Shown: positions 1 to 64,000 of the stretch, piece by piece
How positions within the stretch are numbered: the first letter of the stretch is position 1
Layout of the letters: each line of letters starts with the position of its first letter
Source of the DNA: Sacculina carcini
Lineage: Eukaryota; Arthropoda; Thecostraca; Sacculinidae
NCBI GenBank assembly: GCA_916048095.2
Contig: OU696579.1
Location: 1,985,501 to 2,049,500 of the forward strand
Length of the DNA stretch: 64,000 bases
Direction: 5' to 3'
Translations under genes and position numbers: made by a program
Notes under the pieces: model-generated
Told to the model about the DNA's origin: nothing
Database searches by the model: none
Seen by the model: only the letters and a program-made list of their open reading frames with translations

Positions 1-1544
1 TTCAAAAGCACATATTACCAATTTGACAGCTATTATGAGCACTTGCGATTACACAGGAATATACACCGACTAAATTTCACTGAAGCCCAATCACAATTAA
101 GAATGCATCATATTATCTCCAAGCATGGATGGTGTGGTTTTATTGCGTACAGTTTTATTAATGCTACACTCTACTGAATACAAAGGCTTTATTGTCCTCA
201 ATAACGTTCCGCACGACGGGCGGGTAAAATGCTATTGGGAACAAAGTAAACTACTGAATTTAACTGTGTAATTTAATTGGTTTAATTTCAAGTTGCATAA
301 GCATAAGTTGCATAAGGATATGGGTTGCAATATCATGTAATGCCAACTTATGCTGTTTTAGCGGAAGCATTAACCTGGAATTATAGAGATGACAGAAGGT
401 TGCATTGTTTTGATAGTGTTGTGGAAAAACATGTTTTCTAAATTGAAACATAAATTTCACATTTAGACTTTTATATTAGCTATAACTTTCCTGTGGGTTT
501 GTTTTTCTTTTTCAATTTGCACTAATTTTTTTATGAATTGAATATTAATTATATTTTATGAGCTGTTCCGCACGACGGGCGAATTGAATGTATCTATAAA
601 GAGTGGGTTTAAATGATAGCGAGGTATATGATATTTTGCTAGCAGTAAATATTCTAGCGATAAAAGTAAAATAGCTCTTAAGCAAATGATTTTGGAGAAT
701 GATGTGAACCTTTAAATATATTTTGCGATCTGATGATATATGTATTAGGAATAATACGTAGCAGAATATAGATTGCATAATATAATATCGGCTGTAATAT
801 CAAGGGCTGTAATATCGGTGTAATCCAAAAAATAACAACTGTATGAATATGATGCATTAGTGGAAGCATTAACCGGGAATTATGAGATAATATGATAATG
901 GTGTATAATTATATCGCATTATGCAACAAATGTGAATTTAGCTGCCTTACAGTTTGGTCCCGATACTATATTGGCGGGTTGAGAGAAAAGTATTGGTGGG
1001 CCGCGTGTTTGGGACCCCTGGGGTAGATAATCTCAGTCTTCTGATTACAAATTATGATCGCATCAGTATATTTTGTGATCACAAACTAATAAGTTAAATC
1101 ACCTCAGACTAGGCTGAGAGCGGTCAAGATTGAATGGTTGGGTTGGGTTGGGTAGGTTTGACTCAGGTTATATTGGGTTTTAATGATAGCGGAAAATATA
1201 TAAATTTTAACAATAAATATTATAGCGGTAAAAGTGAAATAGTATTTGAGCAAATGATATTGGGGAATGATGTTAAGTAATAAATATAGTTTGGAAACAT
1301 TCTGATGAAAAGATTTCATCATCTTTCATTGTTTGTTTCGTGTTTGTGTTCTGAATTATACCACACGACGGGCAGATTTATATATCAGGCGGGTTGAGGG
1401 ATAATATTTGTCAAAATAAGAACAAAAATATTCACATTTAGACCTTTCTATTGGTTAAGATATTTATAGGTTACATTTTTTGGTTTTCAATTTGTATTCA
1501 TTATATTTTATGGATTTGATATGAATTTTATTGTATGAATTGTT

Positions 1545-1945
1545 CCGCACGACGGGTGGGTTTAAAAAAGTTTCTTAGATCATTTTTTCAAATGGTTCAT
1601 TTAAAAAAGGTTTTTTTTTTTTAAATAAAAATGTTCCGCGGGCAGCAACTATAGACAATAGAACGTTCAATTTTCCCTGTAGAATTAATCCATACACAAA
1701 ACCAATGGATTTGACTTCAAATATGAATTTTATTGTATGAATTGTTCCGCACGACGGGCGGGTTTAAAAAAGGTGTTTCCATTTTTTAGTTCATTTTTTT
1801 CAAATGGTTCATTTAGAAAAGGTATTTTTTTACAAATAAAAATGCCCCGCGGGCAGCAACTATAGACAATAGAACGTTCAATTTACCCTGTAGAATTAAT
1901 CCATACACAAAACCAATGGATTTGACTTCAAGATCCAGAACGGAT
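1545..1945. repeat. Tandem duplication of a ~200-bp motif-containing unit
   Basis: 1545-1745 and 1746-1945 are two adjacent copies of about 200 bp. Each begins with the GC-rich hairpin motif, continues through a T/A-rich run, contains CCGCGGGCAGCAACTATAG, and ends in 'aaccaatggatttgacttcaa'-like sequence. The copies differ mainly in homopolymer lengths. Confidence 0.75.
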
Positions 1946-2146
1946 CGTGTTCGAGTTCTGAATTATTCAGCACGACGGGCGGGTTTAAAAATGACTCAGG
2001 CGGACTGAGGGGAAATATTTTGTAGAAATAAAAATAATTAAACTTATAATTTTCAATTGATTAATATTTTTATGAGTGTACCCTATTTCATTTTTATTTT
2101 TCCCTATTTTTTACGAATTGAATATGAATTTCATGTTATGAATTGC

Positions 2147-3195
2147 TCCGCACAACGGGCGGGTTTTAATGCTATATATATACATAAAGAAGAAATTATC
2201 TGTCTGTCTGTGTATGTATGCTTGAATATGAGGTGACATAATTGCGCTGGTTCATGGTTCGCTGGTTCAATGATCAGGGGCTTCAAACGCAAACGAAGCG
2301 ATGGCTCATTTTTATGAAATAAAAATGTCCCGCGGGTAGCAATAAAACGTTCAATTTCACCGTATAGAATGAATTCATATACAAAACTAATGGATTTGAT
2401 TTCAAGAACCAGAACAGATGGTGTTCGAGTTCTGAATTATTCCTCACGTCGGGCGGGTTTAAATATGAGGCGGGTTGAGTGAAAATATTTTGTCAAAATA
2501 AAATTAAAAATAATGAAATTTAGACTTTTTAATTGATTAAGGTCTTCATGAGTTTGCCTTATTTATTTTTAATTTGCAATATTTTTATGAATTGTTCCGC
2601 ACAACGGGCGGGTTTTAATGCGGTTTTAATGCTATATATATACATAAAGAAGAAATTATCTGTCTGTCTATGTATGTATGCTTGAATATGAGGTGACATA
2701 ATTGCGCTGGTTCATGGTTCGCTGGTTCAATGACCAGGGGCTTCAAACGCAAACGAAGCAATGGCTCATTTTTATGAAATAAAAATGTCCCGCGGGCATT
2801 TAGACTTTTCTATTGGTCAAGATATTTATAGCTTACATTTTTTGCTTTTCAATTTGTATTCATTATATTTTATGGATTTGATATGAATTTTATTGTATGA
2901 ATTGTTCCGCACGACGGGTGGGTTTAAAAAAAAATGTTTTTAGTTCATTTTTTCAAATGGTTCATGATTTGCTTGATTGTATGAATTGCTCCGCACAACG
3001 GGCGGGTATTAATGCCATATATATACATAAAGAAGAAATTATCTGTCTGTCTGTGTATGTATGCTTGAATATGAGGTGACATAATTGCGCAGGTTCAATG
3101 GTATATATATACATAAAGAAGAAATTATCTGTCTGTCTGTGTGTGTATGCTTGAATGAGGTGACATAATTGCGCGGGTTCAATGGTATAGATCAG
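2147..3195. repeat. Repeated module with TATATATACATAAAG start and (TCTG)n
   Basis: After the hairpin motif a module starting TATATATACATAAAGAAG, followed by a TCTG-rich run and then by 'aggtgacataattgcgc', occurs at 2172-2334, 2632-2799, 3007-3090 (partial) and 3101-3180 (partial). A degenerate inverted copy lies at 4278-4432. The two longer copies continue to CCCGCGGG. The abutment of one module's start with the preceding motif resembles tandemly nested mobile-element ends. Confidence 0.6.
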
Positions 3196-4277
3196 GGGCT
3201 TAATTGTTCCGCACGACGGGCGGGTAAAATGCTACTGGGAACAAAGTAAACTACTGAATTATTGTACCATATAGAACCATTAAATAAAAAACCATTATTA
3301 TATAATAAAGAACCATTTGAATATTAGTTAGTTAGTTGTCATTAGTTGGTTTATATATAAAGAACCATTGGTGTTGGGGCATAATTGTTCCGCACGACGG
3401 GCGGGTTTAAATATGAGGCTGTTCGAGGGAAAATGTTAAATGTTTTGCTTTTTAATTTGTATTCAGTTTATTTTATGGATTGAATGTGCATTTTATTTTT
3501 ATGGATTGAATATGCATTTTATTTTATAAATTGTTCAGCACGACGGGCGGGTTTAAATATGAGACGGGCTGAAGGAAAATATGTTGTCAAAAAATATAAT
3601 TGAATTTAGACTTTTCAATTGAGTAAGATTTTAATGAGTATATCTGTTTTATTTTTAAATTTGCAATATGTTTATGAATTGAATATGAATTTCATCTTAT
3701 GAATTGCTCCGCACAACTGGCGGGTTTCAATGCTAGACGGTGATATCAAGTTATTAAAATATTTTGGAAACATTATGATGAAAAAGTGTAGTCATTTTTC
3801 ATTGTTTCGTGTCTGAGTTCTGAATTATTCAGCACGACGGGCATGTATAAATATGAGGCGGTTTAGGCAAACTATTTTGTGAAAATAAATATGAAAATAT
3901 AGAAATTTAGACTTTTGTATGGGTTTACTCAACTCTTTTTTAATTCATATTCCTTCTCTCTCATGAATTGAATACAAATTTAATAGTATGAACTGTTTCG
4001 CACGACGGGCGGGTTTACATGCTAGGATTTTCATTGTTTGTTACGTGTTTGTGTTCTGAATTATTCCGCACAATGGGTTGGTTTATATATGAGGCGGGTT
4101 GAGGGAAAATATTATGTCAAAATAAAAATAAAAATATTCACACTTGCACTTTTCTATTGAGTAAGACACTGATGAGTTTTCATTTTCTTTTTTAATTTGG
4201 AATATTTTTATGAATATGAATTATTATGAATATTAATTCCATTTTATGAATTCCTCCGCACAACGGGCGGGTTTTAA

Positions 4278-4455
4278 TGCTAGTATTTCATAAAAATGAT
4301 CCATCGCTTCTTTTACGTTTGAAACCACTGATCTATATCATTGAGCCCGCGCAGTTATTTTGACCTCATATTCATGCATACATACACACACAGACACAGA
4401 GAGAATTTCTTTTTTATATATATAAATTTAAGCCCGCCCGTCGTGCGGAACAGTT
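4278..4455 (-). repeat. Inverted, diverged copy of the 2147-2334 module
   Basis: Read on the minus strand this segment runs from the GC-rich motif (4433-4450) through TATATATAAAAAAG, a run of alternating purines and pyrimidines (gtgtgtgtatgtatgc) and a gcgcgggctcaa segment, the order of the plus-strand modules at 2147 and 2597 with more divergence. It marks the right edge of the motif cluster. Confidence 0.5.
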
Positions 4456-4649
4456 CATAACATGTAATTCATATTCAATCTATAAAATAAAATGAATACA
4501 AATTTAAAAGTAAAAAATCTAACCTGTAAATATGCTAGCCAATAGAAATGTCTAAATGTGAATATTTTCATTTTAATTTAAACAAAATATCCCTCGATCC
4601 GCCTCATATATATCATATCTGTAAAGCCAAACAAAAAAACTAAGATATA

Positions 4650-5125
4650 TTCAGACAGGCACGTCACGCCACAACCGCCCCACGAACACGACTGCTAGCT
4701 CACACCGTGTCACACGGGAGCACACACGGACACACACACGCGCACAGTCCTCACCCGCCGCAGCAACCAATCAGCGGCGAGCCGGTCATTCGCTCGCCGC
4801 CGCGGGGCATGGACAATTCACAAACGCATACACACACAGCTATACACAACTATACACACTTGCTCACACACTCTCGCACGCAATACGCAATTCAACTGTA
4901 CACACATCACACACATCGATCACACATGGACACACTAACACGTTCACGCACACACAATCTCAGTCAACGTAGACACAATCTCTCACATACACTCTCTCAC
5001 TGCACACGATCACACTACACCTCCACCTGTGTTTACAGAAACAAACAAACTAGAGAACATACAATTAAAAAAACGCGAACCAAGCAAAAATGAACCAATA
5101 TCAAAACCCAGCCCGACGACGGCCT
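4650..5125 (+). repeat. Repeat family R, copy A (CA-rich)
   Basis: Shares with 6524-7080 and 46060-46440 the succession: cagacaggc, cacgccacaaccg, ctcacaccgtg(t/a)cacacgggagcac, an inverted CCAAT box (aaccaatcag), a GC-rich hairpin (GGCGAGC ... GCTCGCC), then a long run of CA-rich sequence ending in 'acctgt(g)ttt(a)cagaaacaaacaaactag' and 'agcccgacgac'. This copy lacks the first palindrome seen in copies B-D. The common part stops at 5125, where the Penelope-like fragment begins. The ORF across it (threonine/histidine-rich) is a by-product of the CA repeats. Function unknown. Confidence 0.6.
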
Positions 5126-6202
5126 CGTGAGAATCGCTTAGACGCCCTAGAAGTGGTGTTAAGTATGTTGCAAGACATTTCGCAAGTCTGTGTGGAGCGC
5201 TTCCTACGCATGATGTGATCGGTCTGATCGGAACCCCCTCTTTATGAAGTTTTGGCAAACCATATAATGTGGGTGGAACCGGATTTTCCTCAAGTAAATG
5301 CAGCATTCTTTTACCTCTCTCTGATTTCTTTAGTATTCTTCGTGCTTCTTTGTTGAATGTTTCGCTTTTCGTTTTCGCTTTACACATACTCTGCTCTGGG
5401 ACTGATACACATTTTTGTCGCTGAGATGGTCTTCAATTTTAGTAACATAGTTAAATGTATCCAATATTACAATTCCACCTCCTTTGTCTGCCCTTTTTAT
5501 GGTGATTGTTGTGTCTTTTTTCAGATTGTCAATTGCCTTCAAATATCGTCTTGGCAATACGGACTCATTATATCTGGAAAACGTGTTAAGACATGTTATT
5601 AATCCTTGTTTGACACCTTTGTCTACGTCTGAGTCACTCCATCGGTAGTTTTGCGCAATAGCTGATTGTATAGATTTAGTGTGCATTCCAGTGTCAAAGT
5701 TTGATCCTAATGATAAAACGTTTGTTTCATCTTGTGTCAGTTTCTTAGATGATAGATTACAAATAATTGACTTATCTCCTACATGGTTCCATGCACTGTT
5801 CATACACAGTTTATCTAGTTTCTTAGATAATCGGTTTCTTTCCTTATTGTACATCTTAGTTAAGAGTGTTTGTTGACTTTTGCTTACATACTTTGTGATA
5901 TATGCATCATCAAATACTACCAGTTTGTCCCTAAGTTTACTTATTGCATTACTCAAATACTCCTTAGCACATGTGGTGAATGGATTGGTCTCATCTGAAA
6001 GCTGCGAAGGTGCCGATCTCGAAAGAACTTTTTCTTGTAGACACCGTTCCAGGAAGTATATCTGGTTTTTGCATTTGAGGCACTTGATCCTGTTCCAGTA
6101 GCTTTTCTTGTCATTTGATTTTCTCTCCATGACAGATATTTGAAGTTTTCGACATATATGAAGAAAGAAAAGAAAACACAAATGACTGCCACTCTTTGTC
6201 AA
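5126..6202 (-). pseudogene. Penelope-like element reverse transcriptase, truncated and frameshifted
   Basis: On the minus strand an ORF from 6202 down to 5330 continues after a frameshift (about 5360-5390) in a second frame down to 5142. The first part carries KRADKGGGIVILD followed by a 'Y..K.EDHLSDKNVY' pattern; the second carries LYGLPKLHKEGVPIRPI and a 'LAK.LA.YLTPLL' segment. These are the N-terminal region and first RT motifs of Penelope-like retroelements. The frame ends where R copy A starts, so the catalytic RT motifs (including the aspartate box) and the GIY-YIG endonuclease are absent. A start at about 6132 (MERKSNDKK) or at 6202 is possible. The copy cannot encode an active enzyme. 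Orientation and the upstream hammerhead-like segment support the family call. Confidence 0.85.
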
Positions 6203-6233
6203 ACGTTTCGGTCTTGAGACCTTCGTCAGTGAC
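6198..6233 (-). ncRNA. Minimal type I hammerhead ribozyme motif of the Penelope-like element
   Basis: Read on the minus strand: stem I strand GTCA, the CUGANGA box (CTGACGA), one extra A, stem II GGTC-TCAA-GACC, the GAAAC box, GT, the cleavage triplet GTT (an NUH site), then TGAC, which pairs with GTCA. Stem III is reduced to the palindrome ACGT, so folding would be helped by dimerisation. All core residues are present; the extra A before stem II is tolerated in some natural hammerheads. Penelope-like elements are known to carry such minimal hammerheads in their terminal regions. It lies just upstream of the RT start, as expected. Activity is not shown by sequence alone. Confidence 0.7.
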
Positions 6234-6494
6234 TATAAACAGATCAGTGATTCAAATGCAAAACCGTTAGTGATATATCCATATTGTGCTACATATATGA
6301 CAAAACCTCGTGACTATTTCCTTGAACACACCCTGAAGTATATTACGCATCAAATTTATATATATATATACATACATACATATTATTTATTTATTTATTA
6401 ATAATTTATTGCTGTTGTTTTTTTGTTGTTTTTTGTGTTTTTTCCATGTTTTTCCCTTATATATACACATACATACATATACATCTATATACAT
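6234..6494 (-). other. Upstream part of the Penelope-like copy and AT-rich low-complexity sequence
   Basis: Non-coding. 6234-6350 is presumably the 5' terminal region of the Penelope-like element; 6355-6490 is low-complexity TATA/CATA and TTTATT sequence running into repeat R copy B. No gene seen. Confidence 0.4.
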
Positions 6495-6726
6495 GTAACA
6501 GAAATTCAAAAATCTAAAATATTTTCAGACAGGCGCGCGTGGGCATCACTGCCCCACGCGCGCCTACAAGACGTCACGCCACAACCGCCCCACGAACACG
6601 ACTTCAAGCTCACACCGTGACACACGGGAGCACAAACACACACGCGCATAGACCTAAAGCGCACTACCACAACCAATCAGCGGCGAGCCGGTCACTCGCT
6701 CGCCGCCGCGGGGCATCCACACTTGA

Positions 6727-6821
<95 letters not shown>

Positions 6822-7080
6822 CGACACAGCTATACACACTCACTCACACACTATCGCACGCAATACGCAATTCAACTGTACACGATCACACATGGACACA
6901 TTAACACGTTCACGCACACACAATCTCAGTCAACATAGACACAATCTCTCACACACATTCTCTCACTGCACACAATCACACTACACCTCCACCTGTTTTT
7001 TACAGAAACAAACAAACTAGACAACATGCAATTAAAAAAACGCAAACCAGTAAAAATGAACCAATGAAAAAACCTAGCCC
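6495..7080 (+). repeat. Repeat family R, copy B
   Basis: Begins TGTAACAGAAATTCAAAAAT and contains a near-perfect palindrome (6532-6543 GGCGCGCGTGGG against 6553-6564, 9-nt loop), then the shared R sequence with inverted CCAAT box, second GC-rich hairpin and CA-rich tail ending in 'agcccgacgac'. 6495-6676 is repeated directly at 7672-7852. It may be the terminal repeat of an unidentified retroelement; no protein domain identifies it. Confidence 0.6.
6727..6820. repeat. (CA)n microsatellite
   Basis: About 94 bp of uninterrupted CA dinucleotides inside R copy B. The long TH-type and CV-type ORFs here are translations of this microsatellite, not genes. Confidence 0.95.
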
Positions 7081-7671
7081 GACGACAGCCTCCACCAGAT
7101 GCACACACCTTGGCTGCGGCGAAGCACAACACGGCAGGCCCCAGCATCCACCACGCTCCCGCCTCCGCCCGTGCTTTTCAGTGCTCCGTCGCAGGCTGCC
7201 GTCCCCTTCATCACCGGCTGCCGCGACATGGCACAACATCTCGGCCCCAGCACCCACTATGCTCCTGTCGACTCCAGTGCTCTTCAGCACCCTGCCGCGA
7301 CAGCCGTGACGTCACCACTCACGCAGGCCACGCCGTCGTCTCAACTCCTTCGTATTCTCCTCCGGCTTCAGCAGCTCCTTTCTTTCGCCTGCCATTCAGC
7401 ACTAGCTGCCTCCACCAGCAAGCTGCCAGTTGCCCGGCGACGAGTCTAACACCAGTGCAGGCAGGACGACGAGCAACCCTCGGCCACAGCTCCTTCGCTG
7501 CTTCCTGCCGGCACCATGCTCTCCTGCCGTCCCCCTGCACACCAACCTGACTCGTCGCCGAGCACCCCCACCACGTCTTCCAGGTCGCTGCTAATACTGG
7601 AGATCACTCCGCCGCTGAAGCCGGGTCGCAGACAAAAACCACTTCCAAACAAAAAGGCCGAAATAGCTTGT
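7081..7671. other. GC-rich stretch between the two direct R repeats
   Basis: About 590 bp, clearly more GC-rich than its surroundings, bounded by R copies B and C. Several overlapping frames are open (for example 7110-7550 and 7099-7449 plus, 7319-7540 minus) because of composition; the translations are Pro/Ala/Ser/His-rich and show no domain I recognise. It could be the internal region of an element whose terminal repeats are the two R copies. I cannot support a gene. Confidence 0.35.
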
Positions 7672-7853
7672 AACAGAAATTCAAAAATCTAAAATATTTT
7701 CAGACAGGCGCGCGTGGGCATCACTGCCCCACGCGCGCCTACAAGACGTCACGCCATAACCGCACCACGAACACGACTTCAAGCTCACACCGTGACACAC
7801 GGGAGCACACATACACACACGCATAGACCTAACGCGCACTACCACAACCAATG
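7672..7853 (+). repeat. Repeat family R, copy C (partial, direct repeat of 6495-6676)
   Basis: Near-identical to the first 182 bp of copy B, including the palindrome (7707-7739) and the segment up to 'actaccacaaccaat', after which the two diverge. Together copies B and C look like direct terminal repeats around 6.5-7.85 kb. Confidence 0.7.
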
Positions 7854-8087
7854 GAGACTACCCACTTAGCGACAATAGCATTTTGATACAGACTTCACGG
7901 CCGCTCTCAACCTCTACATAATTCGACCCGTGCCATGGGCGCGCGAGGACCATACCGGAGTTAAAAATGTCCCTTTGAGACAATCCGCTAAATCCGCTCT
8001 GAAACTGGCCGTTTGAGACAAAAAGCGAGAGTGCGGGAAATGCGCTAAACAGAGCCTGTGATAATAAGCCGCTCCTCGCGATTAACG

Positions 8088-8178
8088 TAGGTTAGGTTTG
8101 GTTAGGTTAGGTTAGGTGGGCTGCTTAGGTTTGGTTAGGTTAGGTTAGGCTGGTTAGGTTAGGTTAGGTTAGGTGACA
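8088..8178. repeat. Degenerate TTAGG-type repeats
   Basis: About 90 bp made mostly of GGTTA/TTAGG pentamers with interruptions (GGTTTGG, GGGCTGC). (TTAGG)n is the telomere repeat of most arthropods; a short interstitial block like this is not itself a telomere. The preceding 7854-8087 is unique sequence without a gene. Confidence 0.7.
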
Positions 8179-9586
8179 AGACCAACATGTTCATATTTAT
8201 TGACAATATATTATTGCCATCTCTCGCATTCTGACTTGAGTGTCGTTTCTTATAATACATGCCAATGCAACGCCAAGTTTCAGCGCTCTATGTAGGATTT
8301 TTTCTCGAATTTCAAATTTTAGCTCCAGCACTAGTTAAACTTGTGTGCGCCTATGCTGCCTTCCGGACTATGATGGCAAAGAGAGAGTATGAGAATTAGG
8401 CCTCAAAATGACACTGCCGCTAACAACCAGCAAAATGTTTTACATGAATGACAATCCTGTTTTTGAGAAAATACAACAATAACCCGCAATATATACGATC
8501 ACTGGATGATGGGAATATGAAATACCAGCGTCACATATACGAAAGATGAGACTTTCAGCAATATCTTTGAAATATCATAAAAATATTCCGCAGAACACGT
8601 AAAATGTTTCAAGTCAATAGTGCCTGATGTGATTAAATCAATATTGCCTGATGACATCAATATAAATAAATATTATTCGATTTGATAATGTGCAATCACA
8701 AATCCTTCTCACAATACGTCGTGATGTCACAGAGCGCATATGTTGTGTGATACACAGCCAAAACGTCTCTAGTCAAACTGAACATATTCCCGTATGACAT
8801 CCATCAATCCAACCATCTCATGAAATGCTCTAAAAACAAAGACCTGTCATCCATAGCTGAATCAGTCATCGAATTAACATTTCTCAACCTGGAGTATTAT
8901 ACGGTGTCATTACATTACGAATAGTCCACCAACGCAATATTATTTAAATAAAATGAGCAGTATCTTAAGATAAATCAGGATTATTTGTAGCACCCAATGA
9001 TCTTAGAGCCAACAATGCGAAATCATACCCAACATTCAGCACAAGTTTAATATGTTGTCCTTCAATACTCGACGGACGAACAGCTTTGAGCGACAAACCG
9101 TACAATGATCAATAAATTCGAACATGACTACACTGGATTTTGTGTCTATTCTCCATAAAGCACAAACTATTTGAAGTAATACCTGATTTAAGCGTGATTC
9201 ACACAATCTCTATGATGTTGATATGATTGAAGGTGATCCGGTGTGTTAGGATAATTCCATGTCACGCTTTATAGTAGTTCTTGCTTTTCTGTGAATGAGA
9301 ACATGCTGAATTTAGACTATCAGTCGTAATTCCTTTTGCACCTTGGAACCAGCTCCAGAAATTTCCTAATAACATATAATGAACACAAACAAGAAAACAT
9401 CAATAGCTCTGCGATGAAATAAACCTTTCATATTAGCTGAAGTAACTACTGAAATGATTTATTTTGATTAATATTAATTGTTGTTTTAAGCGCGCACCGT
9501 ATTTTGATTATAAGACACGTCTCGCTATGAACCAATCTACAGCGCAGCCTCCCAGTAAACCCGAGCGGATAGTAAATTTCGCACGC
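8179..9586. other. Non-coding, unassigned sequence
   Basis: About 1.4 kb, AT-rich, with frequent stops in all frames and no recognisable domain, repeat or RNA gene. I see nothing to annotate here. Confidence 0.6.
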
Positions 9587-9650
9587 GGGCCAGAATTCGA
9601 ACCGCGAGCCTCTGACACAAGATTCCAGCGCCTGAACTACCCGAGAGCTG
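9587..9650 (-). repeat. tRNA-like (SINE-type) segment
   Basis: The minus strand reads like a tRNA: a 'GGGTAGTTCAGGCGC' D-arm/A-box-like part and a canonical B box GGTTCGAATTC (9593-9603), the right distance apart. The acceptor and T stems do not pair fully, so this is a decayed tRNA or, more likely, the promoter head of a tRNA-derived SINE. No anticodon call is made. Confidence 0.45.
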
Positions 9651-9693
9651 AAGTGATATGTGTGATATATTGTCGCTAATGAGTTTAAAACAC

Positions 9694-10189
9694 TGTGAAT
9701 GTATGTATATTTATAGTTGTATATGTGAGTATGCACGTATGAGTGTTTGCATTAGTAAGTGTACGCATGCGCGAGTGTGTGAGTGTATGTGTCTGTGTGA
9801 ACGTGTGTGTGTGTGAGTGTGTGTTTGTGTACGCATAAGCTGACCTGTTAGGACTTGGGGATGGGGATGGGTTGTGTGCGCGAGTGTGCTTAGGCGTGTA
9901 TGTGCGGGTTTGTATGTCTGTGTGCGAGTGATTGTTCGTGGTGTGAATGAACTTTGGAGGCAGTGTGTGTGGCGGTTTCTCGTGGCTCGGACGTGCAGAG
10001 TTTCTGTGGGTTATTTTGGTGTTTTGGCGTGTCGGCTTTCGACAGAGGTTTTCGCGTGCGTTGTGTTCTGGATTATTTGGTCTTTTTCTTCTTTGCTGAT
10101 TTTTCCACATCATTATTTTGTGTGTCATTTAATACATCGTCTTTTCTAATTCGCCTCATGGAGGGCCGTGCAGTAGAAGAAAAGCCACA
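9694..10189 (+). repeat. 5' LTR of element B
   Basis: TGTGAATG...GCCACA. GT-rich first half, then a T-rich part. The gag start codon (10158) lies inside the LTR, so the last 32 bp of the LTR are coding. No primer-binding site complementary to a tRNA 3' end follows directly at 10190. Confidence 0.9.
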
Positions 10190-10998
10190 AGCTATTTCGG
10201 CAACTGCAGTCCTTGATGTGCGCCTGGTGCCAGAGTATGACGGTACAATAGATCCTTCCAAGTGGCTAAGCAGAGTCAAGAAAATGTTTCGTCTGCATGG
10301 AGTCAGCAATGTGGCGCAAGTGGCCGGGATGCGCCTCGCAGGAGACGCCTACTCAGTGGTTGATGGACTCTCAGACACAGATCAGCTGAATATGGGCAAA
10401 GTCGAGGAGGCTCTACAAACTGCATTCGGAACTGACGCTTTTGCAGCCTACGACAAGCTTGCGACTCGGAGGCTGTCGGATGGTGAATGTGTGGACGTAT
10501 TATTGGCAGATCTTCAGAGATTGGGAGCAAGGTGCAAGATAACCGATCCGGTGGCAATTATATGCGCATTTGTGAGAGCACTGCCACAGCATGTGAGACA
10601 TACTCTACGAGCAAATGCCAAGCTGGACGACATGTCAACACCAGATGTCGTTAGTAGAGCGAGGGTTGTCTTGGCAGAGAGTAGCGTGGCCACAAAAAAC
10701 CACTTGGACTGTTTGGAGAGAAATGACGCTAACAAAACTACTGGCATGGCTGTTTCTGCACCTACCTTGAGGAATTCATACGTGGATCGTTTTAAGGTGC
10801 TATGTGTGCGGTAAACGTCGTCATATTGCTCGCGCATGCTCCCAGCGTGTCAGACGTGTTGGTGTTGACAGGGGTCGTCAATTGGCTTGTTTTAAGTGCG
10901 GTCAGATTGGTCACATCAGTTCGGTCTGTCCGGAAAACGAGCAAGGAGAGGGGGCTTCGGTGCCAGTCTCTTCTCCTCGACCATATCGGCGCCATTAA
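10158..10998 (+). pseudogene. Gag of element B with CCHC zinc knuckles (frameshifted)
   Basis: From ATG 10158 (MEGRAVEEKPQ) a 219-codon frame runs to a stop at 10812-10814. Its last residues overlap a +1 frame (10798-10998) encoding CYVCGKRRHIARAC and CFKCGQIGHISSVC, two retroviral-type CCHC nucleic-acid-binding knuckles. An indel near 10795, or a +1 frameshift in life, is needed to join them. A further shift between about 10950 and 10998 leads to protease. The N-terminal part (EYDGTIDPSKWL...) has the alpha-helical look of retrotransposon capsid. The ORF extends upstream of 10158 through the LTR, but this ATG is the first that makes a gag-like N terminus. Confidence 0.75.
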
Positions 10999-13894
10999 TT
11001 ATCGATGTGCGTGTCAATGGCGAGACCTGTCGAGCGCTAGTGGACACTGGATGCTCCAGGAGTTTGGTGAACAAGAGACTTTGCAGCCGTGGAATAAATT
11101 GGAAGAAATTACCTCTTGAGACGATTAGTGGGGACAGAATGTTCTGTGACGGTACCAGCTTAGTCCTGGTCTGTGTTGAGGATCGGCGGTTTTCTGTGAA
11201 CGCTATTGTTGTAGAGCATCGGCCGGTTGGAGTGGATTTCGTGTTGGGAATTGATGGCATTATGGCTCTGGGAGGCGTATCAATAGATAAAGACAGGAGG
11301 CTGGCTTTGGGGGATCCAAGTCAAGGGAAAATGGGCCAAGATGATGTGACAGCAGCAGTTGTGGACAAACCAAATATTGAAGAAAACGATTTTGCCGCAA
11401 CCTTCAACCCTGCTGATAATGCCTGGAGTGTGAGGTGGAAGTGGTCTGAACATCCCGCTGTTCTGACGAACAGTATTCCGGAGTATAAGATATCACCACG
11501 GGATCGTGAAGAGTACGACGCGGAACTGCAGATGTGGATTGATGAGGGCTGGTTGGTAGAGCATGATGAGAAGAAGCATGGGTCGGTGAAAGGCTTGATA
11601 CCACTGATGGCAGTCAATCAAGAAAACAAACGGAAGGTGAGGCCGGTTATGGACTTCCGGCAACTGGACCAATACATTGAACTCCATACAGCGGATGCGG
11701 ATATGTGTCAGCAAAAGATGCGCGACTGGAGGAGAATGGGTGAGAGCATAGCGCTGCTGGATCTCAAAAAAGCTTACCTACAGGTGCGGGTCGAACCACA
11801 GCTCTGGAGATACCAGACAGTCATGATTCAAGGGAAGCGTTATTGCCTTACCCGTTTGGGATTCGGCCTCAGTGCGGCACCTCTGATAATGAAATCGATT
11901 GTCGACTACGTGCTGAGGCAGGATGCAGATGTGAACAAATCGTCATCAGCGTATTTAGATGATATTCTAGTCGACGAGCGTGTGGTGAGCGCCGATAAAG
12001 TGAGCAGCCATTTCAGTCGATACGGCTTGGTGTGCAAACCCGCGAGTAGAGCTGAACCATCGATTCGTGTTCTTGGTCTGCGTGTGCACCAACAAGATGG
12101 ACCACTCACTTGGGCAAGGGACAATGAAGTTGGGGACTTGTGTGGACCAGTTACAAGACGTAATGTCTTCTCATTTTGCGGAAAGGTCGTTGGAAACCTG
12201 CCTGTTGTGGATGGATGAGAGCAGCCTCGTCATTTGTGAAACGTTTGGCAAATGAAGCATCATCTGGGTGGGATGATGAAATTTTGGACTCTCATTGTAT
12301 ACGAGTAATCAATCTGTTCAGAGAAAGGGTGAAATCGGAAGACATGGCAAGAGGGCACTGGTGTGTGAGCGGTGATTTTGCTGATATATGGGTAGATGCG
12401 AGTCAGTTAGCTTTGGGTGTCGTGTTGGAGGTGAATGAACATGTGATAGAAGACGCGTGCTGGTTACGCAAAGATGATTACCATATTAATATGGCTGAGC
12501 TTGATGCCGTACTGAGAGGGATCAATTTAGCGGTTTCGTGGAGAATGAACAAAATTCGAGTCAAAACAGACTCGCTCACCGTGCTCCACTGGCTACGAGA
12601 TGCCCTTACAGGGAAAGCCAGGGTGAAAACCAAGGCAGCTGGAGAGCTTCTGATAAGAAGAAGACTGGGCACGGTGAAAGGAATTCAAGAAGAGCTTGGA
12701 CTAAATATTGAAGTAGTGTTAGTACGCTCTGCAGAAAATCTTGCGGATGTCCTAACTCGGGTGCCCGCCAGGTGGATGACTTCAACAGTTCAAACGTGCT
12801 GCGCCGGTCATCCATCGCCGGAGGTGCAGCAGGATGAAATTATGAGATTGCACGATGTTGCTGGGCATCCAGGGGTAAGAAGAACGTGGTCTTTTGCCAA
12901 ACGGCGGGACTCTCGAGTGACCAAGAGGATGGCCCGCGAAGTAGTCATGAACTGCGAAGTTTGTCGTTCGATTGATCCGGCACCGGTCAAATGGAACCAC
13001 GGCATACTTTCTGTCAAATGCCCTTGGGATCGACTTGCGATGGATGTGACACATGTACGAGGAATTCCGTACCTATCGGTAGTCGATTGTGGGCCATCTC
13101 GATTCGCCCTTTGGAGGAAACTGACGCGGGAGGACAGCAAGAGCGTAGTGACGAATCTCCAACAAATATTCCTTGAAAGAGGGGCACCTCGAGAAGTACT
13201 GACCGATAATGGAACAGCTTTCACCAGCTCAGAGTTCCGCGCGTTTTTGTCACGTTGGGGAGCAATGCAGATTTTCCGATGTGCTTATGAGCCACATAGG
13301 AACGGAATAGTGGAAAGATGTCATCGCACAGTCAAGGTGATCGCGGCCAGATCTCATTGTTCGATAGAAGAAGCAGTATATCGCTACAATTTGTTGCCGT
13401 CGGAGGATAGTGCTGAATCTTCTCCGATGGATCGGATATATCGGTACTCACCAAGAATAAGAGATGTAGATGAAACTCCTACGAGAGCTAGGTCTAGAGG
13501 CAACAGCTATCGGATTGGACAGAGTGTGTGGGTGAGGCGGCCAGGAACACGCTGTGACCAAGTGTCCTCCAGGGGTAACGTCACTAGCGTTATTTCAAGT
13601 CAAGCTGTAGGGGTGGACAGAGTACCTTATCACGTCAAAGATGTGCGACCGAGGAACGAGACGGGGACGCCGCAGGTGTCAACAGTTCAAAACGGATCAA
13701 CCGATGTCGCGGATCGAAGTGACATCAGCGGCTACGATGAGCCACCAGTGACTGTACGATTCAGGGAACCTGTATGTTTGGAACCAGATCCTCCACAGCC
13801 GGATGTGGAACCAGAAGCGGAGCTCCCAGTACCTGAGTTGCGCAGGAACGAAAGAATTCGACAGCAAAGGCGGTGTCACTTTTGTGATTCTTAG
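10975..13894 (+). pseudogene. Pol of element B: protease, RT, RNase H, integrase (frameshifted)
   Basis: Frame 1 (to 12218) has the aspartic protease motif ALVDTGCSRSLV (D at about 11043), then RT with IALLDLKKAYLQV, LTRLGFGLSAAP and the catalytic YLDDI (about 11952). A one-base shift near 12205 leads to the frame ending at 13894, which holds RNase H (WVDASQLALG, AELDAVLRGI, KTDSLTVLHWL), an integrase zinc-binding segment (HDVAGHPG ... CEVC), and the integrase catalytic triad (AMDVTH, LTDNGTAF, GIVERCHR). The polyprotein would be roughly 970 residues. It ends 14 bp before a purine-rich tract (GGTGGGAG) and the 3' LTR. Several indels make this copy non-functional as read. Confidence 0.85.
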
Positions 13895-13908
13895 GAATCA
13901 GGTGGGAG

Positions 13909-14404
13909 TGTGAATGTATGTATATTTATAGTTGTATATGTGAGTATGCACGTATGAGTGTTTGCATTAGTAAGTGTACGCATGCGCGAGTGTGTGAGTG
14001 TATGTGTCTGTGTGAACGTGTGTGTGTGTGAGTGTGTGTGAGTGTACGCATAAGCTGACCTGTTAGGACTTGGGGATGGGGATGGGTTGTGTGCGCGAGT
14101 GTGCTTAGGCGTGTATGTGCGGGTTTGTATGTCTGTGTGCGAGTGATTGTTCGTGGTGTGAATGAACTTTGTAGGCAGTGTGTGTGGCGGTTTCTCGTGG
14201 CTCGGACGTGGAGAGTTTCTGTGGGTTATTTTGGTGTTTTGGCGTGTCGGCTTGCGAGAGAGGTTTTCGCGTGCGTTGTGTTCTGGATTATTTGGTCTTT
14301 TTCTTCTTTGCTGATTTTTCCACATCATTATTTTGTGTGTCATTTAATACATCGTCTTTTCTAATTCGCCTCATGGAGGGCCGTGCAGTAGAAGAAAAGC
14401 CACA
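13909..14404 (+). repeat. 3' LTR of element B
   Basis: Same length as the 5' LTR with about six substitutions, including two in the 'gtcggctttcgac' segment. It carries the same ATG and first gag codons at its end. Followed by the AACAC duplication. Confidence 0.9.
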
Positions 14405-14409
14405 AACAC

Positions 14410-15330
14410 CAATAATTTAAATATCTCAAAATCAGTAACCTAAATTTAAACAATCAATTTCGACTAAAAGCGAAACACTAGCAGTTACACAGCTAAACAG
14501 TGCCCACCTCGGTTGATTTATAACTATTATGGTACGCAAATATATAACTACGTTGATAAGACATGTTTAACGAAGCAAAGACTCATGAGAAACGAGCAGA
14601 TGTACATATTTTACTGAACCTATGGACGAAACCAAACCTCTGACCGCAGCAAAATGTCCAGGATGATGACATGCAGAATCATCCGAGTGAGGATCACAAA
14701 ATGGCTGCGCAAATCACACTTGACACGAAATCTGACAAATTCGCACTTCACTCTAAACCATACTGAAGTGAAAATCACTATACACGTCAATTATCGCCAA
14801 GAATAGCACGCGATAAAACACTAAACACACGAGAGCACTAACCACGTGCGCTCGCTACCATGCAACTGCCATGCTGACAGTTGAAAAACTTGTCCGCACA
14901 GTGTGACGTGACGATGACGTCATACTTTCGTGGAAGGGCCTGTATCTAGGTGGCGTTGGCTCTGCCACCACAACGAGTGGAAGTTCGTGCTATTGCCGGG
15001 GGCAACTTTCGGTGAGCTCAGCGATATTTGATATCGGTCTGAATGAGCGGGCGATATAGGCGAGTGCAGAACATTATTTGATATCGCTCGTGCGGACTGG
15101 TCATTCAGCAGCGAGACTCTTCACGCACCGCTTCTGCTCCCGCGCTGCACTAATCGCACGGCGTTTTGTCAACGCTAAATCTTGTTTGACAACCTAGACT
15201 GTGCTGAAAATATACAGTGAACCAGTGCCACATTTTCTGTGCTTGCACGATAACAAGTCAGCTTCTGACTCCTTGCTACTGGTTGCTATGGCTACCAACA
15301 GTACGTGCTGTATATACGCTTCTTTTTTCC
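14410..15330. other. Non-coding, unassigned sequence
   Basis: About 0.9 kb with no convincing gene on either strand. 15279-15297 (GGTTGCTATGGCTACCAAC) matches 44200-44220 at the left edge of segment X2, hinting that this is a decayed version of the same boundary. Two TTGATATCG words lie at 15027-15100. Nothing else stands out. Confidence 0.5.
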
Positions 15331-15773
15331 GCTAGCTCTTGTCTTTTATTATGTTTTTCGCGCCTTTGCATTTTATCGTGCGCATTACTAAATATATGTT
15401 GTTTGTTTGTTTGTTTGGGTACTCATCACTATTTCACCGTGAGTTTCAACTGTATGCATAACTAACGAGAGTTTCAAGAAAATAATGACTTAAGCTGTCC
15501 TGATTAAAAAATTAAATATAATTATAATATCGAGAAGTGATCAACTGTTCAATAATTAAACTTCGTAAATGTGTTATTTCATATGTTGTGTATTTTGTTC
15601 TATTTTGTTTTGTTTTTTTGCTTAGCTTAGGGGCCCACTGAACATGAGCACAGCGCTTAGTGAGTTCCTGCCAAATTTATATATGCGTATTAAATTTGTT
15701 GTGGTTTTACTGATATTGATTACTGTTTGGTGTTCATGTTGAAATTGAATTAGGCAAAATACACAAAAATGTA
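15331..15773 (+). repeat. 3' UTR fragment of a CR1-like LINE
   Basis: Matches 22405-22865 and 48205-48665, the sequence after the LINE ORF2 ends in X1 and X2: 'gctcttgtcttttattat', 'gcgcctttgcattttatcgtgcgc', 'ttgtttgtttgt', 'tactcatcactatttcac', 'tgttcatgttgaaattgaat', 'aatacacaaa' in the same order. More diverged than those two are from each other. Confidence 0.7.
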
Positions 15774-16005
15774 TCTCTGTATGTCTATGAGTGTGAATGT
15801 GTGAGAAGTTGAATGAAAAAATGAAATGAAAATGTGAAGAGAAGTAAGTCACCTGGTTTGTATGCTCGTCTGTAGCCTCCAGACGGGAATATATTTGATC
15901 ATGAGAAAGGTGTATGTTTATTGTGGGTTACACATATGAGTATGCTTGTTTGTAAGCGTGATTATGTTTGTTTGGGTGTGTCAGTATGGGTCATGTGAGC
16001 AAGGT

Positions 16006-16041
16006 TATATAAATGCTCAACGTGGTGTTCAAATAGTCAGT
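16006..16041 (+). promoter_or_regulatory. Core promoter of kinesin copy 1: TATA box plus initiator
   Basis: TATATAAA at 16006-16013 and an arthropod-type initiator TCAGT at 16037-16041 put the presumed start A (16039) 33 bp after the first T of the TATA box. The element is conserved in copy 2 except that the TATA box is split there by an LTR. A transcript from here would have a leader of about 540 nt with several short upstream ORFs (for example 16294-16503). Confidence 0.55.
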
Positions 16042-16576
16042 TGGTGTTGTGTGACAGTTGTCAGGTCGAGAGCCGCATCTCGTCCTTTCTCACGGCTTCA
16101 ATATGCTGCCATTGAACCGACGTGTTCTGCTCAAGTGAAATGCTTAGTCTGAGGAAGTTTGGCCCATATGGTGGTTCATTACGCGTAACTGCATGCATTA
16201 ATTCACAAATATTACGTGACTTAATTCATCAAAATTGACAATATTAATAAGTATTAATGTTGTGAATTCACACGGAGGATCTTTCCAGCAAAAATGATCG
16301 TGCAATCACGAAAAAATTCTAGCTCAAATTGCAATAATAAATCAAAATACAAAAATAATAAAAATAAAGGATCAAATGCAAGATTCACCAGCTACAAGTC
16401 ACGCTATTTCTACTCTTTATTTTTCTCGCAAAATTCCAAAACGATATCGATTTCCAGACGAATCTTCAAGTTTCTGTCATTTCCATTGCATCACTTGCCT
16501 TGACAAGGTGATTCAGTGCTTACTCTCTGAGTAACATCAACGCTATCACTCAATATCAACCGACAAAACGCCAAAC

Positions 16577-17908
16577 ATGCAGTGCAACGTCAACGTAGCA
16601 GTGCGTGTCAGACCTGTTCAAGTCAGGGGAAAACAGCAGAAACAGACCGAGAAAGTCGTTTCTGCAGATCCACACCTCAACACGGTAACTTTACAAGTAC
16701 CAGCCAGACGACAAGCGGGAAACACTGACAATGTGTCGAAAACATTCAACTTTCACACCGTGTTTCCGCCACAAGCCGGACAGGAAGAAATTTACATCCG
16801 GATGGCTCGTCCCGTCGTGCAAAGTGTCATGGACGGATTCAACGGCACCGTATTCACATACGGTCAGACAGGATCCGGTAAGACCTACACCATGACCGGG
16901 GACAGCCGCAAGAGAGCCAGCAAAGGCATTGTACACCACTCGCTGGCTGATATTTTCAGTCAAATTGCCGAATCTCCAGCGGACGTGAAGTACGACGTCC
17001 AGGTTAATTATCTGGAAATATACAATGAGCAAATAATCGACCTGCTGAAGCCGAACAATTCGCTGAACATCCAAAACGTAAGAGGACATGGTGTAAAAGT
17101 TAAGAACTTATCCAATCATGAAGTCAAGACATTGGATGAGGTCAAAAGCTACTTGAGGGAGGGAAACAAACGTCGGAAGATCGCATCCACCAACATGAAC
17201 CGACGCAGCTCCAGATCACACACTATTTTCACAATCACTGTGAGACATAGTAGAGTGAACAAGACCGACGGAACCACGCAGACCAGAGTGGGAAAACTTC
17301 ACCTGGTCGATCTTGCTGGCTCGGAGCGGCTCAGCAAGACCCAGGAGACGAAGCACAATGAGCGCGACGCTATCACGATAAATAGTAGTCTAAATGCTCT
17401 CGCAAATGTTATATCGGCACTGGTTCAACGTCGAAGTCACGTGCCGTATCGTGAGTCAAAGTTGACACAGCTGTTACAAGATTCTCTGGGCGGTAACAGT
17501 CTGACGGCCATGATAGCGACAATCAGTCAGGAGGATAGGCATTATGAGGAGTCTATCAACACTCTTCGTTATGCTATCCGTGCAATGCACATACAGAATA
17601 CGGTACAAATGAAGACTGACCAGGACAACAGTGTGCAGAGCAACCGTAACAAATACGGTCTGACTCCCGCCCAATTACAAAGAATCAACGCGACTAAAGA
17701 AAAATCATCTACAAATTTTTTTACTCCGTCTCAAGTCTGTGTAAAAACGCATAAACGTCAGCCTGAAGAACAAGGATTAGACACAATAATGAACAGAAGC
17801 ATGACAGCTATCAGCAACTTCTTTTCGAGCTATAAAACTCAAATGCTTGGCTGCAACACCATGATACTCAATATGGTGTCAATTGTGGAAACGTTGATGG
17901 ACAAATGA
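16577..17908 (+). CDS. Kinesin motor protein, short and intronless (copy 1, intact)
   Basis: 443 codons in one frame. Residues 1-350 are a kinesin motor domain that would hydrolyse ATP to move on microtubules: beta1 VNVAVRVRPV (5-14), P-loop GQTGSGKT (96-103), switch I NRRSSRSH (208-215), switch II DLAGSE (245-250), YRESKLTQLLQDSLGGNS (302-319) and the LRYAIRAMHIQN end. After it come only about 90 residues with no obvious long coiled coil, so the protein is far shorter than typical kinesins, which carry stalk and cargo-binding tail. The ATG at 16577 is chosen because the motor fold starts immediately. The absence of introns suggests a retrogene. Both copies lie between transposons. The subfamily cannot be fixed by eye. 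Confidence 0.9.
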   Translation: MQCNVNVAVRVRPVQVRGKQQKQTEKVVSADPHLNTVTLQVPARRQAGNTDNVSKTFNFHTVFPPQAGQEEIYIRMARPVVQSVMDGFNGTVFTYGQTGSGKTYTMTGDSRKRASKGIVHHSLADIFSQIAESPADVKYDVQVNYLEIYNEQIIDLLKPNNSLNIQNVRGHGVKVKNLSNHEVKTLDEVKSYLREGNKRRKIASTNMNRRSSRSHTIFTITVRHSRVNKTDGTTQTRVGKLHLVDLAGSERLSKTQETKHNERDAITINSSLNALANVISALVQRRSHVPYRESKLTQLLQDSLGGNSLTAMIATISQEDRHYEESINTLRYAIRAMHIQNTVQMKTDQDNSVQSNRNKYGLTPAQLQRINATKEKSSTNFFTPSQVCVKTHKRQPEEQGLDTIMNRSMTAISNFFSSYKTQMLGCNTMILNMVSIVETLMDK

Positions 17909-18019
17909 GCGAATCCCCCAAGACGACATTTCATCGAGTAAAACTATTGAAATGAATGGCTGGTGAGAAGAACAGCAAACTTCAAAGAGAACTTATGAGG
18001 CCTACCCTTGCATTTGTTT

Positions 18020-18255
18020 TTTGCCGCAATCTCATATTGTGAAGACATGACGAGGAGATGAATGGTGGCAGCGGCTATTATTGCCATCACTACTGTCAAC
18101 GTCCGTGTATTTGTGTCACCTGATTGGTTCTTCATCTGACCAACGACACATCAGGACTTTCTTCTAATTAATATGCCGCAATCTCAAGTTGTGAAGACAG
18201 GACGAGGAGATGAATGGTGGCAGCGGCTTAACTTGCCATCACTACTGTAATGGAT
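18020..18255. repeat. Tandem repeat downstream of kinesin copy 1
   Basis: A segment beginning TTGCCGCAATCTCA and ending CTTGCCATCACTACTGT occurs at 18019-18098 and again at 18172-18248, separated by about 75 bp. The same pair is present after copy 2 (63580-63660 and 63730-63808), so it predates the segmental duplication. Confidence 0.7.
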
Positions 18256-18441
18256 CGTGTTATTGGGGCAAATATACGGTCCTAAAGCCAAATGGCCCTA
18301 TCTAGTGTGACAGCGTCTCTAGCAATTGTCTGCTGGCCCGTTTCACATAGCAGATATATAGAGACCGCACTTCACAGTCCATGGTGGTTGTGTGATGTTC
18401 TACAAAGTTTCAGCGACGCTGGACCAGCAGTTTTTGCGTCC

Positions 18442-18760
18442 TGAAGAATCGGCAGACAACAATGCAAAGGACGCGAGGCTCTTGGAAAAAAGCCGGGCAC
18501 ATGAGCTGCGTCAAGACTGATGAGCGGTTCGTTGAACGGCCGGCATAACGACTGCTTGTCCTAAGCCGGATATTGAGGCTGTTTTAACGGTCCATGTTCC
18601 CCTTGTTTGACGGTCAAGGGGAGTGAGTGCACTCTTGATAGTGCACGGGTGGTGGTGGGACCAATGTCCAAAACATTTGGACTTTGATGATTCGCAGTTC
18701 ATCGTTCGCAGTCCGTGGCTTCATCAGCGACGATCGGTGAACTGTTGAATGGTGTTAGAA
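18442..18760. other. Non-coding sequence between segments K1 and X1
   Basis: About 320 bp without a gene; it contains small imperfect repeats around gttcgcagtc / gttcatcgttcgc. No paralogue is visible inside this window because copy 2 runs off the end. Confidence 0.4.
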
Positions 18761-19151
18761 CAACACTGCAGAAACTGAGCAGCAAATTACAACTACGCGA
18801 ATATTACAGAACGTAGTTGTACAAGAAGAAGACAAGCTGGAAAGCAAGAGAACAACTGCGGACAAATTGCTGATCAGGACAGAAATAAAATTCTGTGCTG
18901 AAGCTTGGCTAACAGAATCTGCAGTACAGCAGAGAAAAATGTCCCATAAGCAAGACACAAGATCAACTCTATCTCGGACACGTGTATGGAAGAGTACTGG
19001 CGACAATCTGAGAAGAAAAACAACGCCTGGATACTGGAATTGTCACTGTCTCTCACTCACTGGCATCATCGTTGGTGGCCATCACACTGTCCATCCTGCC
19101 AGCCTCTCTAGACCACTCTCAAACTCTCTCTCTCTCTCAATCAGCAATTAA
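18757..19151 (+). pseudogene. Small unidentified ORF, 5'-truncated copy
   Basis: The frame ending at the stop of 19151 is the paralogue of the ORF at 44207-44611, but is cut off on its left by a stop at 18756, with no ATG until 18867. The shared translation (TAETEQQITTTR..., polar, then basic, ending in a Ser/Leu-rich stretch from a CT-rich repeat) shows no family I recognise. It may be the N-terminal part of a lost element protein or non-coding. Confidence 0.25.
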
Positions 19152-19483
19152 TCACTTGCTCATCTGAAAGTGTACACAGATCAGCCTCTCTTTACCGTGG
19201 TAAACGAATCATGGCGTAACCATGGTAAACTGCGATTGTGGTTAAAGTGGCATTGGTAACGTGCCTGTGGTTATTCGAAACTCTAAACGCCTCTTGATAA
19301 CGCACTGTCTAACACACATTACAGATAGTAATCACTTGGTTAACTCTTCTTTACGGAACTAAAAAGTTAATATAATCATAAACAAACTTCTAATAATGAA
19401 TCAGCATAAAAAACACCCGTGTTTTAAGTATTATCTAACATTTCCAAATAAGAACTAATGTTATTTGATTAATTGTTGTTTGT

Positions 19484-19525
19484 TTCCGCTCTTTCAGTGC
19501 ATGTTATTGCACTGAAAGAGCGGAA
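19484..19525. repeat. Perfect 18-bp inverted repeat
   Basis: Arms 19484-19501 (TTCCGCTCTTTCAGTGCA) and 19508-19525 are exact reverse complements around a 6-nt loop TGTTAT. In copy 2 (44945-44985) the left arm has lost 6 nt, so the structure is not maintained there. Confidence 0.85.
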
Positions 19526-19529
19526 TTGA

Positions 19530-20065
19530 CTGTTGAGTCTTAATAATTGTATATTTATTCATATTTATTGTTATTTATTCATGCTTATTGTTATTTATTT
19601 TCTATTTATTTATATTTATTCTTATTTTACTCTCTCTTTATTACTATTTATTATTGGTTGTTGTTATTTATTCAATTATACTTTTACTCAGTGTTGGATG
19701 TTCTTGTTTATTGAATCATATTTATTGTTGTTGCTGTTTATTGAATCATATTTATTGTTATTGTTGTTTATTGAATCATATTGATTGTTGTTGCTGTTTA
19801 TTGAATAAAATTAATTTGTGTTGTTGTTACTTATTGAATCATATTTATATTTATTGTTGGATGTTTCTTATTGAATCATATTTATTGTTCTTGATTGTTA
19901 TTTATTACTTATTTATTAATATTTATTCTTATTCATTGATGGCTGTTATTTACTTAATCACATATTTATTGTTGATTGTTATTATTTATTGCGGAACGTG
20001 GGCGGAGTGACATTATGTATTGTTATCGGATGATGGTTTATTATTTATTGTTATTTATTTATTAT
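19530..20065. repeat. AT-rich minisatellite (TTTATTG / TTATTGAATCATA units)
   Basis: Low-complexity sequence of TTTATTGTTA words with a roughly 30-bp minisatellite 'tgtttattgaatcatatttattgttgttg' repeated at 19710-19805. The paralogue at 44990-45450 has a different number of units. ORFs translating to Tyr/Leu/Ile-rich strings are artefacts. A short (AAT)n lies at 20205-20232. Confidence 0.8.
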
Positions 20066-20339
20066 TTTCTTTCCAACTCTCTTTCTAGACTTTTTTCTTT
20101 TCGAACTATCTTTCTCTCTGAATCTTTTGGGCGCTTGCGGTACATGGGGCCACCTTAGGGTGGTAATAATGCTTGCACTCTTCCCATGCTACTGGATTTG
20201 CCTGTAATTAATAATAATAATAATAATAATAGTATTATCTTGTGCGGGTTACGGCGCGATAATCGCCTCTGCACAACGCTGAATTTTCCCCTCCTCGAAA
20301 TTAAAAAAATGCTGTTTACGAAAAAATTAATTTATAACG

Positions 20340-20427
20340 ATGCATACGACTTTCGGTTGTCTTGTCTTTTAGGGTGTTTTACTAGTGACATATAGTGGCA
20401 GAAATTTGAACTACGAGCTGGCAGCCT
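20340..20427 (+). repeat. Left arm of the long inverted-repeat element (remnant in X1)
   Basis: Corresponds to 45779-45866, the left terminal inverted repeat of the element in X2. Here the element is cut at 20427 and joined directly to a LINE fragment, so its interior and right arm are missing. Confidence 0.65.
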
Positions 20428-20431
20428 GGGA

Positions 20432-21181
20432 GCTGGCGCTGATGATATCGCCATTGTTGCCGACAATGCAGCAGACGCGCAGAGTCAGCTGGACCGGTTC
20501 GAGAACGTTGCATCAACGGTCGGGCTGCATTTAAATGAAGCCAAATGTGAATACATGGCGGTAGGCAGTGAAGACACAGCCACCATCAAGACGAAATCGG
20601 GTGCTCTGCTAAAACTCACCGCTGACTTTTCCTATCTCGGTAGTGAAATGTCGAATAGCCGAGCGGCGTACCGTCGACGCCGACAGCTGGCCTGGCTGGC
20701 CGCCCGCAGACTTTCCAGTGTTTGGACTTCAAACGCATCAATACAGGCCAAAATTCGTCTGTTCGCTGCCTGTGTGCAGTCCACACTGATTTATGGTGGA
20801 GAAACGTGGGCATTGACAGAGACGCTGAGTGAGGAAGTCGATGCGGGACATCGTGCTCTCCTACGGTATTGCGCTGGTATCCGCTACCCAACAATTGTTA
20901 CCAGCAGCAGCCTCTACGCTCAGACTGGCACGGTGCAGGTGTCTCGTACTCTGCGCACGAGGAGACTGACACTACTGGGACATGTGCTGCGCCGGCCTGA
21001 TGTGCCGCTGGCTGTCGTGTTGTCCAGTCCGCCTACCGAGCCACGACGTCGAGGCGGTGCCCTGCGTTTCACTTACCGGCAGCAGATGGAGGAAGACCTG
21101 CAGCGGCTCGGTCTGACGCTTAGTAGTGCAGCTGCAACGGCTACTAATCGCCAGCACTGGAACCGGCTGATACACCAGTGA
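20432..21181 (+). pseudogene. LINE reverse transcriptase C-terminal fragment (RTE/R4-like)
   Basis: One open frame of about 249 codons begins in the RT catalytic motif (GADDIAIVADN, the A/YADD box) and continues through thumb-like and C-terminal sequence: FSYLGSEM, RRRQLAWLAARRL, KIRLFAACVQSTLIYGGETWAL, LLRYCAGI, LTLLGHVLRR. That order is typical of the 3' part of RTE- or R4-type LINEs. It ends at 21181 and is followed by an (ATC)n tail at 21247-21262, a LINE-like 3' end. 5' truncation is usual for LINEs. It is absent from copy X2. Confidence 0.75.
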
Positions 21182-21711
21182 TTCATTTTTGAATGTGGCT
21201 ATAGCGCATTGCACCTCCTGCTCCAGCTGGGTGTAATATATGCGTACATCATCATCATCATCTGTAGCTCGTTGCTACAGTGCCCCCTGTAACGGCAGCT
21301 GTCTTCTGTCCTATGCTTCTCCCGGAACGTAAAAACGACTTTCATAGCACTCAGACATTGGCTTCAATATTACTGTAGGACAACATTCCCAGTTAATAAC
21401 ACTGTATAATACAGAATAATTCAATAGTCACAGCCAATATCCATTGCGGTAGACAAAACTGAACTACAGCTCAAATAGCATAGCACACTGATGCAGTAAA
21501 TAATACAGAATAGATAATAAAAATAAAACAAACGTTGAAGACTGTAAACACCTCCAGTTTCACTAACTCAATGTCTTTCTACAACCATATATGCCGATGG
21601 TATCTCAAGCCAAAACTATTGATAGTTTCATGGATAATATTGATATTTTACATTATTTATCCCATATATTCACTTGTATTATTGTAAATTTTAATAATAC
21701 ATTATAATATA

Positions 21712-22293
21712 ATGTTGTATAATTATAATATAATCTTCACTCATCACTCGCTCTTGTCGCTTTGTTCTACGAAATTTTTTCCTATCCGGTCTCTCATCGA
21801 TAAATCATCTGCAATTCTTCTCGTTAACGCCTATATCTTCTCTCGTCTGGACTACTATAATTCCTTATTTCTTCACTTGCCTCTCAAGGCGATTCGCGAA
21901 CTTCAATCTGTCATTAATCTTTCATGCCGCTTTGTTCTGAGACTTCCTCGAAGAACGCCGACCTCCTCTTACATCCGTCAACTTGGCTGGCTTCCTGCTC
22001 CCCTTAGAATTCGCTACAAAATTTGCTGTTTAGATTTCAAAATTATTAAGTCTCCCTCTTCCCCATCTTACCTACGTGAACTCCTGTCACCTCAAGTACG
22101 ACCCTCATCTCGATACCCTGTCCCACTCTTCTGCCCTCCCGCCATCAACGAGTCCACCTGGTCGGCCAAGTCCTTCTACTTGTCTGCCCCTCGCCTCTAC
22201 AACTCTCTACCTCCTCAGCTTCATCAAATTAGTTCCCTTGCTTCCTTTTCATCTGCTCCCCACAAACATCTTCTTGCTTCTTCTTCTGAATAA
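21712..22293 (+). pseudogene. CR1-like LINE ORF2 C-terminal fragment (X1 copy)
   Basis: The frame encodes FSRLDYYNSLFLHLP, FVLRLPRRTPTSSYIRQLGWLPAPLRIRYKICC and ends FSSAPHKHLLASSSE, the C-terminal region downstream of the RT domain in CR1/L2-group LINEs. It is clearly related to the last 150 residues of the complete LINE at 24154-27054 (IRQLGWLPA block), but from a different family. 5'-truncated. The paralogue at 47515-48094 has a frameshift and a stop. Confidence 0.8.
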
Positions 22294-22877
22294 ATGCGTT
22301 TCTTGTATTCTTTGTTGCTTTTATGTTGTTACCCCTGATTGTTCTTGTTTTTCTCATGTTGTGCACGGTATGTCTTTCCTTGTGCGTGTTGTTTATACCT
22401 TTGTTTTTCCGCAAGCTCTTGTCTTTTATTATATTGTTCGCGCCTTTGCATTTTATCGTGCGCTTTATTGAATATACGAGTTGTTTGTTTGTTTGTGTAC
22501 TCATCACTATTTCACTGTGAGTGTCACCGCCTAGTCAACTATATGCATGACTAACAAGAGTTTCAAGAAAAAAATGACTGCAGCTCTCCAGATTTTAATG
22601 TTAAATATAATTATAATATCGAGAAGCGATCAACTGTTCAATAATTCAAACTTGTTTGATTTCATATGCTGTGTAGTTTGTTCTATTTTGTCGTTTGGTT
22701 TTTTATTCGCTCAAGGGGCTTAATGAAAATACTCACAGCTCTTAGTAAATCCCTGCCAAATTTATATATACGTCTTAAATTTGCTGTGGTTTTACTGATA
22801 TTGATCATTGTTTGGTGTTCATGTTGAAATTGAATTTGGCCAAAATACACAAAGAATGTATCTCTGTGGGGACTGAG
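22294..22877 (+). repeat. 3' UTR of the truncated CR1-like LINE and flank
   Basis: About 580 bp after the ORF2 stop, shared with 48095-48679 and in part with 15331-15773. T-rich sequence, 'ttgtttgtttg', then 'aaaatacacaaa'. The final 'ggggactgag' is the target of the next LINE insertion. Confidence 0.7.
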
Positions 22878-23004
22878 TCCGAACTGACAATTTTAAGCGG
22901 TGTTTCGACCACGGTCGTCGCCGTGTGTGGTTGTGTTTTCGTGGGTTCTCTTATCTTTGTGTTGATCTTGTGTGTGCTTCCCCTGTTCGGACAAGGGATT
23001 AGCC

Positions 23005-24150
23005 ATGCCCTCTGCTGCTGCTCCTCGCTCTGCCGACCGTGTTTGTCACTGTGGTGACTCGCTCAAATCAGGGGCGTATATACAGTGCCAGGGTTGTAGT
23101 GAGTCGTTCCACGCATCTTGCGCTGCTCTATCCACCCCTGCATTGAATGCAATTAAAAAGCATCGCTTGTTCTGGATCTGCCCAACTTGCAAGAATGAGT
23201 TTTGCTCATTTAAGCAGTCTCCTCCAGCGGAGAAATTGTCTGAAATATGCAGCCAGCTCACTGACATAAAGACGTCAGTGACGACCATGGAAACGACCAT
23301 CGGTCTACACACCTGCGGTAAACCAGCCAGCGTAACAGAGTGTCTCGCCCCACACCGCACCCACGCACCCGTGAAACGATCGTATACCGTAGTCGTGCGT
23401 GCCGGCGAACACAAAATTCACCAGGACGAGGTCAAATCGGTCCTAAAGACTGAGCCTATTCTCGCAGCAAGATCTTCTGACAACAAAATCGTGCTCAAGT
23501 GTGGCTCTCAGGAACAGGTGGACCGGTTGGCTGCATCTGTTCGCAATAACATGCATGACGTGAAGGTCGCTATCCCTGCTCCTATGCTGCAGCCGAAAGT
23601 CACAGTGGTCAATATCCCACTTGACTCGACGCCGGAGAGTCTTGCAACATCTATTCAGCTGAAAAATTGGGTTTTAGCTGATGCCTCGCCAGCGGACTTG
23701 AAGGTACTCTTCATTTCAAAGACGCGCGCTGGTGCTGGTCTGGGAGTTCTATCAGTGTCGCCGGCGGTCCGCCAGTCCATCAAGAGGGCTGGTGATCGTC
23801 TATTCGTCGATCTGACGTCATGCCCTGTGTATGACCGCTTCTGGGTTGCACGATGTCACCGCTGTGCTCGTCTTGGACACACGTCATCCCGCTGCTCCCC
23901 AAGAAATCATACGTGTTGTGGCATTTGCGCGGGATCTCATCTGTCAAAGGATTGTCCAGATATGTCCTCAGTGTGCTGTGTCAACTGTCGTCAGTCTAAT
24001 CGTCCGCATGATCACTCATCGTTCTCGCCCCAGTGTCCCTCACTCGTCGCTGTCCGAAACGCCCTGCGTAGTCGGACGCTGTTAGCTGAGCAATGTAGCG
24101 TTGATCAGTCCGTTTCCGTATCTCCACTGCGTTCGTCATGTGACCAATGA
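23005..24150 (+). CDS. LINE ORF1 protein with PHD finger and zinc knuckles
   Basis: From ATG 23005 (MPSAAAPRS) the intact frame encodes about 381 residues; an upstream in-frame ATG at 22972 is possible. Near the N terminus is a PHD-type zinc finger with the C4HC3 pattern (CHCG, CQGC, FHASC, CPTC). Near the C terminus are CHRCARLGHTSSRC and CGICAGSHLSKDC knuckles plus a further Cys/His cluster (CCVNC). Such proteins bind the LINE RNA; PHD-containing ORF1 proteins are known in CR1-group elements. It is read 3 nt upstream of ORF2 in the same frame, separated by a TGA stop. Confidence 0.85.
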   Translation: MPSAAAPRSADRVCHCGDSLKSGAYIQCQGCSESFHASCAALSTPALNAIKKHRLFWICPTCKNEFCSFKQSPPAEKLSEICSQLTDIKTSVTTMETTIGLHTCGKPASVTECLAPHRTHAPVKRSYTVVVRAGEHKIHQDEVKSVLKTEPILAARSSDNKIVLKCGSQEQVDRLAASVRNNMHDVKVAIPAPMLQPKVTVVNIPLDSTPESLATSIQLKNWVLADASPADLKVLFISKTRAGAGLGVLSVSPAVRQSIKRAGDRLFVDLTSCPVYDRFWVARCHRCARLGHTSSRCSPRNHTCCGICAGSHLSKDCPDMSSVCCVNCRQSNRPHDHSSFSPQCPSLVAVRNALRSRTLLAEQCSVDQSVSVSPLRSSCDQ

Positions 24151-24153
24151 CTA

Positions 24154-27054
24154 ATGTCTTCAGCTGATATTCCCACCACACCGTTATCTTCTACAAATGG
24201 TTTTCCTGTGCAACTGTTCTGCAAGTCTGCTGATCCTGATTTTTCGCACAACAGCCTGCTGGGTTTACTCAACATACGCTCGGCTAGGAATAAGTGTCCA
24301 TATATCTCCGAGCTTTTACTGTCTCATAACTTTGCTTTTCTATGCCTGGTCGAAACATGGCTCCGGGATACTGATTTCGGTTCTTTCTCAGCTAATCTCC
24401 CTGCTACTTACAGCGTACTGCATGCTCCTCGCTCTTCTTCCGGGTCTGTCAAATCCTCCGGTGGCGGTTTAAGTATTGTATATAAGTCAACTCTTTCATT
24501 TTCTATACTTGCTGTCGCTCAATTTACTTCACGAGCTTTTGAATTCTTGCCGCTATCTTTATCTTTACCCTCCATGCCAAAATTGAGAATTCTAATTGTA
24601 TATCGCCCAAATCACCCAGGTACTACACCCATGTTTCTTGACGAGTTTGATTCTCTTATATTTAAATTCTCTCAACTCTTTTTGGATAACTTCATAATTG
24701 TCGGCGACTTTAATTTCTGGCTCGACAATCCTCTGGCTAATCCTTTTGCGTCCGATTTTCTTTCACTTCTTAATTCTCATAACTTGGTGATATCAAATTC
24801 CACTCCTACTCACACAGCTGGCCATGTTCTCGACATTATCATTTACCCTTCGACTTTGAGCAAGTTTCGTCTTTATGATACACTCACATTTCCTCCCGAC
24901 AATACTTTTTCCGATCATTCTCTCCTTTCTTTCCAATTATACTATTCTCCTCCCGCACCATTCAAGGGCCCCTACATCTTTTCCGCACGTGATTACAGGT
25001 CGTTCTGTCCTATCATTTTTCAATCTTTGATCTCCTCTCTTTTGCCTCCCATTACCTACCACGGCATTCATCCCAAATGTGTGTTTGATTTTCTTTCATC
25101 TTCTCTCAGTGGGATCAATGAACGATTATTTCCACTGATCACTCGTCGTGTTCGCTCACAGACCCGTCCCCCTCCGTGGCTTTCGTCGGACTTAGCTCAT
25201 ATGCGAACTTCGTCCCGCCGTCTTGAGCTTAGGTGGCGTCGCTCTCGGTCGCCTAGTGACTAGGACTCTTTTTTCTCTGCTCGACATTCGTTTCTTTCTG
25301 CACTGACCACGGCCAAAGCCGATTTTTATAAGTCACGCCTTGCAGACTGTGCTCGTTCTCCTTCGCGTCAGTGGTCCACTCTAAAACAGTTGACAGTTGG
25401 CAGCTCTTCTCCCAATCCTATTTCGGCTTCTACTTTTGCTCAATTCTTCCCTCAAAAACTAAATTCGGTTCGTGCCCTACTTCCTACAACCACTACAGTT
25501 CTCACTCATACTACTTCATCCTCCACTCTGTCTAGTTTCTCCCATATCTCGGTAGCTCATACTTCTCGCCTTATTAAAAAACTTAAAATTTCTCGTTGTC
25601 CTCTCGATCCGATTAATTTCTCTGCTTTGTCTGACTCTATTCACCTCCTTTGCCCCATTTTTCCCATCTCATCAATTCTTCTTTTCTACATGGTTTATTT
25701 TTTGCTGATAAATCTGCTATTGTCACACCAATACTGAAAAAAACCCACTCTTGACCCTAACTGTCCTGGTAATTACCGCCCTGTTTCCGTTCTGAGCTTC
25801 ACTGCCAAGCTGCTGGAGTCGGCCATACACGAGCAATTATCACCTTTGATAAACACCGTTATCGATCCTTTTCAATCTGGCTTTGTATCTAATCGTTCCA
25901 CTGAATCTCTCCTTTTGCACCTATTGAACGATATCTTCAATCATTTTGCCTCTGGTGACTCTGTTCTGCTTGTTCTGCTGGATCTCTCTTCGGCATTTGA
26001 CCTCGTCGATCATACAATTTTGTGTGACGACCTTGCCGCTATTGGACTCTCTTCTACGGCTATTTCATTGATGAAGTCATACTTTTCTAATCGTTCTTAT
26101 TCTGTTCGCTCTAATTCCACTTTTTCGAGTTCTGTAAAACTTTCCAGTGGCGTATCTCAGGGATCAATATTGGGTCCGTTATTGTTCAATTTGTATATGT
26201 CTTCTCTCTGTCCAATTCTTCATCGTTTTCCTATTTCTTACCACATTTATGCGGATGATCTACAGCTTTACTTTCCTATCTCAAAATTTTCAGAAAATTG
26301 CATTTCTGCGGTTTTGAATAATATTACTTCCTGGGCTTCATCACGCCACCTACTTTTGAACCATTCCAAGTCTGAATATATTGTGTTTCATCCTCCCAAA
26401 TTATCTCCTCCAATAATTTCATTACCCCTATCTCAGTGTGTTCGTGATCTTGGTGTACATTTTGATCAAAATCTCTCTTTCTCAATTAACATATCACGTG
26501 TGACTCGCTCCTGTCGTCTTATTCTCCGCCAACTTTATCCTATCCGTCGATTCCTTGATAATGCTACAGCAATCACACTTGTACAGTCATTAATTTTCTC
26601 CAGGTTAGACTATTGTAACTCTCTTTATCTTCATGTTTCTTGTAAAAATATACGCTCGCTTCAGAAAATTATATACCAATCTTGCCGTTTTGTTTTTCTT
26701 CTTCCACCGAGAACTCCCACCTCGAAATTCATCCGCCAACTTGGATGGCTTCCTGCACGGCAGCGAATCCATCACAAGGTTTGCTGCATCATCTTCAAGA
26801 TCATCCACTCCGACTCTGCTCCTCCTTATCTCCGTTCTCTTCTTACTGTTTCTGATCGTCCGGGCCGCTCACTATCACGTAGTCTCTTCTGTCCCCGTGC
26901 TCTCAACGACTCCACCTGGTCTACGAAATCTCTTTTTTTCTCGGGACCTCGTTTGTTCAATGAACTTCCTCTTAAAATTCGATCTTCTCTCTCTTACAGG
27001 TCTTTTTCCACTTCTCTTTGTACATATCTTCTCGGTGTCTCCTCTGATGAATAA
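24154..27054 (+). pseudogene. LINE ORF2: endonuclease and reverse transcriptase (one stop, two small indels)
   Basis: 24154-25263 encodes an APE-type endonuclease (LLNIRSARNK, CLVETWLR, IIVGDFNFW, SDHSLLSF). An in-frame TAG at 25261-25263 interrupts it; the same frame continues. Two compensating one-base changes near homopolymer runs (about 25655 and 25738) shift about 80 bases. From 25846 the RT is intact: FQSGFVSNRSTE, LVLLDLSSAFDLVDH, SSGVSQGSILGPLLF and the catalytic YADD (about 26247). The C terminus has the IRQLGWLPA block and ends SSDE. Apart from these lesions the protein would be near full length (about 966 codons), so the copy is young. Confidence 0.85.
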
Positions 27055-27277
27055 TTATATTGTGTGAATAACTGTTTGATTTTTTTGATTTTTTTTTATT
27101 TTTTTTATCCATAGTTATTTTCAATTGTTCCTTCATAGTATATCAGTGCTTATATCTTTGTTTATGCGATACTGTTTTGTTAATATCACATTGTATACAT
27201 TATATAACTAGCCGTTCCTCGCGCCTATGATAATTAGAGCGCTATATGAAATACATGTGTTGTTGTTGTTGTTGTTG

Positions 27278-27701
27278 AGATGACAATTTGTATCGATGTT
27301 ATGTTTTGCGATTTGTGCGAGTATGATAGTGTAAATGATACCCTTTGCTGAATGTTATTATTCAATGTTTGTCTGTCTGTCTATATGTGTGTTCATGAGC
27401 GTGAAAGTGACCTTGATGCTGTGAGTGAATGATTCTACGAATGTAACCGGCCGTTTGCAGTCCTGCACTATGTCCATGTGTAATATGACCCTCCCTGGTT
27501 AGTTGCCGGCTCACCAGGACGCTTGTATGTATGTCTGTGTGATGTGTGCTTGTATGTGTGCATATGATATGTCTCTGTTCGCGTATGGGCTGATTCGCGG
27601 TTATATAGATGTGTGTGTGTGTGTGTGTGTGTGTGGAACGTTGATACAGTTGTGCTTTGGCTTTCGTGGTGTTTCTTTGTCTGCTAATCACGCATACCAC
27701 A
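27278..27701 (+). repeat. 5' LTR (and possible flank) of CsRn1-like element A1
   Basis: The 3' boundary is clear: ...CATACCACA followed by ATTGG and the PBS. The left boundary is uncertain (between 27278 and 27472), as the matching 3' LTR is missing in both A1 and A2. It contains a (GT)n run at 27611-27634. Element F has inserted into the paralogue of 27468 in X2. Confidence 0.6.
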
Positions 27702-27703
27702 AT

Positions 27704-27715
27704 TGGTGACCCCGA
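27704..27715 (+). promoter_or_regulatory. Primer-binding site matching tRNA-Trp
   Basis: TGGTGACCCCGA is complementary to the 3' end of eukaryotic tRNA-Trp (...TCGGGGTCACCA). Use of tRNA-Trp is typical of the CsRn1/Kabuki clade of Ty3/gypsy elements. The same site occurs in A2 (56579). Confidence 0.75.
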
Positions 27716-27831
27716 TTTTGGTTTGAGCATTTTCAAAGTCAGTTTTCAGTTGTGATTTCCTCATTCATAATTGTCATCATATATCATTTTTCACTTTCGC
27801 TATTTGGAACTTTTGTGCTCGTAATCACAAT

Positions 27832-28531
27832 ATGTTGGGGAAAGAGGAAGCTTCACTTTCAGCTTGTGATGAGACCGCTGTCGGTCGCGTGTCCATTAAA
27901 CCGCCAGGGTTTATGGAGAACGCCGTCGAGGGCTGGTTTGTCGTCCTGGAGGCGCAATTCAACCTCCAAAACATCGTCTCAGAGGCTACGCGGTTCTACC
28001 ACGTAGTATCTTCTTTGCCGCCTAATGTTGTGAGCCAGCTTCCCCTGAGCTGTCTGAGGTCTCAAAATCTTACGGAAATAAAAAAACGAGGTGACACAGT
28101 TGTTCGAGCGCACCAAACCAGAACGCTTCGACGAGCTAATCTCAACGAAAGTGCTGACTGGTCGCCCATCTGCCTTCATGGCTGAGCTGCAAGCAACAGC
28201 GAGGAAGGTTGGAGTTTCAGGTGAGCTGGTTCGTCATAAGTTCTGTCAGGCTATGCCTGGCACGATCAGACCGGTGCTGGCGTCTCGTACAGATATGCCG
28301 ATATCCGAACTAGCTAAGCTGGCGGACGAGCTTATGCCACTGGCACAACACAATGCATCTTGCTTGACAGTGAACAGCTCAGGCAGTAGTTCCTCTGCTG
28401 CTAGGCCTCGTGTACCACCATCGATACACACTGGTAGCATGACATTGACGCCGTACTACGCCGATCAGCGACCTCAAGTATGTCGGGCCCATCTTTTCTT
28501 TGGCCCACGCGCGAGAACGTGCAAGCCGTAG
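27832..28531 (+). pseudogene. Gag of element A1 (frameshift and nonsense)
   Basis: Paralogue of the intact gag at 56707-57507. An extra A in the A run near 28080-28087 shifts the frame, and the Trp codon of the CHCC zinc motif (C..H...C..PWC in A2) has become a TAG at 28529-28531. The capsid-like sequence (KPPGFMENAVEGWFVVLEAQF, LIS..VLTGRPSAFMAELQATARKVG) matches CsRn1-type gag. Non-functional. Confidence 0.8.
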
Positions 28532-28619
28532 TGCAAGTGGCCAAAGAAATCACCAGGCATAACTATTCAACCGTCGTCTCGGCCCTCTTCGCATGCGGCT
28601 TCACCAGACCGTCAACAAC

Positions 28620-30046
28620 AGTCGGAAAACTATAGGGGCAGGTTCCGATCTGTGCGACACCGAGCCTGCCGCTTCTTCGAGTCGCAGCCAAGGTGGGCAG
28701 CACTTCCATCAATTTCATTGTTGATACTGGTGCTGGTGTATCAATCATACCAAAATCAGCCTCTGGTCTTGTCCCAACACCAACAACTGTCTGTCTTTCA
28801 TCAGCGAGTGGCACTGGAATCCCTGTGTTCGGCAAGGTCAAGGTCGAGTTAGTGTTTTCGGCACTACGACTTGCCTACAGCTGGAGCTTTGTCGTCGCTG
28901 ATGTAACCTAACCGATAATTGGAAATGACTTTTTGTGTCACTATCGCCTGGTAGTCGACTGTGGCTCGCGCTGTTTACGCGACACAGTCACGTCACTGCA
29001 CTCTCCTGCGGAACCGACGTCTGCTATCATACCATGTCTCGTTATCAACGACAACTCGATGGTAGCGGCGCCGGCCCGCTCACTACTAGCTGAATACAGC
29101 TGTTTGATGTGTCCGGTCCACACTTCCGTCTCTCTTCCATCAAGCATCAACGTTCAACACACTGTAGACACAGGAAGTGCTGCACCAGTCCACGCCAGAC
29201 GTCGACGTTTTTCTGCGGAGAAGCAAACTGCCATCAAAAGGGAGATAGACACGCTAATAAAAGATGGTATTGTGCGATTCTCCAGTTCGTGCTGGTCTTC
29301 ACCGGTCCAACTAGTTCCGAAAGCCGATGGTGGTTGGCGACTCACCGGAGATTACCGCTGTTTGAATGCCGTAACAAAACGTGATTGTTACTTCATCCCG
29401 ACTGCTCCACTCGTCTAAGCGGTGCTCTTGTGTTTTCAAAATCTACTGAGAGCGTATCACCAGGTGCCTGTAGCTCCTGATGATATCGCTAAAACCGCTG
29501 TCGACACTCCAGCGGGACATGTTGAATATGTCTTCATGCCCTACGGTTTGCGTAATTCTCCAGCCACATTCCAACGACTGATGGACTCTATCTTCAGAAC
29601 ACTAGAATTCGTATTCGTCTACATTGACGACATTCTGGTGTTCTCTCAAGACGAGAATGAACATCACGACCATCTCAGATGTGTCTTCGATGCCCTCAAG
29701 AAGCGTTCACTGCGACTGAAACTGTCCAAGTGTGTCTTATTTGAGAATGACATCCATTTTCTCGGATACCGCATCAACAGTGAAGGTATCAGGCCGGCGA
29801 CATCGAAGGTGAGCGCTCTCGTCGATCAGCCTGCGCCGTCTTCGTCACACGATCTTCGACGTTTCCTGGGCGCCACCGGATTCTACCGCCGCATGATCCG
29901 ACACTATGCAGAAATCGTCCACCCGATCACTGAGCGTATCCGTGCAGATCCAAATAGCAAATCTCTACAGCTCAACAAAGCCGAGCTATCTGCTGTAGCT
30001 GCATGCAAGGACGCTTTGCAATCTGCCGCTCTGCTACATCATCCGC
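28620..30046 (+). pseudogene. Pol fragment of element A1: protease and RT
   Basis: Protease core FIVDTGAGVSIIP (about 28710), then a TAA at 28909-28911, the linker, and RT with WSSPVQLVPKADGGWRLTGDYR, FMPYGLRNSPATFQRLMD, YIDDILVFSQDE (about 29620) and LRRFLGATGFYRRMIRHY. A stop at 29416-29418 and a deletion near 29440 are further lesions; the two stops are shared with A2 and so predate the segmental duplication. The sequence breaks off in the RT-RNase H linker at about 30046, where it is fused to gag of element E and the viral array. Confidence 0.85.
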
Positions 30047-30157
30047 TACAGCAGCTACATCGCTGGGATTTCCTCTGACGAGACCCGCTTCAAGATGATT
30101 GTGGCAAATCTTCCCATCACAGTGGCAGCTCAAGTGAAGGATGTCATTCGCACATCA
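30047..30157 (+). pseudogene. Gag N-terminal fragment of element E joined to A1 pol
   Basis: After 11 bases of junction sequence, 30058-30157 is identical to the stretch at 39259-39358, the early part of E's gag (SSDETRFKMIVANL...). It replaces the continuation of A1 pol and runs in frame into the viral part of unit U1. The left junction (30047) lies inside the RT-RNase H linker of A1, so the array has disrupted A1. Confidence 0.85.
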
Positions 30158-33100
30158 GCGTATCTCACAACAGGCTTCATGGCCATCACCAAATTCGCAG
30201 GAATGGGACTTGAACTCAACTCGTTCGATGCGATTGACTATTCTCTTGGATCGGTGAACCAGTGCCGCGAAATCATTGGTGGTTTTCCGTCTGGTCATGA
30301 GAACAAGCGCATCACTTGCGACCTTCCGGTTCAAGTGGCCTCTCAAGACCAGCTTGACGAGTTCCTTGCGTTTAGACCAGACGGCAAGCTTTCAATGAGT
30401 GAGCAAGATGTCGTCACTTGGCGTCAATTCTCACCGCTGGTTCCGGTCGTTGATGATGGATACGATTTCGTCGTCGGTAACAACGAAGTTGACGACCAAG
30501 CACAAGCTGAACAGAATAATGCACAGCTGGTGTTGTGGATTAAACAGATGGCCGCTCGGTACCCGCAAGTCGTCACAGTGTTGTCGCCGTTGGTAACATC
30601 AGGATTGATTGTCGCAGGACCGGTTGCACTGGTATTCGACAGGATGCGAGCACTCATTGGCGAAACGAACACGGCGGTTGTCGTGATTGCGGCCGTCGGT
30701 TTTTCCATTAACCCAGCGAGTGCCATTGGCGTGGGATTCGCGTCAGTTGGTCTGTACATTGCAAATAACATGTTTTGCGGTCCGTCCTTCTCACTCCGCG
30801 GCGAGCTGATCAAACCAGCGCCGTTGCTTCTGGCTGGATCAGTGGCCATCGGCACCGTCGCCAAAATGTATGCCCAAGGGGGCATAAGACTTGAAACTGG
30901 TCACCTGTCTTCTGGTGTTGGCAACACCCATGGTGCCAGTATTGTTTGTTTTGTTAAATCTTTTTATCGTGTTTCTGTGTTAATAATGAAGAGCATCAGA
31001 GACGGTCATTCTGCTCAACTGAGCACCATCCTCGGTCACGTCGGTGATTTGCTGATCAAAGCAGGTTGTCTGAATCCGTACGAGATCATTCTCGGTTGTG
31101 CTGCAACGGCGGGCCTCGCTGTTATCACAACAATCGCGAAAAAGAACCGCGAGATATACAGACACCTGTATGGCATGCTTGGTCGACATATCGACATGCT
31201 CCGAGACAACGATGGTGACGAGGAAGAGCAGATTATCCAGATCTGTCTCTCTATTGCTAGTATCGTTATTAACCCTGCATCTTCTTTTTCGATTGGTATT
31301 TTATATTTCTCTCGATTTTTAGTTGATTTCTTGATCACGGGCGACACTCGATTCGTGAACAAGAAGAATTTTGTTGAAGCTGCTCTTGACGGCGCTGGTA
31401 TGAACATCATCGTTGCATGTGGGATGGTCATCTGCGAGGTCACGCAGCGGTTGGCAACAGCTGAGTTGAGGCCAGCCCGTGAACAAAATAGTGCAATAGT
31501 AGCTGTGTCCGTTTGCAGTTTTATCACAGGCGCTGGCGCTTTTGTGTATGACTGTTATAGGAAATGGAACACAGAAATGAATGCGATCAATTGCATTTCT
31601 TCTGTCGCCAAAAATTTTTTACGTAATCTTGTTTCTGGATTTGTGTATGTTTTTAGAAAAGTTGTTTGTTTTTTTAAAAGACTGTTTGGCTCCGAGAACG
31701 AGATTGAACTGGATGAGATACCTGACAGCATGATCGATGGATCGCCTCCGGTCAATGATGATCGCTGGTTGTGGCATGTCTTCGGAGAGCTCGCGGAAGG
31801 CAGTGACGACATCAGCCGGACCATGCGTGAAAGCTGTTTGAGTGAGTCGCGACACCAGTTCAAGTTGGCTAATTGGGCGGTTAGCCATGTTGAAAAGTTG
31901 CGAAAGTGTTTTAGATTAGTTTTTTGTGTTAAAAATGTAAAACAGTTGTCGTTTGTTGCTCTCCAAGAGATGGTAAGCAAAATGACAGGCATAGTCTGCT
32001 CAGATTACGAACAGCAAGGTGTGCATGGGCAAACCAACGCTGGGTGTGTGGTCCATTCAGGCGCCTGTTTTGATGACTGTTTATTTGTTATTGTTCGTTT
32101 TCAATATAATGACATGGATGTGTTGCTCATGATTCGTATCCGTTGCGGTACGCTGGATTGTGAGTATTTTTCTAGTAACAGTGGTGACTCCCGGCTTGCG
32201 GACACTTTCGAGAGTGCCATGTCCCCTGACGCAACTGCGCAAACGGCTACTTCCGAAGTACGCCCTATGGCTACATTCCGCCTGCCACCATTTTCAGCCG
32301 AGGAACCAGAGATGTGGCTCATTCAGGTTGAGTGCGCATTCGACATCGCTGTGATTTCCTCTGACGAGACCCGCTTCAAGATGATTGTGGCAAATCTTCC
32401 CATCACAGTGGCAGCTCAAGTGAAGGATGTCATTCGCACATCAGCGTATATCACAACAGGCTTCATGGCCATCACCAAATTCGCAGGAATGGGACTTGAA
32501 CTCAACTCGTTCGATGCGATTGACTATTCTCTTGGATCGGTGAACCAGTGCCGCGAAATCATTGGTGGTTTTCCGTCTGGTCATGAGAACAAGCGCATCA
32601 CTTGCGACCTTCCGGTTCAAGTGGCCACTCAAGACCAGCTTGACGAGTTCCTTGCGTTTAGACCAGACGGCAAGCTTTCAATGAGTGAGCAAGATGTCGT
32701 CACTTGGCGTCAATTCTCACCGCTGGTTCCGGTCGTTGATGATGGATACGATTTCGTCGTCGGTAACAATGAAGTTGACGACCAAGCACAAGCTGAACAG
32801 AATAATGCACAGCTGGTGTTGTGGATTACACAGATGGCCGCTCGGTACCCGCAAGTCGCCACAGTGTTGTCGCCGTTGGTAACATCAGGATTGATTGTCG
32901 CAGGACCGGTTGCACTGGTATTCGACAGGATGCGAGCACTCATTGGCGAAACGAACACGGCGGTTGTCGTGATTGCGGCCGTCGGTTTTTCCATTAACCC
33001 AGCGAGTGCCATTGGCGTGGGATTCGCGTCAGTTGGTCTGTACATTGCAAAGAACATGTTTTGCGGTCCGTCCTTCTCACTCCGCGGCGAGCTGATCAAA

Positions 33101-33901
33101 CCAGCGCCGTTGCTTCTGGCTGGATCAGTGGCCATCGGCACCGTCGCCAAAATGTATGCCCAAGGGGGCATAAGACTTGAAACTGGTCACCTGTCTTCTG
33201 GTGTTGGCAACACCCATGGTGCCAGTATTGTTTGTTTTGTTAAATCTTTTTATCGTGTTTCTGTGTTAATAATCAAGAGCATCAGAGACGGTCATTCTGC
33301 TCAACTGAGCACCATCCTCGGTCACGTCGGTGATTTGCTGATCAAAGCAGGTTGTCTGAATCCGTACGAGACCATTCTCGGTTGTGCTGCAACGGCGGGC
33401 CTCGCTGTTATCACAACAATCGCGAAAAAGAACCGCGAGATATACAGACACCTGTATGGCATGCTTGGTCGACATATCGACATGCTCCGAGACAACGATG
33501 GTGACGAGGAAGAGCAGATTATCCAGATCTGTCTCTCTATTGCTAGTATCGTTATTAACCCTGCATCTTCTTTTTCGATTGGTATTTTATATTTCTCTCG
33601 ATTTTTAGTTGATTTCTTGATCACGGGCGACACTCGATTCGTGAACAAGAAGAATTTTGTTGAAGCTGCTCTTGACGGCGCTGGTATGAACATCATCGTT
33701 GCATGTGGGATGGTCATCTGCGAGGTCACGCAGCGGTTGGCAACAGCTGAGTTGAGGCCAGCCCGTGAACAAAATAGTGCAATAGTAGCTGTGTCCGTTT
33801 GCAGTTTTATCACAGGCGCTGGCGCTTTTGTGTATGACTGTTATAGGAAATGGAACACAGAAATGTGGCGTCACCTATTTACATTCGTTCCTTGTAAATA
33901 G
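30095..33901 (+). CDS. 1268-codon open frame: gag fragment + virus-like + gag start + virus-like (units U1 and U2)
   Basis: One uninterrupted frame crosses: 30095-30157 gag-E N-terminal fragment; 30158-32120 virus-like sequence; about 32180-32443 retroelement leader, PBS and gag start read through in frame (SAMSPDATAQ...); 32444-33863 virus-like sequence again; then 12 codons of junction. The viral part has at least six hydrophobic segments: about 30585-30650, 30665-30755, 30815-30870, 31065-31130, 31235-31330, 31395-31440 and 31495-31555. They are followed by a basic amphipathic stretch (FLRNLVSGFVYVFRKVV) and a cysteine-containing region. In unit U3 the same sequence follows an NS3-like helicase end, so it would correspond to an NS4/NS5A-like region. 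Whether the frame is expressed is unknown; nothing suggests a host function. Confidence 0.6.
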   Translation: MIVANLPITVAAQVKDVIRTSAYLTTGFMAITKFAGMGLELNSFDAIDYSLGSVNQCREIIGGFPSGHENKRITCDLPVQVASQDQLDEFLAFRPDGKLSMSEQDVVTWRQFSPLVPVVDDGYDFVVGNNEVDDQAQAEQNNAQLVLWIKQMAARYPQVVTVLSPLVTSGLIVAGPVALVFDRMRALIGETNTAVVVIAAVGFSINPASAIGVGFASVGLYIANNMFCGPSFSLRGELIKPAPLLLAGSVAIGTVAKMYAQGGIRLETGHLSSGVGNTHGASIVCFVKSFYRVSVLIMKSIRDGHSAQLSTILGHVGDLLIKAGCLNPYEIILGCAATAGLAVITTIAKKNREIYRHLYGMLGRHIDMLRDNDGDEEEQIIQICLSIASIVINPASSFSIGILYFSRFLVDFLITGDTRFVNKKNFVEAALDGAGMNIIVACGMVICEVTQRLATAELRPAREQNSAIVAVSVCSFITGAGAFVYDCYRKWNTEMNAINCISSVAKNFLRNLVSGFVYVFRKVVCFFKRLFGSENEIELDEIPDSMIDGSPPVNDDRWLWHVFGELAEGSDDISRTMRESCLSESRHQFKLANWAVSHVEKLRKCFRLVFCVKNVKQLSFVALQEMVSKMTGIVCSDYEQQGVHGQTNAGCVVHSGACFDDCLFVIVRFQYNDMDVLLMIRIRCGTLDCEYFSSNSGDSRLADTFESAMSPDATAQTATSEVRPMATFRLPPFSAEEPEMWLIQVECAFDIAVISSDETRFKMIVANLPITVAAQVKDVIRTSAYITTGFMAITKFAGMGLELNSFDAIDYSLGSVNQCREIIGGFPSGHENKRITCDLPVQVATQDQLDEFLAFRPDGKLSMSEQDVVTWRQFSPLVPVVDDGYDFVVGNNEVDDQAQAEQNNAQLVLWITQMAARYPQVATVLSPLVTSGLIVAGPVALVFDRMRALIGETNTAVVVIAAVGFSINPASAIGVGFASVGLYIAKNMFCGPSFSLRGELIKPAPLLLAGSVAIGTVAKMYAQGGIRLETGHLSSGVGNTHGASIVCFVKSFYRVSVLIIKSIRDGHSAQLSTILGHVGDLLIKAGCLNPYETILGCAATAGLAVITTIAKKNREIYRHLYGMLGRHIDMLRDNDGDEEEQIIQICLSIASIVINPASSFSIGILYFSRFLVDFLITGDTRFVNKKNFVEAALDGAGMNIIVACGMVICEVTQRLATAELRPAREQNSAIVAVSVCSFITGAGAFVYDCYRKWNTEMWRHLFTFVPCK
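30158..32443 (+). repeat. Tandem unit U1 (2286 bp): virus-like segment + leader + gag start
   Basis: Starts GCGTATCTCACAACAGG directly after gag ...CGCACATCA and ends at the next ...CACATCA. Differs from U2 by a handful of substitutions (for example GCCTCTCAAG here, GCCACTCAAG in all others). Frame fully open. Confidence 0.95.
32444..33863 (+). repeat. Tandem unit U2, truncated at 1420 bp
   Basis: Same as the first 1420 bp of U1 with few substitutions (TATATCACAAC, GATTACACAG, GAGACCATT). It stops at GAAATG, equivalent to U1 position 31579, where an LTR-like hairpin segment begins. Confidence 0.95.
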
Positions 33902-33910
33902 GTGACGCCA
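33864..33910. repeat. Junction hairpin resembling the start of LTR-E
   Basis: 33866-33882 (TGGCGTCACCTATTTAC) and 33894-33910 are perfect 17-bp inverted arms with an 11-nt loop. 33864-33900 also resembles the start of E's 3' LTR at 43275: TGTGGCGTCACC against TGTAGGCACC, then an identical ATTCGTTCCTTGTAAATA (33883-33900 and 43285-43302). This suggests that a short LTR start precedes the viral segment. Confidence 0.8.
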
Positions 33911-35610
33911 GACGGCAGCGTATCGTTGATCGAGGAATCCATCAACGAAAGCAGTATGAAGCAGAGGAAAGGTAGAGTCGGCCGCACAGGGTGCGAAGGA
34001 CACTACCACTACAACGAGAGGAGACAGGTTGTGCCAGACGATAAAAACCCCAGAGCCGACTTGTCGCTCATCTACCGTGTGATCGCGTTCCACTACGTTC
34101 ACGATTACCCGTACTTCAATGTTGCGGACAAGTACGAAGTCGAACACAAGGACATCTTGGAGGCGTGGAAGAGAATCAACATCCCACTGCCGACTGCTGC
34201 GCGCATAATAGCCTACACAAAGATGAACCTCTACACGGTTGGCATGTGCGCAATGGACGGCGGAGACGGACACAGATACTTCACCAAGAAGATGGTCCAG
34301 CAATTGTTTCTGACGTCGATCAACAAAGACGTTAAAAAAGCTGATGTATTTGAGGTGTTAAAAGGTAGAGGAACCAACCCAATTTGGGAGAAAGACATTG
34401 GCATCCCGGAGAACATTGCGATCGTCAACGCAATGGAAACGGAAGCCAACAGTTACCTCGGACTGACAGTTGCAACACTCGGCACAACCGCTATCGCGGC
34501 GGCCTTGAGTCAACTGGTGACCTTTTTCAACTCGAATAGCTGTGCAGAACACATATGGCAGCTAGACGACCACAATTTTGATCCGCTGCTACGCTCTTGT
34601 TACACCACATTTGTGATGGACTACAAATACGCTGAAATGAGTCGTTCAGACGACGGCTTGCCTGATTGTCGTCTAACAAACTTCACGCCACTTCTAAGCG
34701 TCCTGCACAACACAAAAATCCGAATTTGTGATGTGTGGGTGCAGCCAGTGATTGGCGTGTTGACAGTTGACACAATCAGGCTGTGTGAGGTCGCGTATCT
34801 CACAACAGGCTTCATGGCCATCACCAAATTCGCAGGAATGGGACTTGAACTCAACTCGTTCGATGCGATTGACTATTCTCTTGGATCGGTGAACCAGTGC
34901 CGCGAAATCATTGGTGGTTTTCCGTCTGGTCATGAGAACAAGCGCATCACTTGCGACCTTCCGGTTCAAGTGGCCACTCAAGACCAGCTTGACGAGTTCC
35001 TTGCGTTTAGACCAGACGGCAAGCTTTCAATGAGTGAGCAAGATGTCGTCACTTGGCGTCAATTCTCACCGCTGGTTCCGGTCGTTGATGATGGATACGA
35101 TTTCGTCGTCGGTAACAATGAAGTTGACGACCAAGCACAAGCTGAACAGAATAATGCACAGCTGGTGTTGTGGATTAAACAGATGGCCGCTCGGTACCCG
35201 CAAGTCGCCACAGTGTTGTCGCCGTTGGTAACATCAGGATTGATTGTCGCAGGACCGGTTGCACTGGTATTCGACAGGATGCGAGCACTCATTGGCGAAA
35301 CGAACACGGCGGTTGTCGTGATTGCGGCCGTCGGTTTTTCCATTAACCCAGCGAGTGCCATTGGCGTGGGATTCGCGTCAGTTGGTCTGTACATTGCAAA
35401 GAACATGTTTTGCGGTCCGTCCTTCTCACTCCGCGGCGAGCTGATCAAACCAGCGCCGTTGCTTCTGGCTGGATCAGTGGCCATCGGCACCGTCGCCAAA
35501 ATGTATGCCCAATGGGGCATAAGACTTGAAACTGGTCACCTGTCTTCTGGTGTTGGCAACACCCATGGTGCCAGTATTGTTTGTTTTGTTAAATCTTTTT
35601 ATCGTGTTTC
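33902..35610 (+). pseudogene. Endogenous virus-like segment: NS3-type helicase end and membrane region (longest copy)
   Basis: The frame opens after the stop at 33899. At 33962-33985 it reads QRKGRVGR, helicase motif VI of superfamily 2 RNA helicases as in flavivirus-like NS3, followed by an aromatic HYHY and a run resembling the C-terminal helicase domain. 33911-34792 is unique to this copy and leads without a break into the sequence that starts units U1, U2 and U4 (GCGTATCTC at 34793), so this is the native viral order: helicase end, then multi-span membrane protein. No RdRp, protease or structural part is present. A 2-base loss at 35605-35615 (shared with U4) ends the frame. Family call rests on one motif plus order; a DEAH-type cellular helicase is less likely given the following membrane segments. 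Confidence 0.55.
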
Positions 35611-37075
35611 TGTTATTAATGAAGAGCATCAGAGACGGTCATTCTGCTCAACTGAGCACCATCCTCGGTCACGTCGGTGATTTGCTGATCAAAGCAGGTT
35701 GTCTGAATCCGTACGAGATCATTCTCGGTTGTGCTGCAACGGCGGGCCTCGCTGTTATCACAACAATCGCGAAAAAGAACCGCGAGATATACAGACACCT
35801 GTATGGCATGCTTGGTCGACATATCGACATGCTCCGAGACAACGATGGTGACGAGGAAGAGCAGATTATCCAGATCTGTCTCTCTATTGCTAGTATCGTT
35901 ATCAACCCTGCATCTTCTTTTTCGATTGGTATTTTATATTTCTCTCGATTTTAGTTGATTTCTTGATCACGGGCGACACTCGATTCGTGAACAAGAAGAA
36001 TTTTGTTGAAGCTGCTCTTGACGGCGCTGGTATGAACATCATCGTTGCATGTGGGATGGTCATCTGCGAGGTCACGCAGCGGTTGGCAACAGCTGAGTTG
36101 AGGCCAGCCCGTGAACAAAATAGTGCAATAGTAGCTGTGTCCGTTTGCAGTTTTATCACAGGCGCTGGCGCTTTTGTGTATGACTGTTATAGGAAATGGA
36201 ACACAGAAATGAATGCGATCAATTGCATTTCTTCTGTCGCCAAAATTTTTTTACGTAATCTTGTTTCTGGATTTGTGTATGTTTTTAGAAAAGTTGTTTG
36301 TTTTTTTAAAAGACTGTTTGGCTCCGAGAACGAGATTGAACTGGATGAGATACCTGACAGCATGATCGATGGATCGCCTCCGGTCAATGATGATCGCTGG
36401 TTGTGGCATGTCTTCGGAGAGCTCACGGAAGGCAGTGACGACATCAGCCGGACCATGCGTGAAAGCTGTTTGAGTGAGTCGCGACACCAGTTCAAGTTGG
36501 CTAATTGGGCGGTTAGCCATGTTGAAAAGTTGCGAAAGTGTTTTAGATTAGTTTTTTGTGTTAAAAATGTAAAACAGTTGTCGTTTGTTGCTCTCCAAGA
36601 GATGGTAAGCAAAATGACAGGCATAGTCTGCTCAGATTACGAACAGCAAGGTGTGCATGGGCAAACCAACGCTGGGTGTGTGGTCCATTCAGGCGCCTGT
36701 TTTGATGACTGTTTATTTGTTATTGTTCGTTTTCAATATAATGACATGGATGTGTTGCTCATGATTCGTATCCGTTGCGGTACGCTGGATTGTGAGTATT
36801 TTTCTAGTAACAGTGGTGACTCCCGGCTTGCGGACACTTTCGAGAGTGCCATGTCCCCTGACGCAACTGCGCAAACGGCTACTTCCGAAGTACGCCCTAT
36901 GGCTACATTCCGCCTGCCACCATTTTCAGCCGAGGAACCAGAGATGTGGCTCATTCAGGTTGAGTGCGCATTCGACATCGCTGGGATTTCCTCTGACGAG
37001 ACCCGCTTCAAGATGATTGTGGCAAATCTTCCCATCACAGTGGCAGCTCAAGTGAAGGATGTCATTCGCACATCA
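34793..37075 (+). repeat. Tandem unit U3 (2283 bp)
   Basis: Same organisation as U1 but 3 bp shorter: two bases lost in TCTGTTATTAATG (about 35610) and one T lost in CGATTTTAG (about 35950). These shift the frame, so the viral part is read in three pieces (to 35680, 35526-35954 and 35963 onward). It contains its own leader/PBS/gag start (36728-37075). Confidence 0.95.
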
Positions 37076-38245
37076 GCGTATCTCACAACAGGCTTCATGG
37101 CCATCACCAAATTCGCAGGAATGGGACTTGAACACAACTCGTTCGATGCGATTGACTATTCTCTTGGATCGGTGAACCAGTGCCGCGAAATCATTGGTGG
37201 TTTTCCGTCTGGTCATGAGAACAAGCGCATCACTTGCGACCTTCCGGTTCAAGTGGCCACTCAAGACCAGCTTGACGAGTTCCTTGCGTTTAGACCAGAC
37301 GGCAAGCTTTCAATGAGTGAGCAAGATGTCGTCACTTGGCGTCAATTCTCACCGCTGGTTCCGGTCGTTGATGATGGATACGATTTCGTCGTCGGTAACA
37401 ATGAAGTTGACGACCAAGCACAAGCTGAACAGAATAATGCACAGCTGGTGTTGTGGATTAAACAGATGGCCGCTCGGTACCCGCAAGTCGCCACAGTGTT
37501 GTCGCCGTTGGTAACATCAGGATTGATTGTCGCAGGACCGGTTGCACTGGTATTCGACAGGATGCGAGCACTCATTGGCGAAACGAACACGGCGGTTGTC
37601 GTGATTGCGGCCGTCGGTTTTTCCATTAACCCAGCGAGTGCCATTGGCGTGGGATTCGCGTCAGTTGGTCTGTACATTGCAAAGAACATGTTTTGCGGTC
37701 CGTCCTTCTCACTCCGCGGCGAGCTGATCAAACCAGCGCCGTTGCTTCTGGCTGGATCAGTGGCCATCGGCACCGTCGCCAAAATGTATGCCCAATGGGG
37801 CATAAGACTTGAAACTGGTCACCTGTCTTCTGGTGTTGGCAACACCCATGGTGCCAGTATTGTTTGTTTTGTTAAATCTTTTTATCGTGTTTCTGTTATT
37901 AATGAAGAGCATCAGAGACGGTCATTCTGCTCAACTGAGCACCATCCTCGGTCACGTCGGTGATTTGCTGATCAAAGCAGGTTGTCTGAATCCGTACGAG
38001 ATCATTCTCGGTTGTGCTGCAACGGCGGGCCTCGCTGTTATCACAACAATCGCGAAAAAGAACCGCGAGATATACAGACACCTGTATGGCATGCTTGGTC
38101 GACATATCGACATGCTCCGAGACAACGATGGTGACGAGGAAGAGCAGATTATCCAGATCTGTCTCTCTATTGCTAGTATCGTTATCAACCCTGCATCTTC
38201 TTTTTCGATTGGTATTTTATATTTCTCTCGATTTTAGTTGATTTC

Positions 38246-39075
38246 TTGATCACGGGCGACACTCGATTCGTGAACAAGAAGAATTTTGTTGAAGCTGCTC
38301 TTGACGGCGCTGGTATGAACATCATCGTTGCATGTGGGATGGTCATCTGCGAGGTCACGCAGCGGTTGGCAACAGCTGAGTTGAGGCCAGCCCGTGAACA
38401 AAATAGTGCAATAGTAGCTGTGTCCGTTTGCAGTTTTATCACAGGCGCTGGCGCTTTTGTGTATGACTGTTATAGGAAATGGAACACAGAAATGAATGCG
38501 ATCAATTGCATTTCTTCTGTCGCCAACATTTTTTTACGTAATCTTGTTTCTGGATTTGTGTATGTTTTTAGAAAAGTTGTTTGTTTTTTTAAAAGACTGT
38601 TTGGCTCCGAGAACGAGATTGAACTGGATGAGATACCTGACAGCATGATCGATGGATCGCCTCCGGTCAATGATGATCGCTGGTTGTGGCATGTCTTCGG
38701 AGAGCTCGCGGAAGGCAGTGACGACATCAGCCGGACCATGCGTGAAAGCTGTTTGAGTGAGTCGCGACACCAGTTCAAGTTGGCTAATTGGGCGGTTAGC
38801 CATGTTGAAAAGTTGCGAAAGTGTTTTAGATTAGTTTTTTGTGTTAAAAATGTAAAACAGTTGTCGTTTGTTGCTCTCCAAGAGATGGTAAGCAAAATGA
38901 CAGGCATAGTCTGCTCAGATTACGAACAGCAAGGTGTGCATGGGCAAACCAACGCTGGGTGTGTGGTCCATTCAGGCGCCTGTTTTGATGACTGTTTATT
39001 TGTTATTGTTCGTTTTCAATATAATGACATGGATGTGTTGCTCATGATTCGTATCCGTTGCGGTACGCTGGATTG
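38246..39075 (+). pseudogene. Virus-like C-terminal region in U4 (amphipathic and Cys-rich part)
   Basis: After the last frameshift the frame reads hydrophobic segments, an amphipathic basic stretch, an acidic linker (ENEIELDEIPDSMIDGS), and a part with several cysteines (CVVHSGACFDDC) ending at RCGTLDCEYF. It runs in frame into the gag of E. The amphipathic helix followed by a Cys-containing domain recalls NS5A of pestivirus/hepacivirus-like genomes, but this is only an analogy. Present in all units except U2. Confidence 0.4.
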
Positions 39076-39096
39076 TGAGTATTTTTCTAGTAACAG

Positions 39097-39109
39097 TGGT
39101 GACTCCCGG
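39097..39109 (+). promoter_or_regulatory. Primer-binding-site-like sequence of element E
   Basis: TGGTGACTCCCGG follows ...TTTCTAGTAACA (an LTR-type CA end at 39095) and precedes the gag ATG by 25 bases. It shares TGGTGAC with the tRNA-Trp-type sites of A and F, then deviates. The same site is present in U1 (32182) and U3 (36814). Confidence 0.5.
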
Positions 39110-39133
39110 CTTGCGGACACTTTCGAGAGTGCC

Positions 39134-40007
39134 ATGTCCCCTGACGCAACTGCGCAAACGGCTACTTCCGAAGTACGCCCTATGGCTACATTCCGCCTGC
39201 CACCATTTTCAGCCGAGGAACCAGAGATGTGGCTCATTCAGGTTGAGTGCGCATTCGACATCGCTGGGATTTCCTCTGACGAGACCCGCTTCAAGATGAT
39301 TGTGGCAAATCTTCCCATCACAGTGGCAGCTCAAGTGAAGGATGTCATTCGCACATCAAGATCCTTCGCTGCGTTGAGTACCGCCCTGCAGTCTCGTCTG
39401 GCACAATCGCGTACGTCTCGCCTGGAAGCTCTGCTTTCACGACAACAGCTGGGCGACCAACGACCATCGACGCTACTGCGCTCCATGCGCAACGAGCTGG
39501 CAGCGGCAGGCGACACGCCAGAAGACACCGGCTTGCTGCGCACGCTGTTTCTACAGCGATTACCCCAAGGGACACGAGCAGCACTCTCCCTTCTGCCAAC
39601 ATCTGCTCACCTCGACGAGCTGGCCAACGCCGCCGATCGCTACCTGGAGGCTACACAAGCAGCCCAAGCAGTGGCAGCTATTTCTCCTACGGCACCATCA
39701 TCCAACGACAACATGGCTGTCCTGCTCGCCAAAATTGAACAACTCGAGCTTTCACACAAACGCATTAAATCGGAAATGGCAGCCCGCCAAAAAGGCGACA
39801 AGGCCAAATTACGAGCGTTTCCCGGCAAGGCACAGGAGCAACTCACGAGACAGAATTCGGCGCCGTTCCCCATCACCGGATGCTCGCTCACGAGACAGCT
39901 CACCGGCACGCCGTAGCATGAACCAACCACGTCTGTGTTTTTATCATGCCCGGTTCGGCTCATCAGCGCGTCGCTGCACGCCTCCTTGCTCGTGGCATTT
40001 AAACTAA
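39134..40007 (+). pseudogene. Gag of CsRn1-like element E (one frameshift)
   Basis: From ATG 39134 (MSPDATAQ; MATFRLPPF at 39182 is an alternative) the frame encodes capsid-like sequence (FRLPPFSAEEPEMWLIQVE, LLSRQQLGDQRPSTLLRSMRNEL, LFLQRLPQGTRAAL, LDELANAADRY). A one-base change at about 39760-39800 is needed to enter the frame ending at 40007, which has an Arg/Ser-rich linker and the CHCC zinc motif [18 protein letters not shown] typical of CsRn1-clade gag. The first 225 bp are the part repeated in the viral units. Its upstream frame is open into the viral sequence. Confidence 0.8.
39998..40004 (+). promoter_or_regulatory. -1 ribosomal frameshift heptamer of element E
   Basis: T TTA AAC immediately before the gag stop TAA (40005-40007). 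A -1 slip on TTTAAAC puts ribosomes in the frame of pol (FKLTSHQH...), exactly where pol opens. Element F has the same heptamer in the same place (51669). Confidence 0.85.
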
Positions 40008-43000
40008 CAAGCCACCAACACATCGCGCAGTGCACTGGTGGCTCACGTACAAGCGCACCTCTTCTCTTCATCAAAGACGAGACATCCGGCCGTCGGTTCC
40101 TGATTGATACAGGCGCACAAGTCAGTGTAGTTCCTAGAAACTTTGTACCAACACGCACCAAGCTGCAAACACCAAGACACGACCAACAACTTCAAGCTGC
40201 TAACGGCTCGAGAATTTCCGTCTTCGGGATGTACAAAGCCAGAATCGTCTTCAATTCACTAACTTTCGTATGGTGCGTACTCGTGGCCGACGTCAGCATG
40301 CCCATACTTGGCACTGACTTTCTCGCAGCTAATCAACTAGTCGTTGACGTCAGCAAGAGGCAGCTGCTGCATCAGGGGGAAATCTGTGCTAACACTTCAG
40401 CATCACGCATCGCATCAATTGGCATACGGTTTGTCAATGACAGCCTTTCCGACCCGTACGAGCACCTAGTTGCATCGTTTCCCGAGATAACACAAGAACA
40501 AACAACGGGTGCAGTCAAACACAGTGTGACTCATCACATCGTGACCAAGGGGCCACCGATTCACATTCGTCCTCGGCGTTTAGCCCCCGATAGAGCCAAC
40601 ATCGCCAGGCAAGAATTTGAGAAAATGCTGCGCTTGGGTATCATTCAACCGTCCAAGAGTGCTTGGTCATCGCCTCTCCACATGGTACCCAAGAAATTGC
40701 CCGGCCAATGGAGACCGTGTGGCGACTACCGGGCACTCAACGCACAAACGCTTCCGGACCGATACCCACTACCTTACCTGCGAGACTTTTCGGCAAAACT
40801 CAGTGGCTGCAACGTGTTCTCCACAGTGGACCTGGTTCGCGCATACCACCAGATCCCCGTTGAACCAGCAGACGTCGCAAAGACAGCCATCGCCACGCCG
40901 TTTGGTCTGTACGAGATGGTGCGAATGCCATTCGGCCTGCGCAACGCCGGTTCAACGTTCCAGCGTTTCATCGACGAAGTTCTGCGCGGTGTTGATGGCT
41001 GCTTCGCATATCTCGATGACATTTTGGTGGCATCAACAAACAAAGACGAACATCTAGGACACCTCCGCGCCTTGTTTCAGAGATTGCAGTCCTACGGCGT
41101 AGTGATCAACAAAGACAAGTGTGTATTTGGTCGCGACACGGTCTCTTTCCTCGGACATCGTGTCACACCCGGCGGAATTTTCCCACTCGGCGACAAGGTG
41201 CGTGCAATCAGGGAATTCCCACAGCCGACCAGTCAGTCTCAGCTTCGCCGGTTTTTGGGTATGGTGGCGTATTATCACCGTTTTATACCCAACGCAGCTG
41301 CCATACTACAACCCCTGCACGCTCTTCTGACACACCGCGCCAAACGGTCCAAAGCTCCGGTAGCATGGACACAACAGAGCCTCAACAGCTTCAATGCAGC
41401 CAAAACAGCTCTAGCCGACCGTAGTATGCTTGCACATCAAATCCCCGGTGCTCCATTGAGTATCCTGGTCGACGCGTCGGACACTGGTGTTGGCGGAGTA
41501 CTGCAGCAGCACACCAATGGTGAGTGGCAGCCTCTCAGCTACTTTTCCAAGACGCTGACGTCTACTGAACGGCGATACAGCACATTCGGCAGAGAGCTGC
41601 TCGGAGTGTACATGGCCATTCGCCACTTCCGCTACACGATCGAAGGGCGTGACGTGATCGTGTTCACCGATCACCGCCCTCTCGTGCATGCCCTGCCTTC
41701 AGTGTCAGAGAAATACTCGCCTCGCGAGTTGCGGCATTTGGATTTTATAAGCCAGTTTGTGTCGGAGATCCGGCACATACCCGGCAACAAAAACACAGTG
41801 GCAGATGCACTCTCCAGAACAACAGCTGTACTGACTGTTCCGTCGTGCCCAGTCGACGACTACGTCTCCCTAGCTGCGGCTCAACGGGAAGACGCTTCAT
41901 TGGGAACGCTTCGCAACGCGACGTCATCGCTGAAGCTACGCGATGTCATGTTCGGCGAAGCAAAAGTTTTGTGCGACGAGTCCACCGGTCGACCTCGCCC
42001 AGTGCTTCCAACAGCATTACGCCGGCCGTACACTTCTTCTCTGCACAATCTTTCACACCCAGGCATCGATGCCACTGTGAAGCTTGTCTCGTCACGCTTC
42101 GTGTGGCCGAACATGAACCGCGACGTGCGCAAGTGGACTCGAACATGCCTGCAGTGTCAACGAGCGAAAGTTACCCGTCACACGAAAAGCGCGGTACAAC
42201 CATTTCAGCCACCTGGAGAACGCTTCAGTCACGTGCACGTGGACATTGTCGGACCGCTGCCGCCGTCACAAGGTCAGTCATACCTCCTCACATGTGTGGA
42301 CAGATTTTCGCGCTGGCCGGAAGCCATTCCTTTGCCAGACATTCGCGCAGTGACAGTTGCACGCGCGTTTCTCCACCAGTGGGTCTCACGCTTTGGCGTG
42401 CCGACAACCATCACAACAGATCGCGGGGCACAATTCGAATCGTCTCTGTGGTCCGAACTCACTCGACTACTTGGCTGTCAACGCATACGCACCACCAGTT
42501 ATCACCCAAGCAGCAACGGCATGGCTGAACGCTTCCATCGGCAGCTCAAATCAAGTTTGCGCGCTGCCGAAACATCTTCATGGATGGACGTTTTGCCAAT
42601 GGCATTACTGGGTATACGGTCGACGCACAAAACTGATGTCGGCGCCTGCTCAGCCGAACTGGTCTACGGAGCGTCCCTGCGACTTCCTGGCGAGTTGATC
42701 AGCGACTCAACGCAGACAGTCAGTGATCCTGCTTCATTCGCTTCATCGCTGCGCAATCACATGCGCAAACTCCGGCCACGACTTCCACGAGCAGTCAACC
42801 AGCCCTCGTTTGTTCCGACAGCACTCAAGACCGCAACGCACGTGTTCGTCCGTAGAGACAAGCACAGATACCCGCTCGACTGTCCGTACGACGGGCCGTT
42901 TCCCGTCATTCATCGTACAGACAAACTCGTCACGATTAAGACAAACAGCGAGCGCGCGGTCGTCTCCATCGATCGCTGCAAACCGGCCTTCGTCGAAGAC

Positions 43001-43279
43001 GTGCAGCCAAACTCGCCAATTTCAACACCTGCGACGCCAGATGATCGAGATGACGGTGACAACACAGAACTGTTCGTGCCTCCAACAACCGTGCCACGGA
43101 CACCGACATCTGCTGCAGACCCTACCAGGTCAGGTCATGAACACACAGCTACACACACCAACACATACACGCATCCACAGTCCATTTTGCGTACTAGGAG
43201 CGGTCGTGCCGTGCGCCCACCTTCGCGTTATCGCAGTGTCTCGTTTCTCCTCGACACTTCTAGGGGGAGGGCCCTGTAG
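39998..43279 (+). CDS. Pol polyprotein of CsRn1-like element E, intact
   Basis: About 1093 codons, reached by -1 frameshifting from gag. In order: protease [13 protein letters not shown] (about 40100); RT with [40 protein letters not shown] and YLDDILVAS (about 41008); RNase [12 protein letters not shown] and FTDHRPL; integrase zinc domain (HNLSHPG ... TCLQCQR) and catalytic residues in [19 protein letters not shown] and [12 protein letters not shown]. The C terminus ends in a Thr/Pro-rich tail and [13 protein letters not shown]. No stops or shifts are seen, so this could encode an active enzyme set. A purine tract (GGGGGAGGG, 43263-43271) overlaps its end before the 3' LTR. Confidence 0.92.
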
Positions 43280-44206
43280 GCACCATTCGTTCCTTGTAAA
43301 TACTAATGTGTTATATTCTTGTATTTAAGCGCACACTTTTATTACATACATACATACTACGTTATTCGTTACACTGTCGTATAAATTTGATGAAAAATGT
43401 TGTAGCACGTTATTCCAAACTATTGTCTGCGCGAAACATGTGTAGTGTATTGAACCATGTCCTAGGGAACCACACATAATTAAAACATAATCTTGTTTTG
43501 TGTTTAAATGTTTTTATGTATGCATAAGTGACGTTTGTATAGTTTTTGAATTGTGTACGTCCATGTTCGCTTGTTCATACGCATCAACGTGCATGTGTAT
43601 TTGCTATTCATGTGTGTTGCCTATTTAGATATACTGTAATGTATTGTGTATGTGTATGTACGTGTTGCACCCCGGTCCTCTATGCATTTAGTCGCGTGCT
43701 TTGCGCAAAAGCACAACCGTTTTGACCACTATCAGCTCGAGTTTATGTGGTTGTCGGACACACTTCCGGCGCGCTCCGACAACGGCATGAATCATCGGGC
43801 TATATAAGTGGGCGCACAATGCTGAGTGAACTCATTGTTCCTGCGCACTCGCCACTCTCTCCAGCAACACTGCAAGCACATCTCCAGCTGCTCCTCTGCA
43901 ATACTCGCCTTGTGTTTAATGTTATTTCGCCGTGCTGTTTTGCAAGTCTACGCTGTACTTGCTAATACACTGGAAAAACCCATCTGCTTTTTCTGCATTG
44001 TAACGTATCCCTCGCATCTCTTCACGCCTTTTTAAAGGCGCACTCTTTTAGCGATTAAACCTCATATGCGCCTTTATAAAGGCCAATTTTGTCAACGAAT
44101 TCCGCAATTTTACGCCTTGCTAAATGCGAATAATTGGTGAACTCTTGCGCAATCGTGGTGGCCCTTGTGCAACACTCCGTGCAGCTGGTTTTTCACGCCG
44201 GTTGCC
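43275..44206 (+). repeat. 3' LTR of element E, probably truncated
   Basis: Starts TGTAGGCACC straight after the polypurine tract. It contains a promoter-like TATATAAG at 43801-43807 and GC/AT-mixed downstream sequence. The 3' end expected from the sequence before the PBS (TTTTTCTAGTAACA) is not found, so the LTR seems cut where segment X2 begins (about 44150-44206). No target duplication can be defined. No gene here. Confidence 0.6.
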
Positions 44207-44611
44207 ATGGCTACCAACAACAGCACTGCAGAAACTGAGCAGCAAATTACAACTACTCGAATGTTACAGAACGTAGTTCTACAAGAAGAAGACAAGCTGG
44301 AAAGCAAGAGAACAACTGCGGACAAATTGCTGGTTAGGACAGAAATGAAATTTTGTGCTGAAGCTTGGCTAACAGAATCTGCAGTACAGCAGAGAAGAAT
44401 GTCCCATAAGCAAGATACAAGATCAACTCTATCTCGGACACGTGTATGGAAGAGTACTGGCGACAATCTGAGAAGAAAACCAACGCCTGGATACTGGAAT
44501 TGTCACTGTCTCTCACTCACTGGCATCATCGTTGGTGGCCATCACACTGTCCATCCCGCCAGCCTCTCTAGACCACTCTCAAACTCTCTCTCTCTCTCAA
44601 TCAGCAATTAA
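44207..44611 (+). CDS. Small unidentified ORF (X2 copy)
   Basis: From ATG 44207 (MATNNSTAETEQQ) 134 codons. Polar N-terminal half, basic middle, Ser/Leu-rich C terminus that is a translation of a CT-rich repeat. No domain recognised. The X1 copy keeps the frame but lacks the start. Conservation of the frame is no proof, as the copies are only a few percent diverged. It could be the 5' end of a lost element. Confidence 0.25.
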   Translation: MATNNSTAETEQQITTTRMLQNVVLQEEDKLESKRTTADKLLVRTEMKFCAEAWLTESAVQQRRMSHKQDTRSTLSRTRVWKSTGDNLRRKPTPGYWNCHCLSLTGIIVGGHHTVHPASLSRPLSNSLSLSISN

Positions 44612-44989
44612 TCAATTGCACATCTGAAAATGTACACAGATCAGCCGCTTATTACCGTGGTAAACGAATCATGACGTAACCATGTTAAACTACGATTGTG
44701 GTTAAAGTGGCATTGGTAACGTGCCTGTGGTTATTCGAAACTCTAAACGCCTCTTGATAACGCACTGTCTAACACACATTACAGATAGTAATCACTTGTT
44801 TAACTCTTCTCTACGGAACTAAAAAGTTAACATAATCATAAACAAACTTCTAATCATTAATCAGCATAAAAAATCACCCGTGTCTTAAGTATTATCTAAC
44901 ATTTCCAAATAAGAACTAATGTTATTTGATTAATTGTTATTTGTTTCCGCTCTGCATGTTATTGCACTGAAAGAGCGGAATTGACTGTT

Positions 44990-45455
44990 GAGTCTTATTA
45001 ATTGTATATTTATTCATATTTATTGTTATTTATTCATGCTTATTGTTATTTATTTTCTATTTATTTATATATATTCTTATTTTACTCTCTCTTTATTACT
45101 ATTTATTATTGGTTGTTATTTATTCAATTATACTTTTACGCAGTGTTGGATGTTCTTGTTTATTGAATCATATTTATTGTTGTTGCTGTTTATTGAATCA
45201 TATTGATTGTTGTTGTTGTTTATTGAATCATATTGATTGTTGTTGCTGTTTATTGAATAAAATTAATTTGTGTTGTTGTTACTTATTGAATCATATTTAT
45301 ATTTATTGTTGGATGTTTCTTATTGAATCATATTTATTGTTCTTGATTGTTATTTATTAATATTTATTCTTATTTATTGATGGCTGTTATTTACTTAATC
45401 ACATATTTATTGTTGATTGTTATTACTTATTGCGGAACGTGGGCGGAGTGACATT
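44990..45455. repeat. AT-rich minisatellite, X2 copy
   Basis: Counterpart of 19530-20065, with fewer units (three TTATTGAATCATA repeats at 45160-45260). A short (AAT)n is at 45650-45672. No gene. Confidence 0.8.
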
Positions 45456-45782
45456 ATGTATTGTTATCGGATGATGGTTTATTATCTATTGTTATTTATT
45501 TATTATTTTCTTTCCAACTCTCTTTCTAGACTTTTTTCTTTTCGAACTATCTTTCTCTCTGAATCTTTTGGGCGCTTCCGGTACATGGGGCCACCTTAGG
45601 GTGGTAATAATGCTTGCACTCTTCCCATGCTACTGGATTTGCCTGCAATTAATAATAATAATAATAATAATAGTATTATCTTGTGCGGGTTACGGCGCGA
45701 TAATCGCCTCTGCACAACGCTGAATTTTCCCCTCCTCGAAATAAAAAAATGCTGTTTACGAAAAAATTAATTTATAGCGATG

Positions 45783-46933
45783 CATACGACTTTCGGTTGG
45801 CTTGTCTTTTAGGGTGTTTTACTAGTGACATATAGTGGCAGAAATTTGAACTACGAGCTGGCAGCCTTTTCCGCCTATAAATTGGCGCATTTTGTCGTTT
45901 TTCGCTCCGTTTTTCCGTTTTGAATTTATTTTTGTGTATTTTTTCAGTGAAAGAGTGCTAAAAAACCGTTTCTGTGCACGCGTATTTGTTGTCCGCTTGT
46001 TGGGAGAATTTCCACACCTTTTTTATGTGTTTGTAGAAAACAAAAAGACTAAAATATATTAGAGACAGACGCGCGCGGGCATCACTGCCCCACGCGCGCC
46101 TACAAGATGTCACGCCACAACCGCAGCTCATACAGGACTCCCCGCTCACACCGTGTCACACGGGAGCACACACGGACACACATACACACGCACAGTCCTC
46201 ACCCGCCGCAACAACCAATCAGCGGCGAGCCGCTGCGGGGCATGCACACTTCACTAAACGCACACACACACACACACACACACCGAAACAACTAGACACA
46301 CACGATCACACACTCTCGCACGCAATATACAATTCAACTATACACGATCACACATAGACACACTAACACGTTCACGCACTCACAATCTTTCACACACACA
46401 CACACACTCTCTCACTACACACGATTACACCACAGTTTTTCAAGTTTTTTTGCATTAAAAAACTGTGCAATAAAAAATTTCCTTCCTTCAGTTGTTCATA
46501 TTTTCCGCTACTAAATGGGCGACGTATATTGCCTGTGTTTCTGGTATTAGATATTATCGATTTCATCGGGTCTGGTGGTGGTGGTATTTGTATACAGTTG
46601 CATATAAATTATTAGGGGGTAAAACACATATAAGGAAAGGTAGGATATGGAAAGGTACACAGAAATAAAAACTGCAAATATCCAACCAAATAACCAAACA
46701 ATCCCCAACAAGCGGAAAACAAATACACGTGACCAGAAACGGGGTTTTTAGTACTCATACACTGAAAAAATACACACAAAAATCAATCCAAAACGAAAAA
46801 CGGACAAACGGAGCGAAGAACGACAAAATGCGCCAATTAATAGGCGGAAAAGGTTGCCAACTTGTAGTTCAATTTTTTGCCACCAGATGTCACTAATAAA
46901 ACACCATAAAAGACATGTCAACCCGAACTTCAT
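45783..46933. mobile_element. Element with long (~160 bp) terminal inverted repeats
   Basis: 45783-45950 and 46745-46933 are inverted relative to each other at roughly 85-90% identity: TTTTCCGCCTAT.AATTGGCGCATTTTGTCG, the CTCCGTTT.TCCGTTTT run and TATTTTTTCAGTG occur on opposite strands at mirrored positions. The roughly 790-bp interior contains R copy D and no transposase. This looks like a non-autonomous, foldback-type DNA element. The first 85 bp survive in X1 (20340-20427). Confidence 0.65.
46037..46440 (+). repeat. Repeat family R, copy D
   Basis: Inside the inverted-repeat element. Contains the palindrome (46071-46100, GCGCGCGGGC...CACGCGCGCC), cacaagatgtcacgcc-type sequence, the inverted CCAAT box, a shortened hairpin, and a CA-rich tail (46260-46283 and 46390-46410). 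It ends at a second small hairpin, CACAGTTTTT ... AAAAACTGTG (46431-46467). Confidence 0.6.
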
Positions 46934-47079
46934 AGGTTGACCTTGCGGTCAGGGGATAAGAATACTGCCGCCGTACCCGCTGCGTGTCGTGTAAGAGGCG
47001 ACTAAAAGCGGACCCTCTGCTTCTTCCCTTCGAGCAACTACTGTCAGGACCGGGGGTGGGCGATAATTTAGCAGAGTTG
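46934..47079 (+). repeat. Unassigned repeat remnant
   Basis: Contains CTGCGTGTCGTGTAAGAGGC and GACTAAAAGCGG followed by a GC-rich part. This type of sequence resembles LINE-associated dispersed repeats of invertebrates, but I cannot assign it firmly. No coding potential. Confidence 0.3.
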
Positions 47080-47514
47080 GTGCCCCCCTGTAACGGCAAA
47101 TGTCTTCTGTCCTATCCTTCTCCCGGAACTAAAAAAACGACTTTCATAGCACTCAGACATTGGCTTCAATATTACTAGAGGACAACATTCCCAGTTAATA
47201 ACACTGTATAATACAAAATAATTCAATAGTCACAGCCAATATCCATTGCGGTAGACAAAACTGAACTACAGCTCAAATACCATAGCACACTGATGCAGTA
47301 AATAATACAGAATAGATAATAAAAATAAAACAAACGTTGAAGACTGTAAACACCTCCAGTTTCCCGAACTGAATGTTTTTCTACAACCATATATGCCGCT
47401 GGTATCTCAAGCCAAAACTATTGATAGTTTCATGGATAATATTGATATTTTACATTATTTATCCCCATATATTCACTTATATTATTGTAAATTGTAATAT
47501 TATATTATAATATA

Positions 47515-48094
47515 ATGTTGTATAATTATAATATAATCTTCACTCATCACTCTCTCTTGTCGCTTTGTTCTACGAAATATTTTCCTATCCGGTCTCTCAT
47601 CGATGAATCATCTGCAATTCTTCTCGTTAACGCCTATATCTTCTCTCGTCTGGACTACTATAATTCCTTATTTCTTCACTTGCCTCTCAAGGCGATTCGC
47701 CAACATCAATCTGTCATTAATCTTTCATGCCGCCTTGTTCTGAGACTTCCTCCAAGAACGCCGACTTCCTCTTACATCCGTCAACTTGGCTGGCTCCCTG
47801 CTCCCTCAGAATTCGCTACAAAATTTGCTGTTTAGTTTTCAAAATTCTTAAGTCTCCATCTTCCCCATCTTACCTACGTGAACTCCTTTCATCTCAAGTA
47901 CGACCCTCATCTCGATACCCTGTCCCACTCTTCTGCCCTCCCGCCATCAACGAGTCCACCTGGTCGGCCAAGTCCTTCTAGTTTTCTGCCCCTCGCCTCT
48001 ACAACTCTCTACCTCCTCAGCTTCATCAAATTAGTTCCTTTGCTTCCTTTTCATCTGCTCCCCACAAACATCTTCTTGCTTCTTCTTCTGAATA
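47515..48094 (+). pseudogene. CR1-like LINE ORF2 C-terminal fragment (X2 copy)
   Basis: Paralogue of 21712-22293. A deletion at about 47805 (CTCCCTCAGAATT against CTCCCCTTAGAATT) shifts the frame, and TAG at 47979-47981 truncates the second frame. Otherwise nearly identical, including the IRQLGWLPA block. Confidence 0.8.
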
Positions 48095-48679
48095 AATGCG
48101 TTTCTTGTATTCTTTGTTGCTTTTATGTTGTTACCCCTGATTGTTCTTGTTTTTCTCATGTTGTGCACGGTATGTCTTTCCTTGTGCGTGTTGTTTATAC
48201 CTTTGTTTTTTCCGCAAGCTCTTGTCTTTTATTATATTGTTCGCGCCTTTGCATTTTATCGTGCGCTTTATTAAATATACGAGTTGTTTGTTTGTTTGTG
48301 TACTCATCACTATTTCACTGTGAGTGTCACCGCCTAGTCAACTGTATGCATGACTAACAAGAGTTTCAAGAAAAAAATGACTGCAGCTCTCTAGATTTTA
48401 ATATTAAATATAATTATAATATCGAGAAGCGATCAACTGTTCAATAATTCAAACTTGTTTGATTTCATATGTTGTGTAGTTTGTTCTATTTTGTTGTTTG
48501 GTTTTTATTTGCTTAAGGGGCTTAATGAAAATACTCACAGCTCTTAGTAAATCCCTGCCAAATTTATATATACGTCTTAAATTTGCTGTGGTTTTACTGA
48601 TATTGATCATTGTTTGGTGTTCATGTTGAAATTGAATTTGGTCAAAATACACAAAAAATGTATCTCTGTGGGGACTGAG
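48095..48679 (+). repeat. LINE 3' UTR, X2 copy, with the empty site of the CR1 insertion
   Basis: Counterpart of 22294-22877. At 48666-48690 it reads straight through GGGGACTGAG-ATGACAATTTG, the sequence that in X1 is interrupted by the 4.4-kb LINE. Confidence 0.85.
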
Positions 48680-48868
48680 ATGACAATTTGTATCGATGTT
48701 ATGTTTTGCGATTTGTGCGAGTATGATAGTGTAAATGATACCCTTTGCTGAATGTTATTATTCAATGTTTGTCTGTCTGTCTATATGTGTGTTCATGAGC
48801 GTGAAAGTGACCTTGATGCTGTGAGTGAATGATTCTACGAATGTAACCGGCCGTTTGCAGTCCTGCAC

Positions 48869-50724
48869 TGTGGCGTGTGCGGTGCATAACACATACATAT
48901 GATAGTATTGCGATTTGATTTGCATTATTGTTTGTATCTGGCTTCACTATGTACACGTTATTTAAACTGTATGTAGAATACGCGCTGCACATGTTTTGCA
49001 ATGTTCACTGAAATCGCTTACGCAAGCACACACACACGCGCACAAGATTAGCTGACGGAGAGGGCGAGAGCTGTACACCGGGCGAGCACGGAGCAGCATC
49101 CACTTCACAGAACTTGCAGCAATACAGCCAACCAGCGACGCCGGGGCGGACTATGGTATCTACATCAACGCCCACTCATCTCGGGTATAAAAAGTACCAT
49201 GTCCGATGTTCATGCACGGTATGGCAGGGCTACTCTCTGTGACTGTCCTTTTGTCTTATTCCCAGCATTTGAGCGCATTGCCGTTGGCATATACGCCGTT
49301 CACTGGGTTTATATACCTAGCTGTGCTCCGCACGCTGTTCTATATACATAGCTGTGCTCCGCACGCTGTTCTATATACATAGCTGTGCTCCGCACGCTGT
49401 TTTATATACATAGCTATATACATAGCTGTGCTACGCACGCTGTTCTATATACATAGCTGTGCTACGCCCGCTGTTCTATATACATAGCTGTTCTACGCAC
49501 GCTGTTCTATATACATAGCTGTGCTACGCACGCTGTTCTATATACATAGCTGTGCTACGCACGCTGTTATATATACATAGCTGTGCTACGCACGCTGTTC
49601 TATATACATAGCTGTTTTATATACATAGCTATATACATAGCTGTGCTACGCACGCTGTTCTATATACATAGCTGTGCTACGCACGCTGTTCTATATACAT
49701 AGCTGTGCTACGCACGCTGTTCTATATACATAGCTGTTTTATATACATAGCTGTGCTCCGCACGCTGTTCTATATACATAGCTGTGCTACGCACGCTGTT
49801 TTATATACATAGCTGTGCTACGCACGCTGTTTTATATACATAGCTGTGCTCCGCACGCTGTTTTATATACATAGCTGTGCTACGCACGCTGTTCTATATA
49901 CATAGCTGTGCTACGCACGCTGTTTTATATACATAGCTGTGCTACGCACGCTGTTTTATATACATAGCTGTGCTACGCACGCTGTTTTATATACATAGCT
50001 GTGCTACGCACGCTGTGCTATATACATAGCTGTGCTACGCACGCTGTTTTATATACATAGCTGTGCTCCGCACGCTGTTTTATATACATAGCTGTGTTCC
50101 GCACGCTGTTCTATATACATAGCTGTGCTACGCACGCTGTGCTATATACATAGCTGTGCTCCGCACGCTGTTTTATATACATAGCTGTGCTACGCACGCT
50201 GTTTTATATACATAGCTGTGTTCCGCACGCTGTTCTATATACATAGCTGTGCTCCGCACGCTGTTTTATATACGTAGCTGTGCTCCGCACGCTGTTTTAT
50301 ATACATAGCTGTGTTCCGCACGCTGTTTTATATACATAGCTGTGCTACGCACGCTGTTCTATATACATAGCTGTGCTACGCACGCTGTTTTATATACATA
50401 GCTGTGCTACGCACGCTGTTTTATATACATAGCTGTGCTACGCACGCTGTTTTATATACATAGCTGTGTTCCGCACGCTGTTTTATATACATAGCTGTGC
50501 TCCGCACGCTGTTTTATATACGTAGCTGTGCTACGCACGCTGTTCTATATACATAGCTGTGCTCCGCACGCTGTTCTATATACATAGCTGTGCTCCGCAC
50601 GCTTTTCTATATCTATAATGTTCTGTATCTATAATTGAATTATAATCGTTGAGTGATTATAATATATCGTGTAAATTGTTGTCATAGTGTATTTTGGTAG
50701 CCTGCCATTAACGGCAGTGTTACA
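48869..50724 (+). repeat. 5' LTR of element F (1856 bp)
   Basis: Starts TGTGGCGTGTGCGG, ends GGCAGTGTTACA. A unique 5' third with CA-rich and GC-rich parts and a TATAAAAAG at 49186-49194 (promoter candidate) is followed by the 31-bp array and a short AT-rich end with small inverted motifs (ATTATAATCGTTGAGTGATTATAAT). The 3' LTR has TTTAAAAAG at the matching position. Confidence 0.9.
49310..50607. repeat. 31-bp tandem array inside the 5' LTR of F
   Basis: Unit consists of TATATACATAGCTGTGCT, then (A/C)CGCACGCTGTT(C/T). Length implies about 40 units, with variant sites A/C and C/T mixed along the array and several shortened units (for example 49408 and 49625). The spacing is strict and there are no unique spacers. 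Confidence 0.95.
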
Positions 50725-50726
50725 AA

Positions 50727-50736
50727 TGGTGACCCC
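50727..50736 (+). promoter_or_regulatory. Primer-binding site of F (tRNA-Trp type)
   Basis: TGGTGACCCC two bases after the LTR end matches the 3' end of tRNA-Trp; the match then stops (AGTTGG). Same type as A1, A2 and G. Confidence 0.65.
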
Positions 50737-50841
50737 AGTTGGTATTTGAATCGTTTTCTGTTGTTTTTGTGTGGTGCTTTTCACCTGGTGGTGTGTCTGT
50801 GTGGTTTTGCTTGCCTCTTACATATTAGTGCGTGCAGTATC

Positions 50842-51678
50842 ATGGCGACTCAAAAACCTGTACATGCATCCGCACCACCCATCCTGGGAGCCCCTCCCCC
50901 GTTTGTGGAAGAAAATCCAAATATTTGGGTGATTCAACTCGACCTTTTCTTTTCGCGAGCGCAAATAACCGACGAGCGCTCCCGTTTCGAAACTGCCGCG
51001 TCTCTGCTGCCGGCACACCACGTGATGCAATTTATCGACATGATACGCCACCCCCCTGACGACTGTTATACAAAGCTGTGTGACGCCCTGCAAACCCGTT
51101 TGGGAGAGTCTTCGGAGCAGAAGTTGCGCGCAGTACTAGAATCGCAAGAATTGGGTGACCGACGGCCTACTCAGTTTCTTCGGCACCTACAAGAGCTTAC
51201 TTCGCCCTACATAAAGGAAAGTAACTCACCTCTGGTACGCCAAATCTTCTTGAAGGCAATGCCGGACGCCGTAGCACCGTTTCTTCAATTTTTACCGCCG
51301 GAGACGCCGCTCGACACACTGACAGGCACCGCGGACCGTGTCTTATCCGCCCTGCCTCGCGCCAGCGCCGTTGTCAGTGCCGTCGATCGCAGCAGCCAGT
51401 GTCATGATTGTGCGCAAGCCAGAACCAACGCACAAGAGCTGCTGACACTAAAACGGCAATTGAGCGGAATACAGCAGCAGCTGAAGAAGCTGACTACCTG
51501 TGCACAGCGCGGCCGTTCGCCACAACGCCCACCGTCACGTACCAGGTTAGTGACACCGCAACCACAGTCAGAACAGTCAGGGCGAGACGACAACAAACAA
51601 CAACTCTGCTGGTACCACAAAAAGTTTGGTGACAAAGCACGTGCCTGCATCCAGCCATGTACGTATAATTTAAACTGA
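50842..51678 (+). CDS. Gag of element F, intact
   Basis: From ATG 50842 (MATQKPVHAS) 278 codons; the frame extends upstream to an ATG at 50746, but that N terminus is hydrophobic and leader-like. Capsid-like sequence (PPFVEENPNIWVIQLDLFFSRAQI, SQELGDRRPTQFLRHLQEL, LKAMPDAVAPFL) parallels E's gag at recognisable positions. A Gln-rich stretch and a basic linker precede the CHCC motif CWYHKKFGDKARACIQPC. The stop at 51676-51678 follows the slippery heptamer directly. Confidence 0.88.
   Translation: MATQKPVHASAPPILGAPPPFVEENPNIWVIQLDLFFSRAQITDERSRFETAASLLPAHHVMQFIDMIRHPPDDCYTKLCDALQTRLGESSEQKLRAVLESQELGDRRPTQFLRHLQELTSPYIKESNSPLVRQIFLKAMPDAVAPFLQFLPPETPLDTLTGTADRVLSALPRASAVVSAVDRSSQCHDCAQARTNAQELLTLKRQLSGIQQQLKKLTTCAQRGRSPQRPPSRTRLVTPQPQSEQSGRDDNKQQLCWYHKKFGDKARACIQPCTYNLN
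51669..51675 (+). promoter_or_regulatory. -1 ribosomal frameshift heptamer of element F
   Basis: T TTA AAC before the gag stop TGA. The -1 frame is open from here into protease. Same heptamer and spacing as E. A2 has the weaker GGAAAAC at 57498-57504 just before its gag stop, also leading into its protease frame. Confidence 0.85.
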
Positions 51679-54600
51679 CAAGGGGGTGCCAACATTCGCC
51701 GGTTGCTACCCTCGCATCCACCAGAAATGGCGATAGCTCAACCACACCATTCTTTGTGTGCGACCCCAAGACTGGTGTGAAATTTATCATAGATACAGGC
51801 GCCCAGTACAGCTTGCTGCCAGTATCCAAATTTGTAACTTACACAAGTCAACGTAAACCCGCACCATCGCCACTTCTCCTACAAGCCGCAAACGCATCCT
51901 CTATTGGCACATATGGTGACCACTCGTTGACAGTATCGTTGGGCCTTCGCAGAAATTTTCATTGGTCCTTTATACTGGCAGACATCGATATTTCGATAAT
52001 TGGCTTGGATTTTTTGTCGCATCATGACATTCTCGTCCTCCCGCGCCTTCGCCAGCTTGTCGATAATGCCACCGGTCTCAAAACAACAGGTCGTAGCAGC
52101 TGCACATCACTGCTAATATCCGTGTGTTTGCCCGATCACAGCAAGTCATACGAAAAAATGCTGGCGCAATATCCACGTTTGACGTCATCGCCGGTGCTCA
52201 ACGAACCAGTGCGCCACGGTGTGGTTCATCGAATAGAGACTCGAGGTCAACCGGTGTATTGTCGTCCGCGCAGGTTAGACGCTTCTCGTATGGCCATTGC
52301 TAAGAAAGAAATTCAATCTATGCTTGACCAAGGCATCATTCGACCAAGTAGCAGCCAGTATGCATCCGCATTGCACATGGTGCCCAAAAGTACATCGGGT
52401 GAATGGAGACCATGCGGGGACTACCGGGCCTTGAACCGAATTTCAACTGCTGACCGTTATCCAGTGCCTTACATGTCAGATTTCACCTTGGGACTGCACG
52501 GCAAGACCATATTCTCACACATTGATTTGGTGAAATCATTTTTTCAAATCCCCGTGCACCCTGACGATGTATATAAGACGTCAATAACAACCCCCTTCGG
52601 CCTTTTTGAAAAGCTTCGAATGCCTTTTGGGTTGAGAAACAGTGCTCAAACCATGCAGCGTCTAATGGATTCCATTTTGCGCGGTTTGTCGTTCGCCTAC
52701 GTCTTTATCGATGACATTCTGGTGGCAAGCACTTCGCGGGAAGAACATGAAGAACACCTCAAAGAAATTTTTCGACGTCTGAGCCACCATGGCATACGCA
52801 TAAACACTCAAAAATGTGTTTTTGGCGCTAGCAAACTGCAATTCCTCGGACATGAAATTTCTGCCGACGGCATCTATCCGATCAAAGAGAAAGTGGAAGC
52901 CGTGAAAAATTTTCCCAAGCCAATTTACCCATTGCGATCTACGTCGATTTTTGGGGATGTTGAATTTTTACGCCCGTTTCCTGCCCAACTCAGCAAGCAT
53001 TCTACAACATTTGTACAACCTGCTGACTGACTGTCGACGCAAATCCAAAACCCCGCTGGTATGGAACACCGCTGCATCAACCGCTTTTGAAGACGCCAAA
53101 GACCTGTTGTGTAACGCCACATTGCTGCGACACCAGGATTCAGACGCCAAGGTGGGCCTGTTTACAGATGTGAGTAGCGTAGCTGCTGGTGCAGTACTGC
53201 AACAAATGCGTAACGGCCAATGGGAGTCGCTCGCGTTCTGGTCTCACAAGTTACCACTGGCTCAACAAAAATACAGCGCTTTCGGACGGGAACTTCTGGC
53301 AGCATATCTTGCAATTCGACAATTCCGGCCGTTTTTGGAAGGGCGAAATTTCACGCTGTTTACTGATCACAAGCCTTTGGTCGCCGCAATCAAATCATCG
53401 ACAGCTAACCACTCGCCCAGGGAACAACGGCATCTGGATTACATAATTCAATTCACCACCGATGTTGAGCACATCAAAGGCACCGACAACATCGTCTCCG
53501 ACGCACTCTCACGTATAACTGCTGTCAGCGAGCAAATCAATCTGTATCAGATGGCGTTGCAGCAACGAGACAATGTCGAAATTCATTCATTCCGCAAGTC
53601 AGCTGCAAGTTCTCTGCAACTCACCGACAAACCTCTGCCTACGCACGCAGACACTACAATTGTTTGTGATATTTCAACCGGCACCGACCGACCTCTTGTT
53701 CCTGCAGCGGCCCGTAAAACGGTGTTCAGCGCATTGCACAATCTATCGCACCCCGGTCGTGCAGCTACAGACAAATTGGTGAGCGAACGATTTGTGTGGC
53801 CGAATATGCACAAAGATATCGCCCTATGGACAAAACAGTGTTTGCACTGCCAGAAAAACAAGATCCACCGACATACGCGGTCTCCAGCAGCCTCGTTTGC
53901 GCCACCAGGTGAGCGATTTGGCCACGTGCACATTGATATAGTTGGCCCGCTGCCGTCATGTCGTGGTCAACAATATCTCTTAACAATGATTGACCGATTC
54001 ACCCGTTGGCCAGAAGCCTGCCCAATTGCAGACATTTCCGCTGAAACCGTGACCAAGGCCTTTATAGCAACGTGGGTCTCAAGATACGGTGTTCCCCAGT
54101 GCATTGTGTCAGATAGAGGGGCACAGTTCAGCTCGCATCTCTGGAAAAACATAACTGCATCGTTGGGAGCAGACACATTGCAGACTAGTGCTTACAACCC
54201 AGCCGCAAACGGTCTTGTCGAACGGCTGCATCGCCAGCTGAAGTCAGCTCTGCGTGACAGCACTGTATGGGTCGACCGCCTGCCGATCGTCCTACTCGGA
54301 ATCCGCTCCAGCATAAAAAACGAGCTGCAGTGCACGACAGCCGAACTAGTGTACGGCGCCAAACTGCGATTGCCCGGTGAGCTTTTTGCATCCACGCATG
54401 CTCAAACACATTCTGCGCTCGCTGAACAGCTATCTGGACATTTTGCAAATGTAAGACCAGTACAGCCTCGCTCTCAGGCGCGCATCACGTACATGTTCCC
54501 CGATCTGCCGTCGTCATCGCATGTGTTTCTCAGACATGATGGCCACCGCAGACCATTGCAAGCTGTGTACAAGGGACCGTATCGCGTCATCAGTAGAACG

Positions 54601-54822
54601 CCAAAAACATATACTGTTGACATCAATGGCCGGCATGAGAGGGTATGCATCAATCGTCTGAAGCCAGCGTACCTTGAGAACGCCGACATCCGCGATACGC
54701 CAGAACCGACTACTCAGCTGACTGTCGGTGACACATTCCCCGCTGCAAACCCGCCGTCGGCAACACCCGGTCGCACTAGATCAGGTAGAGTGATTCGCCC
54801 TCCTGTGCGGTTTTCCCCATAA
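51669..54822 (+). pseudogene. Pol of element F (single frameshift near 52945)
   Basis: Protease FIIDTGAQYSLLP (about 51784); RT with [40 protein letters not shown] and FIDDILVAS (about 52706). At about 52940 one base is lost or gained, so the 'LRRFLGMLNFYARF' block is split between frames. The second frame (52951-54822) carries RNase H (FTDVSSVAAGAVL, FTDHKPL) and integrase (HNLSHPG ... CLHCQK; VHIDIVGPL, VSDRGAQFSS, NGLVERLHRQLK), ending TRSGRVIRPPVRFSP. About 1050 codons. A purine tract (GAGGAGGGGA, 54826-54835) precedes the 3' LTR. Confidence 0.9.
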
Positions 54823-54839
54823 TCTGAGGAGGGGACTCC

Positions 54840-56339
54840 TGTGGCGTGTGCGGTGCATAACACATACATATGATAGTATTGCGATTTGAGTTGCATTATT
54901 GTTTGTATCTGACTTCACTATGTACACGTTATTTAAACTGTATGTAGAATACGCGCTGCACATGTTTTGCAATGTTCACTGAAATCGCTTACGCAAGCAC
55001 ACACACACGCGCACAAGATTAGCTGACGGAGAGGGCGAGAGCTGTACACCGGGCGAGCACGGAGCAGCATCCACTTCACAGAACTTGCAGCAATACAGCC
55101 AACCAGCGACGCCGGGGCGGACTATGGTGTCTACATCAACGCCCACTCATCTCGGGTTTAAAAAGTCCCATGTCCGATGTTCATGCACGGTCTGGCAGGG
55201 CTACTCTCTGTGACTGTCCTTTTGTCTTATTCCCAGCATTTGAGCGCATTGCCGTTGGCATATACGCCGTTCACTGGGTTTATATACCTAGCTGTGCTCC
55301 GCACGCTGTTCTATATACATAGCTGTGCTCCGCACGCTGTTCTATATACATAGCTGTGCTCCGCACGCTGTTTTATATACATAGCTATATACATAGCTGT
55401 GCTACGCACGCTGTTCTATATACATAGCTGTGCTACGCCCGCTGTTCTATATACATAGCTGTGCTACGCACGCTGTTCTATATACATAGCTGTGCTCCGC
55501 ACGCTGTTCTATATACATAGCTGTGCTACGCACGCTGTTCTATATACATAGCTGTGCTACGCACGCTGTTCTATATACCTAGCTGTGCTACGCACGCTGT
55601 TTTATATACATAGCTGTGCTCCGCACGCTGTTTTATATACATAGCTGTGCTACGCACGCTGTTTTATATACGTAGCTGTGCTCCGCACGCTGTTTTATAT
55701 ACATAGCTGTGCTAAGCACGCTGTTTTATATACATAGCTGTGCTACGCACGCTGTTCTATATACATAGCTGTGCTACGCACGCTGTTTTATATGCATAGC
55801 TGTGCTACGCACGCTGTTTTATATACATAGCTGTGCTCCGCACGCTGTTTTATATACATAGCTGTGTTCCGCACGCTGTTCTATATACATAGCTGTGCTA
55901 CGCACGCTGTTCTATATAAATAGCTGTGCTACGCACGCTGTTTTATATACATAGCTGTGCTACGCACGCTGTTTTATATACATAGCTGTGCTCCGCACGC
56001 TGTTTTATATACATAGCTGTGTTCCGCACGCTGTTCTATATACATAGCTGTGCTCCGCACGCTGTTTTATTTACGTAGCTGTGCTCCGCACGCTGTTTTA
56101 TATACATAGCTGTGCTACGCACGCTGGCCTATATACATAGCTGTGCTCCGCACGCTGTTCTATATACATAGCTGTGCTCCGCACGCTGTTCTATATACAT
56201 AGCTGTGCTCCGCACGCTTTTCTATATCTATAATTTTCTGTATCTATAATTGAATTATAATCGTTGAGTGATTATAATATATCGTGTAAATTGTTGTCAT
56301 AGTGTATTTTGGTAGCCTGCCATTAACGGCAGTGTTACA
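54840..56339 (+). repeat. 3' LTR of element F (1500 bp)
   Basis: Same ends as the 5' LTR with a few substitutions (for example TTTGAGTTGC for TTTGATTTGC). Its 31-bp array (about 55280-56221) is roughly 30 units long, some 11 fewer than in the 5' LTR, accounting for the 356-bp length difference. Confidence 0.9.
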
Positions 56340-56343
56340 GCAC

Positions 56344-56576
56344 TATGTCCATGTGTAATATAACCTTCCCCGGTTAGTTGCCGGCTCACCAGGACGCTTG
56401 TATATATGTCTGTGTGATGTGTGCTTGTATGTATGTATATCATATGTCTCTGTTCGCGTATGGGCTGATTCGCGGTTATATAGATGTGTGTGTGTGTGTG
56501 TGTGTGTGTGGAACGTTGATACAGTTGTGCTTTGGCTTTCGTGGTATTTCTTTGTCTGCTAATCACGCATACCACA
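56344..56576 (+). repeat. LTR remainder of CsRn1-like element A2
   Basis: Counterpart of 27469-27701, ending CATACCACA before the PBS (TGGTGACCCCGA at 56579-56590). Its left part, if the LTR begins further upstream, is at 48680-48868 on the other side of F. Contains a (GT)n run at 56485-56510. Confidence 0.65.
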
Positions 56577-56706
56577 ATTGGTGACCCCGATTTTGGTTTG
56601 AGCATTTTCAAAGTCAGTTTTCAGTTGTGATTTCCTCATTCATAATTGTCATCATATATCATTTTTCACTTTCGCTATTTGTAACTTTTGTGCTCGTAAT
56701 CACAAC

Positions 56707-57507
56707 ATGTTGGGGAAAGAGGAAACTTCACTTTCAGCTTACGGTGAGACCGCTGTCGGTCGCGTGTCCATTAAACCGCCAGCGTTTATGGAGAACGCCG
56801 TCGAGGGTTGGTTTGTCGTCCTGGAGGCGCAATTCAACCTCCAAAACATCGTCTCAGAGACTACGCGGTTCTACCACGTAGTATCTTCTTTGCCGCCTAA
56901 TGTGGTGAGCCAGCTTCCCCCGAGCTATCTGAGGTCTCAAAGTTTTACGGAAATAAAGAACGAGGTGACACAGTTGTTCGAGCGCACCAAACCAGAACGC
57001 TTCGACGAGCTAATCTCAACGAAAGTGCTGACTGGTCGCCCATCTGCCTTCATGGCTGAGTTGCAAGCAACAGCGAGGAAGGTTGGAGTTTCAGGTGAGC
57101 TGGTTCGTCATAAGTTCTGTCAGGCTATGCCTGGCACGATCAGACCGGTGCTGGCGTCTCGTAAAGATATGCCGATATCCGAACTAGCTAAGCTGGCGGA
57201 CGAGCTTATGCCACTGGCACAACACAATGCATCTTGCTTGACAGTGAACAGCTCAGGCAGTAGTTCCTCTGCTGCTAGGCCTCGTGTACCACCATCGATA
57301 CACACTGGTAGCATGACATTGACGCCGTACTACGCCGATCAGCGACCTCAAGTATGTCGGGCCCATCTCTTCTTTGGCCCACGCGCGAGAACGTGCAAAC
57401 CGTGGTGCAAGTGGCCAAATAAATCACCGGGCATAACTATTCAACCGTCGTCTCGGCCCTCTTCGCATGCGGCTTCACCAGACCGTCAACAACAGTCGGA
57501 AAACTAG
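56707..57507 (+). CDS. Gag of CsRn1-like element A2, intact
   Basis: 266 codons from ATG 56707 (MLGKEETSLSA). Capsid-like part (IKPPAFMENAVEGWFVVLEAQFNLQNI, LPPNVVSQLPPSYL, FDELISTKVLTGRPSAFMAEL), Ser-rich linker, and a CHCC zinc motif CRAHLFFGPRARTCKPWC near the C terminus. Ends SEN-stop with GGAAAAC overlapping the last codons. Its X1 counterpart is broken, so this copy shows the ancestral state of the gene. Confidence 0.85.
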   Translation: MLGKEETSLSAYGETAVGRVSIKPPAFMENAVEGWFVVLEAQFNLQNIVSETTRFYHVVSSLPPNVVSQLPPSYLRSQSFTEIKNEVTQLFERTKPERFDELISTKVLTGRPSAFMAELQATARKVGVSGELVRHKFCQAMPGTIRPVLASRKDMPISELAKLADELMPLAQHNASCLTVNSSGSSSSAARPRVPPSIHTGSMTLTPYYADQRPQVCRAHLFFGPRARTCKPWCKWPNKSPGITIQPSSRPSSHAASPDRQQQSEN

Positions 57508-59395
57508 AGGGGCAGGTTCCGGTCTGTGCGACACCGAGCCTGCCACTTCTTCGAGTCGCAGCCAAGGTGGGCAGCACTTCCATCAATTTCATTGTTGATA
57601 CTGGTGCTGGTGTATCAATCATACTAAATCAGCCTCTAGTCTTGTCCCAACACCAACAACTGTCTGTCTTTCATCAGCGAGTGGCACTGGAATCCCTGTG
57701 TTCGGCAAGGTCAAGGTCGAGTTAGTGTTTTCGGCACTACGACTTGCCTACAGCTGGAGCTTTGTCGTCGCTGATGTAACCTAACCGATAATTGGAAATG
57801 ACTTTTTGTGTCACTATCGCCTGGTAGTCGACTGTGGCTCGCGCTGTTTACGCGACACAGTCACGTCACTGCACTCTCCTGCGGAACCGACGTCTGCTAT
57901 CATACCATGTCTCGTTATCAACGACACCTCGATGGTAGCGGCGCCGGCCCGCTCACTACTAGCTGAGTACAGCTGTTTGATGTGTCCGGTCCACACTTCC
58001 GTCTCTCTTCCATCAAGCATCAACGTTCAACACACTGTAGACACAGGAAGTGCTGCACCAGTCCACGCCAGTCGTCGACGTTTTTCTGCGGAGAAGCAGA
58101 CTGCCATCAAAAGGGAGATAGAAACGCTAATAAAAGGTGGTATTGTGCGATTCTCCAGTTCGTGCTGGTCTTCACCGGTCCAACTAGTTCCGAAAGCCGA
58201 TGGTGGTTGGCGACTCACCGGAGATTACCGCTGTTTGAATGCCCTAACAAAACGTGATTGTTGCCCCATCCCGACTGCTCCACTCGTCTAAGCGGTGCTC
58301 GCGTGTTTTCAAAACTCGATCTACTGAGAGCGTATCACCAGGTGCCTGTAGCTCCTGATGATATCGCTAAAACCGCTGTCGACACTCCAGCGGGACTTGT
58401 TGAATATGTCTTCATGCCCTACGGTATGCGTAATTCTCCAGCCACATTCCAACGACTGATGGACTCTATCTTCAGAACACTAGAATTCGTATTCGTCTAC
58501 ATTGACGACATTCTGGTGTTCTCTCAAGACGAGAATCAACATCACGACCATCTCAGATGTGTCTCCGATGCCCTCAAGAAGCGTTCACTGCGGCTGAAAC
58601 TGTCCAAGTGTGTCTTCTTTGAGAATGACATCCATTTTCTCGGATACCGCATCAACAGTGAAGGTATCAGGCCGGCGACATCGAAGATGAGCGCTCTCGT
58701 CGATCAGCCTGCGCCGTCTTCGTCACACGATCTTCGACGTTTCCTGGGCGCCACCGGATTCTACCGCCGCATGATCCGACACTATGCAGAAGTCGTCCAC
58801 CCGATCACTGAGCGTATCCGTGCAGATCCAAATAGCAAATCTCTACAGCTCAACAAAGCCGAGCTATCTGCTGTAGCTGCATGCAAGGACGCTTTGCAAT
58901 CTGCCGCTCTGCTACATCATCCGCTGCCAGCATGTACACAATACCAGCTGGTCACCGACTGCTCGCAGGTCGCCTTGGGTGCAGCTCTCCACCAGATGAT
59001 CGACGGTGAGCCTTCATTGGTGGAGCTGTACTCAAAGAAGCTCTCAGATACCCAAAAACGGTACTCCACTTTTGATCGAGAGCTCTTGGCGGCGTACCTC
59101 GCTGTCCTTCACTTTCGCCACCTCATAGAAGGTTAGCATGTTGTCCTATGCACAGACCATCGTCCTCTAATCAGCGCAATCAATAGCAACAATATGGCCA
59201 AATTGGACCGTCAACAACGTCACCTTGATCAGTGAGTATGTCACCGACGTCCAGTACATCCGTGGCGCGGAGAACGTCGCTGCTGACTGCTTTTCCAGGC
59301 CGATAAACGCCGTCACCGTGACCTGCCACGACCTGCCATCAATAGCAGCCGAGCAAGCTCATGACGCCGATATGCAAACTATTATCGACTTTCAC
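57498..59395 (+). pseudogene. Pol of element A2: protease, RT, RNase H remnant
   Basis: Protease FIVDTGAGVSII (about 57595) is followed by a one-base loss, a TAA at 57782-57784 (shared with A1) and a stop at 58289. RT continues to 59136 with VAPDDIAKTAVDTP, FMPYGMRNSPATFQRLMD, YIDDILVFSQDE and LRRFLGATGFYRRMI, then RNase H (LVTDCSQVALGAAL, YSTFDRELLAAYLAVLHFRHL). TAG at 59134-59136 interrupts before a CTDHRPL block in the next piece, followed by YIRGAENVAADCFSR. At about 59395 an internal deletion removes the whole integrase. Non-functional. Confidence 0.85.
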
Positions 59396-59699
59396 GGTTG
59401 AGACGCCGACCGGTGATACTCAGGTTGTGTCTATCGACCGTCTCAAGCCAGCTGTTCTGCGTCAACCACCTGCCGAACGCCCGTCAACATCTCCGGCTCG
59501 TTCTGATAAGCCTCGTACAATAGAAACTCCGAAGCCGGCTCCACGCTCTCTGCGTCGGTCGTCGACGTCGACAGAGCCTTCACCAACTGCGTCAAGCAAG
59601 CAGCCGATCGCGGCTCCTCGTTCATCGCAGACCTCGTCGTTGACACGTTCCGGACGCAGAGTACGCTTCAAAACGTCTGCTGATTTCGTATACTTTTGA
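59396..59699 (+). pseudogene. C-terminal tail of A2 pol after integrase deletion
   Basis: Frame encoding TQVVSIDRLKPAVL followed by a Pro/Ser/Thr-rich tail and SLTRSGRRVRFKTSADF, corresponding in position and style to the ends of E pol ([11 protein letters not shown] ... [13 protein letters not shown]) and F pol. Stop at 59697-59699. No 3' LTR of the A type follows; element G begins at 59734. Confidence 0.75.
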
Positions 59700-59733
59700 T
59701 ATTGTTTTTCTATTTTGTTATGTTCGTGCATCA

Positions 59734-60817
59734 TGTGGCGAAGCTACATGCCACTGCACACATGCGAGCAAGACGAGTGTTCTGGACCGACTGTTTATTG
59801 CGACACAGGACACACATGCACAAGGTTGCACCGCACATGCAGATGTATATGATTATGTCATATGATGCCGCACACAAAACGCTGCAAGGGCAGAGGACAC
59901 TGCGCGTGTGCTTCTGGCAGGTTCCCCGAAGTGGTGCGTGACGCTGTTGCACGTGGCGCACCACGTGCTCCCCCACCAGAAGCGGAGCGGTGTTGTCGAT
60001 GAGTCGGCGAATACACCGGTGTAAGAACCGGCGCGCTGTACTGCACGGCAGCACGAGGCCAAGTAGGTTTCATACAATGAAATCGCCCCGTGCTGCGCAG
60101 TCCGGTAGCGAAATAAAAATGTCGTTGCAGAGACTATCGGTGAGTCGGTGTTGCTTACGCCGGCGTAGAAGATCGGCGCGCCATACTGCACCGCAGCACG
60201 AGGTCCAGTAGATTTGATACAATGAAGTCGTCCTCGTGCTGCGCAGTCCGGTAGCGAAACAAGCTGTGGCTGCAGATACTGCAGCCAGCAAGGAGTCGAG
60301 CCAATCTTGATTGTGTTGACCCCTTGCTGCGCAGACGGTTGCTTCTGATGTTTTAACGTCCAGCGGTATCGGAAGAACGATTGCGTACGCGCCGGACAGA
60401 GTTGATCCTCGATGGTGTGATGCTGGTTACTCTTGCCAGCAGCTTATGGTGCGTCGCCATCATAGCGAGGCACAGACGGCTGCTGACAGAGAGGCGCGGC
60501 GCGAGTAGATGGCGCATGTTGATAGCGCAGATGAGGCGCCACAGATATCAAACACAGCACCACACCATCACGTCGGGGTCACCAATGTGGCGAAGCTACA
60601 TGCCACTGCACACATGCGAGCAAGACGGGTGTTCTGGACCGACTGTTTATTGCGACACAGGACACACATGCACAAGGTTGCACCGCACATGCAGATGCAT
60701 ATGATTGTGTCATATGATGCCGCACACAAAACGCTGCAAGGGCAGAGGACACTGCGCGTGTGCTTCTGGCAAGTTCCCCGAAGTGGTGCGTGACGCTGTT
60801 GCACGTGGCGCACCACA
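59734..60817 (-). mobile_element. Short non-autonomous LTR element G (TRIM-like)
   Basis: Two near-identical LTRs, 59734-59964 and 60596-60817, TGTGGTGCGCC...CGCCACA on the minus strand. On that strand the upstream LTR (right copy) is followed by TTGGTGACCCCGACGTGATG at 60576-60595, an 18-nt match to the 3' end of tRNA-Trp. The downstream LTR is preceded by a purine-rich GGTGGGGGAGC. Only about 630 bp lie between, without gag or pol. No target duplication: flanks GCATCA and TCTCTG differ, and X/K paralogues show the right flank belongs to segment K. So the copy has recombined or lost its original left flank. Confidence 0.8.
59999..60265. repeat. Internal tandem repeat of element G
   Basis: Two ~125-bp copies: 59999-60117 and 60131-60265, each with GAGTCGG, a CGGCGCGC(T/C)(G/A)TACTGCAC core, GCAGCACGAGG, AATGAA(A/G)TCG and GTGCTGCGCAGTCCGGTAGC. 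About 80% alike. GC-rich, no frame conserved. Confidence 0.7.
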
Positions 60818-61051
60818 TCTCTGTATGTCTATAAGTGTGAATGTGTGAGAAGTTGAATGTAGAAATGAAATGAAAAAGTAAAGAGAAGTAAGTTCACCTG
60901 GTTTGTATGCTCGTCTGCAGCCTCCAGACGGGAATATATTTGATCATGAGAAAGGTGTATGTTTATTGTGGGTTACACTTTTGAGTATGCTTGTTTGTAA
61001 GCGTCATTATGTTTGTTTGCGTGTGTCAGTATGTGTCATGTGATCAAGGCT

Positions 61052-61522
61052 ATATTGTAGTGTTATTGGTTTTCGGCTCCGGTGTAACCGATAACACTAC
61101 CAAACATAATGGATGTGTATTAATGAACACCGACATATAATCACGAGTTCGCCACAGATGGCCAAACACTGCCACACACCGCCACACAATCCTTCCCCTG
61201 ACCCGACACAAAGAGGTTCTTATGTAATAGACAGCACATGTGTGTGTGTGCGTGTGCATGTGTGTGCATGTGTGTGTGTGTGTGTGTTGATGACGCATTT
61301 ACTCGTGGAAAGATGAAGTGTGAATTGGTTGCAGCGATCACTGGTTGCTGTGTGGATTGGTTGCAGCGGACACACGATGACGAAATATTGCGTGCAGTTC
61401 CTGTGATAGTATGAATCGTATGCATTTTCGCGTACATTTGACTGTGATCAATGATGCAACGCGATGGATGTGAGATGACACACGCCACAGGAGCCCCCTC
61501 TCAGATCAGGGCGAGACAATAT
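61052..61522. mobile_element. Solo LTR with ATAT target duplication, inside the kinesin TATA box
   Basis: 61056-61518 (463 bp) begins TGTAGTGTTATTGG and ends GGGCGAGACA. ATAT flanks it at 61052-61055 and 61519-61522. Copy 1 at 16001-16016 has the uninterrupted GGTTATATAAATG. TG...CA ends, size and 4-bp duplication fit a Ty3/gypsy solo LTR. It resembles none of the LTRs in this window. It contains a (GT)n-like run at 61240-61288 and GTTATTGGTTTTCGG...CCGGTGTAACCGATAACAC near its start, an 8-9 bp inverted motif. Confidence 0.85.
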
Positions 61523-61558
61523 AAGTGCTCAACGTGGTGATCAAATAGTCAGTTGGTG
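61519..61558 (+). promoter_or_regulatory. Rebuilt core promoter of kinesin copy 2
   Basis: The right-hand duplication restores ATATAAG (61519-61525) directly after the LTR, and the initiator TCAGT is retained about 30 bp downstream (61549-61553). Everything upstream of the TATA box is now LTR sequence. Confidence 0.5.
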
Positions 61559-62161
61559 TTGTGTGTCAGTTTTCAGGTCGAGAGCCGAATCTCGTCGTTT
61601 CTCGCCGCTTCAATATGCTGCCATTGAACCGACGTATTCTGCTCAAGTGAACTGCTGAGTCTGAGGAAGTTTGGCCAATATGGTGGTTCATTACGCGCAA
61701 CTGCACGCGTTTAAAAAAGATAATTACGTGAGTTAATTCCGCAAAACTGACAATATTAATAAGCAATAATGTCGTCAATTCACTTTAAGGAGCGATAATC
61801 CACCTGGGTTGGCTCCTGTTGCAGTCGTTCGGTGATTGAATAAAAAAATCAATTCACTCGGAGGATCTTTCCAGCAAAAATGATCGTGCAATCACGAAAA
61901 AATTCCAGCCCAAATTGCAATAATAAATCAAAATATAAAAATGTGTAATAAACTATCAAGTGCAAGATTCACCAGCTACAAGTCGCGCTATTTCTACTGA
62001 ATATTTTTTTTCGCCAAATTCCAAAACGATATCGATTTCCAGACGAATCTCCAAGTTTCTGTCATTTCCATTGCATCACTTGCCTTGACAAGGTGATTCA
62101 GTGCATACTCTCTGAGTATCATCAACGCTATCACGCAATATCAACCGACAAAACGCCAAAC

Positions 62162-63467
62162 ATGCAGTGCAACGTCAACGTAGCAGTGCGTGTCAGACCT
62201 GTTCAAGTCAAGGGAACGAAGCAGAAACAGACCGAGAGAGTGGTTTCTGCAGATCCACACCTCAACACGGTAACTTTACAAGTACCAGCCAGACGACAAG
62301 CGGGAAACACTGACAATGTGTCGAAAACCTTCAACTTTCACACCGTGTTTCCGCCACAAGCCGGACAGGAAGAAATTTACATCCGGATGGCTCGTCCCGT
62401 CGTGCAAAGTGTCATGGACGGATTCAACGGCACCGTATTCACATACGGTCAGACAGGATCCGGTAAGACCTACACCATGACCGGGGACAGCCGCAAGAAA
62501 GCCAGCAAAGGCATTGTACACCACTCGCTGGCTGATATTTTCAGTCAAATACGACGTCCAGGTTAATTATCTGGAAATATACAATGAACAAATAATCGAC
62601 CTGCTGAAGCCGAACTCTTCGCTGAACATCCAGAACGTAAGAGGACATGGTGTAAAAGTTAAGAACTTATCCAATCATGAAGTAAAGACATTGGATGAGG
62701 TCAAAACCTACTTGAGGGAGGGAAACAAACGTCGGAAGATCGCATCTACCAACATGAACCGATGCAGCTCCAGATCACACACTATTTTCACAATTACTGT
62801 GAGACATAGTAGAGTCAACAAGACCGACGGCACCACCCAGAAGAGAGTGGGAAAACTTCACCTGGTCGATCTTGCTGGCTCGGAGCGGCTCAGCAAGACC
62901 CAGGAGACGAAGCACAACGAGCGCGACGCTATTACAATAAACAGCAGTCTAAATGCGCTTGGAAATGTTATATCGGCACTGGTTCAACGTCGAAGTCACG
63001 TGCCGTATCGTGAGTCAAAGTTGACACAGCTGTTACAAGATTCTCTGGGCGGTAACAGTTTGACGGCCATGATAGCGACAATCAGTCAGGAGGATAGGCA
63101 TTATGAGGAGTCCATCAACACTCTTCGATATGCTATCCGTGCAATGCACATACAGAATACGGTACAAATGAAGACTGACCAGGACAACAGTGTGCAGAGC
63201 AACCGTAACAAATACGGTCTGACTCCCGCCCAATTACAAAGAATCAACGCGACTAAAGAAAAATCATCTACAAAAATTTTTACTCCGTCTCAAGTCTGTG
63301 TAACAACGCATAAACGTCAGCCTGAAGAACAAGGATTGGACACAATAATGAACAGAAGCATGGCAGCTATCAGCAACTTCTTTTCAAGCTATAAAACTCA
63401 AATGCTTGGCTGCAACACCATGATACTCAATATGGTGTCAATTGTGGAAACGATGATGGACAACTGA
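62162..63467 (+). pseudogene. Kinesin motor gene, copy 2, broken by a 26-bp deletion
   Basis: Starts MQCNVNVAVRVRP at 62162, keeps the P-loop GQTGSGKT, then at about 62549 lacks 26 bp present in copy 1 (after FSQ, equivalent to residues 130-138), shifting the frame to a stop at 62564-62566. The remainder, in another frame to 63467, is intact: switch I NRCSSRSH, DLAGSE, YRESKLTQLLQDSLGGNS and the neck-like LRYAIRAMHIQN. Substitutions against copy 1 are few. The upstream piece has the P-loop but no switches; the downstream piece has the reverse, so neither alone is a working motor. Confidence 0.88.
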
Positions 63468-63579
63468 GCGAATCCCCCAACATGACATTTCATCGAGTAA
63501 AACTATTGAAATGAATGGCTGGTGAGAAGAACAACAAACTTCAAAGATAACTTATGAGGCCTACCCTTGCATTTGTTTT

Positions 63580-63810
63580 TTGCCGCAATCTCAAGTTGTG
63601 AAGACAGGACGAGGAGATGAATGGTGGCAGCGGTTTAACTTGCCATCACTACTGTCAACGTCCGTGTATTTGTGTCACCTGATTGGTTCTTCATCTGACC
63701 AACGACACATCAGGACTTTCTTCTAATTAATATGCCGCAATCTCAAGTTGTGAAGATAGGACGAGGAGATGAATGGTGGCAGCGGCTAAACTTGCCATCA
63801 CTAATGTAAT
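63580..63810. repeat. Tandem repeat downstream of kinesin copy 2
   Basis: TTGCCGCAATCTCAAGTTGT... at 63580-63660 and ATGCCGCAATCTCAAGTTGT... at 63731-63808, as after copy 1. The rest of the window (63810-64000) is the non-coding K flank with 'cacagtccatggtggttgtgtgatg'. Confidence 0.7.
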
Positions 63811-64000
63811 GGATCGTGTTATTGGGGCAAATATACGGTCCTAAAACCAAATGGCCTTATCTAGTGTGACAGCGTCTCTAGCAATTGTCTGCTGGCCCGT
63901 TTCACATAGCAGATATATAGAGACCGCACTTCACAGTCCATGGTGGTTGTGTGATGTTCTACAAAGCTTCAGCGACGCTGGACCAGCAGTGTTTGCCTCC

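What the first reader, a model, noticed from the sequence alone, without database searches (positions are those of the whole stretch)
33902..39075. Endogenous virus-like NS3-to-membrane region fused to a Ty3/gypsy gag
Seen: QRKGRVGR at 33962-33985, followed by several hundred codons with at least six hydrophobic spans, an amphipathic basic stretch and a Cys-containing part, running in frame into the gag start of element E. Known: QRxGRxGR is helicase motif VI, and in flavivirus-like polyproteins the NS3 helicase is followed by multi-span NS4 proteins. Inference: a piece of a flavi-like (possibly pesti-like or large-genome) RNA virus was copied into DNA and now sits in a CsRn1-like retrotransposon. 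This may be an undescribed virus lineage.
Basis: partly seen in the sequence, partly recalled or inferred. Interest (0 to 1): 0.92.

Follow-up and report, generated by a model that had tools for sequence, protein, structure and literature searches.

The report
Fossil pestivirus-like fragment fused to retrotransposon
A piece of an apparently undescribed pestivirus-like RNA virus was copied into this eukaryotic genome and fused to a Ty3-type retrotransposon, most likely by template jumping at the retrotransposon's primer-binding site, and was then duplicated in tandem.

Summary
Window 33902-36808 is a non-retroviral endogenous viral element. Alone it has no profile or structure match. Relatives on contig C1 of the same 264-Mb genome extend it upstream into an NS3 with a pestivirus-type S31 protease (Pfam 1e-14) and an SF2 helicase; the best solved-structure match is a flavivirid NS3 (2e-9). 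Window and C1 copies align over 297 codons without gaps: 86.5-87.5% amino-acid identity, yet 202-204 third positions differ. That is divergence as replicating viruses. C11, C1 and C3 are mutually distinct, as are C11, C35 and C19, so at least three viruses entered.

The mechanism is readable. The virus joins Ty3 element E at the 5'LTR/primer-binding-site boundary, within a shared 7-mer. Its other end touches nt 10-28 of the same LTR, beside a snap-back inverted repeat. At C21 a related viral piece joins another Ty3 pol through a 12-nt identity. No relative was found in six collection searches. RdRp could not be tested.

The parts
27276..30053 (+). Truncated copy of another Ty3-type element (F; RT-like by eye, no profile run on it); cut off where the chimeric array starts
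   Evidence: 27276-27469 = 48676-48869 (100%) and 27465-30053 = 56340-58932 (97.5%); junction letters
30057..30157 (+). E gag fragment (101 bp), first piece of the array
   Evidence: 100% to 39258-39358
30158..32443 (+). Unit 1: viral membrane-protein segment (to 32176) plus E PBS and gag N-terminus (joint at 32177); one open frame
   Evidence: DUF7041 9.7e-19 in the 29999-33901 frame, read as gag by position and recollection
32444..33865 (+). Unit 2, partial (viral part only), broken off at 33865
   Evidence: 99.3% to 34793-36211
33866..33910 (.). 18-bp inverted repeat (33866-33883 / 33893-33910) enclosing 19 nt of E's LTR (33882-33900 = LTR nt 10-28): snap-back end of an aberrant cDNA (inferred)
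33902..34792 (+). Viral NS3 C-terminal end (motif VI at 33962-33985) into NS4-like region; single copy in the window
   Evidence: 86.5-87.5% aa identical, ungapped, to three C1 copies; C1 frames carry protease and helicase upstream
34793..36808 (+). Viral membrane/basic/Cys-containing segment (NS4B-NS5A-like by position only), unit 3, with two frame breaks
   Evidence: 75.4% aa to C3, 80.8% to C35, 82.2% to C19 over the stretches compared; C21 72% DNA identity
36809..37075 (+). Virus/E joint (shared AACAGTG 36809-36815), E primer-binding site, gag start (ATG 36851) and gag N-terminus; end of unit 3
   Evidence: 12 of 12 E copies inspected (of 32 rows that match only the E part) have the LTR end and then the same PBS
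37076..39091 (+). Viral segment of unit 4
   Evidence: 99.87% to unit 3 over 2283 bp; 3 substitutions
39092..43274 (+). Rest of Ty3-type element E: PBS, gag (frame to 39916), pol (protease, RT, RNase H, integrase)
   Evidence: Pfam RVT_1 6.5e-33, RT_RNaseH_2 3.4e-27, rve 3.2e-14, Integrase_H2C2 9.2e-18, RVP 2.9e-4
43275..44219 (+). 3' LTR of E, 945 bp, TG...CA; no 5' LTR of E found in the window
   Evidence: no LTR partner upstream in the window self-comparison

Best explanation
The region is a cDNA copy of part of a pestivirus-like (Pestiviridae / large-genome 'LGF' clade) plus-strand RNA virus, made by the reverse transcriptase of Ty3-type element E (or a sister) and fused to E. Shown: viral ancestry, sense orientation relative to E, joint positions, tandem copies. 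Inferred steps: minus-strand synthesis on E RNA reached the primer-binding site, jumped to viral RNA at a shared AACAGTG, copied it from the NS4/NS5A-like region back into NS3, jumped to the start of E's LTR, and snapped back on itself to give the inverted repeat at 33866-33910. The product, lacking a 5' LTR, was joined to chromosomal DNA, probably by end joining. A 2283-bp stretch spanning the virus-gag joint was then duplicated in tandem. It is most likely an inert fossil for protein production; a piRNA source is possible but untested. Several related viruses entered this genome, at least one more of them fused to a Ty3 element (C21).
For: Homology: window piece matches 5 other places in the genome at 70-73% DNA identity. 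C1 relatives carry Peptidase_S31 (1e-14), DEAD and Helicase_C in the same open frame in L008. PDB ranking: 5mz4 2e-9 and 5wx1 2.7e-9 (recalled as classical swine fever virus NS3), rows named or recalled as HCV NS3 4.6e-5 to 0.0012, an RNA helicase of unshown origin 0.00072, HrpB 0.0016, DHX36 0.04, flavivirin NS3 0.21. Viral mode of divergence: codon-position differences 45/15/202 of 297 (window-L002), pN 0.09 with pS saturated; likewise in six ungapped, stop-free comparisons, C11-C3 (two stretches), C11-C35, C11-C19, C35-C19 and C1-C3: pS 0.83-0.97, pN 0.05-0.18 (which replaces where two stretches ran into E). Mechanism: 3 of 3 virus/E joints in the window are identical and lie at the LTR/PBS boundary; 12 of 12 E copies inspected have the LTR there instead; the two viral relatives read there have GACAGTG. 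Only 102 of 200,000 random virus-E joins share 7 nt or more and 0 of 200,000 share 12 or more. 19-nt exact LTR piece plus inverted repeat at the other end. C21: virus sense joined to Ty3 pol sense through 12 identical nt (virus matches query 1-200, seven Ty3 copies start at 188 at 99-100%), with a mononegavirus L fragment, also sense, directly upstream.
Against: The window piece on its own matches no profile and no solved structure (best 0.15); its identity rests on its relatives. Three protein searches and three viral-contig scans found no relative, so no tree could be made. The protease piece alone has no PDB match. The single-sequence fold is useless (pLDDT 28.7). RdRp not tested: the tool did not complete. 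The three window joints are copies of one event, so the PBS coincidence counts once. The second joint (33901/33902) shows no clear microhomology; the viral letters upstream of it in this lineage are not held. On C21 the joint is inside pol, not at a PBS. Element E supplying the RT is an inference. No reads were available to check the tandem array for assembly error.
Confidence: 0.9

Rival explanations
1. Endogenous pestivirus-like element, but joined to E at DNA level: viral cDNA made by another reverse transcriptase and put next to E by end joining, ectopic recombination or gene conversion.
For: Later DNA-level rearrangement clearly happened: 2283-bp tandem units and a truncated F element at the left edge. 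PMC5497376 (passages read) names ectopic recombination as an alternative for mosquito viral integrations.
Against: Both ends of the viral piece touch E sequence of the same LTR (nt 10-28 upstream, LTR end/PBS downstream), in sense orientation; 12-nt identity at another Ty3 joint on C21. Microhomology as such is also seen in some end joining (recalled), so it does not exclude this rival.
Confidence: 0.12
2. A captured gene: the retrotransposon carries the viral segment as a working extra domain and spreads it (as helicase-bearing LINEs of insects do).
For: Virus and gag share phase; one frame is open across 29999-33901. Viral helicase domains in insect LINEs are in print (PMC4686597, PMC5563155; listing and start of abstract seen).
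Against: Of 40 scored matches (58 candidates) to the viral unit plus joint, 32 show only the E part (from query position 2017 or 2018) and, of the 8 others, only those in this array run from virus into E. No 5' LTR of E in the window, and units 3 and 4 have frame breaks.
Confidence: 0.03
3. A host gene or cellular DEAH helicase that resembles NS3.
For: QRxGRxGR also occurs in cellular DEAH helicases (rows at E 0.0016-0.76).
Against: S31 protease in frame with the helicase, saturated synonymous divergence between copies in one genome, viral polyprotein order, fragments ending abruptly next to different transposons.
Confidence: 0.01
4. Assembly artefact or contamination.
For: Near-identical tandem units are hard to assemble; no reads could be checked.
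Against: Units differ by substitutions and indels; relatives on five other contigs, C1, C3, C21, C35 and C19; an RNA virus would not enter a DNA assembly by itself.
Confidence: 0.03

Closest known systems
Pestiviridae / large-genome flaviviruses (LGF; e.g. Maximus pesti-like virus, Bole tick virus 4, spider pesti-like viruses)
   Same: S31-type NS3 protease followed by SF2 helicase and a hydrophobic region; a downstream piece at C35 has methyltransferase-like motifs (recalled), and PMC11287256 (passages read) says LGFs carry a methyltransferase in NS5.
   Different: Here only DNA fragments in a genome; no relative found in the searches made; RdRp and glycoprotein class not established.
Pestivirus-derived elements in shrew genomes (PMC9550988, passages read)
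   Same: Endogenous pieces of pestivirus-like polyprotein.
   Different: Mammalian, old (10.8 My in that paper); here several distinct viral lineages, near-identical local copies and a readable retrotransposon joint.
Viral integrations beside Ty3/gypsy in Aedes (PMC5497376, passages read)
   Same: Virus fragments tied to Ty3/gypsy elements; template switching named there as the likely source of viral DNA.
   Different: Different viruses; here the joint sits at the LTR/PBS boundary with LTR sequence on the other side.
Comparative flavivirid fossil survey (Bamford et al. 2022, doi 10.1093/ve/veac085; not held, seen only as cited)
   Same: According to PMC9550988 it reports flavivirid fossils in various invertebrates and fish.
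   Different: I could not read it; it may already hold related elements.
CsRn1-type Ty3/gypsy retrotransposons
   Same: Gag-pol with PR, RT, RNase H, integrase, TG...CA LTR, PBS right after the LTR.

Membership tests
Non-retroviral endogenous viral element | Viral sequence covalently inside host chromosomal DNA | tested here: met
   Joins to transposons on C11 and C21; copies on C1, C3, C35, C19 in the assembly; no reads checked
Non-retroviral endogenous viral element | Copies diverged as viruses (purifying selection) rather than as neutral DNA | tested here: met
Pestiviridae-like virus | NS3 serine protease of S31 type | tested here: met
   Peptidase_S31 1e-14, 54.9 bits against cut-off 27, on L008:5199-5750; not in the window piece itself; phmmer of the same piece against PDB found nothing
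Pestiviridae-like virus | SF2 NS3 helicase closer to pesti/hepaci NS3 than to cellular helicases | tested here: met
   by E-value ranking only; no tree
Pestiviridae-like virus | RdRp (NS5/NS5B) grouping with pestiviruses | not tested
   The genome search with PF00998 did not complete in 14 tries
Pestiviridae-like virus | Erns (RNase T2) / E1E2 or class II E glycoprotein | tested here: inconclusive
   Pfam none on L010:519-1418 and L010:1355-2899; PDB none useful for L010:1355-2899
Large-genome flavivirus | Methyltransferase in NS5 | tested here: inconclusive
   Motif-like DLTPGRGG and YDGIVVDTVDG in L052:7159-8139 (recalled motifs); no Pfam and no useful PDB match
Large-genome flavivirus | Genome well above 13 kb | not testable with these tools
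Ty3/gypsy LTR retrotransposon (E) | PR-RT-RNaseH-IN order and paired LTRs | tested here: met
   Domains; 12 of 12 other copies inspected have an LTR match before the PBS; this copy has the 3' LTR only
CsRn1 clade | Clade position by RT tree; tRNA-Trp primer site | not tested
   PBS starts TGGTGACTCCC; clade and tRNA-Trp use are recalled

The most novel reading that the evidence does not exclude
An unsampled genus-level lineage of pestivirus-like viruses has infected the germ line of this host repeatedly, at least three distinct viruses, and Ty3 reverse transcriptase captured its RNA by template jumps, in this window right at the primer-binding site. The genome thereby records a standing route from cytoplasmic RNA viruses into retrotransposon cDNA, with what looks like serial jumps (Ty3 pol, pesti-like virus, mononegavirus L) in one product at C21.
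Probability: 0.45. Interest if true: 0.75.

Novelty: new member of a known kind. Interest (0 to 1): 0.62.

Why it matters
Flavivirid fossils fix host range and minimum age of virus clades, and pesti-like ones were scarce in what I could find (search listings; Bamford et al. 2022 not readable). Here fragments of several related viruses lie in one genome, many with long open frames, which shows repeated germ-line entry. The joint at the LTR/PBS boundary with LTR sequence on the other side is unusually direct evidence for how a retrotransposon polymerase turns an RNA virus into chromosomal DNA, a step more often assumed than read from sequence.

Tried and rejected
Pfam and PDB searches with the window piece alone: nothing. 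Viral-contig scans with the helicase piece, the NS3-end alignment A2 and the downstream alignment A3: 9, 38 and 319 pattern matches, none confirmed. Protein searches with L009 residues 313-830, L008 helicase and L052: none at 1e-3; these only see proteins of 0.55-1.75 times the query length, so whole viral polyproteins were out of reach, and the negative is weak. No positive control was run for any of these six searches. Single-sequence fold of 33902-34792: pLDDT 28.7, not used. Host identity: not found; COX1 search did not complete; of three contig ends fetched one read N and the other two gave no canonical telomere. EMP70 intron test not answered. My first Ka/Ks with L005 used the wrong strand and was redone with L011 reversed. 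In one search the C11-C35 and C11-C19 stretches ran past 36808 into E; one search repeats all these comparisons inside viral sequence, ungapped and without stops, and its numbers are the ones given. Captured-domain and host-gene readings rejected as given under rivals.
Full report
What was checked. The frame containing QRKGRVGR (33962-33985) is open from 33902 to 35680. Self-comparison shows that 34793 onward is not unique: a 2283-bp unit occurs at 34793-37075 and 37076-39358 (99.87%), a near copy at 30158-32443, and a partial one at 32444-33865. Only 33902-34792 is single copy in the window. The units consist of a viral segment and the PBS plus gag N-terminus of a Ty3-type element E, whose gag-pol and 3' LTR follow at 39092-44219.

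Is it viral? Alone, the window piece matches no Pfam family and nothing useful in the PDB. The genome search found 6 places including itself, four of them on C1. In L008 and L009 the homologous frame continues upstream through helicase-like motifs (recalled names: TNAVESG, DEVH, GSGKS) into a protease. On L008 Pfam calls the protease Peptidase_S31, the pestivirus NS3 peptidase, at 1e-14, and the helicase DEAD 1.5e-7 and Helicase_C 2.7e-8. Against solved structures the best two are a 'genome polyprotein' and an NS3 (5mz4, 5wx1; I recall them as classical swine fever virus) at 2e-9 and 2.7e-9, then rows named or recalled as HCV NS3 from 4.6e-5 to 0.0012, an RNA helicase of unshown origin at 0.00072, HrpB at 0.0016 and flavivirin NS3 at 0.21. 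Pesti/hepaci NS3 above nearly all cellular and above orthoflavivirus helicases places it in the pesti/LGF neighbourhood, without a tree.

How did the copies diverge? Window and three C1 copies (L002, L003, L004) align without gaps over 297 codons: amino-acid identity 86.5-87.5%, differences at codon positions 1/2/3 of 45-47/15/202-204, pN 0.09-0.10 and pS saturated; the three C1 copies differ from each other at 3-6 nucleotides. Six further comparisons, ungapped and stop-free, gave: C11-C3 83.6% and 75.4% amino-acid identity (two stretches), C11-C35 80.8%, C11-C19 82.2%, C35-C19 71.7%, C1-C3 91.1%; pS 0.83-0.97 and pN 0.05-0.18. Integrated neutral DNA does not diverge like this; replicating virus does. 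C11, C1 and C3 are mutually distinct over one stretch, and C11, C35 and C19 over another, so there were at least three viruses. C35 and C21 are close (96.3% over 679 bp).

What else of the virus is in the genome? On C1 the order is glycoprotein-like Cys-rich region, NS2-like membrane region (both by eye; no Pfam match), protease, helicase, NS4-like region, in a cluster of near-identical copies that alternate with an antisense EMP70 (TM9SF) coding fragment. C35 copies continue downstream of the window's viral end, and one (L052) runs into methyltransferase-like motifs, recalled by me and not confirmed by Pfam or PDB. C19 holds another lineage and, by eye, a basic stretch before a glycoprotein start resembling that of C1; as DNA it matched only itself. 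I list these as pieces and did not join them.

The joints. In 12 of 12 E copies inspected (of 32 rows that match only the E part), the LTR (945 bp, TG...CA) ends CCAACA and is followed by GTGGTGACTCCCGG. In the window the same PBS follows viral sequence at 32177, 36809 and 39092, with identical letters on both sides; virus and element share AACAGTG, and the two viral relatives read there have GACAGTG. The upstream end of the viral piece (33902) is preceded by 19 nt identical to LTR nt 10-28, and this by an inverted copy of the joint; the inverted repeat is 18 bp. So the virus sits between the start of the LTR and the PBS and stands in place of the rest of the 5' LTR. This is what one expects if minus-strand synthesis on E RNA switched at the PBS to viral plus-strand RNA and later back to LTR sequence, ending in a snap-back. 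Of 200,000 random joins between this viral piece and E's coding part, 102 share 7 nt or more and none 12 or more.

A second case on C21 supports this in part: a virus piece in sense orientation joins a sense Ty3 pol (inside pol, not at a PBS). The viral part matches query positions 1-200 (three C35 copies, 97-98%), and seven Ty3 copies start at position 188 (99-100%); the shared GAGAGAAAGCTG is 12 nt (the letters of those Ty3 copies were not printed). Directly upstream, also sense, is a mononegavirus L fragment (Mononeg_RNA_pol 1.5e-20, Mononeg_mRNAcap 1.7e-31). PMC5497376 (passages) reports Ty3/gypsy association of viral integrations in Aedes and cites template switching.

After integration. 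Unit 1 is open; units 3 and 4 share 3 indel columns against it and differ from it by 10 and 11 substitutions, and from each other by 3. The tandem joint at 37075/37076 has at most about one shared base. The left edge joins truncated element F to E gag near 30052. The missing 5' LTR and the frame breaks argue against a working chimeric element; among 40 scored matches (58 candidates) only those in this array run from virus into E.

Novelty. No relative in three viral-contig scans or three protein searches, with the length limit noted and no positive control. Pestivirus-like elements are in print for shrews (PMC9550988, passages). A wide survey of flavivirid fossils (Bamford et al. 2022) was not held, so I do not claim that invertebrate pesti-like elements are new; the host is unknown to me in any case. 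The kind of object is known; the lineage and the clarity of the joint are what seems new.

Noticed in passing
G000:C21 about 5,077,000-5,081,000 (L017): Mononegavirus L fragment, pesti-like fragment and Ty3 pol, all sense, joined one after another.
   Followed up: partly
L052:8699-9475 (C35): Fragment with a viral (alphavirus-type by recollection) methyltransferase match, Vmethyltransf 4.4e-6, 26.4 bits, just below the cut-off of 27: a possible further RNA-virus fossil near the pesti-like one.
   Followed up: no
G000:C1 about 3,042,000-3,132,200: Cluster of near-identical pesti-like copies alternating with an antisense EMP70 (TM9SF) fragment that is open over 406 codons; whether it is a processed copy could not be tested.
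   Followed up: partly
window 16265-18441 and 61851-64000: Kinesin-motor coding sequence (Pfam Kinesin 8.8e-110 on 16535-17908) repeated at 95% in transposon-rich DNA.
   Followed up: no
window 9694-14405: LTR-like element (497-bp repeats 9694-10190 and 13909-14405, 98.8%) with gag-pol-like frames by eye.
   Followed up: no
window 48868-56339: Ty3-like element (by eye) with frames 50701-54822 whose flanking repeats hold arrays of about 31-bp units; it appears inserted in an F-type element (48676-48869 and 56340 onward).
   Followed up: no
L018:1-819 (C35): Envelope-like frame next to the pesti-like fragment; only a weak Pfam match (Herpes_UL4 0.002, below cut-off); retroelement env by my recollection only.
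   Followed up: no
L055 (G000:C11:1-300): Contig end made of short repeats of the type ACTTAGGTAAC / ACTTAGGGCAC, possibly subtelomeric.
   Followed up: no
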